Shown here one piece after another: positions 1 to 45,945 of a DNA stretch of 45,945 nucleotides (position 1 is the first letter of the stretch; the number at the start of each line of letters is the position of its first letter). Below the pieces are notes generated by a model. The model saw nothing but the letters and a program-made list of their open reading frames with translations, was not told where the DNA came from and made no database searches. This stretch comes from Streptomyces sp. RP5T (GTDB lineage Bacteria; Actinomycetota; Actinomycetes; Streptomycetales; Streptomycetaceae). The translations under genes and the position numbers were made by a program. The stretch spans positions 1-45,945 of the forward strand of contig NZ_RSAJ01000007.1 of NCBI RefSeq assembly GCF_003933965.1, given 5' to 3'.

Positions 1-253
1 GGCGTACCGGTTGGGCGGAGCCGAAGACGGAAGGCGGCCGTGCGGCCGTCGCTGTGGACGGAATCGATCACCGAAGTGCCGTGCGGGTCGTGCGGCGGGC
101 TACGAGGTCGTCGGGGCGGCGAGCCGGGATCACGGCAGCGAAGCCAAGGGCTTACGGCGTCGCCCTCGGGTGGTGGCCTGCCGTCGGTGGCGGTGCCGTC
201 GGGGTGCCGAGGCACTCATCGGGGTCGGTGGTGGCCGGCGGGCCCGCCAGTGG

Positions 254-1435
254 TCAGGCCGGTGAGAAGACGTGATCGCTGATGAGCCGGGCCGCGCCGA
301 TGACTCCGGCGGTCGGCCCCAACTCCCCCAGCACGATGGGTAGATTGCGCGTGGCCAGCGGCAAGGACTGCCGGTAGACCTGCGTCCGGACGCTGGCCAG
401 CAAGGTGTGCCCGAGCCCGGTCACACCGCCGCCGATCACCACCAGCCCCGGATTGAAGAAACTGACCAGCCCGGCGATGACCTGGCCCAGACGCCTCCCG
501 CCCTCCCTGATGAGTTCGAGAGCCACGGCGTCCCCCGCCGCGGCGGCCGCCGAGACATCCGCGGCCGTCAGGTGCCCGGCCGTCTCCAGCCGGGCGGCAA
601 GCTCCACCGACCGGCCCGTACGCGCGGCCTCCTCGGCGTCGGCGGCCAGCGCGGCACCGCTGAAATGCGCCTCCAGGCAACCGCGGTTGCCGCAGGCACA
701 CGCACGGCCCTCGGGTTCCACCGGGATATGGCCGATGTCGCCGGCGCTGCCCGTCGTCCCCCGGTAGACCTCGCCACCGACCACGATCCCGCACCCGATG
801 CCGGTGCCGATCTTGATGCACAGGAAGTCGCGCACGGAACGGGCCACGCCCGCGTGCTGCTCCCCCACGGCCATCAGGTTCACGTCGTTGTCGACCATGA
901 CGGGGCAGCCCAGTTCCTGGCTGAGCGCCTCCCGTACGGGAAAACCGTCCCAGCCCGGCATGATCGGAGGCGCGACCGGCACACCCTCCGGAAAGCGGAC
1001 CGGCCCCGGGACACCGATGCCGGCCCCGTCGAAGCCCTCCGCGACACCGGAGGCCCTCAGCTTGGCGGCCATCGACAGCACCTGCTCGAAGACCGCCACC
1101 GGTCCCTCGCGGACGTCCATCGGATGGTTCAGATGGCCCAGGACCTCCAACTCCGCGTTCGTCACGGCCACATCGATCGACGTGGCACCGATGTCGACGC
1201 CGAGAAAACGCAGCGTCGGCGCGAGCCGGATGTTGTGCGAGCGCCGGCCACCGCGTGAGGGCGCGAGCCCGTCCGCGACGACCAGCCTCGTCTCCAGCAG
1301 CCGGTCCACCTCGACGGCCAGCTTCGATCGGGACAGGTCCACCAGATCACCCAGCTGGGCGCGGGAGTTGGGCCCGCTGTCACGCAGTAAACGAAGCAGC
1401 CGCGCCTGATGCGTGTTCTCAGGTCGAGCAGTCAT
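254..1435 (-). CDS. ROK-family transcriptional repressor
   Basis: This 393-residue protein has the two-part layout of ROK repressors (NagC/XylR type). Residues about 8-60 form a winged helix-turn-helix, and the rest is a sugar-kinase-like fold with the LGVDIGATS phosphate-binding stretch and the zinc motif CACGNRGCLEAH. Such proteins usually bind a sugar or sugar phosphate and repress carbohydrate genes; the ligand cannot be told here. I chose the ATG at 1435 because the helix-turn-helix follows directly; a longer in-frame extension to 1588 runs through an AT-richer, operator-like region and is unlikely to be coding. No sugar transporter or glycosidase is adjacent, so its target may lie left of the window or elsewhere. 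A pure ROK glucokinase is less likely because of the N-terminal DNA-binding domain. Confidence 0.9.
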   Translation of the reverse strand: MTARPENTHQARLLRLLRDSGPNSRAQLGDLVDLSRSKLAVEVDRLLETRLVVADGLAPSRGGRRSHNIRLAPTLRFLGVDIGATSIDVAVTNAELEVLGHLNHPMDVREGPVAVFEQVLSMAAKLRASGVAEGFDGAGIGVPGPVRFPEGVPVAPPIMPGWDGFPVREALSQELGCPVMVDNDVNLMAVGEQHAGVARSVRDFLCIKIGTGIGCGIVVGGEVYRGTTGSAGDIGHIPVEPEGRACACGNRGCLEAHFSGAALAADAEEAARTGRSVELAARLETAGHLTAADVSAAAAAGDAVALELIREGGRRLGQVIAGLVSFFNPGLVVIGGGVTGLGHTLLASVRTQVYRQSLPLATRNLPIVLGELGPTAGVIGAARLISDHVFSPA

Positions 1436-1547
1436 ACGTCTCACGAGCCTCTCCCCTCCCCTCGCCCACGGCTGGGGACCAGGCGCCTGTCTCCGTCGGA
1501 GGAGTCGTCCGGCTTCCGAAGAGGAACGTAGCAGCGATTTACCTGAC

Positions 1548-1581
1548 TGAGAAGAACTTAGGAGTGGATTGAGTACAACTT
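1548..1581 (-). promoter_or_regulatory. Direct repeat upstream of the ROK gene, candidate operator
   Basis: Two 12-mers on the plus strand, TGAGAAGAACTT (1548-1559) and TGAGTACAACTT (1570-1581), match at 10 of 12 positions and start 22 bp apart, about two helical turns. They lie 113-146 bp upstream of the ROK start in the most AT-rich stretch nearby. ROK repressors often autoregulate, so this is a reasonable operator candidate; binding is inferred. Confidence 0.4.
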
Positions 1582-1630
1582 CTTCCACTCACAGGACAAA
1601 GGCTTGAACGGGCCAGTGCGCGCGGTCGGT

Positions 1631-1861
1631 TCACTTCGCGGTCGACCACTTGAGCTCGATCTCCAGCTCGATCTCCCCGTCGCCGATCTCGACCTCGATC
1701 TCGCCGCGGAGGTCGTCGGGGACCCTCAGGCTCAGCGTCCCCGGGCCCATGTCCAGTTCCGCGTCCTCGCCCTTCCGCAGCGCCGCTGCGAGTGCCATGA
1801 GCTGGTCGGCCGCCTCATGGCGGGACAGCGAGCGCTTCTGCTCGAACTTGAGGTCCTTCAT
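1631..1861 (-). CDS. amphi-Trp domain protein
   Basis: This 76-residue protein matches the amphi-Trp domain pattern: an N-terminal KFEQKRSLSRHEAADQL helix region, then alternating hydrophobic/acidic beta strands (EIEVEIGDGEIELEIELKW) ending in the Trp that gives the domain its name. The start at 1861 has a GGAG ribosome-binding site five bases upstream, which favours it over a longer frame from 1939. The molecular function of the family is poorly known. A possible small ORF (1815-2126) overlaps its start and could be co-transcribed. The family call is from memory of the domain pattern and is fairly secure; no function is claimed. Confidence 0.8.
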   Translation of the reverse strand: MKDLKFEQKRSLSRHEAADQLMALAAALRKGEDAELDMGPGTLSLRVPDDLRGEIEVEIGDGEIELEIELKWSTAK

Positions 1862-2126
1862 GGGTGTCTCCGATCCGCGTGCGGCCCGGTCGGCGGACCG
1901 CGGCCGAGGGCAGTTGTCCGCCCCGTCGCTCCGATGCACCGAGGTCGGCGCGGAAGGCCAGGATCACGAAACTGCCGGTCGCGAGCAGGGCGAGGCGGCT
2001 GCGGGCCCGCGCGCGGGGGATCCTCCGGAAGTCCGCCTGCACGGCCGGGCCCACCGGAAGGCCGCGTGCACGGCCGGGCCCGCCGGCGCGCCGACGGCGC
2101 CCGCGATCGGATGGATCCATGCCCAT
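1815..2126 (-). CDS. Possible small single-span membrane protein
   Basis: A 103-codon frame begins at ATG 2126 behind a good GGAGGA ribosome-binding site seven bases away. Its middle part (about residues 30-70) has typical Streptomyces third-position bias and a hydrophobic run (LALLATGSFVILAF) that could be one membrane span. The last 47 bases overlap the amphi-Trp gene in another frame, and the end of the frame looks less coding-like. I recognise no family. It could be a real leader gene of the amphi-Trp transcript or a chance ORF with a lucky ribosome-binding site. Confidence 0.3.
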   Translation of the reverse strand: MGMDPSDRGRRRRAGGPGRARGLPVGPAVQADFRRIPRARARSRLALLATGSFVILAFRADLGASERRGGQLPSAAVRRPGRTRIGDTHEGPQVRAEALAVPP

Positions 2127-2358
2127 CGCCGGTTCCTCCCGCTTCCACGTCGTACCGCCCCGCGTCACCGTGCACGGGGTTTCGGCCGTTCGGGCTACTT
2201 CCAATCTGTGCCCGCCAGTGCCTCACCGCACCTCGGGAGGTCCCGGCGGCAACGCCCGACCGCCGGTTTCACCGGCCGTCCTTCGGCGACTGCGCCAACC
2301 GGCCGACCTCCGGGGCGGGTCGCCGCCCGAGCGCCGGGACGGCTGGGACGATGCGCGC

Positions 2359-3975
2359 ATGGCAACCAGGACAGAAGCTGCTGGGAATCCGTCGAAGGCG
2401 CGCATCGTGTTGCTGGCGCTCGCGGCCGGTCAGTTCCTGATGGCACTGGACAGTTCGGTCATGAACGTCTCGATCGCGACGGTGGCCGAGGACGTGGGCA
2501 CGACGGTGACCGGCGTACAGGGCGCCATCACGGCCTACACCCTCGTGATGGCGATGTTCATGATCCCCGGCGGCAAGGTGGGGGCGCTGATCGGCCGCAA
2601 ACGCGCCTTCATGATCGGCTGCGTCATCTACGGCTGTGGCTCGCTGACCACGGCCCTCGCACCGAACCTGCCCGTGCTGCTGCTCGGCTGGTCGTTCCTC
2701 GAAGGGATCGGGGCGGCCCTCATCCTGCCCGCGATCGTGGCACTCGTGGCGAGCAACTTCGCCACGGAGCGCCGGCCCGCCGCCTACGGCCTGGTCGCCG
2801 CCGCGGGAGCCGTGGCCATCGCGGTCGGACCGCTCGTCGGCGGCGTCGCGACCACGTACTTCTCCTGGCGGTGGGTCTTCGTCGGTGAGGTCGTCATGGT
2901 GCTCGGCATCCTGGCGCTGGCGGGCCGTATCACCGACGCCCCGGTCGGCGCACGGCCTCGCGTCGACCTCATCGGCGCCCTGCTGTCCGCGCTCGGACTC
3001 GGGCTCTTCGTGTACGGCGTCCTGCGCTCCGACGAATGGGGCTGGTTCCAGCCGAAGCCCGACGCGCCCTCCTGGCTCGGGGTCTCCCTCGTCGTGTGGT
3101 TGATGCTGGCCGGTCTGCTGCTGGTCTGGCTCTTCCTGCTCTGGGAGGCCCGCATGGTCCGGCGGCGCAGGGAGCCACTCGTCGACCCGGCCATGCTGCG
3201 CAACAGGCAGCTCACCGGCGGACTGACGATGTTCTTCTTCCAGTACCTCGTCCAGATGGGCGTCTTCTTCGTCGTACCGCTCTACCTCTCCGTGGCCCTC
3301 GGCCTGTCCGCGCTCAAGACCGGCGCCCGCATCCTGCCGCTGTCCGTGACCCTGCTGGCGGCCGCCGTCCTGATCCCCCGCCTGCTCCCGGACGTGTCAC
3401 CGCGGCGGGTGGTCCGGCTCGGGATCCTGGCGCTGTTCGCGGGCGCCGTGGCCCTGATGGCCGCGCTCGACGTGAACGCGGGCGCGGAGATCGTGACCCT
3501 CCCCCTGCTGCTGATCGGACTCGGCATGGGCGCGCTGGCGTCCCAGCTCGGGGCGGTCACCGTGTCCGCGGTGCCCGAGGAGCAGAGCGCCGAGGTCGGC
3601 GGTGTCCAGAACGCCGTCACCAACCTCGGCGCCTCGATCGGCACGGCACTCGCCGGATCGATTCTGATCGCCACGATGACGACGTCCTTCCTCACCACCG
3701 TGGAGAACAATCCGGATATCCCGTCCCAGGTCAAGAACCAGGCGAGCGTCAATCTCGAGAGCGGCGTGCCCTTCCTGTCGGACGCCCAGCTCAAGTCCGC
3801 CCTCGACGAAGCGGGCACGAGCAAGCAGGTGTCCGAGGCGGCGCTCGACGCGAACGAGAAGGCCAGGATCGACGGTCTGCGCGCCGCGCTGGCCATCCTC
3901 GCCTTCACCGCGCTCCTCGCGATGTTCTTCACCACCCGCATCCCGAACACCCAGCCCCGCTCGGCGAAGTCCTGA
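2359..3975 (+). CDS. DHA2-type MFS drug-efflux transporter (14 TMS)
   Basis: This 538-residue membrane protein is an EmrB/QacA-type (DHA2) proton antiporter. The first span carries the family signature ALDSSVMNVSIATV, the loop after it contains the GGKVGALIGRKR motif A, and about fourteen hydrophobic segments follow, with an extracytoplasmic loop near residues 455-505 before the last span. These pumps export amphipathic drugs and antibiotics. The ATG at 2359 immediately precedes the first span; longer upstream frames are shadow. It stands alone between an upstream regulatory gap and a bidirectional terminator, so its substrate cannot be inferred from context. No adjacent dedicated repressor is seen. 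Confidence 0.93.
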   Translation: MATRTEAAGNPSKARIVLLALAAGQFLMALDSSVMNVSIATVAEDVGTTVTGVQGAITAYTLVMAMFMIPGGKVGALIGRKRAFMIGCVIYGCGSLTTALAPNLPVLLLGWSFLEGIGAALILPAIVALVASNFATERRPAAYGLVAAAGAVAIAVGPLVGGVATTYFSWRWVFVGEVVMVLGILALAGRITDAPVGARPRVDLIGALLSALGLGLFVYGVLRSDEWGWFQPKPDAPSWLGVSLVVWLMLAGLLLVWLFLLWEARMVRRRREPLVDPAMLRNRQLTGGLTMFFFQYLVQMGVFFVVPLYLSVALGLSALKTGARILPLSVTLLAAAVLIPRLLPDVSPRRVVRLGILALFAGAVALMAALDVNAGAEIVTLPLLLIGLGMGALASQLGAVTVSAVPEEQSAEVGGVQNAVTNLGASIGTALAGSILIATMTTSFLTTVENNPDIPSQVKNQASVNLESGVPFLSDAQLKSALDEAGTSKQVSEAALDANEKARIDGLRAALAILAFTALLAMFFTTRIPNTQPRSAKS

Positions 3976-3989
3976 CGGTGAACCGGCGA

Positions 3990-4026
3990 ATCGGTGGGGA
4001 CCGAGCCCGGTCTCTCACCCACCGAT
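3990..4026. terminator. Bidirectional hairpin between convergent genes
   Basis: The arms ATCGGTGGG (3990-3998) and CCCACCGAT (4018-4026) pair perfectly and enclose an inner GACC/GGTC pairing. It sits between the stop of the efflux gene and the end of the leftward gene at 4015, so it probably terminates both. Confidence 0.6.
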
Positions 4027-4491
4027 GCCGAAGGGCAGTCCGCTTCGATCACGGCTCAGTGATCGCCGAATGGCGTTGACCAGCTTCACCTGCGCCTGGG
4101 CCGGTGCCGCTCTGGCTCGTTCGAACTCCTCCGGACTCATCGGGTCACGCAGCGGATCGCGTGTCCGGGCCACCTGGTCGAGGAAGGAGCCGACGGCACG
4201 GCCGAACGCATCGATCTCGGCGGCGATCCCCGGAGGGGCGACCAGGCTCACGCGCATAAGAGCAGCGTTCCACTCACCCCAGTCGTAGTCCCATCCACGT
4301 CGGTCACCGTGAGCTCGCCTGAGTTCCATCGTGAACTTCGCGTAGTGGCCGAACAGCTCCTGATAGGCGACGAGCTGCTGGTCACGCAGCCACTGACGCT
4401 CCGTGGCGCGACGCGTCACGACACCGCCGACCAGGACGCCCACCGTGGCGGAGACGGCCCCGGCAGCCGTCGTCAGCAACGTCTCCAGCAC
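4015..4491 (-). CDS. Conserved-type hypothetical protein with one N-terminal membrane span
   Basis: This 158-residue protein has a hydrophobic Gly/Ala/Val-rich N-terminus (about residues 5-25, containing TVGVLVGGVV) followed by a positively charged TRRATERQWLRDQQ stretch. That suggests one membrane anchor with a cytoplasmic, mostly alpha-helical domain. The soluble part holds many charged heptad-like residues and a Trp/Tyr-rich patch (WDYDWGEW). I do not recognise a catalytic motif or a named family. It is transcribed towards the efflux gene and ends inside their shared terminator. Codon use is normal for the region, so it is likely real. Confidence 0.65.
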   Translation of the reverse strand: MLETLLTTAAGAVSATVGVLVGGVVTRRATERQWLRDQQLVAYQELFGHYAKFTMELRRAHGDRRGWDYDWGEWNAALMRVSLVAPPGIAAEIDAFGRAVGSFLDQVARTRDPLRDPMSPEEFERARAAPAQAQVKLVNAIRRSLSRDRSGLPFGIGG

Positions 4492-4858
4492 CAGACCCCC
4501 CCAGTCACCCCGAGCGCTACGAGACGAACGTACTGTTCATCGCTCCTTGGCGACAACGATGCCGTCCGGGGGACGTCGGCCACCGGATCCGGGACCGTGA
4601 TCGGGGTGTGGGCGCCGCGACGAGTTCTGCCCACCCGACCACGGCGATCACGTCGACTTCGGCGGACGGACACCCCGGCATACCATCGACGGTGGCAGCA
4701 CCGAAGAAGCGGGCTCGACCACCCTGGCCTCGCCCTCACCAGTGCGGCGACGGATCCAACTCCCCTGCGAGGGGGTGGACGGCGGCGGTCCACGTCCGGT
4801 CGGCCCGGGGACGACCGGCTACAGTGCCGGGACGGCAGCCTGGTCAGAGAGGGCAAGT
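4492..4858. other. Divergent intergenic region, no gene seen
   Basis: This 367-bp gap separates the leftward hypothetical gene from the rightward metallophosphoesterase gene. The frames that cross it are Arg/Pro-rich and lack coding-type third-position bias. It must hold promoters for both genes, but no convincing -35/-10 pair or palindrome was found. Confidence 0.5.
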
Positions 4859-6079
4859 GTGACCGACACCAGCGACACCCGACCCGCCGACAGCGCAGTG
4901 CGGGCTCCTCGGCGGAGCGTGCTGCACCGCCTGATGAGCTACCTCCCTCTGATCGCCCCCGTTCTGCTGTGGACCGTGCCGTGCTGGGTGCTCCTGTACG
5001 GCGGCCAGCACTGGCCGCTGCCCGTCACACTGGTCGGCACCGCTCTGTTCGTCCTCGGCCTGATCGGCATGCCGCTCGCGATGGCGCGCGGCCACGGTCG
5101 GCGCCAGCAGGACTGGGCGGCGATCATCGGTGACACCCTGCTGGGTACCAGCTGGGTCCTGTTCACCTGGTCCGTGCTCCTCGGCGTCCTCCTGCGGCTC
5201 GCCCTGACCGTGGCCGGCGTCGGCGGAAGCCAGGACCGGGCACGCATGGTCAGCTGGGCCGTCCTCGCGGTCGCTGGCGTACTTCTCACCTGGGGGTACG
5301 CCGAGGCCCGCCGCGTGCCGCGCGTACGCCGACTCGACCTGCAACTACCGCGCCTGGGCGCCGGGTTGGACGGTCTGCGTGTCGTCCTCATCACCGACAC
5401 CCACTACGGCCCGCTCGATCGCGCTCGCTGGTCGGCACGCGTGTGCGAGACGGTCAACGACCTGGAAGCCGACCTGGTCTGCCACACCGGCGACATCGCC
5501 GACGGCACGGCCGAACGCCGCCGCGCCCAGGCCGTCCCGCTCGGCACCGTGCGGGCAACCGAGGCCCGCGTGTACGTCACGGGCAACCACGAGTACTACA
5601 GCGAGGCCCAGGGCTGGGTCGACCTGATGGACGAACTGGGCTGGCAGCCGCTGCGCAACCGCCATCTGCTGCTGGAACGCGCCGGTGACACCCTCGTCGT
5701 CGCCGGCGTGGACGACGTCACCGCCGAGTCCTCCGGCCTGGCCGGCCACGGCGCCCATCTCGCCGGTGCCTTGAACGGCGCCGACCCCGAACTCCCCGTG
5801 CTGCTCCTGGCGCACCAGCCCAAGTTCGTCGACCGGGCGGCAGCCGCCGGTGTCGACCTCCAGCTCTCCGGCCACACCCACGGCGGCCAGATCTGGCCCT
5901 TCCACCACCTGGTCCGCCTCGACCAGCCCGCCCTCGCCGGGCTCAGCCACCACGGCCCCCGCACCCTCCTCTACACCAGCCGCGGCACCGGCTTCTGGGG
6001 CCCGCCGTTCCGCGTCTTCGCCCCCAGCGAGATCACCCTGCTCGTGCTCCGCTCCCCGAACGCGCCCACCTCGGCGTAG
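4859..6079 (+). CDS. Membrane-anchored metallophosphoesterase
   Basis: This 406-residue protein has about four hydrophobic segments in its first 150 residues and a C-terminal calcineurin-like phosphoesterase domain. The five family blocks are visible: LITDTHYG, HTGDIADG, VTGNHEYY, AHQPKF and SGHTHGGQIW. Together these supply the Asp, His and Asn ligands for a two-metal centre. Proteins with this layout (YkuE-like) hydrolyse phosphodiester or phosphomonoester bonds, often of lipids, at the membrane; the substrate here is unknown. I chose GTG at 4859, behind a purine-rich GAGAGGG, because the predicted N-terminus then leads directly into the first span; an ORF from 4742 is longer but lacks this site. 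Confidence 0.9.
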   Translation: MTDTSDTRPADSAVRAPRRSVLHRLMSYLPLIAPVLLWTVPCWVLLYGGQHWPLPVTLVGTALFVLGLIGMPLAMARGHGRRQQDWAAIIGDTLLGTSWVLFTWSVLLGVLLRLALTVAGVGGSQDRARMVSWAVLAVAGVLLTWGYAEARRVPRVRRLDLQLPRLGAGLDGLRVVLITDTHYGPLDRARWSARVCETVNDLEADLVCHTGDIADGTAERRRAQAVPLGTVRATEARVYVTGNHEYYSEAQGWVDLMDELGWQPLRNRHLLLERAGDTLVVAGVDDVTAESSGLAGHGAHLAGALNGADPELPVLLLAHQPKFVDRAAAAGVDLQLSGHTHGGQIWPFHHLVRLDQPALAGLSHHGPRTLLYTSRGTGFWGPPFRVFAPSEITLLVLRSPNAPTSA

Positions 6080-6133
6080 AGCCGGCCGGGCCACTCCTCC
6101 GACAGAAGGCTCGCGCCGTTCAACCGCCGGCGG

Positions 6134-6586
6134 TCAGAAACTCCAGCTGTAAAGGCCACCGCCCCTGTTCACCGCAGACACCGCGAGCCGGGCAACGTCC
6201 CGAAGGACCGCCGGCAGGTCGTCGTCGGTCATGTCGTCGCCGTCCTCGGCCCGCAGACGCGCGGACCAGCGGCCCGCGAGCTCGTCGAGTTGGGCGGGGC
6301 TCGCCTCGGCCAGTGCCCGCGTCAGCCGCCTCGGCAGAGCGAACACCTCGACGCCGTCGTTCATGGGGGTGGTCACCCACTGCGGCCACTCCCACGCGAG
6401 GAGCCGCTCGAGCGACGGGACCTCGGTCGAGGGCTGTGCGAAGTACATGTCCCACTCGGCGATGGCACTGTCCGGCTCGACGAAACGGCAGGCCACCGTC
6501 TCGAAGGCCGCGCCGGGCCCACGCAGGCGGGTCGCAGCTGCGGCCTGGTCGTCGGGCGCGAGGAAGAACACGATGTCGTGGGCCAT
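6134..6586 (-). CDS. Hypothetical protein, 150 residues
   Basis: This soluble protein begins MAHDIVFFLAPDD and ends RGGGLYSWSF. It has no membrane span or signal peptide, and includes an acidic patch (AEDGDDMTDDDLP) near residues 115-128. I have the impression of a family common in Streptomyces but cannot name it or give a function. The ATG at 6586 is preferred because the beta-strand-like start IVFFLAP looks like a domain edge; an upstream in-frame ATG at 6646 would add 20 residues of poor composition. It is transcribed towards the metallophosphoesterase gene. Confidence 0.65.
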   Translation of the reverse strand: MAHDIVFFLAPDDQAAAATRLRGPGAAFETVACRFVEPDSAIAEWDMYFAQPSTEVPSLERLLAWEWPQWVTTPMNDGVEVFALPRRLTRALAEASPAQLDELAGRWSARLRAEDGDDMTDDDLPAVLRDVARLAVSAVNRGGGLYSWSF

Positions 6587-6779
6587 CCGGGCATGATGGC
6601 AGGCCGTCGTACGAAGGCAGGCGCGGATATCGCCTGCACGGGGCATTGCCGACCGCCGACAGGGATTCAGACCAGGCAGCCAGAACGGCTACAGTGTTGC
6701 CGTTAATCCGTTCGTGACAGGCGGCATACTTTCCCGCGTGCCGACATCACGAGATCACCTGCGAGGAGGCGAGTCGCCG

Positions 6780-7436
6780 GTGCGGCGCTCCCCCGGCCGT
6801 CCACCCGTCCCGCTCGAACGGATCGTCGCCGCGGCGGTGCAGATCGTCGACGAGGAGGGTGCCGAGGCCCTGTCGATGCGCACGCTCGCCCAGCGCCTCG
6901 GCTCCGGCACGGCCACCCTCTACCGGCACTTCGACAACCGGGCGGCCCTGGTGGCCCATGTCGTCGACCGCATGTTCGGCGGCATCGAGATCAAGGACGA
7001 CGAGTTCGCCGCCCTGGGCTGGCGGGACGCGTGCCGCACGGTGGCGCAGGCCATGTTCGACGCGGTGAGCCGGCACAGAAACGTGGCGCCCCTGCTCGTC
7101 GAGGCGATCCCCGTCGGCCCGAACGCGACGGCCGTGCGGGAGCGCTGCCTCGCCGTCCTGCTCGCCGACGGATTCCCGCCCCAGGTGGCCGCCCACGCCT
7201 ACGCCACCCTGTCCCGCTACGTGCTCGGCTTCGCGATCCAGATCCGCGGGGACCAGGGCGCGGAACGGCCCGGCGGCGACAGCGGGGCGACCGCCGTCTT
7301 CCGGGCCGTCGACCCCTCGGTGCACCCCGCGACCGCTGCGGTGGCCGACTGGATGCCGGTGCCGCTGGAGGACGAGTTCCGCTTCGGGCTGGGGCTCCTC
7401 CTGGACGGGCTCGGCAGCTTGCGCGAGGGCGACTGA
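6780..7436 (+). CDS. TetR-family transcriptional regulator
   Basis: This protein of about 218 residues starts with an Arg/Pro tail (RRSPGRPPVPLERIV) and a TetR helix-turn-helix whose recognition region reads LAQRLGSGTATLYRHFDNRAAL. The C-terminal part resembles the TetR_C class found in tetracycline-repressor-like regulators. The start could be GTG 6780, ten bases after GAGGAGG, or GTG 6738 or 6714 further up; I took 6780. It lies just before the MEDS gene pair and after a convergent hypothetical gene. No adjacent transporter makes the target obvious, so the ligand and regulon are unknown. Confidence 0.88.
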   Translation: MRRSPGRPPVPLERIVAAAVQIVDEEGAEALSMRTLAQRLGSGTATLYRHFDNRAALVAHVVDRMFGGIEIKDDEFAALGWRDACRTVAQAMFDAVSRHRNVAPLLVEAIPVGPNATAVRERCLAVLLADGFPPQVAAHAYATLSRYVLGFAIQIRGDQGAERPGGDSGATAVFRAVDPSVHPATAAVADWMPVPLEDEFRFGLGLLLDGLGSLREGD

Positions 7437-7610
7437 CCGTCGGCCTGACGTAGTGCCGCTGGAGGCGCGGCGGCCGCAACGGGCCGTGGGGACAGCAGAA
7501 GAGGAGCTCCGCTCGCCGCGGCTTCACGAAGAGAATGCCTAAGATCACCCGCCCGCATACGCCATGCGGGGTATGTCAGTAGGGTGAGCGCATCAGAGCG
7601 AGGAGGATCG

Positions 7611-8393
7611 GTGAGAGCGGCGCGCACCCTGGCGACACTCGACGAGGCCGGCGTCGGTGATCACGTCTGCCAGCTGATGGGGCCGACGGACGATGTCATC
7701 GACCGCAGCCGGGCCTTCGTCGCGGACGGCGCCCTGTTCGGCGACAAGGTGATGATCGTCGGCCCCGCGGTGGAGGCGGCCGGCGAATTCGCGCAGACGG
7801 TGCTCGACCCCTCCCGGCTGGACGGCTCCCTGATAGCCGCGGTGCGCCGCGAGGCGGAGAGCGCCGGACGCGAGGGCTACCGGTCGCTGCGCGTGCTGCA
7901 CCACGTGACCCCCGGCGCATGGTCCGAGGGCCCCGAGGAACTGCTGCGCAGTGAGCTGGATCTGGAGGAGTTCGCCGCCGACAGCGGTGCCCTGGTGGTC
8001 TGCGCCTACAGCGGTGCCGAATGGGGCGCTTCTACACTGGACGAAGTCAGGTGTGTGCATCCCCATCACCTGGGCAGCCGTCCGTCATCACCCGCGTTCC
8101 AGGTGTACCGGACGGGAAAGGAAGGCTGGACGGTGAACGGGACCATCGACGCCGAGGGCGCCGACGCTTTCGGTGCGGTCCTGTGCTCGCTGCTCGCCCA
8201 GAGCGCGACCGTGCGCCTGCTCTGCCACGGGCTGGAATTCCTCGACGCGGCCGCGATGGGCACCCTGGCCGACGCCTCCCGGCACCTTCCCGATCGCAAG
8301 GTGGTCCTGGAAGGAACGAACGCGACACTGCGGCTGGCGTGGGAGCTGTCCGGCTTCGCGGTTCCCTCGATCCCGGTGGTGATGGCGTCGTGA
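7611..8393 (+). CDS. MEDS-STAS domain signalling protein
   Basis: This 260-residue protein combines an N-terminal MEDS (DcmR-type sensory) domain, recognisable from the GDHVCQLMGPTDDV start and a later LRVLHHVTPGAW stretch, with a C-terminal STAS-like domain (about residues 175-260, containing LLCHGLEFLDAAAMGTLADA). STAS domains are anti-sigma-factor antagonists. GTG 7611 has AGGAGG four to five bases upstream. The stop overlaps the next gene as GTGA, so the two are translationally coupled. Together they look like a partner-switching pair in which this protein would play the antagonist role; that role is inferred. Confidence 0.8.
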   Translation: MRAARTLATLDEAGVGDHVCQLMGPTDDVIDRSRAFVADGALFGDKVMIVGPAVEAAGEFAQTVLDPSRLDGSLIAAVRREAESAGREGYRSLRVLHHVTPGAWSEGPEELLRSELDLEEFAADSGALVVCAYSGAEWGASTLDEVRCVHPHHLGSRPSSPAFQVYRTGKEGWTVNGTIDAEGADAFGAVLCSLLAQSATVRLLCHGLEFLDAAAMGTLADASRHLPDRKVVLEGTNATLRLAWELSGFAVPSIPVVMAS

Positions 8394-9349
8394 CCCGCTC
8401 TTCCGAGACCGGGACTCCCCCGCAGGCACAGGCCGGGTACCGGCACGAGCTGTACCCGTACGCGGGCCGCGACGAGTTCCTCCAGGGCACTGTGGAGTTC
8501 ATCCAGGAAGCCCTCGACGGCGGTGAGGCCGTCGTCGTGGCCGTCCCCGAGCGCAAGGCGTCCCTGCTGCGCTCCGAGGTGCCCGAGGACGGCTCGGTCC
8601 GCTACGTCGACACCACCGCCGTGGCACACCACCCGGGCCGGCTCATCGGAGCCTGGCAGGAGTGGATCAAGGAGCATGCCGCGGACGGCCGGCCCGTACG
8701 CGGGATCGGCGAGTCCCCCTGGGACGAGGTGCGCAGCCAGGCGCAGGCGGAACAGCTCCGCTACCACGAGTGGCTGCTGAACAAGGCCTTCGCCGACGGC
8801 CCCGCCTGGTGGCTGCTGTGTCCCTACGACACCGCCGGGGACAACTCCGCCCTGGACCAGCTCACCCGTTGCCACCCCCAGGTCCGCTCGGGCGGGCACA
8901 GCACGGCCTGCGAGGACTACGACCCGCAGGCTCCGTTCGCCTTCGCCCCGCTGAGCCACCCCTGCGACCCCTACGAGGAGTTCATCTACGCCCGTGGCGA
9001 CCTGCCCGCCCTGCGGGAGAAGATCTCGGCCTGCGCCGAACAGCTCGGACTGGGCGGACACCGACTGCGCGAGCTGCACCTGGCCGCCACCGAGATCGCC
9101 AGCAACAGCATCCGGTACGGCGGCGGGCACGGCACCCTGCGGACGTGGAGCGAGGACCAGCGGCTCGTGTGCGAGTTCCGTGACACCGGCTACATCGCGG
9201 ACCCCCTGGCGGGACGGCGCAGGCCGACCAGCACCCAGGTCGGCGGGCGGGGCCTGTGGCTGGCGCACCAGCTCTGCGACCTGGTCGAGATCCGCTCCAC
9301 CCCCGACACGGGAACCACGATCCGCCTCCACACCGAGCTCACCGGCTGA
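8390..9349 (+). CDS. MEDS-HATPase anti-sigma factor-like protein
   Basis: This 319-residue protein has an N-terminal MEDS domain (about residues 15-190; HELYPYAGRDEFLQGTVEFI) and a C-terminal RsbW/SpoIIAB-like ATPase domain with N box ELHLAATEIASNSIRYGG, a degenerate GxDxG-type box and GGRGLWLAHQL. Proteins of this layout are common in Streptomyces and are thought to act as serine kinases that bind sigma factors or STAS antagonists. It begins at GTG 8390, overlapping the stop of the preceding MEDS-STAS gene by four bases. No sigma-factor gene is present in the window, so the target is elsewhere. Confidence 0.85.
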   Translation: MTRSSETGTPPQAQAGYRHELYPYAGRDEFLQGTVEFIQEALDGGEAVVVAVPERKASLLRSEVPEDGSVRYVDTTAVAHHPGRLIGAWQEWIKEHAADGRPVRGIGESPWDEVRSQAQAEQLRYHEWLLNKAFADGPAWWLLCPYDTAGDNSALDQLTRCHPQVRSGGHSTACEDYDPQAPFAFAPLSHPCDPYEEFIYARGDLPALREKISACAEQLGLGGHRLRELHLAATEIASNSIRYGGGHGTLRTWSEDQRLVCEFRDTGYIADPLAGRRRPTSTQVGGRGLWLAHQLCDLVEIRSTPDTGTTIRLHTELTG

Positions 9350-9566
9350 CCTGAGCGCAGAGACTCCGACGCCGCCACAAGGCCCGTCGGGCGTGCGGTG
9401 GTCCGGCACCGGCTGCCCACGCACGCGGGGCGGGGGCGGACCCGTCCATGGCCACCGTCACGGCCACGGCGTCCGGACGCGCGGCATGCGTCGACGGGCC
9501 CCAACACCGCCGTGGGCAGCAGTACTTGACCCTCACACCGTGTCAGGCGGTCGGCTGGGAGACATC

Positions 9567-10388
9567 ATGTTCACCATCGGAGACTTCGCCCGGCACGGCC
9601 GCGTCTCGGTCCGGATGCTGCGTCACTACGACGCCACCGGCCTGCTGCGACCGGCCCACGTCGACCCTGCCAGCGGCTACCGGTACTACACCGCCGCCCA
9701 GCTCGCCCGCCTCAACCGGATCATCGCGCTCAAGGACCTCGGGTTCACCCTTCTTCAGGTGCACGCCATCGTGGAGGAGAAGGTCGGCGCGGAGGAACTG
9801 CGCGGCATGCTGCGGCTGCGCCGGTCGGAGCTGGAGACCGCCATGGCCTTGGCGGAAGCACGGCTGGTCCAGGTCGAGGCGAGGCTCCGAGCGATCGAGA
9901 GCGAGGGGCACATGCCCACGAACGACGTTGTGATCAAGAGCGTCCCCGGCCTCCGGGTGGCGGAGCTGACCGCGACCGCCGCGAGTTTCGGGCCCGAGGA
10001 CATCACCCCGGTCATCGGGCCGCTCTACGACGAGTTGTTCCAGCTCCTGGACGCGGCGGGCATCGCCCCCACGGGTCCCGGAGTGGCCTACTACGAGGAC
10101 GCCCCGGAGGGCGGCGGACGGATCAGCGTCCACGCCGCCGTCCAGGTGTCCGCCCCTGTCCAGGACGGCGCCTTCCGCGTCCACGACCTGCCCTCCCTGG
10201 ACCAGGCGGCGACCATCATGCACCACGGCTCGATGGACACCGTGCTCCCCACCGTCCAGGCCCTGGCCCACTGGATCGACGCCCACGGCTACCGGTCGGC
10301 CGGGTATCCGCGCGAGATCAACCTGGAGTGCCCCGAGAACCGGGACGACTGGGTGACGGAGCTACAGGCACCCGTCACCCGGGCCTGA
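9567..10388 (+). CDS. MerR-family regulator with GyrI-like effector domain
   Basis: This 273-residue protein starts with a MerR winged helix-turn-helix (FTIGDFARHGRVSVRMLRHY, then GYRYYTAAQLARLNRI), followed by a coiled dimerisation helix (about residues 80-115) and a C-terminal GyrI-like small-molecule-binding domain (about 120-270). It is therefore a BmrR-like, ligand-responsive activator or repressor. The ATG at 9567 follows a GGGA box. It converges on the amino-acid permease at the edge of the ATP-grasp/halogenase cluster, with only 26 bp between them. It could regulate the cluster's transporters, but its orientation and the lack of a shared promoter leave this open. Confidence 0.9.
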   Translation: MFTIGDFARHGRVSVRMLRHYDATGLLRPAHVDPASGYRYYTAAQLARLNRIIALKDLGFTLLQVHAIVEEKVGAEELRGMLRLRRSELETAMALAEARLVQVEARLRAIESEGHMPTNDVVIKSVPGLRVAELTATAASFGPEDITPVIGPLYDELFQLLDAAGIAPTGPGVAYYEDAPEGGGRISVHAAVQVSAPVQDGAFRVHDLPSLDQAATIMHHGSMDTVLPTVQALAHWIDAHGYRSAGYPREINLECPENRDDWVTELQAPVTRA

Positions 10389-10414
10389 CCGCACCCGCCC
10401 GGCCCGAGCAGTGA

Positions 10415-11866
10415 TCACGGTCGCCCCGAGGCCGCACCGGCGGCGGGGTCGGCCGCCCGGGCCGGGCGTTCGGTCACCCGGGCGCGTTGCCGACGGCGCG
10501 TCACCAGCACATAGGACAGCGCCACCACTGCGACGAAGGGCACGCCGGCCTGCCAGGCCAGGGAGAAGGCGTCCACGAAACCGGTCAGCACCAGGACGAG
10601 CAGGGTGAAGGCCATGGCGAGCGCCGTCGTGACCGGCGCCCCGGGCAGCCGCACCGTGGGCCTCCGCACCGGATCCTCGGCCCCGGCGCGCCTGAAGGCG
10701 AGATGTGTGGCGAAGATGAGCAGCCAGGTCACCATGCCGGTGAACAGGGCCGCGCCGAGGAGCACGGGAAACGCGGTGTCCGGCGACACGACGGACACGA
10801 CGGAGGCGGCCACCAGCCCCACCGCGGAGGCCAGCACGGCGGGCAGCGGGATCCTGCGGTCGCTGGTGCGCCCGAGAGCGCGCGGCGCGTATCCGCTCAG
10901 GGCGAGGGAGTGCATCATGCGGGAGGCCACGTACAGGTTGATGTTGGCGGCGGAGAGGGCGGCCGTCAGCACCACGGCGTTCATGATGTCGGCGGCCGCG
11001 GGGACGCCGACGAGGCTGAAGAGGCGCACGAACGGGCTCTGCTGCACACCGGAGACCTGCACGGTCTCGGTCCAGGGCATGATCGACACGATCACGGCGG
11101 TCCCCAGGACGTAGAACAGCAGCAGCCGCAGTACGGCCCCTCGTGCCGCTCTGGGCACGTCCCGGCCGGGGTCCTTGGATTCGGCCGCTGTCATGGCCAC
11201 GGCCTCGGTGCCGCCGTAGGCGAGTGTGGTGACCGTGAGCGCGAGCAGCATCCCCTTGAGGCCGTTCGGGGCGAAGCCGCCGTGCTCCGTCCAGCCGCCC
11301 AGGCCCGCCGCGGGATGCTCGCCCGCGCCGAAGAAGACGAAGGTCACGCCGAAGCCGATGAACAGGACGACGGCCAGCACCTTGACGAGGGCGAACCAGT
11401 ACTCGACCTCACCGAACACGGAGACCGCCGCGCAGTTCACGAGGGTGATGAACAGGGTGAAGACCACCACCGGTACCCACAGGGGAAGCTCCGGCCACCA
11501 GAAACGGAGGTAGATGCCGGCCGCCACGATCTCGCCGCCGATGGTGACGACCAGGCAACCCCAGTAGCACCATCTCTGCACGTATCCGGCCAGCGGCCCG
11601 AGGTAGCGGTCGGCGAGCCGGCCGAAGCCCCCGGCCTCCGGGTGCGCGGAGGTCATCTCGGCCAGGGCGTAGGCCAGGGCGATGGCGCACAGCGCTCCGG
11701 CGAGGTACAGGACCGTCACGGACGGCCCGGCCATGGACATGGCCAGTGAGGATCCGAGAAAGAGGCCGGTGCCCAGGGCGCCGCCGACGGCCAGCATGGT
11801 GATCTGGCGGCTGCCGAGCGACCGGTCCAGTCCGCTGTCCTCTCTGCCCGCTGCGTGGTCAGTCAT
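10415..11866 (-). CDS. APC-superfamily amino acid permease
   Basis: This 483-residue protein has about twelve hydrophobic segments and the amino-acid permease start region ITMLAVGGALGTGLFLGSS, with the AYGGTEAVAMTAAESKDPGRDVP motif typical of the AAT family (GabP/ProY/LysP type). It imports amino acids by proton symport. Its ATG overlaps the stop of the MFS gene by eight bases, making it the last gene of the leftward biosynthetic operon. It might supply tryptophan or another building block, or take up a product or intermediate. The substrate is not shown by the sequence. Confidence 0.9.
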   Translation of the reverse strand: MTDHAAGREDSGLDRSLGSRQITMLAVGGALGTGLFLGSSLAMSMAGPSVTVLYLAGALCAIALAYALAEMTSAHPEAGGFGRLADRYLGPLAGYVQRWCYWGCLVVTIGGEIVAAGIYLRFWWPELPLWVPVVVFTLFITLVNCAAVSVFGEVEYWFALVKVLAVVLFIGFGVTFVFFGAGEHPAAGLGGWTEHGGFAPNGLKGMLLALTVTTLAYGGTEAVAMTAAESKDPGRDVPRAARGAVLRLLLFYVLGTAVIVSIMPWTETVQVSGVQQSPFVRLFSLVGVPAAADIMNAVVLTAALSAANINLYVASRMMHSLALSGYAPRALGRTSDRRIPLPAVLASAVGLVAASVVSVVSPDTAFPVLLGAALFTGMVTWLLIFATHLAFRRAGAEDPVRRPTVRLPGAPVTTALAMAFTLLVLVLTGFVDAFSLAWQAGVPFVAVVALSYVLVTRRRQRARVTERPARAADPAAGAASGRP

Positions 11867-13148
11867 GGTCGAGCGGCTCCTTCACCCGGGTCTCGTCGTC
11901 GGCTTGCGGTGCACTGCGCTCACGGATGGCTCGCCCGAGCCCCCACTGTCCGGCGGCCACCAGAGCACAGACCCCGAAGCAGGTCGCCCACAGCGTCGTG
12001 GGTCCCGCGTGGGCGTACAGCTGCGTGCCTGCGGCCGGGGCGACCACGGCGGCCAGCGCGTAGGCCGCGCCGAAGAGCCCGTTGTAGCGCCCGCGCAGAT
12101 GCTCCGGTGCGAGGTCGGCGACGATGGTCTGCACGACGGCCGCGACGGTGATCTCGCCGGCAGTCCAGATCACCACCGTGACGGCGTAACCGGCGAGGCT
12201 GGACATCCAGGCGCCCAGACCGAACCCGGTGCCCATCAGCAGGACACCGCAGGCGATGACAGCGCTGTGGTCCCGCCGGCTGAGCCACTTGATGAGCAGG
12301 GGCTGTACGACGACCACGAGCACGCCGTTGACGGCGACGGCGAACCCGTAGTCGGCGGCGGTCAGTCCGCTGTCCACCATGGCGAGCGGCAGGGTGGAGC
12401 CGACCTGGAACTGGACGGACGCGTGCAGCAGGAGCAGCAGCACGTAGGCGACCATGACGCGGTCCCGCAGGACCTCCCGGTAGCTGCCCGGAGGTTGTCG
12501 CGCGCCCTGCTCGGGGCGTGGGGTGTCGGCCGGGAGGCGCCACCACACGAGGAGGCCGAACAGCACGCAGGTGACGGCGTCGATCCAGAAGAGCCACAGG
12601 AAGCCGCGCTGCGCCAGCACACCGCCGAGCACGGAGGCGACGGAGAACCCGACGTTGACCGCCCAGTACAGAAGGCCGTAGGCGCGGGGCCGGTCCTCCT
12701 TCTTCACGGCGTCGGCGACGATGGCCCCCGAGGCGGGCTGGTACAGCTGGAGGCACAGCCCCGCGAGGAAGGCCGTGGCGAGGATGGCCGCAAGGCCCCG
12801 GACGTAGCCGAGAGCCAGCAGGGCGGCCCCCGCGGCGACCGGACCGGTGGCGAAGGTGGCCCGGCGTCCCCACAGGTCGCTGAGGAACCCCCCGACCAGC
12901 TGGGAGCAGGTGCTGCCCAGGCCGAGTGCGGTGACGACGGCTCCCGCCCAGGTCACCGACATGGCGCGCTGGTCGGTGAGATAGAGGGTGAGGAACGGGA
13001 CCACCATGGTCCCGGCCCGGCTGACGAGAATGCCGGACCAGACCACCCAGTAGAGGTGCGGCAGTCCTCCGAAATGGGCCCGCAGGAAGCCGGCGACCCG
13101 TCCGGAGGGTGCGCCGCTCGGCGGACGGTCGGTCATCTGTCCTGTCAC
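11859..13148 (-). CDS. MFS exporter of the ATP-grasp cluster
   Basis: This 12-span transporter of about 429 residues has the motif-A region GGFLSDLWGRRATF after the second span and the LYQPASGAIVADAVKKEDRPRAYGLLYW region typical of small drug/peptide exporters (DHA1 or MdtH-like). The GTG at 13148 overlaps the preceding stop as GTGA; ATG 13136 is a possible alternative. It lies directly after the ATP-grasp genes in one continuous overlapping transcription unit, so the natural reading is export of, and self-resistance to, the cluster's product. The substrate is inferred from context only. Confidence 0.88.
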   Translation of the reverse strand: MTGQMTDRPPSGAPSGRVAGFLRAHFGGLPHLYWVVWSGILVSRAGTMVVPFLTLYLTDQRAMSVTWAGAVVTALGLGSTCSQLVGGFLSDLWGRRATFATGPVAAGAALLALGYVRGLAAILATAFLAGLCLQLYQPASGAIVADAVKKEDRPRAYGLLYWAVNVGFSVASVLGGVLAQRGFLWLFWIDAVTCVLFGLLVWWRLPADTPRPEQGARQPPGSYREVLRDRVMVAYVLLLLLHASVQFQVGSTLPLAMVDSGLTAADYGFAVAVNGVLVVVVQPLLIKWLSRRDHSAVIACGVLLMGTGFGLGAWMSSLAGYAVTVVIWTAGEITVAAVVQTIVADLAPEHLRGRYNGLFGAAYALAAVVAPAAGTQLYAHAGPTTLWATCFGVCALVAAGQWGLGRAIRERSAPQADDETRVKEPLDHD

Positions 13149-13459
13149 CAAGGGAGTTGCTCCGGCCGTGCGTGCGTGAGCCGGGCATGGGAGACCCGGA
13201 CCGAATCCGGATCGAGGCACGCCATGAAGGCCGCCGCTCGCGGATCCGTCCGGATCGATTCGGCGGCGGCCAGGGCGTCGGCGAGGTCCTTCCACCAGAC
13301 CAGATCGACGCGGCTGCCGTCGGTGTCGACGGTCAGCACCTGCCGGGACAGGAAGCCGGGCTGTTCCGCCAGGAAGTCGCCCACGGACCGGACGGCCTCG
13401 TCGAATTGGCGCTCGCCCACGCCGTCGTGGATGCGGAACGTCACGAGTTCAAGAATCAC
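13145..13459 (-). CDS. Small ABM/Dabb-like ferredoxin-fold protein
   Basis: This 104-residue protein reads as one alpha+beta ferredoxin-like domain: strand LELVTFRIHDG, helix with FLAEQPGF, strand SRQVLTVDTDG and the characteristic LVWWKDLADALAAAESI, then SVRVSHARL. This pattern fits the antibiotic-biosynthesis-monooxygenase superfamily, whose members include cofactor-free oxygenases, isomerases and proteins of unknown role. Its ATG overlaps the stop of the ATP-grasp gene before it (ATGA) and its stop overlaps the MFS start. It is thus firmly part of the operon and could be a tailoring enzyme; a catalytic role is not shown. Confidence 0.7.
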   Translation of the reverse strand: MILELVTFRIHDGVGERQFDEAVRSVGDFLAEQPGFLSRQVLTVDTDGSRVDLVWWKDLADALAAAESIRTDPRAAAFMACLDPDSVRVSHARLTHARPEQLPW

Positions 13460-14649
13460 CGGCTTGCCTGCCCATCGTCTTCCATGAGGAACTTCTCCGC
13501 GGACCCGTGATCCGGTGCCGTGAACAGGATGTGTCCGTGGCGCCGGTGGGGAAGTCTGATGTTGTCGAGCGCGTCGGGCTCCCGGCTGTCGGGTCCGGTG
13601 AGGACGACCTCCGCCTGGACGCCGGCAGGCAGGGCGGGCAGACGTCGTCCCATGCCGTCGGCGGTCCGGCCGAGGAACCGGACCCCCGCGATCCGGTGCG
13701 GGGCCGCCGGGGTGCGGGGCGCCTCGCCCGACAGCAGCGCGTCGTAGAACTGGCCGAACACCTTGATGTCCAGGGCTCGTTCCATCAGGAGCGGGATGAG
13801 GTCGCCGCCGAAGCGGGTGTGGATCTCGATGAGATCGACGGTCTCGCTCGTCACCTTCACCTCGGCGTGGATCGGGGCGGTGCCGATACCGAGGGCGGCC
13901 ACGACGTCCTGGACGTAGGACGCGAAGCGGGGGTCGTCCTGCTGGGCGCGGGCGGGCAGCACGTGCCCGGTCTCGTAGAAGGAGGGAAAGCCGCTGGTCT
14001 CCTTCTGCGTCACGGCGAGCAGATGGAAGGTCCCCGCCAGGCAGATGCCCTCCACGCTGTACTCGGTTCCGGGGACGAACTCCTCCAGCAGGAGGCGGCG
14101 CCCGCGGTCCTGTTCGGCACGCGGATCGTCGAAGAGGTCCGCGTAGGACGACACCTCGGCGTGATCCCGTACGGCGCGCACGCCGATGCTGCCGGTCATG
14201 TCGACGGGCTTCACGACGAACGGGACGGGGAAGACGGCCGCGGTGCGGGGCAGGTCCGCCAGCGTGGTCACGGCGGACCGCACGGTGGACAGCCCCTGGT
14301 CGACAAGCCGCTGCCGGGTGGCGCCCTTGTCCCGGATCAGGTCCTCGACGGCGCTCGGCTCACCCGGCAGGCCCAGTCGCTCCCGGACCCGTGCGGCGAG
14401 GCCGAGATGCAGCTCCGAGAAGGACAGGACCTGCTCCGGGGAGAGCGCGGCCACCGCGTCCGTGACGTGGTCCGGTGTCATGTCGGCGACCTCGATCAGC
14501 CGGGACACCGGAAGCGTGCCGGGGACGACACCGAGGCCCTCCGCCCGGTCGACGAGTGCGACGTCGAGCCCGCGCAACCGTGCCTGCACCACCGCTTCGT
14601 GCAGGGTGTACGACGTGCGGGGCACCCCCACGAGCGCCAGGTACGTCAT
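13456..14649 (-). CDS. ATP-grasp amino-acid/peptide ligase A
   Basis: This 397-residue enzyme has the normal ATP-grasp order: an N-terminal pre-ATP-grasp domain (LALVGVPRTSY), the nucleotide-binding Lys147 and Gly loop (FVVKPVDMTGSIGV), then metal-binding acidic residues Glu263 and Glu275 in the block EIHTRFGGD. Ligases of this group activate a carboxylate as acyl phosphate and join it to an amine. The metal block uses His where many relatives have Asn (ExH rather than ExN), as also in ligase D of this cluster. The ATG overlaps the previous stop and its ribosome-binding site GGAGGAGG lies inside the preceding gene. Substrates are unknown; amide formation between amino acids is the likely reaction. 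Confidence 0.85.
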   Translation of the reverse strand: MTYLALVGVPRTSYTLHEAVVQARLRGLDVALVDRAEGLGVVPGTLPVSRLIEVADMTPDHVTDAVAALSPEQVLSFSELHLGLAARVRERLGLPGEPSAVEDLIRDKGATRQRLVDQGLSTVRSAVTTLADLPRTAAVFPVPFVVKPVDMTGSIGVRAVRDHAEVSSYADLFDDPRAEQDRGRRLLLEEFVPGTEYSVEGICLAGTFHLLAVTQKETSGFPSFYETGHVLPARAQQDDPRFASYVQDVVAALGIGTAPIHAEVKVTSETVDLIEIHTRFGGDLIPLLMERALDIKVFGQFYDALLSGEAPRTPAAPHRIAGVRFLGRTADGMGRRLPALPAGVQAEVVLTGPDSREPDALDNIRLPHRRHGHILFTAPDHGSAEKFLMEDDGQASR

Positions 14650-15935
14650 ACGGCCTCCTCCAGTTCCGCCTTGAGAACGCCCCTGATCCGCTCGGCGGTG
14701 GCCTCCACCCCGGACCGGCTCTCCCCCTCCACGAGGAAGGCCGCGATGTGGTAGTCGGTGCCCTCCGGCAGCGTGACGAGGACGTCTCCCGGCTTCTTGA
14801 TGACGTCCAGGAGAAGCACTCCCGGCAGTTCACGAGCCGCTTCCTCGCCCGTGATGTGGACGACCCGGCCCGGGCGTTCCACGTTGACCGCGCCGTACAG
14901 GCAGGCGCGGTCGGCGGCTGACGGGGGCACCTGGGGCAGGGTCCCCTCGGCCATGAGCCGTACCAGGGCGGTCAACGGATCCACGCCGGTCAGACGCTCC
15001 ACGGCGAGAGGGGTGAGGAACCCCCCGGGGCGCAGCGCGCCCTCGATCACGACCGGTCCACGGTCCCCGACGCGGAGTTCCATGTGCGCCGCTCCTCTGG
15101 TCGCGCCCAGGGCGCGCGCGGCCCGCACCGCGACCTCGACGGCCCGGGCGACGTCGGCGGGGGCGAGGGAGACGGGGTGGACGCTGTGCACCTCGCCGAA
15201 GGTGGGGCCGGCGGCCGGGTGCTTCTCGAAGACGCCGAGGACCGCGTGACCGTTCTCGGACAGCAGCAGGTCGATGTTGAGTTCGGTGCCGCTGACGTAC
15301 TCCTGGGCGAGGACCGTCGCCGTGTCGTCCGTGGGCGCGTAGAGGTCGGCGAGCCTGTTGGCCGACGCCTCGGCCCGGTAGAGCCTGCGGATGACGGACA
15401 GTGCCTCTTCGAGTTCGGTTCGCGTGCGGACGAGCATGACGGACTGGCTGTTGGTGGACCGGGGGATCTTCACCACCATCCGGCCGTCGGCGCACTGGTC
15501 CAGCGCCTCCGCGCCGGCGTCGGGCTCCGCGGCGTCGAAGGTCCAGCTGCGGGGGTGGGGCACATCGGCGTGCCGGAAGCGGGCGGAGGCGAGCGACTTG
15601 TCCCGGGCGGCGCGCGCGGCGTCCGGTGTGCAGCCGGGCAGGCCGAGCGCCTCGGTGATGAGAGCGGCGGTCTCCACCGCGCCCTCCCACACGGAGAAGG
15701 CCGCGTCCAGGGGGGCGTCCCGATGCAGCTTCCGCGCGAGCGTCACGGCCTCGCCGGGGCTGCCGTACGTGTGCACCACGACTCGCTCGGCAAGGGCCGG
15801 CGGCGCTGTCGGTGTCGGGCCCGCGGTGGCGGGGACGAGCAGGACGACCTCGTCCGCCGCGGCGAGCAGGGAACGCAGCAACCTCGGTGCGGCAGAGGCG
15901 TGCAGCGCGAGGACCCGTGTGCTTCGAACCGTCAT
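14646..15935 (-). CDS. ATP-grasp ligase B with altered active-site motifs
   Basis: This 429-residue protein aligns with ATP-grasp ligases in overall order: N-terminal domain, Lys156 (GRMVVKIPRS), the adenine-binding EYVSGTELNIDLL region, Glu286 (HMELRV) and a terminal block IEGALRPGG. Two features differ from ligases A and D. The glycine loop after the lysine reads TNSQSV, with no glycines, and the ExN/ExH metal block reads EGA, with Ala300 where a metal-binding Asn or His normally stands. It may have lost activity, use a different metal arrangement, or act as a partner of another ligase. It overlaps both neighbours by four bases. The family assignment is good; its function is uncertain. Confidence 0.78.
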   Translation of the reverse strand: MTVRSTRVLALHASAAPRLLRSLLAAADEVVLLVPATAGPTPTAPPALAERVVVHTYGSPGEAVTLARKLHRDAPLDAAFSVWEGAVETAALITEALGLPGCTPDAARAARDKSLASARFRHADVPHPRSWTFDAAEPDAGAEALDQCADGRMVVKIPRSTNSQSVMLVRTRTELEEALSVIRRLYRAEASANRLADLYAPTDDTATVLAQEYVSGTELNIDLLLSENGHAVLGVFEKHPAAGPTFGEVHSVHPVSLAPADVARAVEVAVRAARALGATRGAAHMELRVGDRGPVVIEGALRPGGFLTPLAVERLTGVDPLTALVRLMAEGTLPQVPPSAADRACLYGAVNVERPGRVVHITGEEAARELPGVLLLDVIKKPGDVLVTLPEGTDYHIAAFLVEGESRSGVEATAERIRGVLKAELEEAV

Positions 15936-17278
15936 AGTCCTTCGCTTCCAGACACCGCGAGTCCGGCAGGGATGTGTTCGTCGAGCGGTTCACAGGCCGC
16001 GGGCGCGAAGAACGCGCCCTGGTGGACGTTGGCGACACCATCGGTTCCGGCGGGGACGCCGCGGGCGAGGAACCCCGCGCAGTGACCGTCCACGTAGAGG
16101 CAGCCGACGCCCACTTCGAAGGGCGCGCGTCCGCCGGGGACAGGAAGATCGAGGCTGCCGGAAGCCACGTGGTCCTGGAGGACGTGCGGGCGGTCGAGCG
16201 CGGCGGCGAGCCGTTCGTCCCACACCTCGGCCGGCACGGCACGCCCGATGACCACGCCCCTGCCTCCGTAGCCGATCGCGGGCTTGAGCACGAGGTGCTC
16301 GCGTTCGGCGCGCGCCCAGGACAGGACGTCCGGGGTGAGCAGGCGGGTGGCCGCCACTCCCCCGGGCCCGTCGGGCGGTTGCTCGCCGTCCTCCGTCGCC
16401 AGCATCGCCTTGTTGCCGAGCAGGCTGAAGACGGGCGGTGCCACATAGACGGGTCCACCGCGTGCGTGGCAGGCGAGGGCGGCGTCGACGAATGTCCGGT
16501 ACCGGGGCGTGATGACCTCGTCGTAGGTGAAGCAGCCGTAGACGAGGTCGACGCGTTGTCCGCCGGCCTCGGCACGGGCGCCGTCGAAGGAGATCTCCGA
16601 GGTGCGGGCCACCGTCGCTGCGAAGCCCTGGCCGGTCAGGTAGTGCGCGGCGTCGTGGGGGATGGGGATGTCGGCCTCTTCGTCTGTGACGGCCAGCACG
16701 ATCCGGGGGCGGGGCCCGTCCGGCGGCACGTCGACCAGACGCCGGAGTGCGCTCCCCCAGGGCACGGCCGGCCGGGGCAGGCGCTCGCCGGGTGACTCCG
16801 AGCGGAACAGCTCGGCGGCACCCGGCAGTTCGTCCACGACCTCGGCGTACCGGTCGAGGATGCCGATGCCGCCGACGGTCGGGCCGACGTTGATCTCGAC
16901 CAGGCGCGGCCCGCCGGGGCCCAGGACGAAGTCGGCGCGGGCGAAGGAAGCGGCCATGTCCAGTGCCGCGGGCGTGTGCATCGAGGCCAGCCATGACGCC
17001 TCGTCAGGGGGGTGTCCCAGGCCGCCGAGCGTGCTGCCGGAGCCGTCGGCCAGAGCACGGGACGCCCGGTCACGCAGCCGTGCCATGCAGGTGCGGGTCG
17101 TGTCCCACATGACGCGCGCCGCGCCGGAGGAGACGACCAGGGGCGCGAAGGCGGGCCGGATGCGCCGGTAGCCCTCGTGGTGCGCCGCGAAACGTGCGGG
17201 CAGCGCGGTGCCGAGCTGGCTGAACGACGCGTCCCAGGCGGCGTCCGGCACCCGCAGAGCCGGTTCGTTGCTCCTCAT
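15932..17278 (-). CDS. Circularly permuted ATP-grasp ligase C
   Basis: This 448-residue protein carries ATP-grasp motifs in the reverse of the usual order. The metal-binding ExN block, VEIN (Glu128, Asn130), followed by VGPTVGGIGI, lies in the first third. The nucleotide-binding lysine and glycine loop, LKPAIGYGGRGV (Lys332), lies near the C-terminus, and VHQGAFFAP ends the fold. That order is the mark of circularly permuted ATP-grasp enzymes (the glutathionylspermidine-synthase-like and related groups), which form amide bonds. The start ATG 17278 overlaps the stop of ligase D. It is not a recent duplicate of the other three ligases, so it probably makes a distinct bond. Substrates are unknown. 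Confidence 0.78.
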   Translation of the reverse strand: MRSNEPALRVPDAAWDASFSQLGTALPARFAAHHEGYRRIRPAFAPLVVSSGAARVMWDTTRTCMARLRDRASRALADGSGSTLGGLGHPPDEASWLASMHTPAALDMAASFARADFVLGPGGPRLVEINVGPTVGGIGILDRYAEVVDELPGAAELFRSESPGERLPRPAVPWGSALRRLVDVPPDGPRPRIVLAVTDEEADIPIPHDAAHYLTGQGFAATVARTSEISFDGARAEAGGQRVDLVYGCFTYDEVITPRYRTFVDAALACHARGGPVYVAPPVFSLLGNKAMLATEDGEQPPDGPGGVAATRLLTPDVLSWARAEREHLVLKPAIGYGGRGVVIGRAVPAEVWDERLAAALDRPHVLQDHVASGSLDLPVPGGRAPFEVGVGCLYVDGHCAGFLARGVPAGTDGVANVHQGAFFAPAACEPLDEHIPAGLAVSGSEGL

Positions 17279-18516
17279 GAGCCGGACGCCTCCCTGGCAG
17301 CCGCTTCGTCGGCTCGCGGCGACTGCGCCAGCATGAAGTCGATGTTCTCGCGCACCGCACGGTGGGCGGGGGCGCGGAACAGGGCCCGCCCGGCGCGCCA
17401 GTACATCAGGCGCACGCCTTCGTAGGCGCGCAGTTTGGGTTCGGCGGTCGCGTCGACCTCCAGCTGTACGACCGCCTCGGGGTGCGGGAAGTCGTACGAG
17501 GCCCAGCGGAAGGGCGATCCGACGGGGGCGCTGAAGAAGCCGACGCCCCAGACCGCGTCACGGTTCTGGTCGCTCGACGCGGGCCGTGTCCCGTCGAGCA
17601 TCGCGGCGAAGTAGGCCTCGAAGGGTCGTACTCCACAGCTCTTCTCCAGCAGCCGCACGATGTCGTCGCCGCCGTAGCGGGTGTGCAGCTCGATGAGCTC
17701 GACGGCGTCGTCGGTCATCTTCAGTTCGGCGTGCACCGGAGAGGTCACCACGCCGAGCGCCGTGACGCAGCGTTGCAGGTAGTCCCCTGCCCGCGCCCCC
17801 CACTGCGCGCTGTGCGCACTGGGCATGAGGTGCCCGACCTCGACGTAGTGGGGGGAGCCGGTGTTCACCTTGTCGGTCAGCGCGAACACGTGCAGTTCGC
17901 CGTCGACGACCAGGCCTTCGACGCTGATTTCGACACCGGGTACGTAGCTTTCGACGAGCAGCCGGTGACGGTCGAACCGCTGGGCCGTCTCGCGCTGGTA
18001 CTGCTCGATCAGCGGCGCCACGTCCGCGGGTGAGGCGACCAGCCGGACGCCGGCACTTCCCGTCAGCTGACGGGGCTTGACGACGACCGGCAGGTCGACG
18101 GCCGCGACGAGGTCGGCGACCTCGTCGAGCGTCGTCTCCCAGTGACCGACCCGGGTCAGCCCGTGCTTCTGCAGGAGGCCTCGGGTGCGGAACTTGTCGG
18201 CGACGGTCAGCTCGGTGTCGGCCGCCGTGCCCAAGTGGCCCACGGCCGTGCGAACCCGGGCGGCGAGCTCCATGGTCAGCTCGGTGATCGACACGATGCA
18301 GTCGGGCCCGATCCGGTGCGCCGCCGCGACGAGTTCGGGCTCGTCGAGGACGGGGACCGGGACGCGCTCGTACGTCGGGTCGTCACCGAGGGAGCTCAGT
18401 GTGTCCGCGGTGTCGACCACGTGCAGCCGAGCGCCCAGCCGCTCGGCGTCACGTGCCGCCGGGGCGAGCTCGTGGCTGCTCCACGGGACACCGACCACCA
18501 TGATTCGCCTGGCCAT
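17275..18516 (-). CDS. ATP-grasp amino-acid/peptide ligase D
   Basis: This 413-residue ligase has the canonical layout: N-terminal domain starting RRIMVVGVPWSSHEL, Lys147 with glycine loop (VVVKPRQLTGSAGV), then Glu264 and the ELHTRYGGDD metal block (Glu276, His278). It resembles ligase A in length, lysine position and the ExH block, so the two may be old paralogues. The reaction expected is ATP-dependent amide ligation of an amino acid. ATG 18516 is chosen over longer frames because the beta strand IMVVGV of the pre-ATP-grasp fold begins right after it. It follows the radical SAM gene with a 28-bp gap and overlaps ligase C by four bases. Confidence 0.87.
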   Translation of the reverse strand: MARRIMVVGVPWSSHELAPAARDAERLGARLHVVDTADTLSSLGDDPTYERVPVPVLDEPELVAAAHRIGPDCIVSITELTMELAARVRTAVGHLGTAADTELTVADKFRTRGLLQKHGLTRVGHWETTLDEVADLVAAVDLPVVVKPRQLTGSAGVRLVASPADVAPLIEQYQRETAQRFDRHRLLVESYVPGVEISVEGLVVDGELHVFALTDKVNTGSPHYVEVGHLMPSAHSAQWGARAGDYLQRCVTALGVVTSPVHAELKMTDDAVELIELHTRYGGDDIVRLLEKSCGVRPFEAYFAAMLDGTRPASSDQNRDAVWGVGFFSAPVGSPFRWASYDFPHPEAVVQLEVDATAEPKLRAYEGVRLMYWRAGRALFRAPAHRAVRENIDFMLAQSPRADEAAAREASGS

Positions 18517-18544
18517 ACTCCACTTTCCGTTCACGCGGCGGAGG

Positions 18545-19882
18545 TCACAGGGTGACGCGGTTCGAATAGTGCGAGTCGAGTTCCTCGACCCAGCTGTCGT
18601 GGATCTCCCGTTGCGGGTCCTCGAAGAGGTCCACCGTGATGTTCGGGATCCACTCCTTGCCCTTGTCCGTGAGCCGCAGCTCGCCGTCGTCGATGAGGGC
18701 GTATCCCTGCTCGACGAGGTTGTCGAGGAAGACCCGGGTCCGCGCGTCGTCGGGGATGCGGTCCAGCGGTGTGCGGAAGAACTTCGGGAAGAACACCATG
18801 CCCCGGTTGCGGGGGTCCGCAAGGAGCGCCGACACCTTGTTGACCGGCAGCTTGCCCTCTTCGATCTGCTCCACGTAGGGGTCGGGGGCGAGCGTGTTGG
18901 CGTAGCTGTAGCCGTTCAGGTAGCCGCGGGCCGAGGCGCCGACGGCCAGGGTCTCGGCACGGTGCTCGCCGAACCCGCCGCCCCACAGCAGGCGGTAGTA
19001 CTCGGAGCCCTGGGGGTTCTTGGCGTACACGTGGTCGGTGACGTGGTGGTAGCCGAGTTCCTTCATGCGGCGCTGCACGAGCTGCCCCATCTGGGGCCGC
19101 ATCTCCGCGGGCGGCCTGCGCGGGTACGTGCCCTTCTCCATGCCGAGGAACGTGCTCTTGGGCATGGCGTAGTAGGACATGTAGTAGTAGTCGACGCTGT
19201 CGAACCCGCAGTTGCCGAGTTCCTTGAGGTCGCGCTCCACCGCGGCCAGGGTCTGGCCGGGCATGTAGTACATCATGTCGACGTTGATGTCCTCGAAGCC
19301 GAGCTCCTTGGCCCGCTCATTGGCCGTGAGGGCGTCCTGCACCGTGGCGGCGATGTTCATGGTCATCCGCAGCGGCTCGTCGAACGTCTGGATGCCGTAG
19401 CTGAGCCGCTTGGTGCCCTGCGAGGCGAGGAACTCCAGCAGCTCCGGGTTGCACAGCCCGGCCGGCTCCCCTTCGAAGGTCCACTCGGCGTCGGGTTCGA
19501 TGGCGAAGTTGCGGCGCAGCGCCTCGTACAGGCGCTTGATCTGCGGGACCGTGAGCAGCGAGGGGGATCCGCCGCCGAAGTACACCGCGCGGAAGGTCAT
19601 GCCCTGCACGTAGGGCAGCCGGCCCAGCATCTCGATCTCCCGCAGCAGCGCGACCACATAGCGCTCGTACACGGAGACGTCGCGCTTGACGCGCACGTGG
19701 AAGGGGCAGAAGGTGCACCGCTTCTCGCAGTACGGGATGTGCAGGTAGAGCAGGTTGTCCGTGGCTTCCGGCTTGGGGCTGTCGAGCACCCGCAGGAAGT
19801 CGGAGAACGGGGCGACCTGTGGGTCGGTGTGCCGCTGCAGCGGGTAGAAGTGGTGCGTCACCGGCACCAGCGTTTCGTACAC
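18545..19882 (-). CDS. HemN-like radical SAM enzyme
   Basis: This 445-residue enzyme has the HemN-type cluster motif CEKRCTFC (Cys52, Cys56, Cys59) within LYLHIPYCEKRCTFCPF, the GGGSPSLL SAM-binding loop near residue 103, and a C-terminal HemN_C-like domain (GASARGYLNGYSYAN, later LRLTDKGKEW). HemN relatives include coproporphyrinogen dehydrogenase and also natural-product enzymes that methylate or cyclopropanate (NosN, C10P, Jaw5). Its place between a tryptophan halogenase and four ligases argues for a tailoring role such as C-methylation or another radical reaction, rather than heme synthesis. It starts at GTG 19882. No partner methyltransferase is next to it. Confidence 0.85.
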   Translation of the reverse strand: MYETLVPVTHHFYPLQRHTDPQVAPFSDFLRVLDSPKPEATDNLLYLHIPYCEKRCTFCPFHVRVKRDVSVYERYVVALLREIEMLGRLPYVQGMTFRAVYFGGGSPSLLTVPQIKRLYEALRRNFAIEPDAEWTFEGEPAGLCNPELLEFLASQGTKRLSYGIQTFDEPLRMTMNIAATVQDALTANERAKELGFEDINVDMMYYMPGQTLAAVERDLKELGNCGFDSVDYYYMSYYAMPKSTFLGMEKGTYPRRPPAEMRPQMGQLVQRRMKELGYHHVTDHVYAKNPQGSEYYRLLWGGGFGEHRAETLAVGASARGYLNGYSYANTLAPDPYVEQIEEGKLPVNKVSALLADPRNRGMVFFPKFFRTPLDRIPDDARTRVFLDNLVEQGYALIDDGELRLTDKGKEWIPNITVDLFEDPQREIHDSWVEELDSHYSNRVTL

Positions 19883-19900
19883 GGCCGTGCTTCCCCTTTC

Positions 19901-21568
<1,668 letters not shown>

Positions 21569-22111
21569 TCAGCCTGTGTGGACTGGCCACGAAGCGAACG
21601 TGCGCAGTCCGTACATCAGCGGCGAACCCTTCGACGTGCCGTCTATGCGAGTGACGCGTCCCAAAGTCAGCACGTGATCTCCGACTTCATGGGTCTCGGT
21701 CAGCGCACATTCCGCCCAGGCGAAGGAATCGTCCACCAGCCATGGAATTCCGGCGATCCCAGCAGGTTCCCAGTTGACTTTCTGGAAGCGATCAGGGACC
21801 GGAGTGGAAAATATCCTCGCTGCTCGCTCGCCCTTCTCATGGAGCAGGTTGACGCCGAATACCCGACTCCGTTGCATCGCGTCGAGCACGGGGCTCGCGC
21901 TCTTCACGGACACCAGCAGGGTCGGCGGCTCCAAGGTGACACTGACGAGGGAGGAGCAGGTCAAGCCGTATGGCTGCCCTGTCGCAGGACAGCGGGTGGT
22001 GATCACGGCGACACCGGTGGGGAAACCACTCATGAGGTCCGCACCGGCGCGCGGAGAAACGTAGGAAACACCAGTCGATGCCGAACCCGATCCGGGCATC
22101 AACTCCCCCAT
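21569..22111 (-). CDS. Flavin reductase partner of the halogenase
   Basis: This 180-residue protein is a short-chain flavin reductase of the Flavin_Reduct (DIM6/NTAB) family: FPTGVAVITTR, GLTCSSLVSVTLEPPTLLVSV and RVFGVNLLHEKGERAARIFS are typical. It reduces FAD or FMN with NAD(P)H; paired with a halogenase it supplies FADH2, as RebF and PrnF do. It is the first gene of the leftward operon, and its promoter must lie in the divergent region to its right. Starts at ATG 22111, 22099 or 22033 are possible; 22033 (MSGFPTG) would still keep the whole domain. Confidence 0.92.
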   Translation of the reverse strand: MGELMPGSGSASTGVSYVSPRAGADLMSGFPTGVAVITTRCPATGQPYGLTCSSLVSVTLEPPTLLVSVKSASPVLDAMQRSRVFGVNLLHEKGERAARIFSTPVPDRFQKVNWEPAGIAGIPWLVDDSFAWAECALTETHEVGDHVLTLGRVTRIDGTSKGSPLMYGLRTFASWPVHTG

Positions 22112-22168
22112 TCAGCACGACTGCGTCCTGATAAAGGTTCGCCACGGCGCGGATATGGCAGATCGTTC

Positions 22169-22188
22169 GGAACCCTGACGAGGGTTCC
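22169..22188. promoter_or_regulatory. Perfect 8-bp inverted repeat
   Basis: The arms GGAACCCT and AGGGTTCC are perfectly complementary with a GACG centre. It lies about 60 bp upstream of the flavin-reductase start. It could be an operator or a short hairpin in the leader of the leftward transcript. Confidence 0.45.
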
Positions 22189-22219
22189 TTGCCGGTGCCA
22201 CGCAGATCGCTGATGCGCC

Positions 22220-22239
22220 GTACAGTTCGGGGACTGTAC
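22220..22239. promoter_or_regulatory. Perfect 7-bp inverted repeat, candidate operator
   Basis: The arms GTACAGT and ACTGTAC are perfectly complementary with a 6-bp centre (TCGGGG). Its symmetry, 20-bp length and position in the divergent region suggest the binding site of a dimeric regulator for one or both operons. No regulator gene is inside the cluster. Confidence 0.5.
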
Positions 22240-22511
22240 ATAAGCCCGGGTGGGCCGCACAACATCCGCTGTCATTGCGTCAGAGTTTGGCCGAAACGCT
22301 GCATGGTTTGCCCGGGACCGCGAGGGTCCTGGTGTACTACCAGTTGCATCGGGGTAAGGTGCGCAGTTGCCGCTGGCGTATGCCACTCGCATGTCGGCGG
22401 TGCAGTGCTCGGGTGCGCCGGGATCGGACGGACTTCCCTTGCTGTGGCGTGCCCTGCGGGCTTATTCGCGTTGGTCAGCAAGTCGTCCAAGCCTGTTGAG
22501 GAGTATGTTCC

Positions 22512-23171
22512 ATGACCCAGCCTGGCGTGGGGCCCTCGGTGCCGACCCTGCTCGGGCGGCAGCCACGGCCCCCTGCCCACACGGGTTTCGATCGACTGGC
22601 GGTCGTCGTGGCCGCCCCCGACATGAAGCGTCTGGAGCTCGCCGTCGACGACCGTCGCGGCAAGCTCGCCGAGGCGGCCGAGTACGCCCGCGAGAACGCG
22701 AAGTGCTACTCGGACTGGTTCACCCGGAACGGCCATGCCAGTCCCCTGGCCGGCCAGCTCCGGGCCGTCGCCGACGGACGGCCCCTGCGTGGCCCCGCCC
22801 CCGTACGGGCTTTGCTGCACTGCGAGTTGTCCCACGGAGTGCTGATGGGCGTGCAGGACTTCGACGCGGTACGCGGCCCGGTCCGGGTGGAGTACGCCGC
22901 GGCGGGGGACGAGTTCGCGGGCTTCCGGTCCACGGTGACGTGCGGTGCCGGCGAGCCCGTCCTGCGGGACGACGCCGGCATTTTCGCCTCGGTCTTCCAG
23001 GGGCCCGACGCCCGGACCGGCATCACCCGGGACACCGAGCGGCTCCTGTTCCTGGTCTTCGACGCACCAGGTCTGAGCCCCGAACGGTTCGAAGCGGCGG
23101 TGCACGACGTCTCGGCACTGCTCGACGAGGCCGGCGGAGCTCCTCGCGCCGAAAGAGTCGACCTCGCATGA
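22512..23171 (+). CDS. Free-standing B3/B4 domain protein (PheRS-beta editing-like)
   Basis: This 219-residue protein resembles the stand-alone B3/B4 domain related to the editing region of the phenylalanyl-tRNA synthetase beta subunit. Supporting stretches are LLHCELSHGVLMGVQDFDAV, GPVRVEYAAAGDEF and ITRDTERLLFLVFDA (Thr172-Thr175 in the TxDT-like motif). In PheRS this region hydrolyses mischarged Tyr-tRNA; the role of free-standing forms is largely unknown. It opens the rightward operon (ATG 22512, GAGGAG eight bases upstream) and its stop overlaps the next start (ATGA). Beside a tryptophan halogenase it may deacylate tRNA charged with a non-natural amino acid, but this is speculation. Confidence 0.65.
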   Translation: MTQPGVGPSVPTLLGRQPRPPAHTGFDRLAVVVAAPDMKRLELAVDDRRGKLAEAAEYARENAKCYSDWFTRNGHASPLAGQLRAVADGRPLRGPAPVRALLHCELSHGVLMGVQDFDAVRGPVRVEYAAAGDEFAGFRSTVTCGAGEPVLRDDAGIFASVFQGPDARTGITRDTERLLFLVFDAPGLSPERFEAAVHDVSALLDEAGGAPRAERVDLA

Positions 23172-23839
23172 GGGTCAACGGCACGGTCCGCTCCGTCTGG
23201 GACGGGCCGTTACCCCCCGCGCACGAACGCCGGGTCCTCATCCACGTGTCCGACCGCGATCCGAAACCTGACGTCGTCACGGCCGCCCTCGACTGGCAGC
23301 AGGCCCGCATCGGATCGGTGTTCGTGTCCGTCGGAGCCCGGCACGCCGGAAGCGACGACGAAGCCGAACTGGTCCAATCCCTGCTGCGCATGGGGTACTT
23401 GCCGCAGCAGACCACGTTCTACACACCACGTGAGGTGCGCCGCCTCCCGGAGCTGGCCGACATCGTCAGCGAGCTGTGGCGGCGATCGACGGACGATCAT
23501 CTGCCCACACCGCCCGACCATCGGGCCCCCGCCGTCGCCGAACTCCTGGCGGTGGGTGCCACGGACACGTTCGGCATCCCCGACTCCCTGGTGGACGCCG
23601 CCCGTCACACCGCGGCCTGTCTGAACCGACTGCTCGGGTCCAGCGAACTACCGCTAGCGACCGCCGGACCGGCGTCCCCGCCCACGAGGCACCCGCATGC
23701 CGTTTCCGCTCCGGTGACTCCTCCTGGTCCGGCGGACGGCCCGACGAGGCGCCAGGACGCCCGTCGGCTGCTTCGCACCGGAGGGGTCCAAGTCACCCTG
23801 GAGTGCGACCAGTTGCTCAGTCTGCTCTGTGACATCTAG
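23168..23839 (+). CDS. Unrecognised protein of 223 residues
   Basis: I do not recognise this family. The first 150 residues look globular: a beta-rich start (VRSVWDGPLPPAHERRVLIHVSD), a segment SVFVSVGARHAG and a Leu-rich helical region ending in AACLNRLLG. Residues about 155-190 are Pro/Thr-rich and probably a flexible linker, followed by a short tail containing TRRQDARRLL and a hydrophobic end. It begins in an ATGA overlap with the B3/B4 gene, so it is translationally coupled, and it precedes the TDO-like gene by 100 bp. A partner or accessory protein of either neighbour is possible. Confidence 0.7.
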   Translation: MRVNGTVRSVWDGPLPPAHERRVLIHVSDRDPKPDVVTAALDWQQARIGSVFVSVGARHAGSDDEAELVQSLLRMGYLPQQTTFYTPREVRRLPELADIVSELWRRSTDDHLPTPPDHRAPAVAELLAVGATDTFGIPDSLVDAARHTAACLNRLLGSSELPLATAGPASPPTRHPHAVSAPVTPPGPADGPTRRQDARRLLRTGGVQVTLECDQLLSLLCDI

Positions 23840-23939
23840 GAAGCGCGCGGCCTGAGGGGATCGAGCCGATCGTGCCGACGCCGGTCGGCAGCCCCCGCCA
23901 GGACCTTTGGTACGCCACCTTCTGACTCCTGGAGCCCTC

Positions 23940-25283
23940 ATGAAGGCACCGTCGGTTGTCCGTGCTGTTCTCGACTTCGACGTGGCGGAGTACGTCTCCA
24001 CGACACGCGCGGTGGGAAGGCATCACCTCGATCCCGAACTGCGCAACCGTATGGCCGAGTTGTATCTGGACCTGCGCGACGCACTTCACGAGCCCGACGC
24101 CGTGTTCGACCGTCGGGAGCTGCGCGTGCTCCGCTTCGCCGAACTGGCGCTGCAAAGCGAGTGGAAACTCGCCGACCCCTCGGGCGGCACGGACTGCGCG
24201 GGCCTGCTGAACACGGTGAGCGGCCCCCGGGGCAAGCGCTACCAGCCCTACGCGAACGTACGCCTTCTCAATCAGGTGCTGGGAACCCGACGCGGTTCCA
24301 GCGACGCGTCCATCGAGTACCGCTGCCGGCAGACACTGCGGTTCCTCGTCCGTTCCTGGCTGGAGTACGAACGACGCTCGTCGAACGGCACGGAGACGAC
24401 ATGGGGGTGGCAACGCCCGCTGACGCCGGACGCGATGAGCGAGCGCCTCGACCGCCTCGCGCGGCTGCGGCAGGACACCGCCGACTGGCCGTCACTGCCA
24501 CGGCCGCATCCTGTTCCTCCCGCTCGCTGGCATCACTACGTGGGCGACGCGGGGCGCAGCGACACCCTCGAGTACCTGGTGAACCTGCCCCAGACGCAGC
24601 ATCACGACGAGAACGCGTTCCTCCGGGTCATCCACCTGACCGAGGTGACGACGTCCGGCATCCTGGCCCGCACGCTCGGAGCCAAGACATGGCTGGAGGC
24701 GGGAAGGCTGCGGGAGGCCGCGATGTGCCTGGAGCGCGCCGCCGCCCTCGCGTCCCTGCAACTGGACGTGATGCGGGTGCTGCGCCGGACCATGTCGGTG
24801 GAGAACTTCCTCGGCTTCCGCAAGGAGACCGGAGACGCGAGCGCGGTCCAGATGACCTCCTCGCAGGCCCTGCACGTGCACCTTCTCGGCGTACACCCCC
24901 TCAAGGTGGAGGCCCTCGAAGGGGTCCCCGAGAACGCCTTCCTGCTCTTCCACCTCAACGACCGCTTCCGCCCCCTGCGCTCCCTCCTGCATGAGCTGCC
25001 CACCGACCGCGACGAGGCCGCCCAGGTACTGGCCGCGGCGCGTGATCTCGACGAGACGCTGTACGCGTGGCGCCGGCTGCACCTCGGACTCGCTCATCGC
25101 TATCTGCCGAAGGACTCGATGGGCTCGGGAGGCACCTCCGGAGCGCCGTACCTGGCCGGCTTCTACCAGGACCGACTCTTCGACCACGCGGGCGAGTTGA
25201 CCCCGCACCCGGTGCCCGTCACCTCGCCCGCCCTGGAGGGCCGGCCGGTGTGGGCGCGTGCGGTCTTCTCCCCCATGAACTGA
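23940..25283 (+). CDS. Tryptophan 2,3-dioxygenase-superfamily heme enzyme with N-terminal extension
   Basis: The C-terminal half (about residues 200-415) aligns with heme-dependent tryptophan 2,3-dioxygenase (TDO). HHDE (221-224) leads to the distal His232 (IHLTEV), Arg294 in LGFRKETG matches the carboxylate-binding arginine, and AWRRLHLG (His381) plus GSGGTSG match the proximal histidine and substrate-ammonium loop, with Ser396 replacing the usual Thr. TDO opens the indole ring to N-formylkynurenine; relatives such as PrnB and MarE do other indole oxidations. TDOs are usually under 300 residues, and the first 200 residues here are of no family I know. No kynurenine formamidase is nearby. ATG 23940 follows GGAG; a TTG at 23907 is less likely. 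Confidence 0.82.
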   Translation: MKAPSVVRAVLDFDVAEYVSTTRAVGRHHLDPELRNRMAELYLDLRDALHEPDAVFDRRELRVLRFAELALQSEWKLADPSGGTDCAGLLNTVSGPRGKRYQPYANVRLLNQVLGTRRGSSDASIEYRCRQTLRFLVRSWLEYERRSSNGTETTWGWQRPLTPDAMSERLDRLARLRQDTADWPSLPRPHPVPPARWHHYVGDAGRSDTLEYLVNLPQTQHHDENAFLRVIHLTEVTTSGILARTLGAKTWLEAGRLREAAMCLERAAALASLQLDVMRVLRRTMSVENFLGFRKETGDASAVQMTSSQALHVHLLGVHPLKVEALEGVPENAFLLFHLNDRFRPLRSLLHELPTDRDEAAQVLAAARDLDETLYAWRRLHLGLAHRYLPKDSMGSGGTSGAPYLAGFYQDRLFDHAGELTPHPVPVTSPALEGRPVWARAVFSPMN

Positions 25284-25318
25284 ACGGGCCAGGTTGACTC
25301 AGAGCACGAGGAGAACTT

Positions 25319-26626
25319 GTGTCCAACGCCGAACAGATGACCCGCCTTCTGATCTCCTTGCCCGTCGTGATCCTGGCGTGCCGTGCCGGTGCCGCGGTGT
25401 TGCGTCGCCTCAGGCAGCCGCCCGTCGTGGGCGAGATCGCCGTCGGAATCCTCCTGGGCCCGTCGCTCCTCGGCCGGCTCTGGCCGCAGGGCCATGCCTA
25501 CCTATTCCCGCAGGGTGTCATCGACCACATCGAGGTGCTCGGACAGCTGGGACTGCTCGCCTTCATGTTCTTCGTCGGCCTGGAACTGGACCCGGGCCGC
25601 CTCAGGGGGAACGGACGGGCCGCCGTCGTCGTCAGCCAGTGCAGCATCCTCGTGCCGTTGCTGCTGGGGTCGTTGCTGGCCCTGGCCATGTACGGCTCAC
25701 TGGCTCCTCGGGGCGTCAGCAAGGGCGCGTTCGTGCTCTTCGTCGCGGTGGCGCTGAGTGTCACGGCCTTTCCGGTCCTGGCCCGCATCCTCATCGACGA
25801 CGGGCTCTATCACACCCGGTTGGGCAGCTTGGCCATGACCTGCGCCGCCGCGAACGACGTCATGGCCTGGTGTCTGCTCGCCGTGGTGGTCGCGGTCGCG
25901 ACCGGCGGCACGTCCCTCGCGTTCCTGAGCACCCTGGCCCTGCTGGTGGGCTACTTCGCGGTGATGCTGCGGGTGGTGCGTCCCGCGCTCGCCCGGGCGA
26001 GCCGGCTCCGGCGGTTCACCGTGGGCGGAGAGAACCATGACGGACTGGTCCTGGTGCTGCTGTTCAGCGGGTTGTGTCTGTCCGCGCTGGCCACCGACGC
26101 CATCGGGGTGCACGCCATCTTCGGCGCCTTCCTCTTCGGTCTCGTCGTGCCACGGCGAACGGTCGTGGTGGAGCGGGCCGCGACCCGGATGCGCTCGGTC
26201 ACCGAACCCCTGCTGCTCCCCCTGTTCTTCGTGACGACCGGCCTCCACACCGACATCGGTCTCCTTGCCTCCGATCCGAGGCAGTGGCTGTGGTTCAGCG
26301 CCGTGCTGTTCGTGGCCGTCGTGGGCAAGTGGGGCGGCGGCGGGGGCGCCGCGCGTCTGAGCGGCATGCCGTGGCGGGAGTCCCTCGTGCTCGGGGCGCT
26401 GCTGAACTGCCGGGGCCTGACCGAGCTCATCGTCCTGAACGTCGGCCTCGATCTGGGGGTGATCTCCGAGAGCATGTTCACCATGCTGGTCCTCGTGGCC
26501 ATGCTCACCACCGCGGTCACCTCCCCGGCGGTCAGGGCGCTCGGCACGGGGGCACCCATCGTGCCCGCCCGTGAGGAAGAAAGGGTCACCGCGCGAGACG
26601 TTCCTGAGCGTTCTCAGCCAGGATGA
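25319..26626 (+). CDS. CPA2-type cation/proton antiporter
   Basis: This 435-residue protein has about 12-13 hydrophobic segments and the CPA2 (KefB/NapA-like) signatures: VGEIAVGILLGPSLLG in the second span, FVGLELDPGRL, the ND pair of the ion site in TCAAANDVMAW, and NCRGLTELIVLNVGLDLG. It exchanges K+ or Na+ for H+; similar antiporters also occur in antibiotic clusters. It starts at GTG 25319 behind GAGGAG and follows the TDO-like gene by 35 bp, so it is probably the last gene of that operon. There is no cytoplasmic TrkA-N regulatory domain; the protein ends soon after the last span. Confidence 0.88.
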   Translation: MSNAEQMTRLLISLPVVILACRAGAAVLRRLRQPPVVGEIAVGILLGPSLLGRLWPQGHAYLFPQGVIDHIEVLGQLGLLAFMFFVGLELDPGRLRGNGRAAVVVSQCSILVPLLLGSLLALAMYGSLAPRGVSKGAFVLFVAVALSVTAFPVLARILIDDGLYHTRLGSLAMTCAAANDVMAWCLLAVVVAVATGGTSLAFLSTLALLVGYFAVMLRVVRPALARASRLRRFTVGGENHDGLVLVLLFSGLCLSALATDAIGVHAIFGAFLFGLVVPRRTVVVERAATRMRSVTEPLLLPLFFVTTGLHTDIGLLASDPRQWLWFSAVLFVAVVGKWGGGGGAARLSGMPWRESLVLGALLNCRGLTELIVLNVGLDLGVISESMFTMLVLVAMLTTAVTSPAVRALGTGAPIVPAREEERVTARDVPERSQPG

Positions 26627-26659
26627 TCCAGGAGCGGGTTCCTGTGCGGGAGGTCAGGC

Positions 26660-27190
26660 ATGTGGTCGATCACTTCAAGGCCGGTGTCCCGGCGTCTCGC
26701 CGCCGCGCTCGCGGTCGCTGCGGGCCTGGCCGCGGTCTCGGGGTGCACGGTTCCCATCGACGCCGTGACCGGCATCTCCGTGACCGGGGACGGCCATCTG
26801 CTCGGCGTCATCATGGTCTGCGGCCACGAGATCGACGGCGCGACCCTCTCCGTGGACGATGACGACGTCGACGAGCAGGCGACGGTGGGTTCATGGACCG
26901 CCGGCCGTCCCCTGCGTGCGGGACTCACCACCTGGACCCTCGACGCGCCTGCCGCAGGCTGGAAGACGACCAGGCCCCTCACCCCACTCAACTCCAGGAC
27001 CGCCTACGCCCTGTACGGCTGGACCAAGGACAACTCGTGGTCGTCGAGCGCTGTTTCCTTCGGCCTGGCCGACCGGGCCCGGCTCACCCCGGGCCAGGTC
27101 CGCTACGACCGCATCTCGGAGAACGGCGACGAATCCGAAGTCACCGTCTCCCTGGCCCGGTTCGAGGCCGACGCCTGCCGGGACATGTGA
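26660..27190 (+). CDS. Small secreted lipoprotein
   Basis: This 176-residue protein has a lipoprotein signal: a basic start, a hydrophobic stretch (LAAALAVAAGLAA) and the lipobox VSGC with Cys29 as the lipidation site. The mature part is beta-rich, with an acidic patch DDDDVDEQ near residues 65-72, and has no catalytic motif I recognise. It starts at ATG 26660 behind GGGAGG, 33 bp after the antiporter gene, and could be read from the same transcript. Streptomyces genomes encode many such lipoproteins; its relation to the biosynthetic cluster is uncertain. Confidence 0.8.
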   Translation: MWSITSRPVSRRLAAALAVAAGLAAVSGCTVPIDAVTGISVTGDGHLLGVIMVCGHEIDGATLSVDDDDVDEQATVGSWTAGRPLRAGLTTWTLDAPAAGWKTTRPLTPLNSRTAYALYGWTKDNSWSSSAVSFGLADRARLTPGQVRYDRISENGDESEVTVSLARFEADACRDM

Positions 27191-27221
27191 CGCCCCTGCA
27201 CGCACTGAGCCAGCGGGCCCG

Positions 27222-27881
27222 TCACTCGTACCGGTACTTCAGCGAGTCCGCCTCCACCTGCTCGATGTCGGCGATCGTCAGCTCCGGCATCCGCAGCTGG
27301 GCCAGGGTCACCTCCGCCGAGCTCGGCTGCGCGTCCGCGGGCAGCCACTGCTCCGGCTTCCAGGCCGCGCTGCGCAGCAGCGCCTTGGGGCAGTGCGGGT
27401 AGACCTCTTCGATCCCCACCACCAGCGCACTGGCCGGCGGCTTGCCCACGGCGGTCAGCTGGGACAGCAGCTCCGGGTCGGTGGAGACGCAGGCCCGGCC
27501 GTTCACTCTGAGTGTCGTGGTCCGCCCCGGGATGACGAACAGGAGCCCGGCCCGCCCCGTGGCCATGACGTTGTACAGGGTGTCGAGCCGCTTGTTGCCG
27601 GTCGCGTCCGGTATCGCCACCGTGCGTGCGTCCAGGACGGCCACGAACCCTGCGGGTCCGCCGCGTGGCGAGACGTCGCAGTTGCCCTCGGCGTCCGCGC
27701 TGGCGACCATGACGAGCGACGCGCAGGCTATCAACTTCCGTGTCTGCTCCGTGAGTTCGGTCATCTGCTTGCGTATGGCCGCGTCACTGGGCAGCGCGTA
27801 GACCTGACGCAGCGCCTCCGGGTCGTGCACGGCGTCGAGGCGGAGCAGGTCGAAGGCACTGTCGGCAAGGGGTTGCGTCAT
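27222..27881 (-). CDS. Pyridoxamine 5-phosphate oxidase-family flavoprotein (MSMEG_1061-like)
   Basis: This 219-residue protein has the split-barrel PPOX fold: SLVMVASADAEGNCDVSPRGGP, then RTVAIPDATGNKRLDTLYNVMATGRAGLLFVIPG, and a Cys-containing COOH-terminal extension EVYPHCPKALLRSAAWKPEQW. This long form is the MSMEG_1061-type group thought to bind FMN or F420. The reaction is unknown. The ATG at 27881 precedes a conserved-looking acidic helix; a much longer in-frame ORF to 29192 is shadow. It lies head-to-head with the tandem-GNAT gene with 153 bp between. Confidence 0.85.
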   Translation of the reverse strand: MTQPLADSAFDLLRLDAVHDPEALRQVYALPSDAAIRKQMTELTEQTRKLIACASLVMVASADAEGNCDVSPRGGPAGFVAVLDARTVAIPDATGNKRLDTLYNVMATGRAGLLFVIPGRTTTLRVNGRACVSTDPELLSQLTAVGKPPASALVVGIEEVYPHCPKALLRSAAWKPEQWLPADAQPSSAEVTLAQLRMPELTIADIEQVEADSLKYRYE

Positions 27882-28034
27882 GCGACCGACCCTAATGGCC
27901 GGGCTGCGGCTGTGCGCCGCGTCAGCCGGCCCCATGGGCTTCCGCGCCGATCGGTTGATCACCACGGGACCGGGCGGAAGACTGTCGCGGTGTCGTGCCT
28001 GTAGTCGACACCGCTGCCTGGGGAGTGTCCTGCG

Positions 28035-28943
28035 TTGCCAGATCTCGAACCGCGGCTGCCTCCGGGATACCGGGCGCGTCCGGTCACCGCCGACGACACC
28101 GCTGATGTCCATCGCCTGGTCGCGGCCTGCGAGTTCGCGCTCTTCGGGAGCGTGCATTCCGATCCCGGTGGCATCGCCGCCGTCCTCGCCCGACCCGGTC
28201 TGGTCCCGGAGCTGGACACCCGCCTGGTGCATGACCAGGCGGGACAGCTGGTCGCCCGGGCCTGGGTCGACAAGCGCTCCGAGGTGGACGTGCATCCCGC
28301 ACACCGGGGCCGTGGCCTGGGCCGCGCGCTCGTGGCCTGGGCCGAGGCGAGGGCACGGCAGGCGGGCAGTGCCCGCATCGTCCAGACCGTGGCCGACGGC
28401 GACACGGAAGCCCTCGCGCTGCTGCGCTCGCGCGCGTACGAACCGATGGTGACCGAGTGGCTGCTGGAGTTTCCCCTGGAGCAGGAACCAGCCGTGCCCG
28501 AGGTGCCCGCGGGCATCACGGTCCGGCCGTTCCGGGCGGGCGACGAGCACCACGCCCACCAGCTCGTCGAGGACGCCTTCGACGAATGGCAGCAGCGGCG
28601 CAGAAGCTATGAGGAGTGGGCCCGGCACACCGTCGCGCGCCCGTCCTTCGCCCCCGCCATGTCGGCACTGGCGTTCGCCGGCGGCCACCTGGTGGGCGCC
28701 GTGCTCTCCCTGGACCTCCCGGACTCGGGCGAGGCCTACATCGAGCAGGTCGCCGTGCGCCGCGACCACCGCCATCGCGGCATCGCCCGCCTCCTGCTGC
28801 GCACCGCCTTCCTCGCCGGCCACCGGCACCGACGCCGGACCTGCACCCTCGCGACCCACTCGGACACGGGCGCACTGGACCTGTACCTGCGTGTCGGCAT
28901 GACAGTGCGGCACAGCTCCACGGTGTTCCGGAAGGACCTGTGA
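28035..28943 (+). CDS. Tandem GNAT acetyltransferase
   Basis: This 302-residue protein contains two GNAT domains. The first (about 10-150) has VDVHPAHRGRGLGRALV, and the second (about 160-300) has IEQVAVRRDHRHRGIARLLL; both are acetyl-CoA-binding A motifs (R/QxxGxG/A). Two-domain GNATs of this size include mycothiol synthase MshD, but the layout alone does not show that activity, and many paralogues occur in Streptomyces. The TTG at 28035 follows GGGGAG and gives the first strand of the fold directly. Expressed from the 153-bp gap shared with the PPOX gene. Confidence 0.85.
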   Translation: MPDLEPRLPPGYRARPVTADDTADVHRLVAACEFALFGSVHSDPGGIAAVLARPGLVPELDTRLVHDQAGQLVARAWVDKRSEVDVHPAHRGRGLGRALVAWAEARARQAGSARIVQTVADGDTEALALLRSRAYEPMVTEWLLEFPLEQEPAVPEVPAGITVRPFRAGDEHHAHQLVEDAFDEWQQRRRSYEEWARHTVARPSFAPAMSALAFAGGHLVGAVLSLDLPDSGEAYIEQVAVRRDHRHRGIARLLLRTAFLAGHRHRRRTCTLATHSDTGALDLYLRVGMTVRHSSTVFRKDL

Positions 28944-29077
28944 GCCGGTCACCGGGTGGTCCCAGCAACACCCCCACATGCACCGTCTGGCCGCACTGTG
29001 CTGTCGCCCCGCGTCCGCCAGAGTCGTGAAGGTCGGCGGGCTCTGCCGACGGACGCAGCAGCGGGAAGGGAAACGGC

Positions 29078-30664
29078 ATGTCCGACACGACAGTTGGGGC
29101 ACCACACGGCATGGCCCGACGAGGATTCCTGGCCGGGGCCGCCGCCGTGACGGGTACGGCGCTGACGAGCACGGTGTCCACCGGCACGGCACGCGCGGCC
29201 GGGGCGAGGGCCGAAAGCGGCGCCGACAGCGGCCCGTTGGCGCTCACCCACGTCACCGTGATCGACGGATCGGGAGCACCCCCGGCGCCCGGCATGACGG
29301 TCGTGGTCGAGGACGGTCGCGTCACCGGCCTCGCCCCGAGCGCACACATCCGGCTCCGCCCGGGCACCCGCACGGTCGACCTGACCGGCAAGTACCTGAT
29401 CCCGGGGCTGATCGAGGCGCACACCCACAGCGACGGCCCGGAGACCGTGGTCCCGGCGCTGTACGCCCTCGCCGGCGTCACCACGGTCCGGGAGATGCGA
29501 GGTCAGCCGGTCCACCACGAGTGGCGCGAGAAGATCCGCAGCGGTGCCCTGCTCGGCCCCCGCTGGGTGGTCGGCAGCCCCATCGTCGACGGCACGCCCT
29601 CCCTGTGGGCGGCCGACGTCGGCCCGACGATCGAGGTGCGCGACGCGGCCGAGGGCCGCCGAGCCGTGCGGCGGGTCAGGCGCGAGGGCGCGGACTTCGT
29701 CAAGGTGTACTCCCGGCTGTCCCGTGAGGCCTACTTCGCCATCGCGGACGAGGCCCGGCGCCAGGGCATCCCCCACCTCGGTCACTGCCCCGACACCGTA
29801 CGGATCGCGGAGGCGAGCGCCTGCGGCCACCGTTCCATCGAGCACCTGCACGCACTGCTCCTGGCGACCTCGCGGCACGAGAAGGAGATTCGGCGCCGTC
29901 TGGCCGCCGTACGGATCGATCCGCGCGATCCCAGCAGCCTGTCCCGGTACCACAGTTGGTTCCAGCAGGTGCATCCCCTCGAATGGCGGGCGGTGCAGGG
30001 TTACGACCGGGACCGGGCGGACGCCCTCTTCCGGAGTCTGTCGGCCGACGGGACCGTGGTCGTCCCCACGCTCAGCGTTCACCACACGCTGGAGCGGCCC
30101 GAGGACGTGCCCGCCCGGGCCGAGGAGCGGAAGTACCTGCCCGCGTGGCAGGTGGAGAGCTGGCCGGACCAGCTGACGGCCCTGATCGGCGGGCGCACAC
30201 CCGAGCAGGAACGGCAGATCCGGCAGATCTTCGCGCACCGGCTCCGGCTGGTGAGGGAACTGCGCGACATGGGCGTAAGGCTCGCCGCGGGCACCGACAC
30301 CGGCACGGGATACCTCGTCCCCGGCTTCGCCCTCCACGACGAACTGGCACTGCTCGTGTCGGCCGGTCTCACCCCGGCCGAGGCCCTGCGCGCGGCCACG
30401 CGGGACGCGGCCCGCACCCTCAGGCTGCCCGATGTCGGCACCGTGGCCCGTGGACAGGCCGCCGATCTGCTGGTCCTCGATGCCGACCCGCTGCGCGACA
30501 TCCGCAACACCCGTCGCATCCATGGCGTGGTCGTCGACGGCAGGTGGATCCCGCCGGAGGAGCGCCACCGGTTGCTCGCGGCCGTGGAGGAGGCCGCCGC
30601 GCACACCCCGCCGCCCGAGGAGGGGGCGACCATGACGGGCTGCGGCTGCGGCGGACACCCCTGA
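29078..30664 (+). CDS. Tat-exported amidohydrolase
   Basis: This 528-residue protein has a twin-arginine signal (MARRGFLAGAAAVTG, with an alanine-rich hydrophobic stretch) and an amidohydrolase-superfamily metal-dependent hydrolase domain. The metal site begins with EAHTHSDGP, followed by a conserved Lys region (VKVYSRLS), HLGHCPDT, EHLHALL and a late Asp in LAAGTDTGTG. Such enzymes (imidazolonepropionase- or prolidase-like) hydrolyse amides or cyclic C-N bonds, here outside the membrane. A C-terminal tail is Cys/Gly-rich (CGCGGHP). The start ATG 29078 follows GGGAAGGG. The substrate is unknown and it has no obvious operon partner. Confidence 0.88.
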   Translation: MSDTTVGAPHGMARRGFLAGAAAVTGTALTSTVSTGTARAAGARAESGADSGPLALTHVTVIDGSGAPPAPGMTVVVEDGRVTGLAPSAHIRLRPGTRTVDLTGKYLIPGLIEAHTHSDGPETVVPALYALAGVTTVREMRGQPVHHEWREKIRSGALLGPRWVVGSPIVDGTPSLWAADVGPTIEVRDAAEGRRAVRRVRREGADFVKVYSRLSREAYFAIADEARRQGIPHLGHCPDTVRIAEASACGHRSIEHLHALLLATSRHEKEIRRRLAAVRIDPRDPSSLSRYHSWFQQVHPLEWRAVQGYDRDRADALFRSLSADGTVVVPTLSVHHTLERPEDVPARAEERKYLPAWQVESWPDQLTALIGGRTPEQERQIRQIFAHRLRLVRELRDMGVRLAAGTDTGTGYLVPGFALHDELALLVSAGLTPAEALRAATRDAARTLRLPDVGTVARGQAADLLVLDADPLRDIRNTRRIHGVVVDGRWIPPEERHRLLAAVEEAAAHTPPPEEGATMTGCGCGGHP

Positions 30665-30776
30665 CGACCCTCGCACGGCGCCGACGATCACCGTGGCGGT
30701 CGGGGCGCCGGTCGGCGAACCACCCACCGGATGTTCAGTACAACGTGTTCGACCCCGGCGCCGCACACGGGCGGCA

Positions 30777-31997
30777 TCACCCGGCGGCCTGTGTGGCCCA
30801 CGGTGTCGGTACGGCGGCTTGGGACGGGCTCGTGTACCCCTGTTCCAGGACCGTCCGCAGGGCGCGGAAGTCGTGGGGTCTGCCGACGGCCACGGCGCCC
30901 ACGGGGTGCCCGTTCGCGGTGGCCAGGGCGGCGAAGTCGAAGTCGCCGATGTCGCCCTGCACCGTCAGGGAGTCGGCTTCGGCGCAGTGACCGGCGATCT
31001 GCAGCATGACGCCGTACTGGTCGGTCCACGACCAGGGCACCGCGGTGAAGGGTCTCCCGGCGCCGAGCATGTTCCGGGCGACGGCGGCGGCGTGTTGCTG
31101 GGCGTGGTTCCACTGCTCCACGCGCACGTGTCGTCCAAGGACCGGGTCGGGGTACAGCGCCACGTCCCCTGCCGCGAAGACACGGGGATCGCTGGTCGCG
31201 CCGAACGCGTCGACGCGTATGCCGTCGCCTGCGTCCAGGCCGGCCCGCGCGGCCAGTTCCACGTCGGGCCGCATGCCGGCGGCGACCAGCACCGTGTGCG
31301 CGTCCCAGCTCCTGCCGTCTGCGCTGGCTGCCGCCGGCATGCCGCCGTCCCTGCGGGTGAGTCCTGTGAGCGTGACCCCGGTGTGCACCCGGGTCCCGTG
31401 GGCGCGGTGGAGCTCCAGGACGGCGCGGCGCAGGGGTGCGGGCAGGACCCGGCGCAGGGGCTCCGCTTCGGCCTCCAGGACCGTGACGTCGAGTCCGGCC
31501 GAGCGAGCGCTCGCGGCGACTTCCAGGCCGACCAGTCCCGCGCCGACGACCAGCAGAGGACCGCCGGACATCAGGTCGGCGCGGAGAGCGGGCACGTCGT
31601 CGAGGCCGCGCAGGGTGTGCACACGGTCGTGTCCGGTGGCGTACGGCAGGATGCGCGCGCGTCCTCCGGTCGCCAGCAGCAGCCGGTCGTACGGCAGCCG
31701 GCTTCCGTCGGAGCATTCAAGGACCCCGCCGGAGACGTCCGTGACCCTCGTGCCGGTGCGCAGTTCGATGCCCTGTTCCTGCCAGGTGGCCGGGGGCTGA
31801 AGGCGGAGCCGCTCGTGTGCCAGGGCCCTCTTGACGAGGTCCTTGGACAGCGGCGGACGCCGGTACGGGGCGTGCGGTTCCTCGCCGATCAGGAGGATCC
31901 GGCCGTCGAATCCTTCTTTGCGCAGGGTGAGCGCGGCGGTCGCGCCGGCGACTCCGGTGCCGACGACCGCGATGGTGCGGGGCGTGGTCTCAGGCAC
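30777..31997 (-). CDS. Rubredoxin reductase (FAD/NAD(P)H)
   Basis: This 406-residue flavoprotein has two Rossmann motifs: the FAD loop [16 protein letters not shown] near the N-terminus and a second, NAD-binding, [16 protein letters not shown] near residue 150. [10 protein letters not shown] is typical of ferredoxin/rubredoxin reductases, as is the C-terminal [12 protein letters not shown] block. It passes electrons from NAD(P)H to rubredoxin. The GTG at 31997 overlaps the end of the rubredoxin gene by eight bases. Together with the two rubredoxins and AlkB it completes the alkane hydroxylase electron chain. Confidence 0.9.
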
Positions 31998-32163
31998 GGG
32001 ACGCCTCGACCATCTGGAAGTCGGCCTTGGCGGCACCGCAGTCGGGGCAGGACCAGTCGTCCGGGATGTCCTCCCAGCGGGTGCCCGGGGCGATGCCCTC
32101 CTCCGGCCAGCCCTGTGCCTCGTCGTAGACGAAACCGCAGACCAGGCATTCCCAGATCTTCAC
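31990..32163 (-). CDS. Rubredoxin, AlkG2-type
   Basis: This 57-residue iron protein has two CxxCG knuckles, [16 protein letters not shown] and [11 protein letters not shown], which bind one Fe(Cys)4 centre. The spacing after the second knuckle (CGAAKADF) lacks the extra residue of AlkG1-type rubredoxins, so it should be the type that can transfer electrons from the reductase to AlkB. It starts at GTG 32163 in a GTGA overlap with the other rubredoxin and overlaps the reductase start by eight bases. Confidence 0.92.
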
Positions 32164-32324
32164 GCCGGCTCCTCGAAGTCGATCTTCTCGCGGACCCCGC
32201 AGTCCGGGCAGGGCCAGCTGTCGGGCACGTCCGCCCAGGCGGTACCGGCGGGAAAGCCCTCGCGCGGCGCACCGGTCCGTTCGTCGTACACATAGCCGCA
32301 GACAGGGCACAGGTGACGGCTCAT
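32160..32324 (-). CDS. Rubredoxin, AlkG1-type
   Basis: This 54-residue rubredoxin has knuckles [13 protein letters not shown] and [12 protein letters not shown]. The CGVREKxDF form has one residue more than its neighbour and includes the Arg known from AlkG1-type rubredoxins, which in tested systems do not replace AlkG2-type in electron transfer to AlkB. The ATG at 32324 shares one base with the AlkB stop, so translation is coupled. Having one of each type beside AlkB is common in actinobacteria; the AlkG1 role is unclear. Confidence 0.92.
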
Positions 32325-33499
32325 CAGCGGCTCCCGTGGCGGGCGAGGACCTTGGCCCGCGCGCGGGGGTGGATGTTGGCCCGGGTCACGTCGCCGTCGT
32401 AGTGGGCGAGGAGCCGGGGGTCCATCACCCGCCGCCACAGCGGCGGAACGACGGCGAGCAGGATCATCCCCGCGTACCCGGTGGGAAGTTGCGGCGACTC
32501 CTCGAAGTGGCGCAGGGCCTGGTAGCGCCGGGTGGGGTTGGCGTGGTGGTCGCTGTGCCGCTGCAGGTGGTAGAGGAAGACGTTGGAGGCGATGTCGTCG
32601 CTGTTCCAGCTGTGCTGCGGGGTGCAGCGCTCGTAGCGGCCCGCGGGTGTCCTCTGCCGCAACAGCCCGTAGTGCTCCAGGTAGTTGACGACCTCCAGCA
32701 GGCAGAAGCCGATGACCGCCTGGGCGGCCAGGTACGGCAGCACCCGGGGCCCGAACGCGGCGGTGAGCGCGGCGAACAGCACCGCCGAGAGCGCCCACGC
32801 GCCGAGCACGTCGTTGCCCGGGTGCCACGGGCTGCGGCCCAGTCGGGCGAGCCGTTCCTTCTCCAGGTGCCAGCCCGAGCGGGCGCTGCCGTACACCGAA
32901 CGGGGCAGGAACCGCCAGAAGGACTGGCCCAGACGGGAGCTGGCGGGGTCCTCGGGGGTGGCGACCCGCACATGGTGGCCGCGGTTGTGCTCAATGTAGA
33001 AGTGCCCGTAGCAGGTCTGGGCGAGGGCGATCCGGGCGAGCCGGCGTTCCAGCGCCTCCTTCTTGTGGCCCAGTTCGTGCGCGGTGTTGATGCCGATCCC
33101 GGCGACGATGCCGAGGGTGACGGTCAGCCCCGCCCCGTCCGCGACGGACAGGCCGCCACCGGCCCACAGCCGGCAGGCCAGCACCAGCCCGGCGTACTGG
33201 AGGGGCAGGTACAGGTAGGTGCACCAGCGGTAGTACCGGTCCGACTCCAGCCAGGTCAGGACGCTGTCGGGCGGGTTGTTGGAGTCCTTGCCGACCAGGA
33301 GGTCCGCCAGCGGGATCACGCCGAAGACGACCAGCGGCAGCAGCCACCAGAAGAAGCCGTGCCCCGTGGCCGTCGCCAGTCCCCACGCCGCGAACGGGAA
33401 GGCGGGCAGCACGAGTCCGAGCAACCAAAGGTAGCGCTTGCCGTCTCGCCAGGTCACCGTCGACGCCGGCGCGCCGAGCGGATACGAGCTCCCTGCCAT
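32324..33499 (-). CDS. alkB: Alkane 1-monooxygenase AlkB
   Basis: This 391-residue integral membrane diiron enzyme carries all the AlkB histidine boxes: HELGHKK (141-147), EHNRGHH (170-176), NYLEHYG (272-278) and LQRHSDHH (312-319), with about six hydrophobic segments. It hydroxylates the terminal carbon of medium-chain alkanes with O2 and electrons from rubredoxin. It starts at ATG 33499 with a strong GGAGGT site. It leads the operon alkB-rub-rub-reductase and is divergent to a TetR gene with duplicated operator-like sequences between. Confidence 0.96.
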
Positions 33500-33514
33500 G
33501 CCCCACCTCCATTG

Positions 33515-33567
33515 GACACTTTGAATGGAAACTGTCCAGAAACTAGACAGTAATAAGCGTGAGTGTC
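33515..33567. promoter_or_regulatory. Duplicated operator between alkB and the TetR gene
   Basis: The half-sites GACA-N14-TGTC occur twice with identical spacing, at 33515-33536 and 33546-33567, offset by exactly 31 bp (three helical turns). The flanks (CCATTGGACACT near 33509 and AGTGTCAATGG at 33562) also mirror each other. The region is AT-rich for this genome and covers the alkB promoter area, so it is a strong TetR operator candidate. Confidence 0.65.
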
Positions 33568-33603
33568 AATGGATCGGGAGCCGCTCGTTAGGATGGGGCC
33601 GAG

Positions 33604-34188
33604 ATGACGCGCTATCGAGAATCGGTCCGCTCCCTGCTCAAGGAGCGGATCCTGGACGCCGCCCACGAGCGGGTCGCGGCCGACGGCTGGGACCGCCTGA
33701 AGATGACCCATATCGCCACCACCGCGGGGGTGAGCCGGCAGACCGTCTACACGGAGTACGGCTCCAAGGCGGCCATCGGACAGGCCCTGGTGATGCGCGA
33801 GGTCGAACGCTTCCTCACCGGCATACAGGGTCAACTCCTCGCGCACCCCGACGACATGAGGGCCGCCATCACCGCCGCCATCGGGCACACCCTGCGCACG
33901 GCGGCCGACAACTCGCTGCTCAAGGCCATCCTGACCAGCAGCCGGGGCGGTGACGAGGATCTGCTCGCCCATCTGACGACCCGCTCCGAGCCCCTCCTCG
34001 ACACCGCCATCAGCATGCTCACCGCCTACGCGACGGAGGTCTGGCCCGATATCGACGCGCACTCCCGGGACCTGGCGGTCGAGTCGGTGGTGCGCCTGAC
34101 CGTCAGCCACCTCGTCCAGCCCACCCTGCCGCCGGACCTCTCCGCGGAACGCATCGCCGAGATCACCATGCGGGTCGTACAGGCCTGA
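33604..34188 (+). CDS. TetR-family repressor of the alkane operon
   Basis: This 194-residue protein has a TetR helix-turn-helix (MTHIATTAGVSRQTVYTEYGSKAAIGQAL) and an all-helical ligand domain. It is divergently transcribed from alkB, as are the known AlkU/AlkW-type repressors of Actinobacteria, and the duplicated operator lies between them. It likely represses alkB in the absence of an alkane-derived ligand such as a fatty acid; this is inferred from position. The ATG at 33604 precedes the recognition helix by the usual distance. Confidence 0.9.
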   Translation: MTRYRESVRSLLKERILDAAHERVAADGWDRLKMTHIATTAGVSRQTVYTEYGSKAAIGQALVMREVERFLTGIQGQLLAHPDDMRAAITAAIGHTLRTAADNSLLKAILTSSRGGDEDLLAHLTTRSEPLLDTAISMLTAYATEVWPDIDAHSRDLAVESVVRLTVSHLVQPTLPPDLSAERIAEITMRVVQA

Positions 34189-34264
34189 ACGGCCCGTCCG
34201 GGAAGGGCACGCCGACGCCCGCAACGCCCCGTTCACGGAGGACAGCGGCCGGATCGAAAAGGGT

Positions 34265-34293
34265 TTGAGCCGGACCGGCCCCGCTGCTAGGTT
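34265..34293 (+). promoter_or_regulatory. Candidate sigma70-type promoter
   Basis: TTGAGC (34265-34270) and TAGGTT (34288-34293) are separated by exactly 17 bp, a plausible HrdB-type promoter. It lies about 150 bp upstream of the acetyltransferase start, leaving a leader that contains a possible 17-codon reading frame. Confidence 0.4.
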
Positions 34294-34332
34294 CCCGGTG
34301 GATCGTGAAGTCGTCGTAGGGAGGTGAGCCCC

Positions 34333-34386
34333 GTGAACGCAGTAACCCGTGGGTGCTCCCTCACTCCGTCACGGTCCGGCGGCTGA
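34333..34386 (+). CDS. Possible 17-residue leader peptide
   Basis: A GTG start at 34333 follows GGGAGGTGAG and encodes 17 residues (MNAVTRGC... ending SRSGG) before a TGA, 55 bp upstream of the acetyltransferase gene. It could be a translated leader controlling the downstream pair by attenuation, but chance is a serious alternative. Confidence 0.25.
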   Translation: MNAVTRGCSLTPSRSGG

Positions 34387-34441
34387 CGTTCGGTGTCGCC
34401 GGGAGCGCCTGAGATCGAGGCACTCCTGGAGGGAGACTCCG

Positions 34442-35233
34442 ATGAACACAACGCCTTTCACACCTGGCCTGAGCGAGCACGCGGTAGTCATCACACGCGT
34501 CACGGACCGGCACTGGCACGCCCTGCACGACGCCCTGGTGGTCGGCCGCGGACATGCTCAACACCGGCCCGACGGACGCCTGTTCGTCAGTGTCGACGCC
34601 TGGCACGACACCGCTTTCGACCGACTTGCCGCAACCATGTCGGCGAGCCTTCCGGGGCCCCTGTACACGGTGGTCGACGAAGCCGACACCGAGCTGACGG
34701 CCGCCTGGCTGCGGGCCGGGTTCGCGGTCCGGCGCCGCGAGTGGGAGTACGCCGTGCCGACCGATCCCCGTCTCACGGGACTCGGCACGGTCCTGCCGCC
34801 CTCCGGCGTGACAATCGTCCCGGCCGGTCAGGCGGACGAATCGCTGCTGCGGGCGGTGGACCGGGAGATCCGTGGCGAGGTCGAGGCGACGGTCGGGTGG
34901 CATTCGATGCCCGCTGAGGTGGTTCCGTGCCGCGACGGCGACACCCTCGTCGACCCGTCGAAGTACGCGGTGGCCGCGGCAACCGACCGCTACCTGGGGC
35001 TGATCCGGGTGGTGACGGCGATCCGGCCGCGCATCGGGCTGGTCGCGGTCCGGGCCGACGCACAGCGCCGGGGCGTCGCGCGGGCCCTGCTCGCCCACGC
35101 GCTGGGCATCCTGCACCAGTCCGGCTTCGCCGAGGCCTGGACCGAGGTCCAGGAGTCCAACCGAGCAGGCTCGGCACTGTTCGAGGGCATCGGCGCCCGG
35201 CCGATGAGCAGCAACCTGGAGCTGGTGCGATGA
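34442..35233 (+). CDS. GNAT-family acetyltransferase
   Basis: This 263-residue protein has one clear GNAT domain in its second half: an acetyl-CoA loop at [21 protein letters not shown] and the following [23 protein letters not shown], in which the Asn and the later residues form the catalytic end of the fold. The first half (about 1-110) may be a degenerate second GNAT domain. Its stop overlaps the start of the IF-1 paralogue (ATGA), so the two are translationally coupled. That link to a translation factor is unusual and may hint at modification of a ribosomal or tRNA-related target, or only at shared regulation. Confidence 0.88.
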
Positions 35234-35454
35234 CGAGGAACAAGAACGTCATCGAGGTCGAGGGCCGGGTCGTCGAGTGCCTGCGCAGCGCCATGTTCAC
35301 CGTGGAGCTGGAGAACGGCCACCAGGTCCTCGCGCACGTCAGCGGCAAGATCCGCAAGAACTACATCAGGATCATGCTTGAGGACCGGGTGCTGGTGGAG
35401 CTCCCGCCGTACGACCTGACGCGCGGCCGGATCGTCTTCCGGTACCGGAACTAG
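35230..35454 (+). CDS. infA: Translation initiation factor IF-1 paralogue
   Basis: This 74-residue protein is a full-length IF-1 with the OB-fold pattern [41 protein letters not shown] and [24 protein letters not shown]-1 blocks the ribosomal A site during initiation. It is not in the usual ribosomal-protein operon but coupled to an acetyltransferase gene, so it is probably a second copy used under specific conditions. A strong terminator follows. Confidence 0.93.
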
Positions 35455-35484
35455 CGGGCCTGCGCCCGCCCGCAGGGCCACGTC

Positions 35485-35519
35485 GGGGCCCGGTCACGGA
35501 GTTCGCGTGACCGGGCCCC
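35485..35519 (+). terminator. Strong hairpin terminator after the IF-1 gene
   Basis: The arms GGGGCCCGGTCACG (35485-35498) and CGTGACCGGGCCCC (35506-35519) form a perfect 14-bp stem with a 7-nt loop. It starts 31 bp after the IF-1 stop and lies between convergent genes, so it may stop both. Confidence 0.8.
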
Positions 35520-35554
35520 GGGACGGCCTCTTCGGCACCCGTCCCGGCACCTGG

Positions 35555-36142
35555 TCATGTCCTTCCCCCGCTCGGGGCGACGCGGGCCCACTCCGTCTCC
35601 CAGTCCCGCAGCCGCCGCCGTTCCAGCCGCAGCCTCGCCAGGCAGCCGCAGCCGTAGGGGACGGAACCCGCGACAAGAGCCACCAGGACGCCCGTCAGCG
35701 CGGACTGAAGACGCGCTTCCTCCGCGCCGGGGGGTTCGCGGACCAGGTTGCCTCCGTGGTCGATCCACACCTTCACCGACGTGTCCGCCGAGCGGCCCGG
35801 CACCACCCGGGCCAGTCCGGTACGGACGGTTCCGTCGGGAGCCGTCCAGCGGACCCTGGCCTGCACCGTGCCGCCGGTGCCGTCACCGGTCAGCGCCGGG
35901 GTCCGGTCCGCATTCTCGGTGAGCACGGCCGACACGGGGTGCGCCGCGGCGCGTCGGGCGTCGAGGGTGTCCTGCGTGACCGCGGCCGCCGCCTGTCCCG
36001 CGAACAGGCCGACCAGCAAGGCGGCGATCCAGGTGGCGAGGACGATCCACGCCTCCACCACGTCGCTGCGCCGCCGCAGCGGATTGCGCCGCCACCGCCA
36101 CAGCCACACCCTCCTCGGACGCGCGCGACCCGTCCTCGCCAT
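35555..36142 (-). CDS. Rv1733c-like two-span membrane protein
   Basis: This 195-residue protein has an Arg/Trp-rich start (WLWRWRRNPLRRRSDVVEAW) leading into a first membrane span, an extracytoplasmic domain with ARVRWTAPDGTVRTGLARV, a second span near residue 150 and a basic tail. It strongly resembles the second copy at 38749-39315 and the mycobacterial Rv1733c family, a DosR-regulon membrane protein of unknown function. It lies 74 bp downstream of the CBS-BON gene on the same strand, so the two are probably one transcript. Confidence 0.8.
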   Translation of the reverse strand: MARTGRARPRRVWLWRWRRNPLRRRSDVVEAWIVLATWIAALLVGLFAGQAAAAVTQDTLDARRAAAHPVSAVLTENADRTPALTGDGTGGTVQARVRWTAPDGTVRTGLARVVPGRSADTSVKVWIDHGGNLVREPPGAEEARLQSALTGVLVALVAGSVPYGCGCLARLRLERRRLRDWETEWARVAPSGGRT

Positions 36143-36216
36143 GAACCGCCACCCCCTCTCCTCTCACCTCGCCACGTCTCACGCGGACGCGCCCGGGGTC
36201 CGACCGGACACGCCCG

Positions 36217-36948
36217 TCAGGCCGAGGAGCCGTCCGGCCGGTCCTGCCGGGTACCGCCCGCCGACGTCATGGCGGGAAGGTCCGGATCGAGGTCGGGCCG
36301 GCGCGGTGGGCCCAGCAGCGCGCAGTCCACGTCCACCACTCCCTCCACGGCCCGCACCAGGCGTACCGCGACGGGCACGATCGTCGTGTCCCGCACCCGG
36401 CCGCTCAACGTCACCAGGCCGTCGCGCACCTCGACCCGGATCGGCTCGACCGAGTCGGGGAAGAGCAACGGGACGACCTCGCGGCGCACCTCCAGGGCGA
36501 TGTCCTCGTCGTCGCGCAGGAACACCTTGAGCAGGTCGGAGCGGCTGACGACGCCCTGCAGCACCCCGTCGCCGTCCACCACCGGCAGCCGTTTCACCTT
36601 GACCAGCGCCATGGTCCGCGCGGCCTGGGCCAGCGTCTCGTCGGCCCGTGCCGTGACGGCGGGTGCCGTCATCAGCTCCTCGGCGGTCCGGGCTCCGACC
36701 TTGGACAGGTCGGAGAGCCGGCGCAGACGGGCGTACCGGTCCGGGTCCCCGTCGCGGAACTCCTCCTTGGGCAGCAGGTCCGCCTCCGACACCACGCCCA
36801 CGACCCGGTACTCGCGGTCCACGACCGGAAGGGCGCTGATCCCCCACCGGCCCATGGCCTTCACGATGTCCTTGAACGACGTGTCGCACACCAGGGCGAC
36901 GACGGTACGGGTCATCACGTCACTGACCAGGTACGGGGTGCCGGACAT
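36217..36948 (-). CDS. CBS-BON domain protein
   Basis: This 243-residue protein has two CBS domains (about 6-60, VSDVMTRTVVALVCDTSF, and 95-150, AEELMTAPAVTARADETLAQAARTM) and a C-terminal BON domain (about 160-220, IRVEVRDGLVTLSGRVRDTT). CBS pairs bind adenosine nucleotides or similar ligands; BON is thought to bind membranes or ligands. The mycobacterial hypoxic response protein Hrp1 (Rv2626c) is a CBS-only DosR-regulon member. The ATG at 36948 is followed by the first CBS motif. Upstream lies a 406-bp region with DosR-like palindromes shared with the flavohemoprotein gene. Confidence 0.9.
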   Translation of the reverse strand: MSGTPYLVSDVMTRTVVALVCDTSFKDIVKAMGRWGISALPVVDREYRVVGVVSEADLLPKEEFRDGDPDRYARLRRLSDLSKVGARTAEELMTAPAVTARADETLAQAARTMALVKVKRLPVVDGDGVLQGVVSRSDLLKVFLRDDEDIALEVRREVVPLLFPDSVEPIRVEVRDGLVTLSGRVRDTTIVPVAVRLVRAVEGVVDVDCALLGPPRRPDLDPDLPAMTSAGGTRQDRPDGSSA

Positions 36949-37152
36949 GTCGGCCTCCGGTGTTCGGGTACCACGCCTGTCTTCAGGTTGCGCCACGAAC
37001 ACGCGCGGCGCATGGGCCGGTCGGCCCACGTCAGGCGGGCCGCCGTGACCTGGTCGCGGGGGACGGGACAGGGGCGGACGGCCTGGCGCGGGACCGGGCG
37101 GCGGACGGCCTGGGGGCGAGTCCACCGGCCCCGCCGGAAGCCCGGTCGCCCT

Positions 37153-37166
37153 GGGCCGAACGGCCC
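37153..37166. promoter_or_regulatory. DosR/OsdR-like palindrome
   Basis: GGGCCGAACGGCCC is a perfect inverted repeat of six bases around a 2-bp centre. It matches the shape of the DosR box core in a more GC-rich form. Confidence 0.5.
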
Positions 37167-37205
37167 TGGTCCCGGCCCGGTCGGTCCCGGTACGCGGCAA
37201 GGTGC

Positions 37206-37221
37206 CGGGACCTTGGTCCCG
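37206..37221. promoter_or_regulatory. DosR-box-like palindrome, best match
   Basis: CGGGACCTTGGTCCCG is a perfect inverted repeat of seven bases around TT. It follows the mycobacterial DosR consensus core SGGGACTWWAGTCCCS except for one symmetric T/A to C/G change per half. It lies about 75-90 bp upstream of the likely -10 of the flavohemoprotein gene. Confidence 0.65.
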
Positions 37222-37354
37222 ACCTCGGCGCCGATGGTCCCGCACGACCCCACTCGGGCCCGAAACAGCCGTAAATGCCGGAATCGCTGTTGCTATACAA
37301 GGTCGACCGCCATGTGATCGGCGGCTCCGATTCCCCACTGTCCCGGGAGACTTC

Positions 37355-38560
37355 ATGCTGTCCGCCGAGTCCGCCGCCCTCGTGAAGGCCACCCTGCCCG
37401 CCGTGGCCGGGGCCCTCGACGAGATCACCACCCGGTTCTACGCCGCGATGTTCCGCGACCGGCCCGAGCTGCTGGACGGGATGTTCAACCGCGGCAACCA
37501 GGCCAGTGGCGCCCAGCGACGGGCACTGGCCGGTTCGATCGCCTCGTTCGCGACCACCCTGCTCGCCGAACCCGGCACCCGGCCCGACGCCCTGCTGGCC
37601 CGGATCGCCCACAAGCACACGGCGGTCGGCGTCACCGACGACCAGTACACGATCGTCCACAAGTACCTGTTCGGCGCGATCGCCGAGGTCCTCGGTGACG
37701 CCGTCACCCCGGAGGTCGCCGCCGCCTGGGACGAGGTCTACTGGCTGATGGCCGGCGCGCTCATCGCCCAGGAGGCCCGTGTCTACCAGGAAGCGGGGGT
37801 GGAGCCGGGCGCGACCTGGCGGCCGTGGACGGTCGTGGAACGCCGTGAGGAGACGGCGGACGTGGTCTCCTTCCTGCTGCGCCCGGCCGACGGACGGCCC
37901 GCCCCGGCGGCGCGGGCCGGACAGTACGTGAGCGTGCGGATGCGGATGCCGGACGGTGTGCACCAGCTGCGCCAGTACAGCCTGTCCGGGGACCCGGGCG
38001 GAGAGCTGCGGCGCATCACGGTCAAGCGGGTCGCCGGCGGCGAGGGCGCCCCCGACGGCGAGGTGTCGGACCTGCTCCACCGCACCGTGCGGCCCGGCGA
38101 CGAACTCACCCTGTCCGCCCCCTTCGGCGATGTCGTCCTCGACGAGGCCGACACCCCGCTGGTCCTCGTGTCGGCGGGCATCGGCTGCACGCCCATGGTC
38201 GGCATGCTGGCCCGTCTCACCGCGACCGGCTCCACCCGTCCCGTCCTCGTCCTGCACGCGGACGGCGCCCCGGACGAACACGCCCTGCGCGCCGAGACCC
38301 GGGAGCTGACCGACCGGCTGCCGGGGGCGCGGAGCGTGTTCTGGTACGAGCGTCCCGGCGCCGCCGAGCCCGACGCCCGCGTCGGCCTGATGGACCTCGA
38401 CGGAGTGCACGTGCCCGCCGACGCCACCGTGTACCTGTGCGGTCCGCTGCCCTTCATGCGCTCGGTCCGCACCCAGCTGCTGGAGCGGGGCGTCCCGGCG
38501 CGCCACATCCGCTACGAGGTCTTCGGCCCCGACCTGTGGCTGCCGGACACCGTGGCCTGA
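37355..38560 (+). CDS. hmp: Flavohemoprotein (nitric oxide dioxygenase)
   Basis: This 401-residue protein combines an N-terminal globin (about 1-140, proximal His88 in HKHTAVGV, Tyr29 in the distal pocket) with a ferredoxin-NADP reductase module: FAD motif LRQYSLSG and NAD motif AGIGCTPMVGML. It converts NO to nitrate with O2 and NAD(P)H. The ATG at 37355 has GGGAGA upstream; a longer frame to 37202 runs through the DosR-like boxes and is not coding. It fits the low-oxygen/NO survival theme of the island. Confidence 0.92.
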   Translation: MLSAESAALVKATLPAVAGALDEITTRFYAAMFRDRPELLDGMFNRGNQASGAQRRALAGSIASFATTLLAEPGTRPDALLARIAHKHTAVGVTDDQYTIVHKYLFGAIAEVLGDAVTPEVAAAWDEVYWLMAGALIAQEARVYQEAGVEPGATWRPWTVVERREETADVVSFLLRPADGRPAPAARAGQYVSVRMRMPDGVHQLRQYSLSGDPGGELRRITVKRVAGGEGAPDGEVSDLLHRTVRPGDELTLSAPFGDVVLDEADTPLVLVSAGIGCTPMVGMLARLTATGSTRPVLVLHADGAPDEHALRAETRELTDRLPGARSVFWYERPGAAEPDARVGLMDLDGVHVPADATVYLCGPLPFMRSVRTQLLERGVPARHIRYEVFGPDLWLPDTVA

Positions 38561-38617
38561 GACCGGACGGACGCACCTCGGGCGGGGACCCGGGCCGCAC
38601 ACGCGTCCTCGGAAATG

Positions 38618-38654
38618 GGGCTGAACGGCCCACCCGGTGCCGGGAACGGGTCCC
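38618..38654. promoter_or_regulatory. Two DosR-like imperfect palindromes
   Basis: GGGCTGAACGGCCC (38618-38631) has a single mismatched pair around a 2-bp centre, and GGGAACGGGTCCC (38642-38654) is a shorter variant. They lie 95-130 bp upstream of the second Rv1733c-like gene and may control it together with the stress-protein gene. Confidence 0.45.
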
Positions 38655-38748
38655 GAGCGGCCCGGTGCGGGCGGCTCCTCGGCCCATGTCGCGCGGCTCC
38701 CCCGACTGTCACCGTCGAAGACGGGACACCCGAGGGAGGTGTGCGGAC

Positions 38749-39315
38749 ATGGGCGGCAGGTGGTTCTGGCGCTGGCGGAGCAACCCGTTGCGACGCCGGG
38801 ACGACGTCGTCGAGGCGTGGGTCGTGCTGGCGGTGTGGGCGGTCGTCGCGCTGGGCGGCACGGCCGCCGGGCTGGTGACGGCACACGCCGCCGACAACGT
38901 GTTCGCGAGCCAGCGGGCGGACCGGCACCCCGTCGCGGCGGTCCTGCTCACCGACGAGTCGAAACGCACGTCGGTGGTCCGCGCGTCGAGCGACAAGTCC
39001 TTGGGAACGGTCCGCTGGACGGCACCCGACGGCTCGGTCCGCACCGACCGGACACTGGTCGAGACGGGGCTGCGGGCCGGCAGCCCTCTCGTGCTCTGGC
39101 AGGACGCTCACGGCAGGCTCGCCACCGCTCCGCCGAGCCCACGGCGGGCCGCCGCCGAGGCGGGCTTCCTGGGCGCCCTCGCCGGCCTCGCCCTCGCCGG
39201 CACCGTCCACGCGGCGGGAGCCGTCGTGCGCTGGCGGCTCGAACGGCGGCGGGTCGAGTCCTGGGGCCGGGAATGGGACCTGGTCGGCCCGCAGTGGGGG
39301 CACCGTACCGGCTGA
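38749..39315 (+). CDS. Rv1733c-like two-span membrane protein, second copy
   Basis: This 188-residue protein mirrors the gene at 35555-36142: the basic WFWRWRSNPLRRRDDVVEAW start, a first span, a central RWTAPDGSVRTD stretch, a second span and a tail RLERRRVESWGREWDL. The shared start and RWTAPDG motif show they are paralogues. The ATG at 38749 follows GGGAGG. It is 45 bp ahead of the universal stress protein gene and probably in one operon with it. The function of the family is unknown. Confidence 0.82.
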   Translation: MGGRWFWRWRSNPLRRRDDVVEAWVVLAVWAVVALGGTAAGLVTAHAADNVFASQRADRHPVAAVLLTDESKRTSVVRASSDKSLGTVRWTAPDGSVRTDRTLVETGLRAGSPLVLWQDAHGRLATAPPSPRRAAAEAGFLGALAGLALAGTVHAAGAVVRWRLERRRVESWGREWDLVGPQWGHRTG

Positions 39316-39360
39316 CACGCACGTGCAACGGCACTCGACCACCTGGCAGGAGGCCCGCTC

Positions 39361-39816
39361 ATGCAGAAGCCCTCGCACCGTTTCACCGAGATCGTGCTCG
39401 GTGTGGACGCCCGCGCTCCCGCCGAGGCCGCCCTCCGTCTCGCCTTCGACTGCGCCGCGGTGTGGGGCGCGCGCCTGCGCGCCGTGCACGCGTGGCGGTA
39501 CCCGTCCGGCGCGGCCGAACTGCCCTTCGGCATCCCCGAGGAGGACCGCGGCGCCTGGGAGGACCAGGAGGTGCAGCTGCTGTCCGACGCGCTGCGGCCG
39601 TGGCGGGAGAGGTATCCCGAGGTGCCCGTGCTGGAGGACGTACGCCACCTGCCGCCGGCCGAGGCCCTGGTCCGGCAGTCCACGCAGGCCGAACTGGTGG
39701 TCGTGGGCCGCGGCCACGACGGCGAACTCGGCACAGTGGCCCGGGACGTCCTGCGTGACGCCGCGGGCCCCGTCGTCGTGGTGCCCGCACAGAGCCGGAC
39801 GGCATCCGTTCAGTAG
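39361..39816 (+). CDS. Universal stress protein (UspA family)
   Basis: This 151-residue protein is a single UspA domain: strand IVLGVDARAPAEAALRLAF at the N-terminus and the C-terminal region VVVGRGHDGELGTVARDVLRDAAGPVVVV. The ATP-binding G-2x-G-9x-G motif is changed here (GRGHDGELGTVARDVL), so nucleotide binding is uncertain. Usp proteins are upregulated under starvation and hypoxia; several are in the mycobacterial DosR regulon. ATG 39361 follows GGAGG. Confidence 0.9.
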   Translation: MQKPSHRFTEIVLGVDARAPAEAALRLAFDCAAVWGARLRAVHAWRYPSGAAELPFGIPEEDRGAWEDQEVQLLSDALRPWRERYPEVPVLEDVRHLPPAEALVRQSTQAELVVVGRGHDGELGTVARDVLRDAAGPVVVVPAQSRTASVQ

Positions 39817-39880
39817 GCCACCACGACTCATGTGCCGAGGCCCGATCCGCCGAGCCCCGAAGAGCCGGGCCCCGACGACC

Positions 39881-41605
39881 TCAGCTGCCCACCGGCACCC
39901 GCCACACCAGCGTCGTGCCGCCCGTCTCCGGGCAGTCGATGGTCAGTTCTCCTCCGTACCCCGCCGCGCGGTCGGCGAGGTTGCGCAGTCCGCTGCGGCG
40001 GCCCTGCTCCGGGATGCCCACCCCGTCGTCGGACACGGTCAGCCGTACCTCGTGGCCGTCGGTCTCCAGGATGACGTCGGCCCGTCGGGCGCGCGCGTGG
40101 CGGGCGACGTTGGTGAGCGCCTCGGAGAGCACCGCGACCACGTCGTCCGCGATCTCCCGCGGCACGTCGGTGTCGACCAGTCCCTCCATCCGGATGCTGG
40201 GCGGGAAGCCCAGGACCGACGCGGCCTCGCCGATCACCCGGACCGCCCGGGCCCGCAGTCCCGAACCGGCCCCGCCCTCGCGCGAGCGCAGGCCGAAGAT
40301 CGTGGACCTGATGATCTTGATGGTCTCGTCGAGGTCGTCCACCGCGCGCACGACCCGCTCGGATGCCTCGGCGTGCTCGATGAGACGGCCGGCGCTCTGC
40401 AGGGTCATCCCGGTCGCGAAGAGCCGCTGGATGGCGAGGTCGTGCAGATCGCGGGCGATCCGGTCACGGTCCTTGAGCACCGCGATCTCCTCGGCGTCCT
40501 GGCGGCGCTCCGCCAGCTCCATCGCGACCGCGGCCTGGGCGGCGAAGCCCCGCAGCGGCTCGATCTCCTTGTCGGTGAACACGGTCCGGCCGGCCTCCCG
40601 CACCAGCAGGACGACCCCGCGCACCCCTCCCGTGCCCGATCCGATCGGCACCGCGACCGCGGGACCGAGCCCGGCGAAGCGCTCCGCGGCGCCCGCGACC
40701 CGCTCGTCGTGGGAGACGTCCGCGCTGGTGACCGGGGAGGCTCCGGTGAAGGCGTGCCCGATGAGACTGCCGTCCACGGGGAGCACGAGCCCCCGGTGGG
40801 CCTCGGCCTCCGTGCCGACGGCCAGTTCCACGGTGAGCGAGTCCGTGTCCGGCATGGGCATAGCGACCAGGGCGAGGGCGGCGCCGGTGTTCTCCCGGGA
40901 CCGGTCCGCGATCAGCCGCAGGACCTCGCCCTGCGCGCCGCCGGACATCAGGCTGTGGGTGATCTCGGCGTTGGCCCGCAGCCAGCGCTCACGCAGCCGG
41001 GAGTCCTCGTAGAGGCGGGCGTTGTCGATGGCGACGCCGGCGGCCACCGCCAGCGTGGACAGCACGGCCTCGTCCTCCTCGTCGAACTGGGCGCCGCCCC
41101 GCTTCTCGGTCAGGTAGAGGTTGCCGAACACCTGCTCGCGCACCCGGATGGGGACGCCGAGGAAGGTGTTCATCGGCGGGTGGTGGGGCGGGAAGCCGTA
41201 CGACGCCGAGTGCTCGGAGAGCTTGGTCAGCCGCAGCGGCTCGGGATGGCGGATGAGCTCCCCGAGGATGCCGTGGCCCTCCGGATAGGGTCCGATCCGC
41301 GCGATCTGCTCGTCGGACACTCCCACGGTGTGGAAGGCGGACAGCCGTTTCCCGTCGGGACCGATCACACCGAGGGCCGCGTACTGGGCGTCGACCAGCG
41401 CGGCGGCCGCCTCGACGATGCTGTGCAGGGCCTGCTCCAGGTCCAGTTCACGGCCGACCGAGAGCACGGCCTCCAAGAGGCTGTGCACCCGGTCGCGGGT
41501 GCCGCGGGCCGCGTCCAGGCGGGCCTGCAGTTCCTCCAACAGCTCGTCCAGCCTCAGCTGTGGCAGCCTGACGCGGGCCTCCGCGGTTCCCTCCGAGCCA
41601 CCCAC
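39881..41605 (-). CDS. DevS/DosS-like GAF sensor histidine kinase
   Basis: This 574-residue kinase has two GAF domains (about 35-195 and 210-375), a HisKA_3 dimerisation region with DRIARDLHDLAIQRL (phosphorylated His in DLHD) and a C-terminal HATPase with DDGVGIP. GAF-A contains GFPPHHPPMNTFLGVP, which nearly matches the heme-pocket stretch of mycobacterial DosS/DevS (His ligand at 141 or 142). It should sense O2, NO or CO through heme. The S. coelicolor equivalent is OsdK. GTG 41605 has GGAGG seven bases upstream. No response-regulator gene accompanies it in the window. Confidence 0.9.
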   Translation of the reverse strand: MGGSEGTAEARVRLPQLRLDELLEELQARLDAARGTRDRVHSLLEAVLSVGRELDLEQALHSIVEAAAALVDAQYAALGVIGPDGKRLSAFHTVGVSDEQIARIGPYPEGHGILGELIRHPEPLRLTKLSEHSASYGFPPHHPPMNTFLGVPIRVREQVFGNLYLTEKRGGAQFDEEDEAVLSTLAVAAGVAIDNARLYEDSRLRERWLRANAEITHSLMSGGAQGEVLRLIADRSRENTGAALALVAMPMPDTDSLTVELAVGTEAEAHRGLVLPVDGSLIGHAFTGASPVTSADVSHDERVAGAAERFAGLGPAVAVPIGSGTGGVRGVVLLVREAGRTVFTDKEIEPLRGFAAQAAVAMELAERRQDAEEIAVLKDRDRIARDLHDLAIQRLFATGMTLQSAGRLIEHAEASERVVRAVDDLDETIKIIRSTIFGLRSREGGAGSGLRARAVRVIGEAASVLGFPPSIRMEGLVDTDVPREIADDVVAVLSEALTNVARHARARRADVILETDGHEVRLTVSDDGVGIPEQGRRSGLRNLADRAAGYGGELTIDCPETGGTTLVWRVPVGS

Positions 41606-41727
41606 CTGCGATCCTCCACATCCCCTGCGCCGGCCCCGTGCCGTCACGTGCCACCGTAATGGTCCGGGCGGTGAGGGTGGTACGGATCAGGTCGGGTCGC
41701 TCGTACGGGGCGGTGCCGGAGGGAGGG

Positions 41728-42756
41728 TCAGCCGCGCGGGAGGCGTCCGGCCACGTACTCGGTGAGGTCGAGCAGCCGGTTGGTGTAACCCCACTCGTTG
41801 TCGTACCAGCCGAAGACCTTGACGAGGTCGCCGTGCGCCTGGGTCAGCGGGGCGTCCAGCACGCAGGAGGCGGGGTCGCCCACGATGTCGCGGGAGACGA
41901 TCGGCGCGTCCGAGACGCGCAGCACGCCCTTCAGCGGTCCGTCGGCGGCCTCCCGGAAGGCGGCGTTGACCTCGTCCGCGGTCACCGGGCGCTCCAGCAC
42001 CACGCTCAGGTCGGTCAGCGACCCGTCCTCGACGGGGACGCGTACGGCGATCCCGTCGAGTGTGCCCGCCAGTTCCGGCAGCACCAGTCCGACCGCGCGG
42101 GCCGCCCCGGTGGACGTGGGGATGATGTTGACGGCGGCGCTGCGGCCGCGGCGCAGGTCCTTGTGCGGGCCGTCCAGCACGACCTGGTCGTTGGTGTAGC
42201 CGTGGATGGTCGTCATCAGCCCTTTGACCAGGCCGAAGTGCTCGTCGAGGACCTTGACCATGGGCGCCACGCAGTTGGTGGTGCAGGAGGCGTTGGAGAT
42301 CACGTGGTGGTGGTCGGGGTCGTAGGTGCCCTCGTTGACGCCCATCACCACGGTGGCGTCGACTCCCTTGCCCGGCACGGACAGCAGCACCTTGCGGGCC
42401 CCGCCCACGAGGTGCGCCCCGGCCTGTTCACGGGTGCGGAAACGGCCGGTGGACTCGATGACGATGTCGACGCCGAGGTCGCCCCAGGCCAGGGCCGCCG
42501 GGTCGCGTTCCGCGGTGACCGCGATGCGGTGGCCGTCCACGGTCAGGGAGTCCTCGTCGTGCTCGACGGTGCGGCCGAGGCGGCCGTACGTCGAGTCGTA
42601 GGCCAGCAGATGGGCCAGTGCCGCCGGTGAGGTGACGTCGTTGACCGCCACCACCTCGACCGGAGTGCCGGTGCCGTTCCGCGTGCGCTCCCCCACGCAG
42701 CGCAGGTAGTTGCGTCCGATACGGCCGAAGCCGTTGATGCCCACGCGCACGCTCAT
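41728..42756 (-). CDS. gap: Glyceraldehyde-3-phosphate dehydrogenase, type I
   Basis: This 342-residue enzyme has the NAD loop [13 protein letters not shown], the catalytic Cys158 in SNASCTTNC and the expected active-site region. It is a phosphorylating GAPDH of glycolysis/gluconeogenesis. ATG 42756 gives the standard N-terminus [14 protein letters not shown]; an ORF to 43005 is only an upstream extension. Genomes usually have a housekeeping copy elsewhere; this copy lies in the dormancy island, next to DosR-like boxes and near phosphoketolase, suggesting a role in low-oxygen metabolism. Confidence 0.93.
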
Positions 42757-42847
42757 GTCCTTCGTCCTCCCCTTTGGGTGTTCGTCCTGGTCACCACCTT
42801 CCCGCGCCCGGCCGCGGCCGGACTTGGGCCGGACGGGGGTGAACGGC

Positions 42848-42963
42848 GGGACCTTGGGCCCCAACCGGCGTGGGCGGCCGGGAACGCGGCTCGAACCGGC
42901 CGTAAGGAGGTGAAGGGACCGGCACCGGGGCCGTAAGGGCCCCGACTCTGGGCCGACCGGCCC
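42848..42963. promoter_or_regulatory. Cluster of DosR-like palindromes between GAPDH and PPOX genes
   Basis: GGGACCTTGGGCCC (42848-42861) matches the DosR core with one mismatch, GGGGCC-N5-GGCCCC lies at 42927-42943, and GGGCCGACCGGCCC (42950-42963) is perfect around 2 bp. An extra GGGACC half-site is at 42915. The region is the shared upstream sequence of divergent genes, so the boxes may control both. Confidence 0.6.
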
Positions 42964-43040
42964 TGGTGGCACCGGTGCCGAACGGTTCGAATGGCCTGAT
43001 CGCACCCGACACGTTCCCTCACACCCGTACGGAATCCGTC

Positions 43041-43493
43041 ATGTATGTCGACAACGCCCGGCCGGTCCCGGCCGAACCCCGCCGAAGCATCGGGATCGAC
43101 AGCGCCGAGGCGCTGCGGTTGCTGGGCAGCGTGTCCGTGGGGCGCATCGTCTTCACCCAGCACGCGCTGCCGACGATCCGCCCGGTCAACCACGTCCTGG
43201 CCGACGGTGACATCGTCATCCGTACGCACGCCGGCGCGGCCCTGACCTCGCGGACCCGGCAGGCCCCGCAGCAGGGGGTGGTGGTGGCCTACGAGGCCGA
43301 CGCCATCGACCCGGACACCCATCTCGGCTGGAGCGTGGTCGTCACGGGGTATGCCCACCTGGTCACCGATCCCGACGAACTGGCCCGCTACCAGGCGCTG
43401 TTGCGCCCCTGGGTGGACCGGACCATGGATTACGCGGTCCGGATCCACCCCGATCTGGTGACCGGCATCCGCCTCACCGCGGCGGAAGCCTGA
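43041..43493 (+). CDS. Pyridoxamine 5-phosphate oxidase-family protein
   Basis: This 150-residue protein has the PPOX split-barrel pattern: LLGSVSVGRIVFTQHALPTIRPVNHVL, then GDIVIRTHAG and GVVVAYEADAIDPDTHLGWSVVVTGYAHLV. Such short members bind FMN, F420 or heme; one is part of the mycobacterial DosR regulon neighbourhood type. The reaction is unknown. ATG 43041 starts 78 bp after a perfect DosR-like box. It converges on the phosphoketolase gene across a strong terminator. Confidence 0.85.
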   Translation: MYVDNARPVPAEPRRSIGIDSAEALRLLGSVSVGRIVFTQHALPTIRPVNHVLADGDIVIRTHAGAALTSRTRQAPQQGVVVAYEADAIDPDTHLGWSVVVTGYAHLVTDPDELARYQALLRPWVDRTMDYAVRIHPDLVTGIRLTAAEA

Positions 43494-43494
43494 C

Positions 43495-43527
43495 CCGTCG
43501 CCCGGGCGGCCTGCGCCCGGGCGACGG
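43495..43527. terminator. Bidirectional terminator
   Basis: CCGTCGCCCGGGCG (43495-43508) pairs perfectly with CGCCCGGGCGACGG (43514-43527) around a 5-nt loop, followed on the plus strand by TTCCCTTC. It sits between the convergent PPOX and phosphoketolase genes. Confidence 0.8.
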
Positions 43528-43533
43528 TTCCCT

Positions 43534-45915
43534 TCAGCCGTCCCAGGTCCAGTCCGCGACCTCCGGCAGGTCCGTGCCGTGGGCGCGGATCCAGTCGTGG
43601 TGCCGCAGCCGCGTGTCCTCCATCCGCTGCCGTACGGCGGCGGCCCGTACCGCGAGGCCCGGGACGCGGTCGATGACGTCCATGACCAGCCGGTACCGGT
43701 CGAGGTCGTTGCGGACCACCATGTCGAACGGCGTGGTGGTCGTGCCGATCTCCTTGTAGCCGCGTACGTGCAGGTGCGCGTGGCCGGCCCGGCGGTAGGC
43801 CAGGCGGTGGATCAGCCACGGGTAGCCGTGGTAGGCGAAGATCACCGGCTTGTCGCGGGTGAACAGGGCGTCGTACTCGGCGTCCGGCATGCCGTGCGGG
43901 TGCTCCTCCTGCGGCAGCAGCCGGGCCAGGTCGACCACGTTGACCACGCGGACGGTCAGCTCGGGCAGGTGCCGGCGCAGCAACTGGGCGGCGGCGAGCA
44001 CCTCCTGGGTGGGTACGTCGCCCGCGCAGCCGAGGACCACGTCGGGTTCCCGGCCGTCCTCGGTACCGGCCCAGTCCCAGATGCCGGCGCCGCGTGCGCA
44101 GTGCGCGTGCGCCTGCTCCATCGACAGCCAGTCGAAGGTGGGCTGCTTGCCGGCGACCACGACGTTGACGTAGTCGCGACTGCGCAGCACGTGGTCGGCG
44201 ACGGACAGCAGGGTGTTGGTGTCCGGCGGCAGGTAGACCCGTGCGGCCTCGGGGCTCTTGTTGAGGATGTGGTCGACGAAGCCGGGGTCCTGGTGGGAGA
44301 AGCCGTTGTGGTCCTGCCGCCACACGTGTGACGTGAGCAGGTAGTTGAGGGAGGCGATGGGTGCGCGCCACGGCAGCCGGCGGGTGGTGCGCAGCCACTT
44401 GATGTGCTGGTTGACCATCGAGTCGACGATGTGCACGAACGCCTCGTAGCAGGAGAACAGTCCGTGCCTGCCGGTGAGCAGGTAGCCCTCCAGCCAGCCC
44501 TGGCAGGTGTGTTCGGAGAGGATCTCCATCACCCGGCCGTGCCGCTCCAGGTGCTCGTCCACGGGCAGGGTCTGCGCCTGCCAGGCCTTGCCGCTCGCCC
44601 CGTAGACGGCCTGGAGCCGGTTGGAGGCGGTCTCGTCCGGGCCCACGATCCTGAAGTCGCGGCGCTCGCGGGTGTGGTGCATGACGTACTCCAGCATGTC
44701 GCCCAGGACACGCGTGGGTTCGTGCATCGTCGCGCCCGGCTTGTCGACCTCGACGGCGTACGTCTCCAGCTCCGGCAGCGGCAGTTCACGCACCAGCAGC
44801 CCGCCGTTGGCGTGCGGAGTCGCGCCGAGCCTGCGGGTGCCCTCGGGCACGCAGGACAGCACCTGCCCGGACGGGCGTCCCTGGTCGTCGAAGAGTTCCC
44901 GCGGGCGGTAGGAGCGCATCCACGCCTCCAGCTGCCGCAGGTGCTCGGGGTTGTCGCGGACGGCGGACAGCGGGACCTGGTGGGAGCGCCAGGTGCCCTC
45001 GACCGGGAGGCCGTCGACCTCGGCGGGGCCGGTCCAGCCCTTCGGGGTGCGCAGGACGATCACCGGCCAGTGGGCCCGCTGGGTCACCCCGTCCTCGCGG
45101 GCGCTGCTCTGGATCGCGTCGATGCGCTCCAGGGCGTCGTCCAGGGCGGCGGCCATGGCCCGGTGCACGGTCATGGGGTCGTCGCCGGTGACGTGGATCG
45201 GCGCGTGGCCGTAGCCGCGCAGCAGTTCGTCGAGTTCGGCCTCGGGGAGCCGGGCGAGGACGGTCGGGTTGGCGATCTTGTACCCGTTGAGGTGCAGGAT
45301 CGGCAGGACCGCGCCGTCGTGCACCGGGTCGAGGAACTTGTTGGAGTGCCAGGAGGCGGCCAGGGGTCCGGTCTCCGCCTCGCCGTCGCCGATCACACAG
45401 GCGACCAGCAGGTCGGGGTTGTCCAGCGCGGCCCCGTACGCGTGCGACAGGGAGTAGCCCAGCTCGCCGCCCTCGTGGATCGAGCCGGGGGTCTCCGGTG
45501 CCACGTGGCTGGGCACGCCGCCGGGGAACGAGAACTGCCGGAACAGCCGTTCCATGCCGGCCGCGTCCCTGCTGACGTCGGGATAGGTCTCCGAGTAGGA
45601 GCCCTCCAGCCAGGAGTTGGCCAGTACGGCCGGTCCGCCGTGGCCGGGCCCCCACACGCACAGGGCGTCCCGGCCACGGTTGCTGATGACGCGGTTGAGG
45701 TGGGTGTGCACGAGGTTCAGGCCCGGGGAGGTGCCCCAGTGGCCGAGCAGCCTCGGCTTGACGTGCTCCGGGCGCAGCGGCTCGGTCAGCAGCGGGTTCG
45801 CCAGGAGGTAGATCTGGCCGACGGACAGGTAGTTGGCGGCGCGCCAGTGGGCGTCGAGGGCTTTCAGCTCGTCGTCGGTGAGCTCGGCGGGTGCCTGCAG
45901 CGGGTCGACGGACAT
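43534..45915 (-). CDS. xfp: Xylulose-5-phosphate/fructose-6-phosphate phosphoketolase
   Basis: This 793-residue enzyme is full length for the family. It begins [32 protein letters not shown], has the family [10 protein letters not shown] motif, the TPP motif [19 protein letters not shown] and ends with the C-terminal RVPGL/ADWTW region. It cleaves xylulose 5-phosphate or fructose 6-phosphate with phosphate to acetyl phosphate plus glyceraldehyde 3-phosphate or erythrose 4-phosphate, using thiamine diphosphate. The start at 45915 is 30 bases from the window edge, so its promoter is not visible. With GAPDH it suggests a fermentative branch in the dormancy island. Confidence 0.96.
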
Positions 45916-45945
45916 CTGGGTTCCCTTCCGGTGCGGGTCTCGGGG

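What the first reader, a model, noticed from the sequence alone, without database searches (positions are those of the whole stretch)
10415..26626. NRPS-free cluster joining tryptophan halogenase, TDO-like heme enzyme, HemN-like radical SAM and four ATP-grasp ligases
Seen: one overlapping ten-gene operon (halogenase, flavin reductase, radical SAM, four ATP-grasp genes, ABM-like, MFS, permease) and a divergent operon (B3/B4 protein, unknown protein, TDO-like enzyme, antiporter). Known: tryptophan halogenase plus TDO gives chlorokynurenine in taromycin-type pathways, and ATP-grasp enzymes make di- and oligopeptides. Inference: a small halogenated, indole- or kynurenine-derived peptide built without an NRPS. 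I do not recognise this gene set as a described cluster.
Basis: partly seen in the sequence, partly recalled or inferred. Interest (0 to 1): 0.9.

Follow-up and report, generated by a model that had tools for sequence, protein, structure and literature searches.

The report
Four-ligase chlorotryptophan peptide gene cluster
A Streptomyces-type bacterium carries an uncharacterised set of genes that probably builds a small chlorinated, tryptophan-based peptide with four stand-alone ligase enzymes instead of the usual giant assembly line, and the core of the set also turns up in a very distant soil bacterium.

Summary
The gene set is real: a ten-gene minus-strand operon and a divergent operon, with no NRPS condensation or AMP-binding match on the contig. 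Four ATP-grasp ligases are confirmed; LigC, which has no Pfam match, folds as a glutathione-synthetase/Cp1B-type ligase. The halogenase is 69% identical to the Trp 6-halogenase BorH. The "TDO-like" protein is a divergent, N-terminally extended member of the TDO/PrnB/MarE superfamily that keeps the heme His and carboxylate Arg but lacks TDO's distal His.

One scan of 84,980 species genomes found two relatives. Streptomyces spongiae has the same 13 genes in both operons, not the antiporter. Bradyrhizobium sp. Ghvi has the radical-SAM gene and all four ligases in the same order, without halogenase or TDO, beside a gene related to L-tryptophan decarboxylases. So the core is rSAM + four ligases, and halogenation is lineage-specific.

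Best reading: an NRPS-independent pathway to a small peptide or pseudopeptide with a 6-chlorotryptophan-derived unit. The product, the rSAM and heme-enzyme reactions and the ligase order are inferred. No described cluster with this set appeared in the paper listings I saw.

The parts
10415..11866 (-). amino-acid permease (APC family), last gene of the operon
   Evidence: PF00324 333 bits; 84% identity in S. spongiae L068, same place
11859..13295 (-). MFS exporter (start uncertain)
   Evidence: PF07690 209 bits; 80% in L068
13145..13459 (-). small ABM-like protein
   Evidence: PF03992 19.4 bits, below the 23.1 cut-off; 76% in L068
13456..14649 (-). LigA, ATP-grasp amino-acid ligase
   Evidence: PF13535 77.7 bits; 77% in L068, 45% in L069
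14646..15935 (-). LigB, ATP-grasp L-amino-acid ligase with LAL_C2 domain
   Evidence: PF13535 and PF18603 over cut-off; 77% / 45%
15932..17278 (-). LigC, ATP-grasp ligase of the glutathione-synthetase / glutathionylspermidine-synthase / Cp1B type
   Evidence: no Pfam; profile hits 3n6x 1.9e-8 and 9cjn Cp1B 1.2e-7; model pLDDT 82, Foldseek human GS 5.6e-16, Cp1B 2.7e-14; 65% / 44%
17275..18516 (-). LigD, ATP-grasp ligase, paralogue of LigA (35%)
   Evidence: PF13535 70.9 bits on the longer frame; 78% / 49%
18545..19882 (-). HemN/HutW-like radical SAM enzyme, C52-x3-C56-x2-C59
   Evidence: PF04055 74 bits; TIGR04107 192 bits, below the 400 cut-off; 90% / 60%
19901..21496 (-). flavin-dependent tryptophan halogenase, probably Trp-6
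   Evidence: PF04820 547 bits; BorH 6ul2 E 3e-264, 366 of 527 identical; 90% in L068
21569..22111 (-). flavin reductase (FADH2 supply)
   Evidence: PF01613 123 bits; 69% in L068
22512..23171 (+). B3/4-domain-like protein, possible editing / self-protection role
   Evidence: PF03483 21.1 bits, below the 29.3 cut-off; 73% in L068, 19.9 bits there
23168..23839 (+). protein of unknown family
   Evidence: no Pfam or NCBIfam match for the whole frame 22367-23839; 47% in L068, same place, also without Pfam match
23940..25283 (+). TDO-like heme oxygenase-superfamily protein (447 aa, extended N-terminus)
   Evidence: PF03301 39.7 bits; profile to TDO 2e-24; model pLDDT 65, weak Foldseek matches to TDO/MarE/PrnB, best 6e-4; 76% in L068
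25319..26626 (+). Na+/H+ antiporter, adjacent, probably not part of the conserved cluster
   Evidence: PF00999 204 bits; outside the block shared with S. spongiae; a 37% homologue sits in the Bradyrhizobium locus

Best explanation
A complete, uncharacterised NRPS-independent biosynthetic cluster (13 genes, 10415-25283). Steps: (1) flavin reductase plus halogenase make 6-chlorotryptophan (about 80% likely; regiochemistry by homology). (2) The TDO-like heme protein oxidises the chlorotryptophan or a derivative of it, by ring opening as in TDO or by MarE/PrnB-like chemistry (about 60% that its substrate is a Trp derivative). (3) The HemN/HutW-like radical SAM enzyme makes a carbon modification, most likely C-methylation, on a building block shared with the Bradyrhizobium pathway, so not necessarily on the halogenated unit (about 50%). 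(4) LigD, LigC, LigB and LigA each form an amide bond via acyl phosphates. LigA, LigB and LigD are of the L-amino-acid-ligase kind; LigC is of the glutathione-synthetase/Cp1B kind, which joins an acid or peptide to an amine or amino acid. The result would be a peptide or pseudopeptide of up to five units. (5) MFS and permease move product or precursor; the B3/4-like protein may remove mischarged chloro-amino-acyl-tRNA as self-protection (speculative). Shown: gene content, conservation, fold families, residue conservation. Inferred: every reaction, the order, and the product.
For: Families. Halogenase 366 of 527 identical to BorH, catalytic Lys at position 80, TYYG and AEFRNFW segments kept (BorH role from PMC11840605, passages). 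LigC fold, with Cp1B precedent (PMC12568646, passages). TDO superfamily with R294, S301 and H381 at XcTDO R117, S124 and H240. No NRPS match on the contig. Thirteen genes in both operons in S. spongiae. rSAM and four one-to-one best-matching ligases in order in Bradyrhizobium, with a PSD-family gene whose best solved relatives are L-tryptophan decarboxylases (8x4q, 3e-46). Of 8 relatives of the TDO-like protein with one or more neighbours scanned, 2 lie beside a gene with a kynureninase C-terminal domain and 3 beside another class-V PLP enzyme; one of the latter (L041) has ATP-grasp genes in the same stretch.
Against: Halogenase and TDO-like protein have no match in the Bradyrhizobium genome, so the conserved core need not act on Trp at all. 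The decarboxylase there matches NCBIfam only as phosphatidylserine decarboxylase, below cut-off. TDO distal His is Ile231. LigA/LigD have E-x-H and LigB E-x-A where typical ATP-grasps (recalled) have E-x-N, so one or more may have altered chemistry. 3 of 8 TDO-like loci showed unrelated neighbours, and of 11 loci searched with the cluster's ligases only L041 had hits. Structural matches of the TDO-like model are weak (1 at E <= 0.001). No metabolite or expression evidence.
Confidence: 0.62

Rival explanations
1. Two functional modules share the locus: the rSAM + four-ligase core makes a peptide unrelated to tryptophan, and the halogenase/TDO module makes a separate cap or a separate halogenated metabolite.
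For: The core stands alone in Bradyrhizobium, whose genome has no match to the halogenase or the TDO-like protein.
Against: The halogenase lies 18 bases before rSAM in the operon and is conserved there in S. spongiae; a gene related to L-tryptophan decarboxylases in the Bradyrhizobium locus keeps a Trp theme.
Confidence: 0.22
2. A narrower version of the best explanation: the TDO-like enzyme and halogenase make 4-chlorokynurenine as in taromycin-type pathways, which the ATP-grasps then put into a peptide.
For: Halogenase of the Trp-6 kind; carboxylate-binding Arg and heme His kept; kynureninase-type neighbours in 2 of 8 scanned relatives.
Against: TIGR03036 47 bits against a cut-off of 390.7; distal His replaced by Ile; no formamidase recognised by Pfam or NCBIfam among the 14 genes; MarE and PrnB show that the fold does other reactions.
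Confidence: 0.3
3. The ATP-grasp genes modify a ribosomal or other precursor (graspetide- or thioamide-like) rather than build a free oligopeptide.
For: rSAM plus ATP-grasp also occurs in RiPP clusters (recalled).
Against: LigB has the L-amino-acid-ligase C-terminal domain over cut-off; LigA/B/D match PRK02186-, BacD- and DdaF-type models, below cut-off; apart from rSAM and ATP-grasp no RiPP maturation family was matched. Short precursor genes were not searched for.
Confidence: 0.08

Closest known systems
NRPS-independent ATP-grasp peptide pathways (dapdiamide DdaF, bacilysin BacD; recalled)
   Same: stand-alone ATP-grasp ligases make amide bonds; LigA/B/D match the DdaF and BacD models below cut-off
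   Different: four ligases including a glutathione-synthetase-type one, plus halogenase, heme enzyme and HemN-like rSAM
Fungal E-64 pathway (Cp1B)
   Same: LigC shares the Cp1B / homoglutathione-synthetase fold; Cp1B is a pseudodipeptide-forming ATP-grasp enzyme (PMC12568646, passages)
   Different: 15% identity in the structural alignment; E-64 uses one ATP-grasp plus an ANL-family amide synthetase; no halogenase is mentioned in the passages I read
Trp 6-halogenases BorH and Thal
   Same: 366 of 527 residues identical to BorH, catalytic Lys kept
   Different: genomic context: borregomycin is a bisindole pathway (recalled)
Taromycin (halogenase + TDO, chlorokynurenine; recalled) and pyrrolnitrin (PrnA/PrnB)
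   Same: a Trp halogenase with a TDO-superfamily heme enzyme
   Different: taromycin is an NRPS product (recalled); PrnB acts on 7-Cl-Trp (PMC11791213, passages); the window enzyme forms a separate extended branch
HutW/ChuW, HemN and class C radical SAM methylases (NocN)
   Same: HemN-type rSAM sequence, near full-length match to TIGR04107, NocN 9p2u E 5e-22
   Different: 192 bits against a 400 cut-off; operon with ligases

Membership tests
NRPS-independent ATP-grasp peptide cluster | stand-alone amino-acid ligases of the ATP-grasp fold | tested here: met
NRPS-independent ATP-grasp peptide cluster | no NRPS on the contig | tested here: met
   0 of 7 PF00668 and 0 of 38 PF00501 matches on C1125
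NRPS-independent ATP-grasp peptide cluster | ligases form amide bonds between amino acids | not testable with these tools
   needs enzyme assays
Flavin-dependent Trp halogenase (free Trp, 6-position) | family profile, catalytic Lys, [11 protein letters not shown] segment | tested here: met
   (role of the segment recalled)
Flavin-dependent Trp halogenase (free Trp, 6-position) | chlorination at C6 | not testable with these tools
   inferred from 69.5% identity to BorH
Tryptophan 2,3-dioxygenase (true TDO) | NCBIfam TIGR03036 equivalog cut-off | tested here: not met
   47.2 vs 390.7 bits
Tryptophan 2,3-dioxygenase (true TDO) | distal His (XcTDO H55) | tested here: not met
   Ile231 at this column; His232 falls on Q56 (role recalled)
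[quoted passage not shown]
   PF03301 over cut-off; the 50 Foldseek rows shown are TDO, MarE or PrnB, but the model has pLDDT 65 and only 1 match has E <= 0.001; H381, R294
HutW/ChuW radical SAM methyltransferase | TIGR04107 cut-off | tested here: not met
   192.1 vs 400
HemN-like radical SAM enzyme | CX3CX2C cluster motif and HemN-family similarity | tested here: met
   C52, C56, C59 invariant in three loci; HemN 1olt E 4e-27
Glutathione-synthetase / Cp1B type ATP-grasp (LigC) | fold and E-x-N plus two-Lys pattern | tested here: met
   E128, N130, K290, K332 invariant in 10 sequences; roles recalled

The most novel reading that the evidence does not exclude
The rSAM + LigD-C-B-A cassette is a portable 'assembly line without an NRPS' that makes the same modified oligopeptide scaffold in Streptomyces and Bradyrhizobium, each host adding a different tryptophan-derived end group (chlorinated and oxidised in one, decarboxylated in the other), with the TDO-like enzyme doing non-dioxygenase chemistry on the halogenated indole.
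Probability: 0.3. Interest if true: 0.75.

Novelty: new variant of a known kind. Interest (0 to 1): 0.62.

Why it matters
Known ATP-grasp pathways, as recalled, use few ligases. Four consecutive ligases of two structural types, kept one-to-one and in order across two phyla, would give a genetically compact, template-free oligopeptide line with defined order and, in Streptomyces, a built-in halogenation step. It would also place an unexplored extended TDO-like family and a HemN-like radical SAM enzyme in a testable pathway.

Tried and rejected
Looked for the set in relatives by one protein at a time. TDO-like protein: 17 of 150 relatives at E <= 0.001, own included. LigC: 91 of 392 same-genus genomes at E <= 0.001, own included; the best other by E-value is 31% identical. 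rSAM: 11 of 392 at 1e-40, own included, others 29-31%. rSAM alignment: 1 of 384 in the class at 1e-75, 1 of 265 in the genus of the Bradyrhizobium at 1e-60 and 1 of 377 in its order at 1e-75, in each case the source itself. The samples overlap and do not hold every species. The genome-contig scan used six exact peptide patterns, so relatives much below 60% may be missed. Plasmid collection: no copy of the cluster.

Rejected: antiporter as a core member (absent from the conserved block; though the Bradyrhizobium locus holds that genome's best homologue, and S. spongiae has one on another contig). Kynureninase reading of the L041 class-V enzyme: SufS-type models score higher. Model of the TDO-like protein: pLDDT 65, used only for fold assignment.

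Paper searches: of which some were aimed at LigC and rSAM, not at the set; I saw listings and starts of abstracts, several capped at 12-25 rows. Three papers were opened for passages only. The library is open-licence PMC only.

Full report
Observation. On the minus strand, from upstream to downstream: flavin reductase, halogenase, radical SAM, LigD, LigC, LigB, LigA, ABM-like, MFS, permease. On the plus strand: B3/4-like, unknown, TDO-like, antiporter. The ligase genes overlap by 4 bases each. The window is a complete contig (C1125, 45,945 bases) and the cluster is internal. The genome has 7 Condensation-domain and 38 AMP-binding matches at E <= 0.001, none on this contig. No tool names the organism; I infer a Streptomyces from its similarity to S. 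spongiae (81% over an 11.7-kb piece).

Conservation. A single scan of 84,980 species genomes with the radical SAM protein returned two loci. L068, Streptomyces spongiae NBRC 106415, holds all ten operon genes and the three divergent genes B3/4, unknown and TDO-like at 46-90% identity in the same arrangement. Nucleotide similarity covers 10505-22110, 22494-23635 and 23929-25374 and stops just after the TDO-like gene, so the antiporter is not in the shared block. Next to it S. spongiae has a sigma-factor gene and a Pyr_redox gene instead. L069, Bradyrhizobium sp. Ghvi, holds rSAM (60%), LigD (49%), LigC (44%), LigB (45%) and LigA (45%) in the same order, and each ligase matches its namesake best. 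That genome has no match to the TDO-like protein or the halogenase. The flanking genes there are an amidohydrolase, an FAD/NAD-dependent oxidoreductase, a PSD-family gene whose best solved relatives are L-tryptophan decarboxylases (8x4q, E 3e-46), an unknown, and a Na/H antiporter. NCBIfam knows that gene only as phosphatidylserine decarboxylase, below cut-off. The set is rare in samples: rSAM relatives at E <= 1e-40 in 11 of 392 same-genus genomes, those other than the window's own at 29-31% identity; 1 of 384 in the class (E <= 1e-75), 1 of 265 (1e-60) and 1 of 377 (1e-75) around Bradyrhizobium, in each case the source itself. These samples overlap and do not cover all species.

Ligases. LigA and LigD are paralogues (35%); LigB has the LAL_C2 domain. 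LigC has no Pfam match. A profile of ten sequences (window and nine others) hits a putative glutathionylspermidine synthase (1.9e-8) and Cp1B (1.2e-7), and its model (pLDDT 82) matches human glutathione synthetase (5.6e-16), Cp1B (2.7e-14) and YgiC (3.7e-12). Cp1B is a pseudodipeptide-forming ATP-grasp enzyme of E-64 biosynthesis (PMC12568646, passages read). In six loci that I picked among the LigC matches (L052-L057), other ATP-grasp genes similar to LigA/B/D lie nearby in 5 of 6 and an MFS gene in 4 of 6. This is a small, selected set, but it suggests a wider class of two-type ligase clusters.

Halogenase. E 3e-264 to BorH (6ul2), 366 of 527 identical. BorH chlorinates Trp at C6 and Lys79 is catalytic (PMC11840605, passages); the window has Lys80 at this place. 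I infer 6-chlorotryptophan.

TDO-like protein. Alone it finds TDO chains at 4e-4; a profile with its relatives finds TDO at 2e-24. Mapping through the printed alignments to XcTDO: F51->F227, H55->I231, Y113->F290, R117->R294, S124->S301, H240->H381, T254->S396 (residue roles recalled). The substrate-carboxylate Arg and heme His are kept and the distal His is not. The model is weak (pLDDT 65) and only one structural match has E <= 0.001, but the 50 matches shown are TDO, MarE or PrnB. One search found matches in 17 of 150 genomes, own included; I fetched 11 loci (L041-L051). L051 is an ordinary-length TDO (275 aa) and was left out. In 8 loci (L041, L042, L044-L049; not L043 and L050) one or more neighbours were scanned: 2 lie beside a gene with a kynureninase C-terminal domain, 3 beside another class-V PLP enzyme, and 3 showed unrelated neighbours; L041 and L049 also carry a second TDO-family gene. 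L041 further holds an LAL-type ATP-grasp, a LigC-like frame (52% over 50 residues; PF14403 below cut-off), a Trp-synthase-alpha gene and a TrpG-type amidotransferase gene. It is the only one of the 11 loci with hits to the cluster's ligases.

Radical SAM. HemN/HutW-like: TIGR04107 192 bits, below the 400 cut-off; HemN 1olt 4e-27 and NocN 5e-22; CX3CX2C invariant. It is kept where halogenase and TDO are not, so its substrate is more likely the shared scaffold than the chlorinated unit.

Verdict. The antiporter should be dropped, and chlorokynurenine is only one option. The structure that matters is a conserved rSAM + four-ligase core with exchangeable tryptophan chemistry. I saw no paper describing this set in the listings (one search returned none), within an open-licence library and capped lists; no curated cluster database was available.

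Noticed in passing
L041 (G071:C90) 9682-18035: A different cluster in a same-genus genome: LAL-type ATP-grasp, FMN reductase, LigC-like ATP-grasp frame, two TDO-family genes flanking a class-V PLP enzyme, with Trp-synthase-alpha and TrpG-type genes nearby.
   Followed up: partly
L052-L056: LigC-like (glutathione-synthetase-type) ligases recur beside LigA/B/D-like ligases, in 4 of these 5 with an MFS gene: perhaps an unnamed wider class of clusters.
   Followed up: partly
window 20036-21476: The halogenase region has a 74% nucleotide match in a Mycobacterium ulcerans plasmid record, NZ_CP083743.1, in two pieces, with an ISAs1 transposase annotated under the match.
   Followed up: no
window 13456-18516: LigA and LigD carry E-x-H and LigB E-x-A in the 'IE..xRxGG' motif where ATP-grasps usually have E-x-N (usual form recalled), also in the S. 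spongiae and Bradyrhizobium orthologues.
   Followed up: no
L068:2065-4470: S. spongiae has a sigma-70-family gene with a weak SnoaL-like tail, and a Pyr_redox gene, directly beyond the TDO-like gene; the window has the antiporter there.
   Followed up: no
window 8021-10388: A MEDS/HATPase protein and a MerR/GyrI regulator frame lie just before the cluster; neither is in the block shared with S. spongiae.
   Followed up: no
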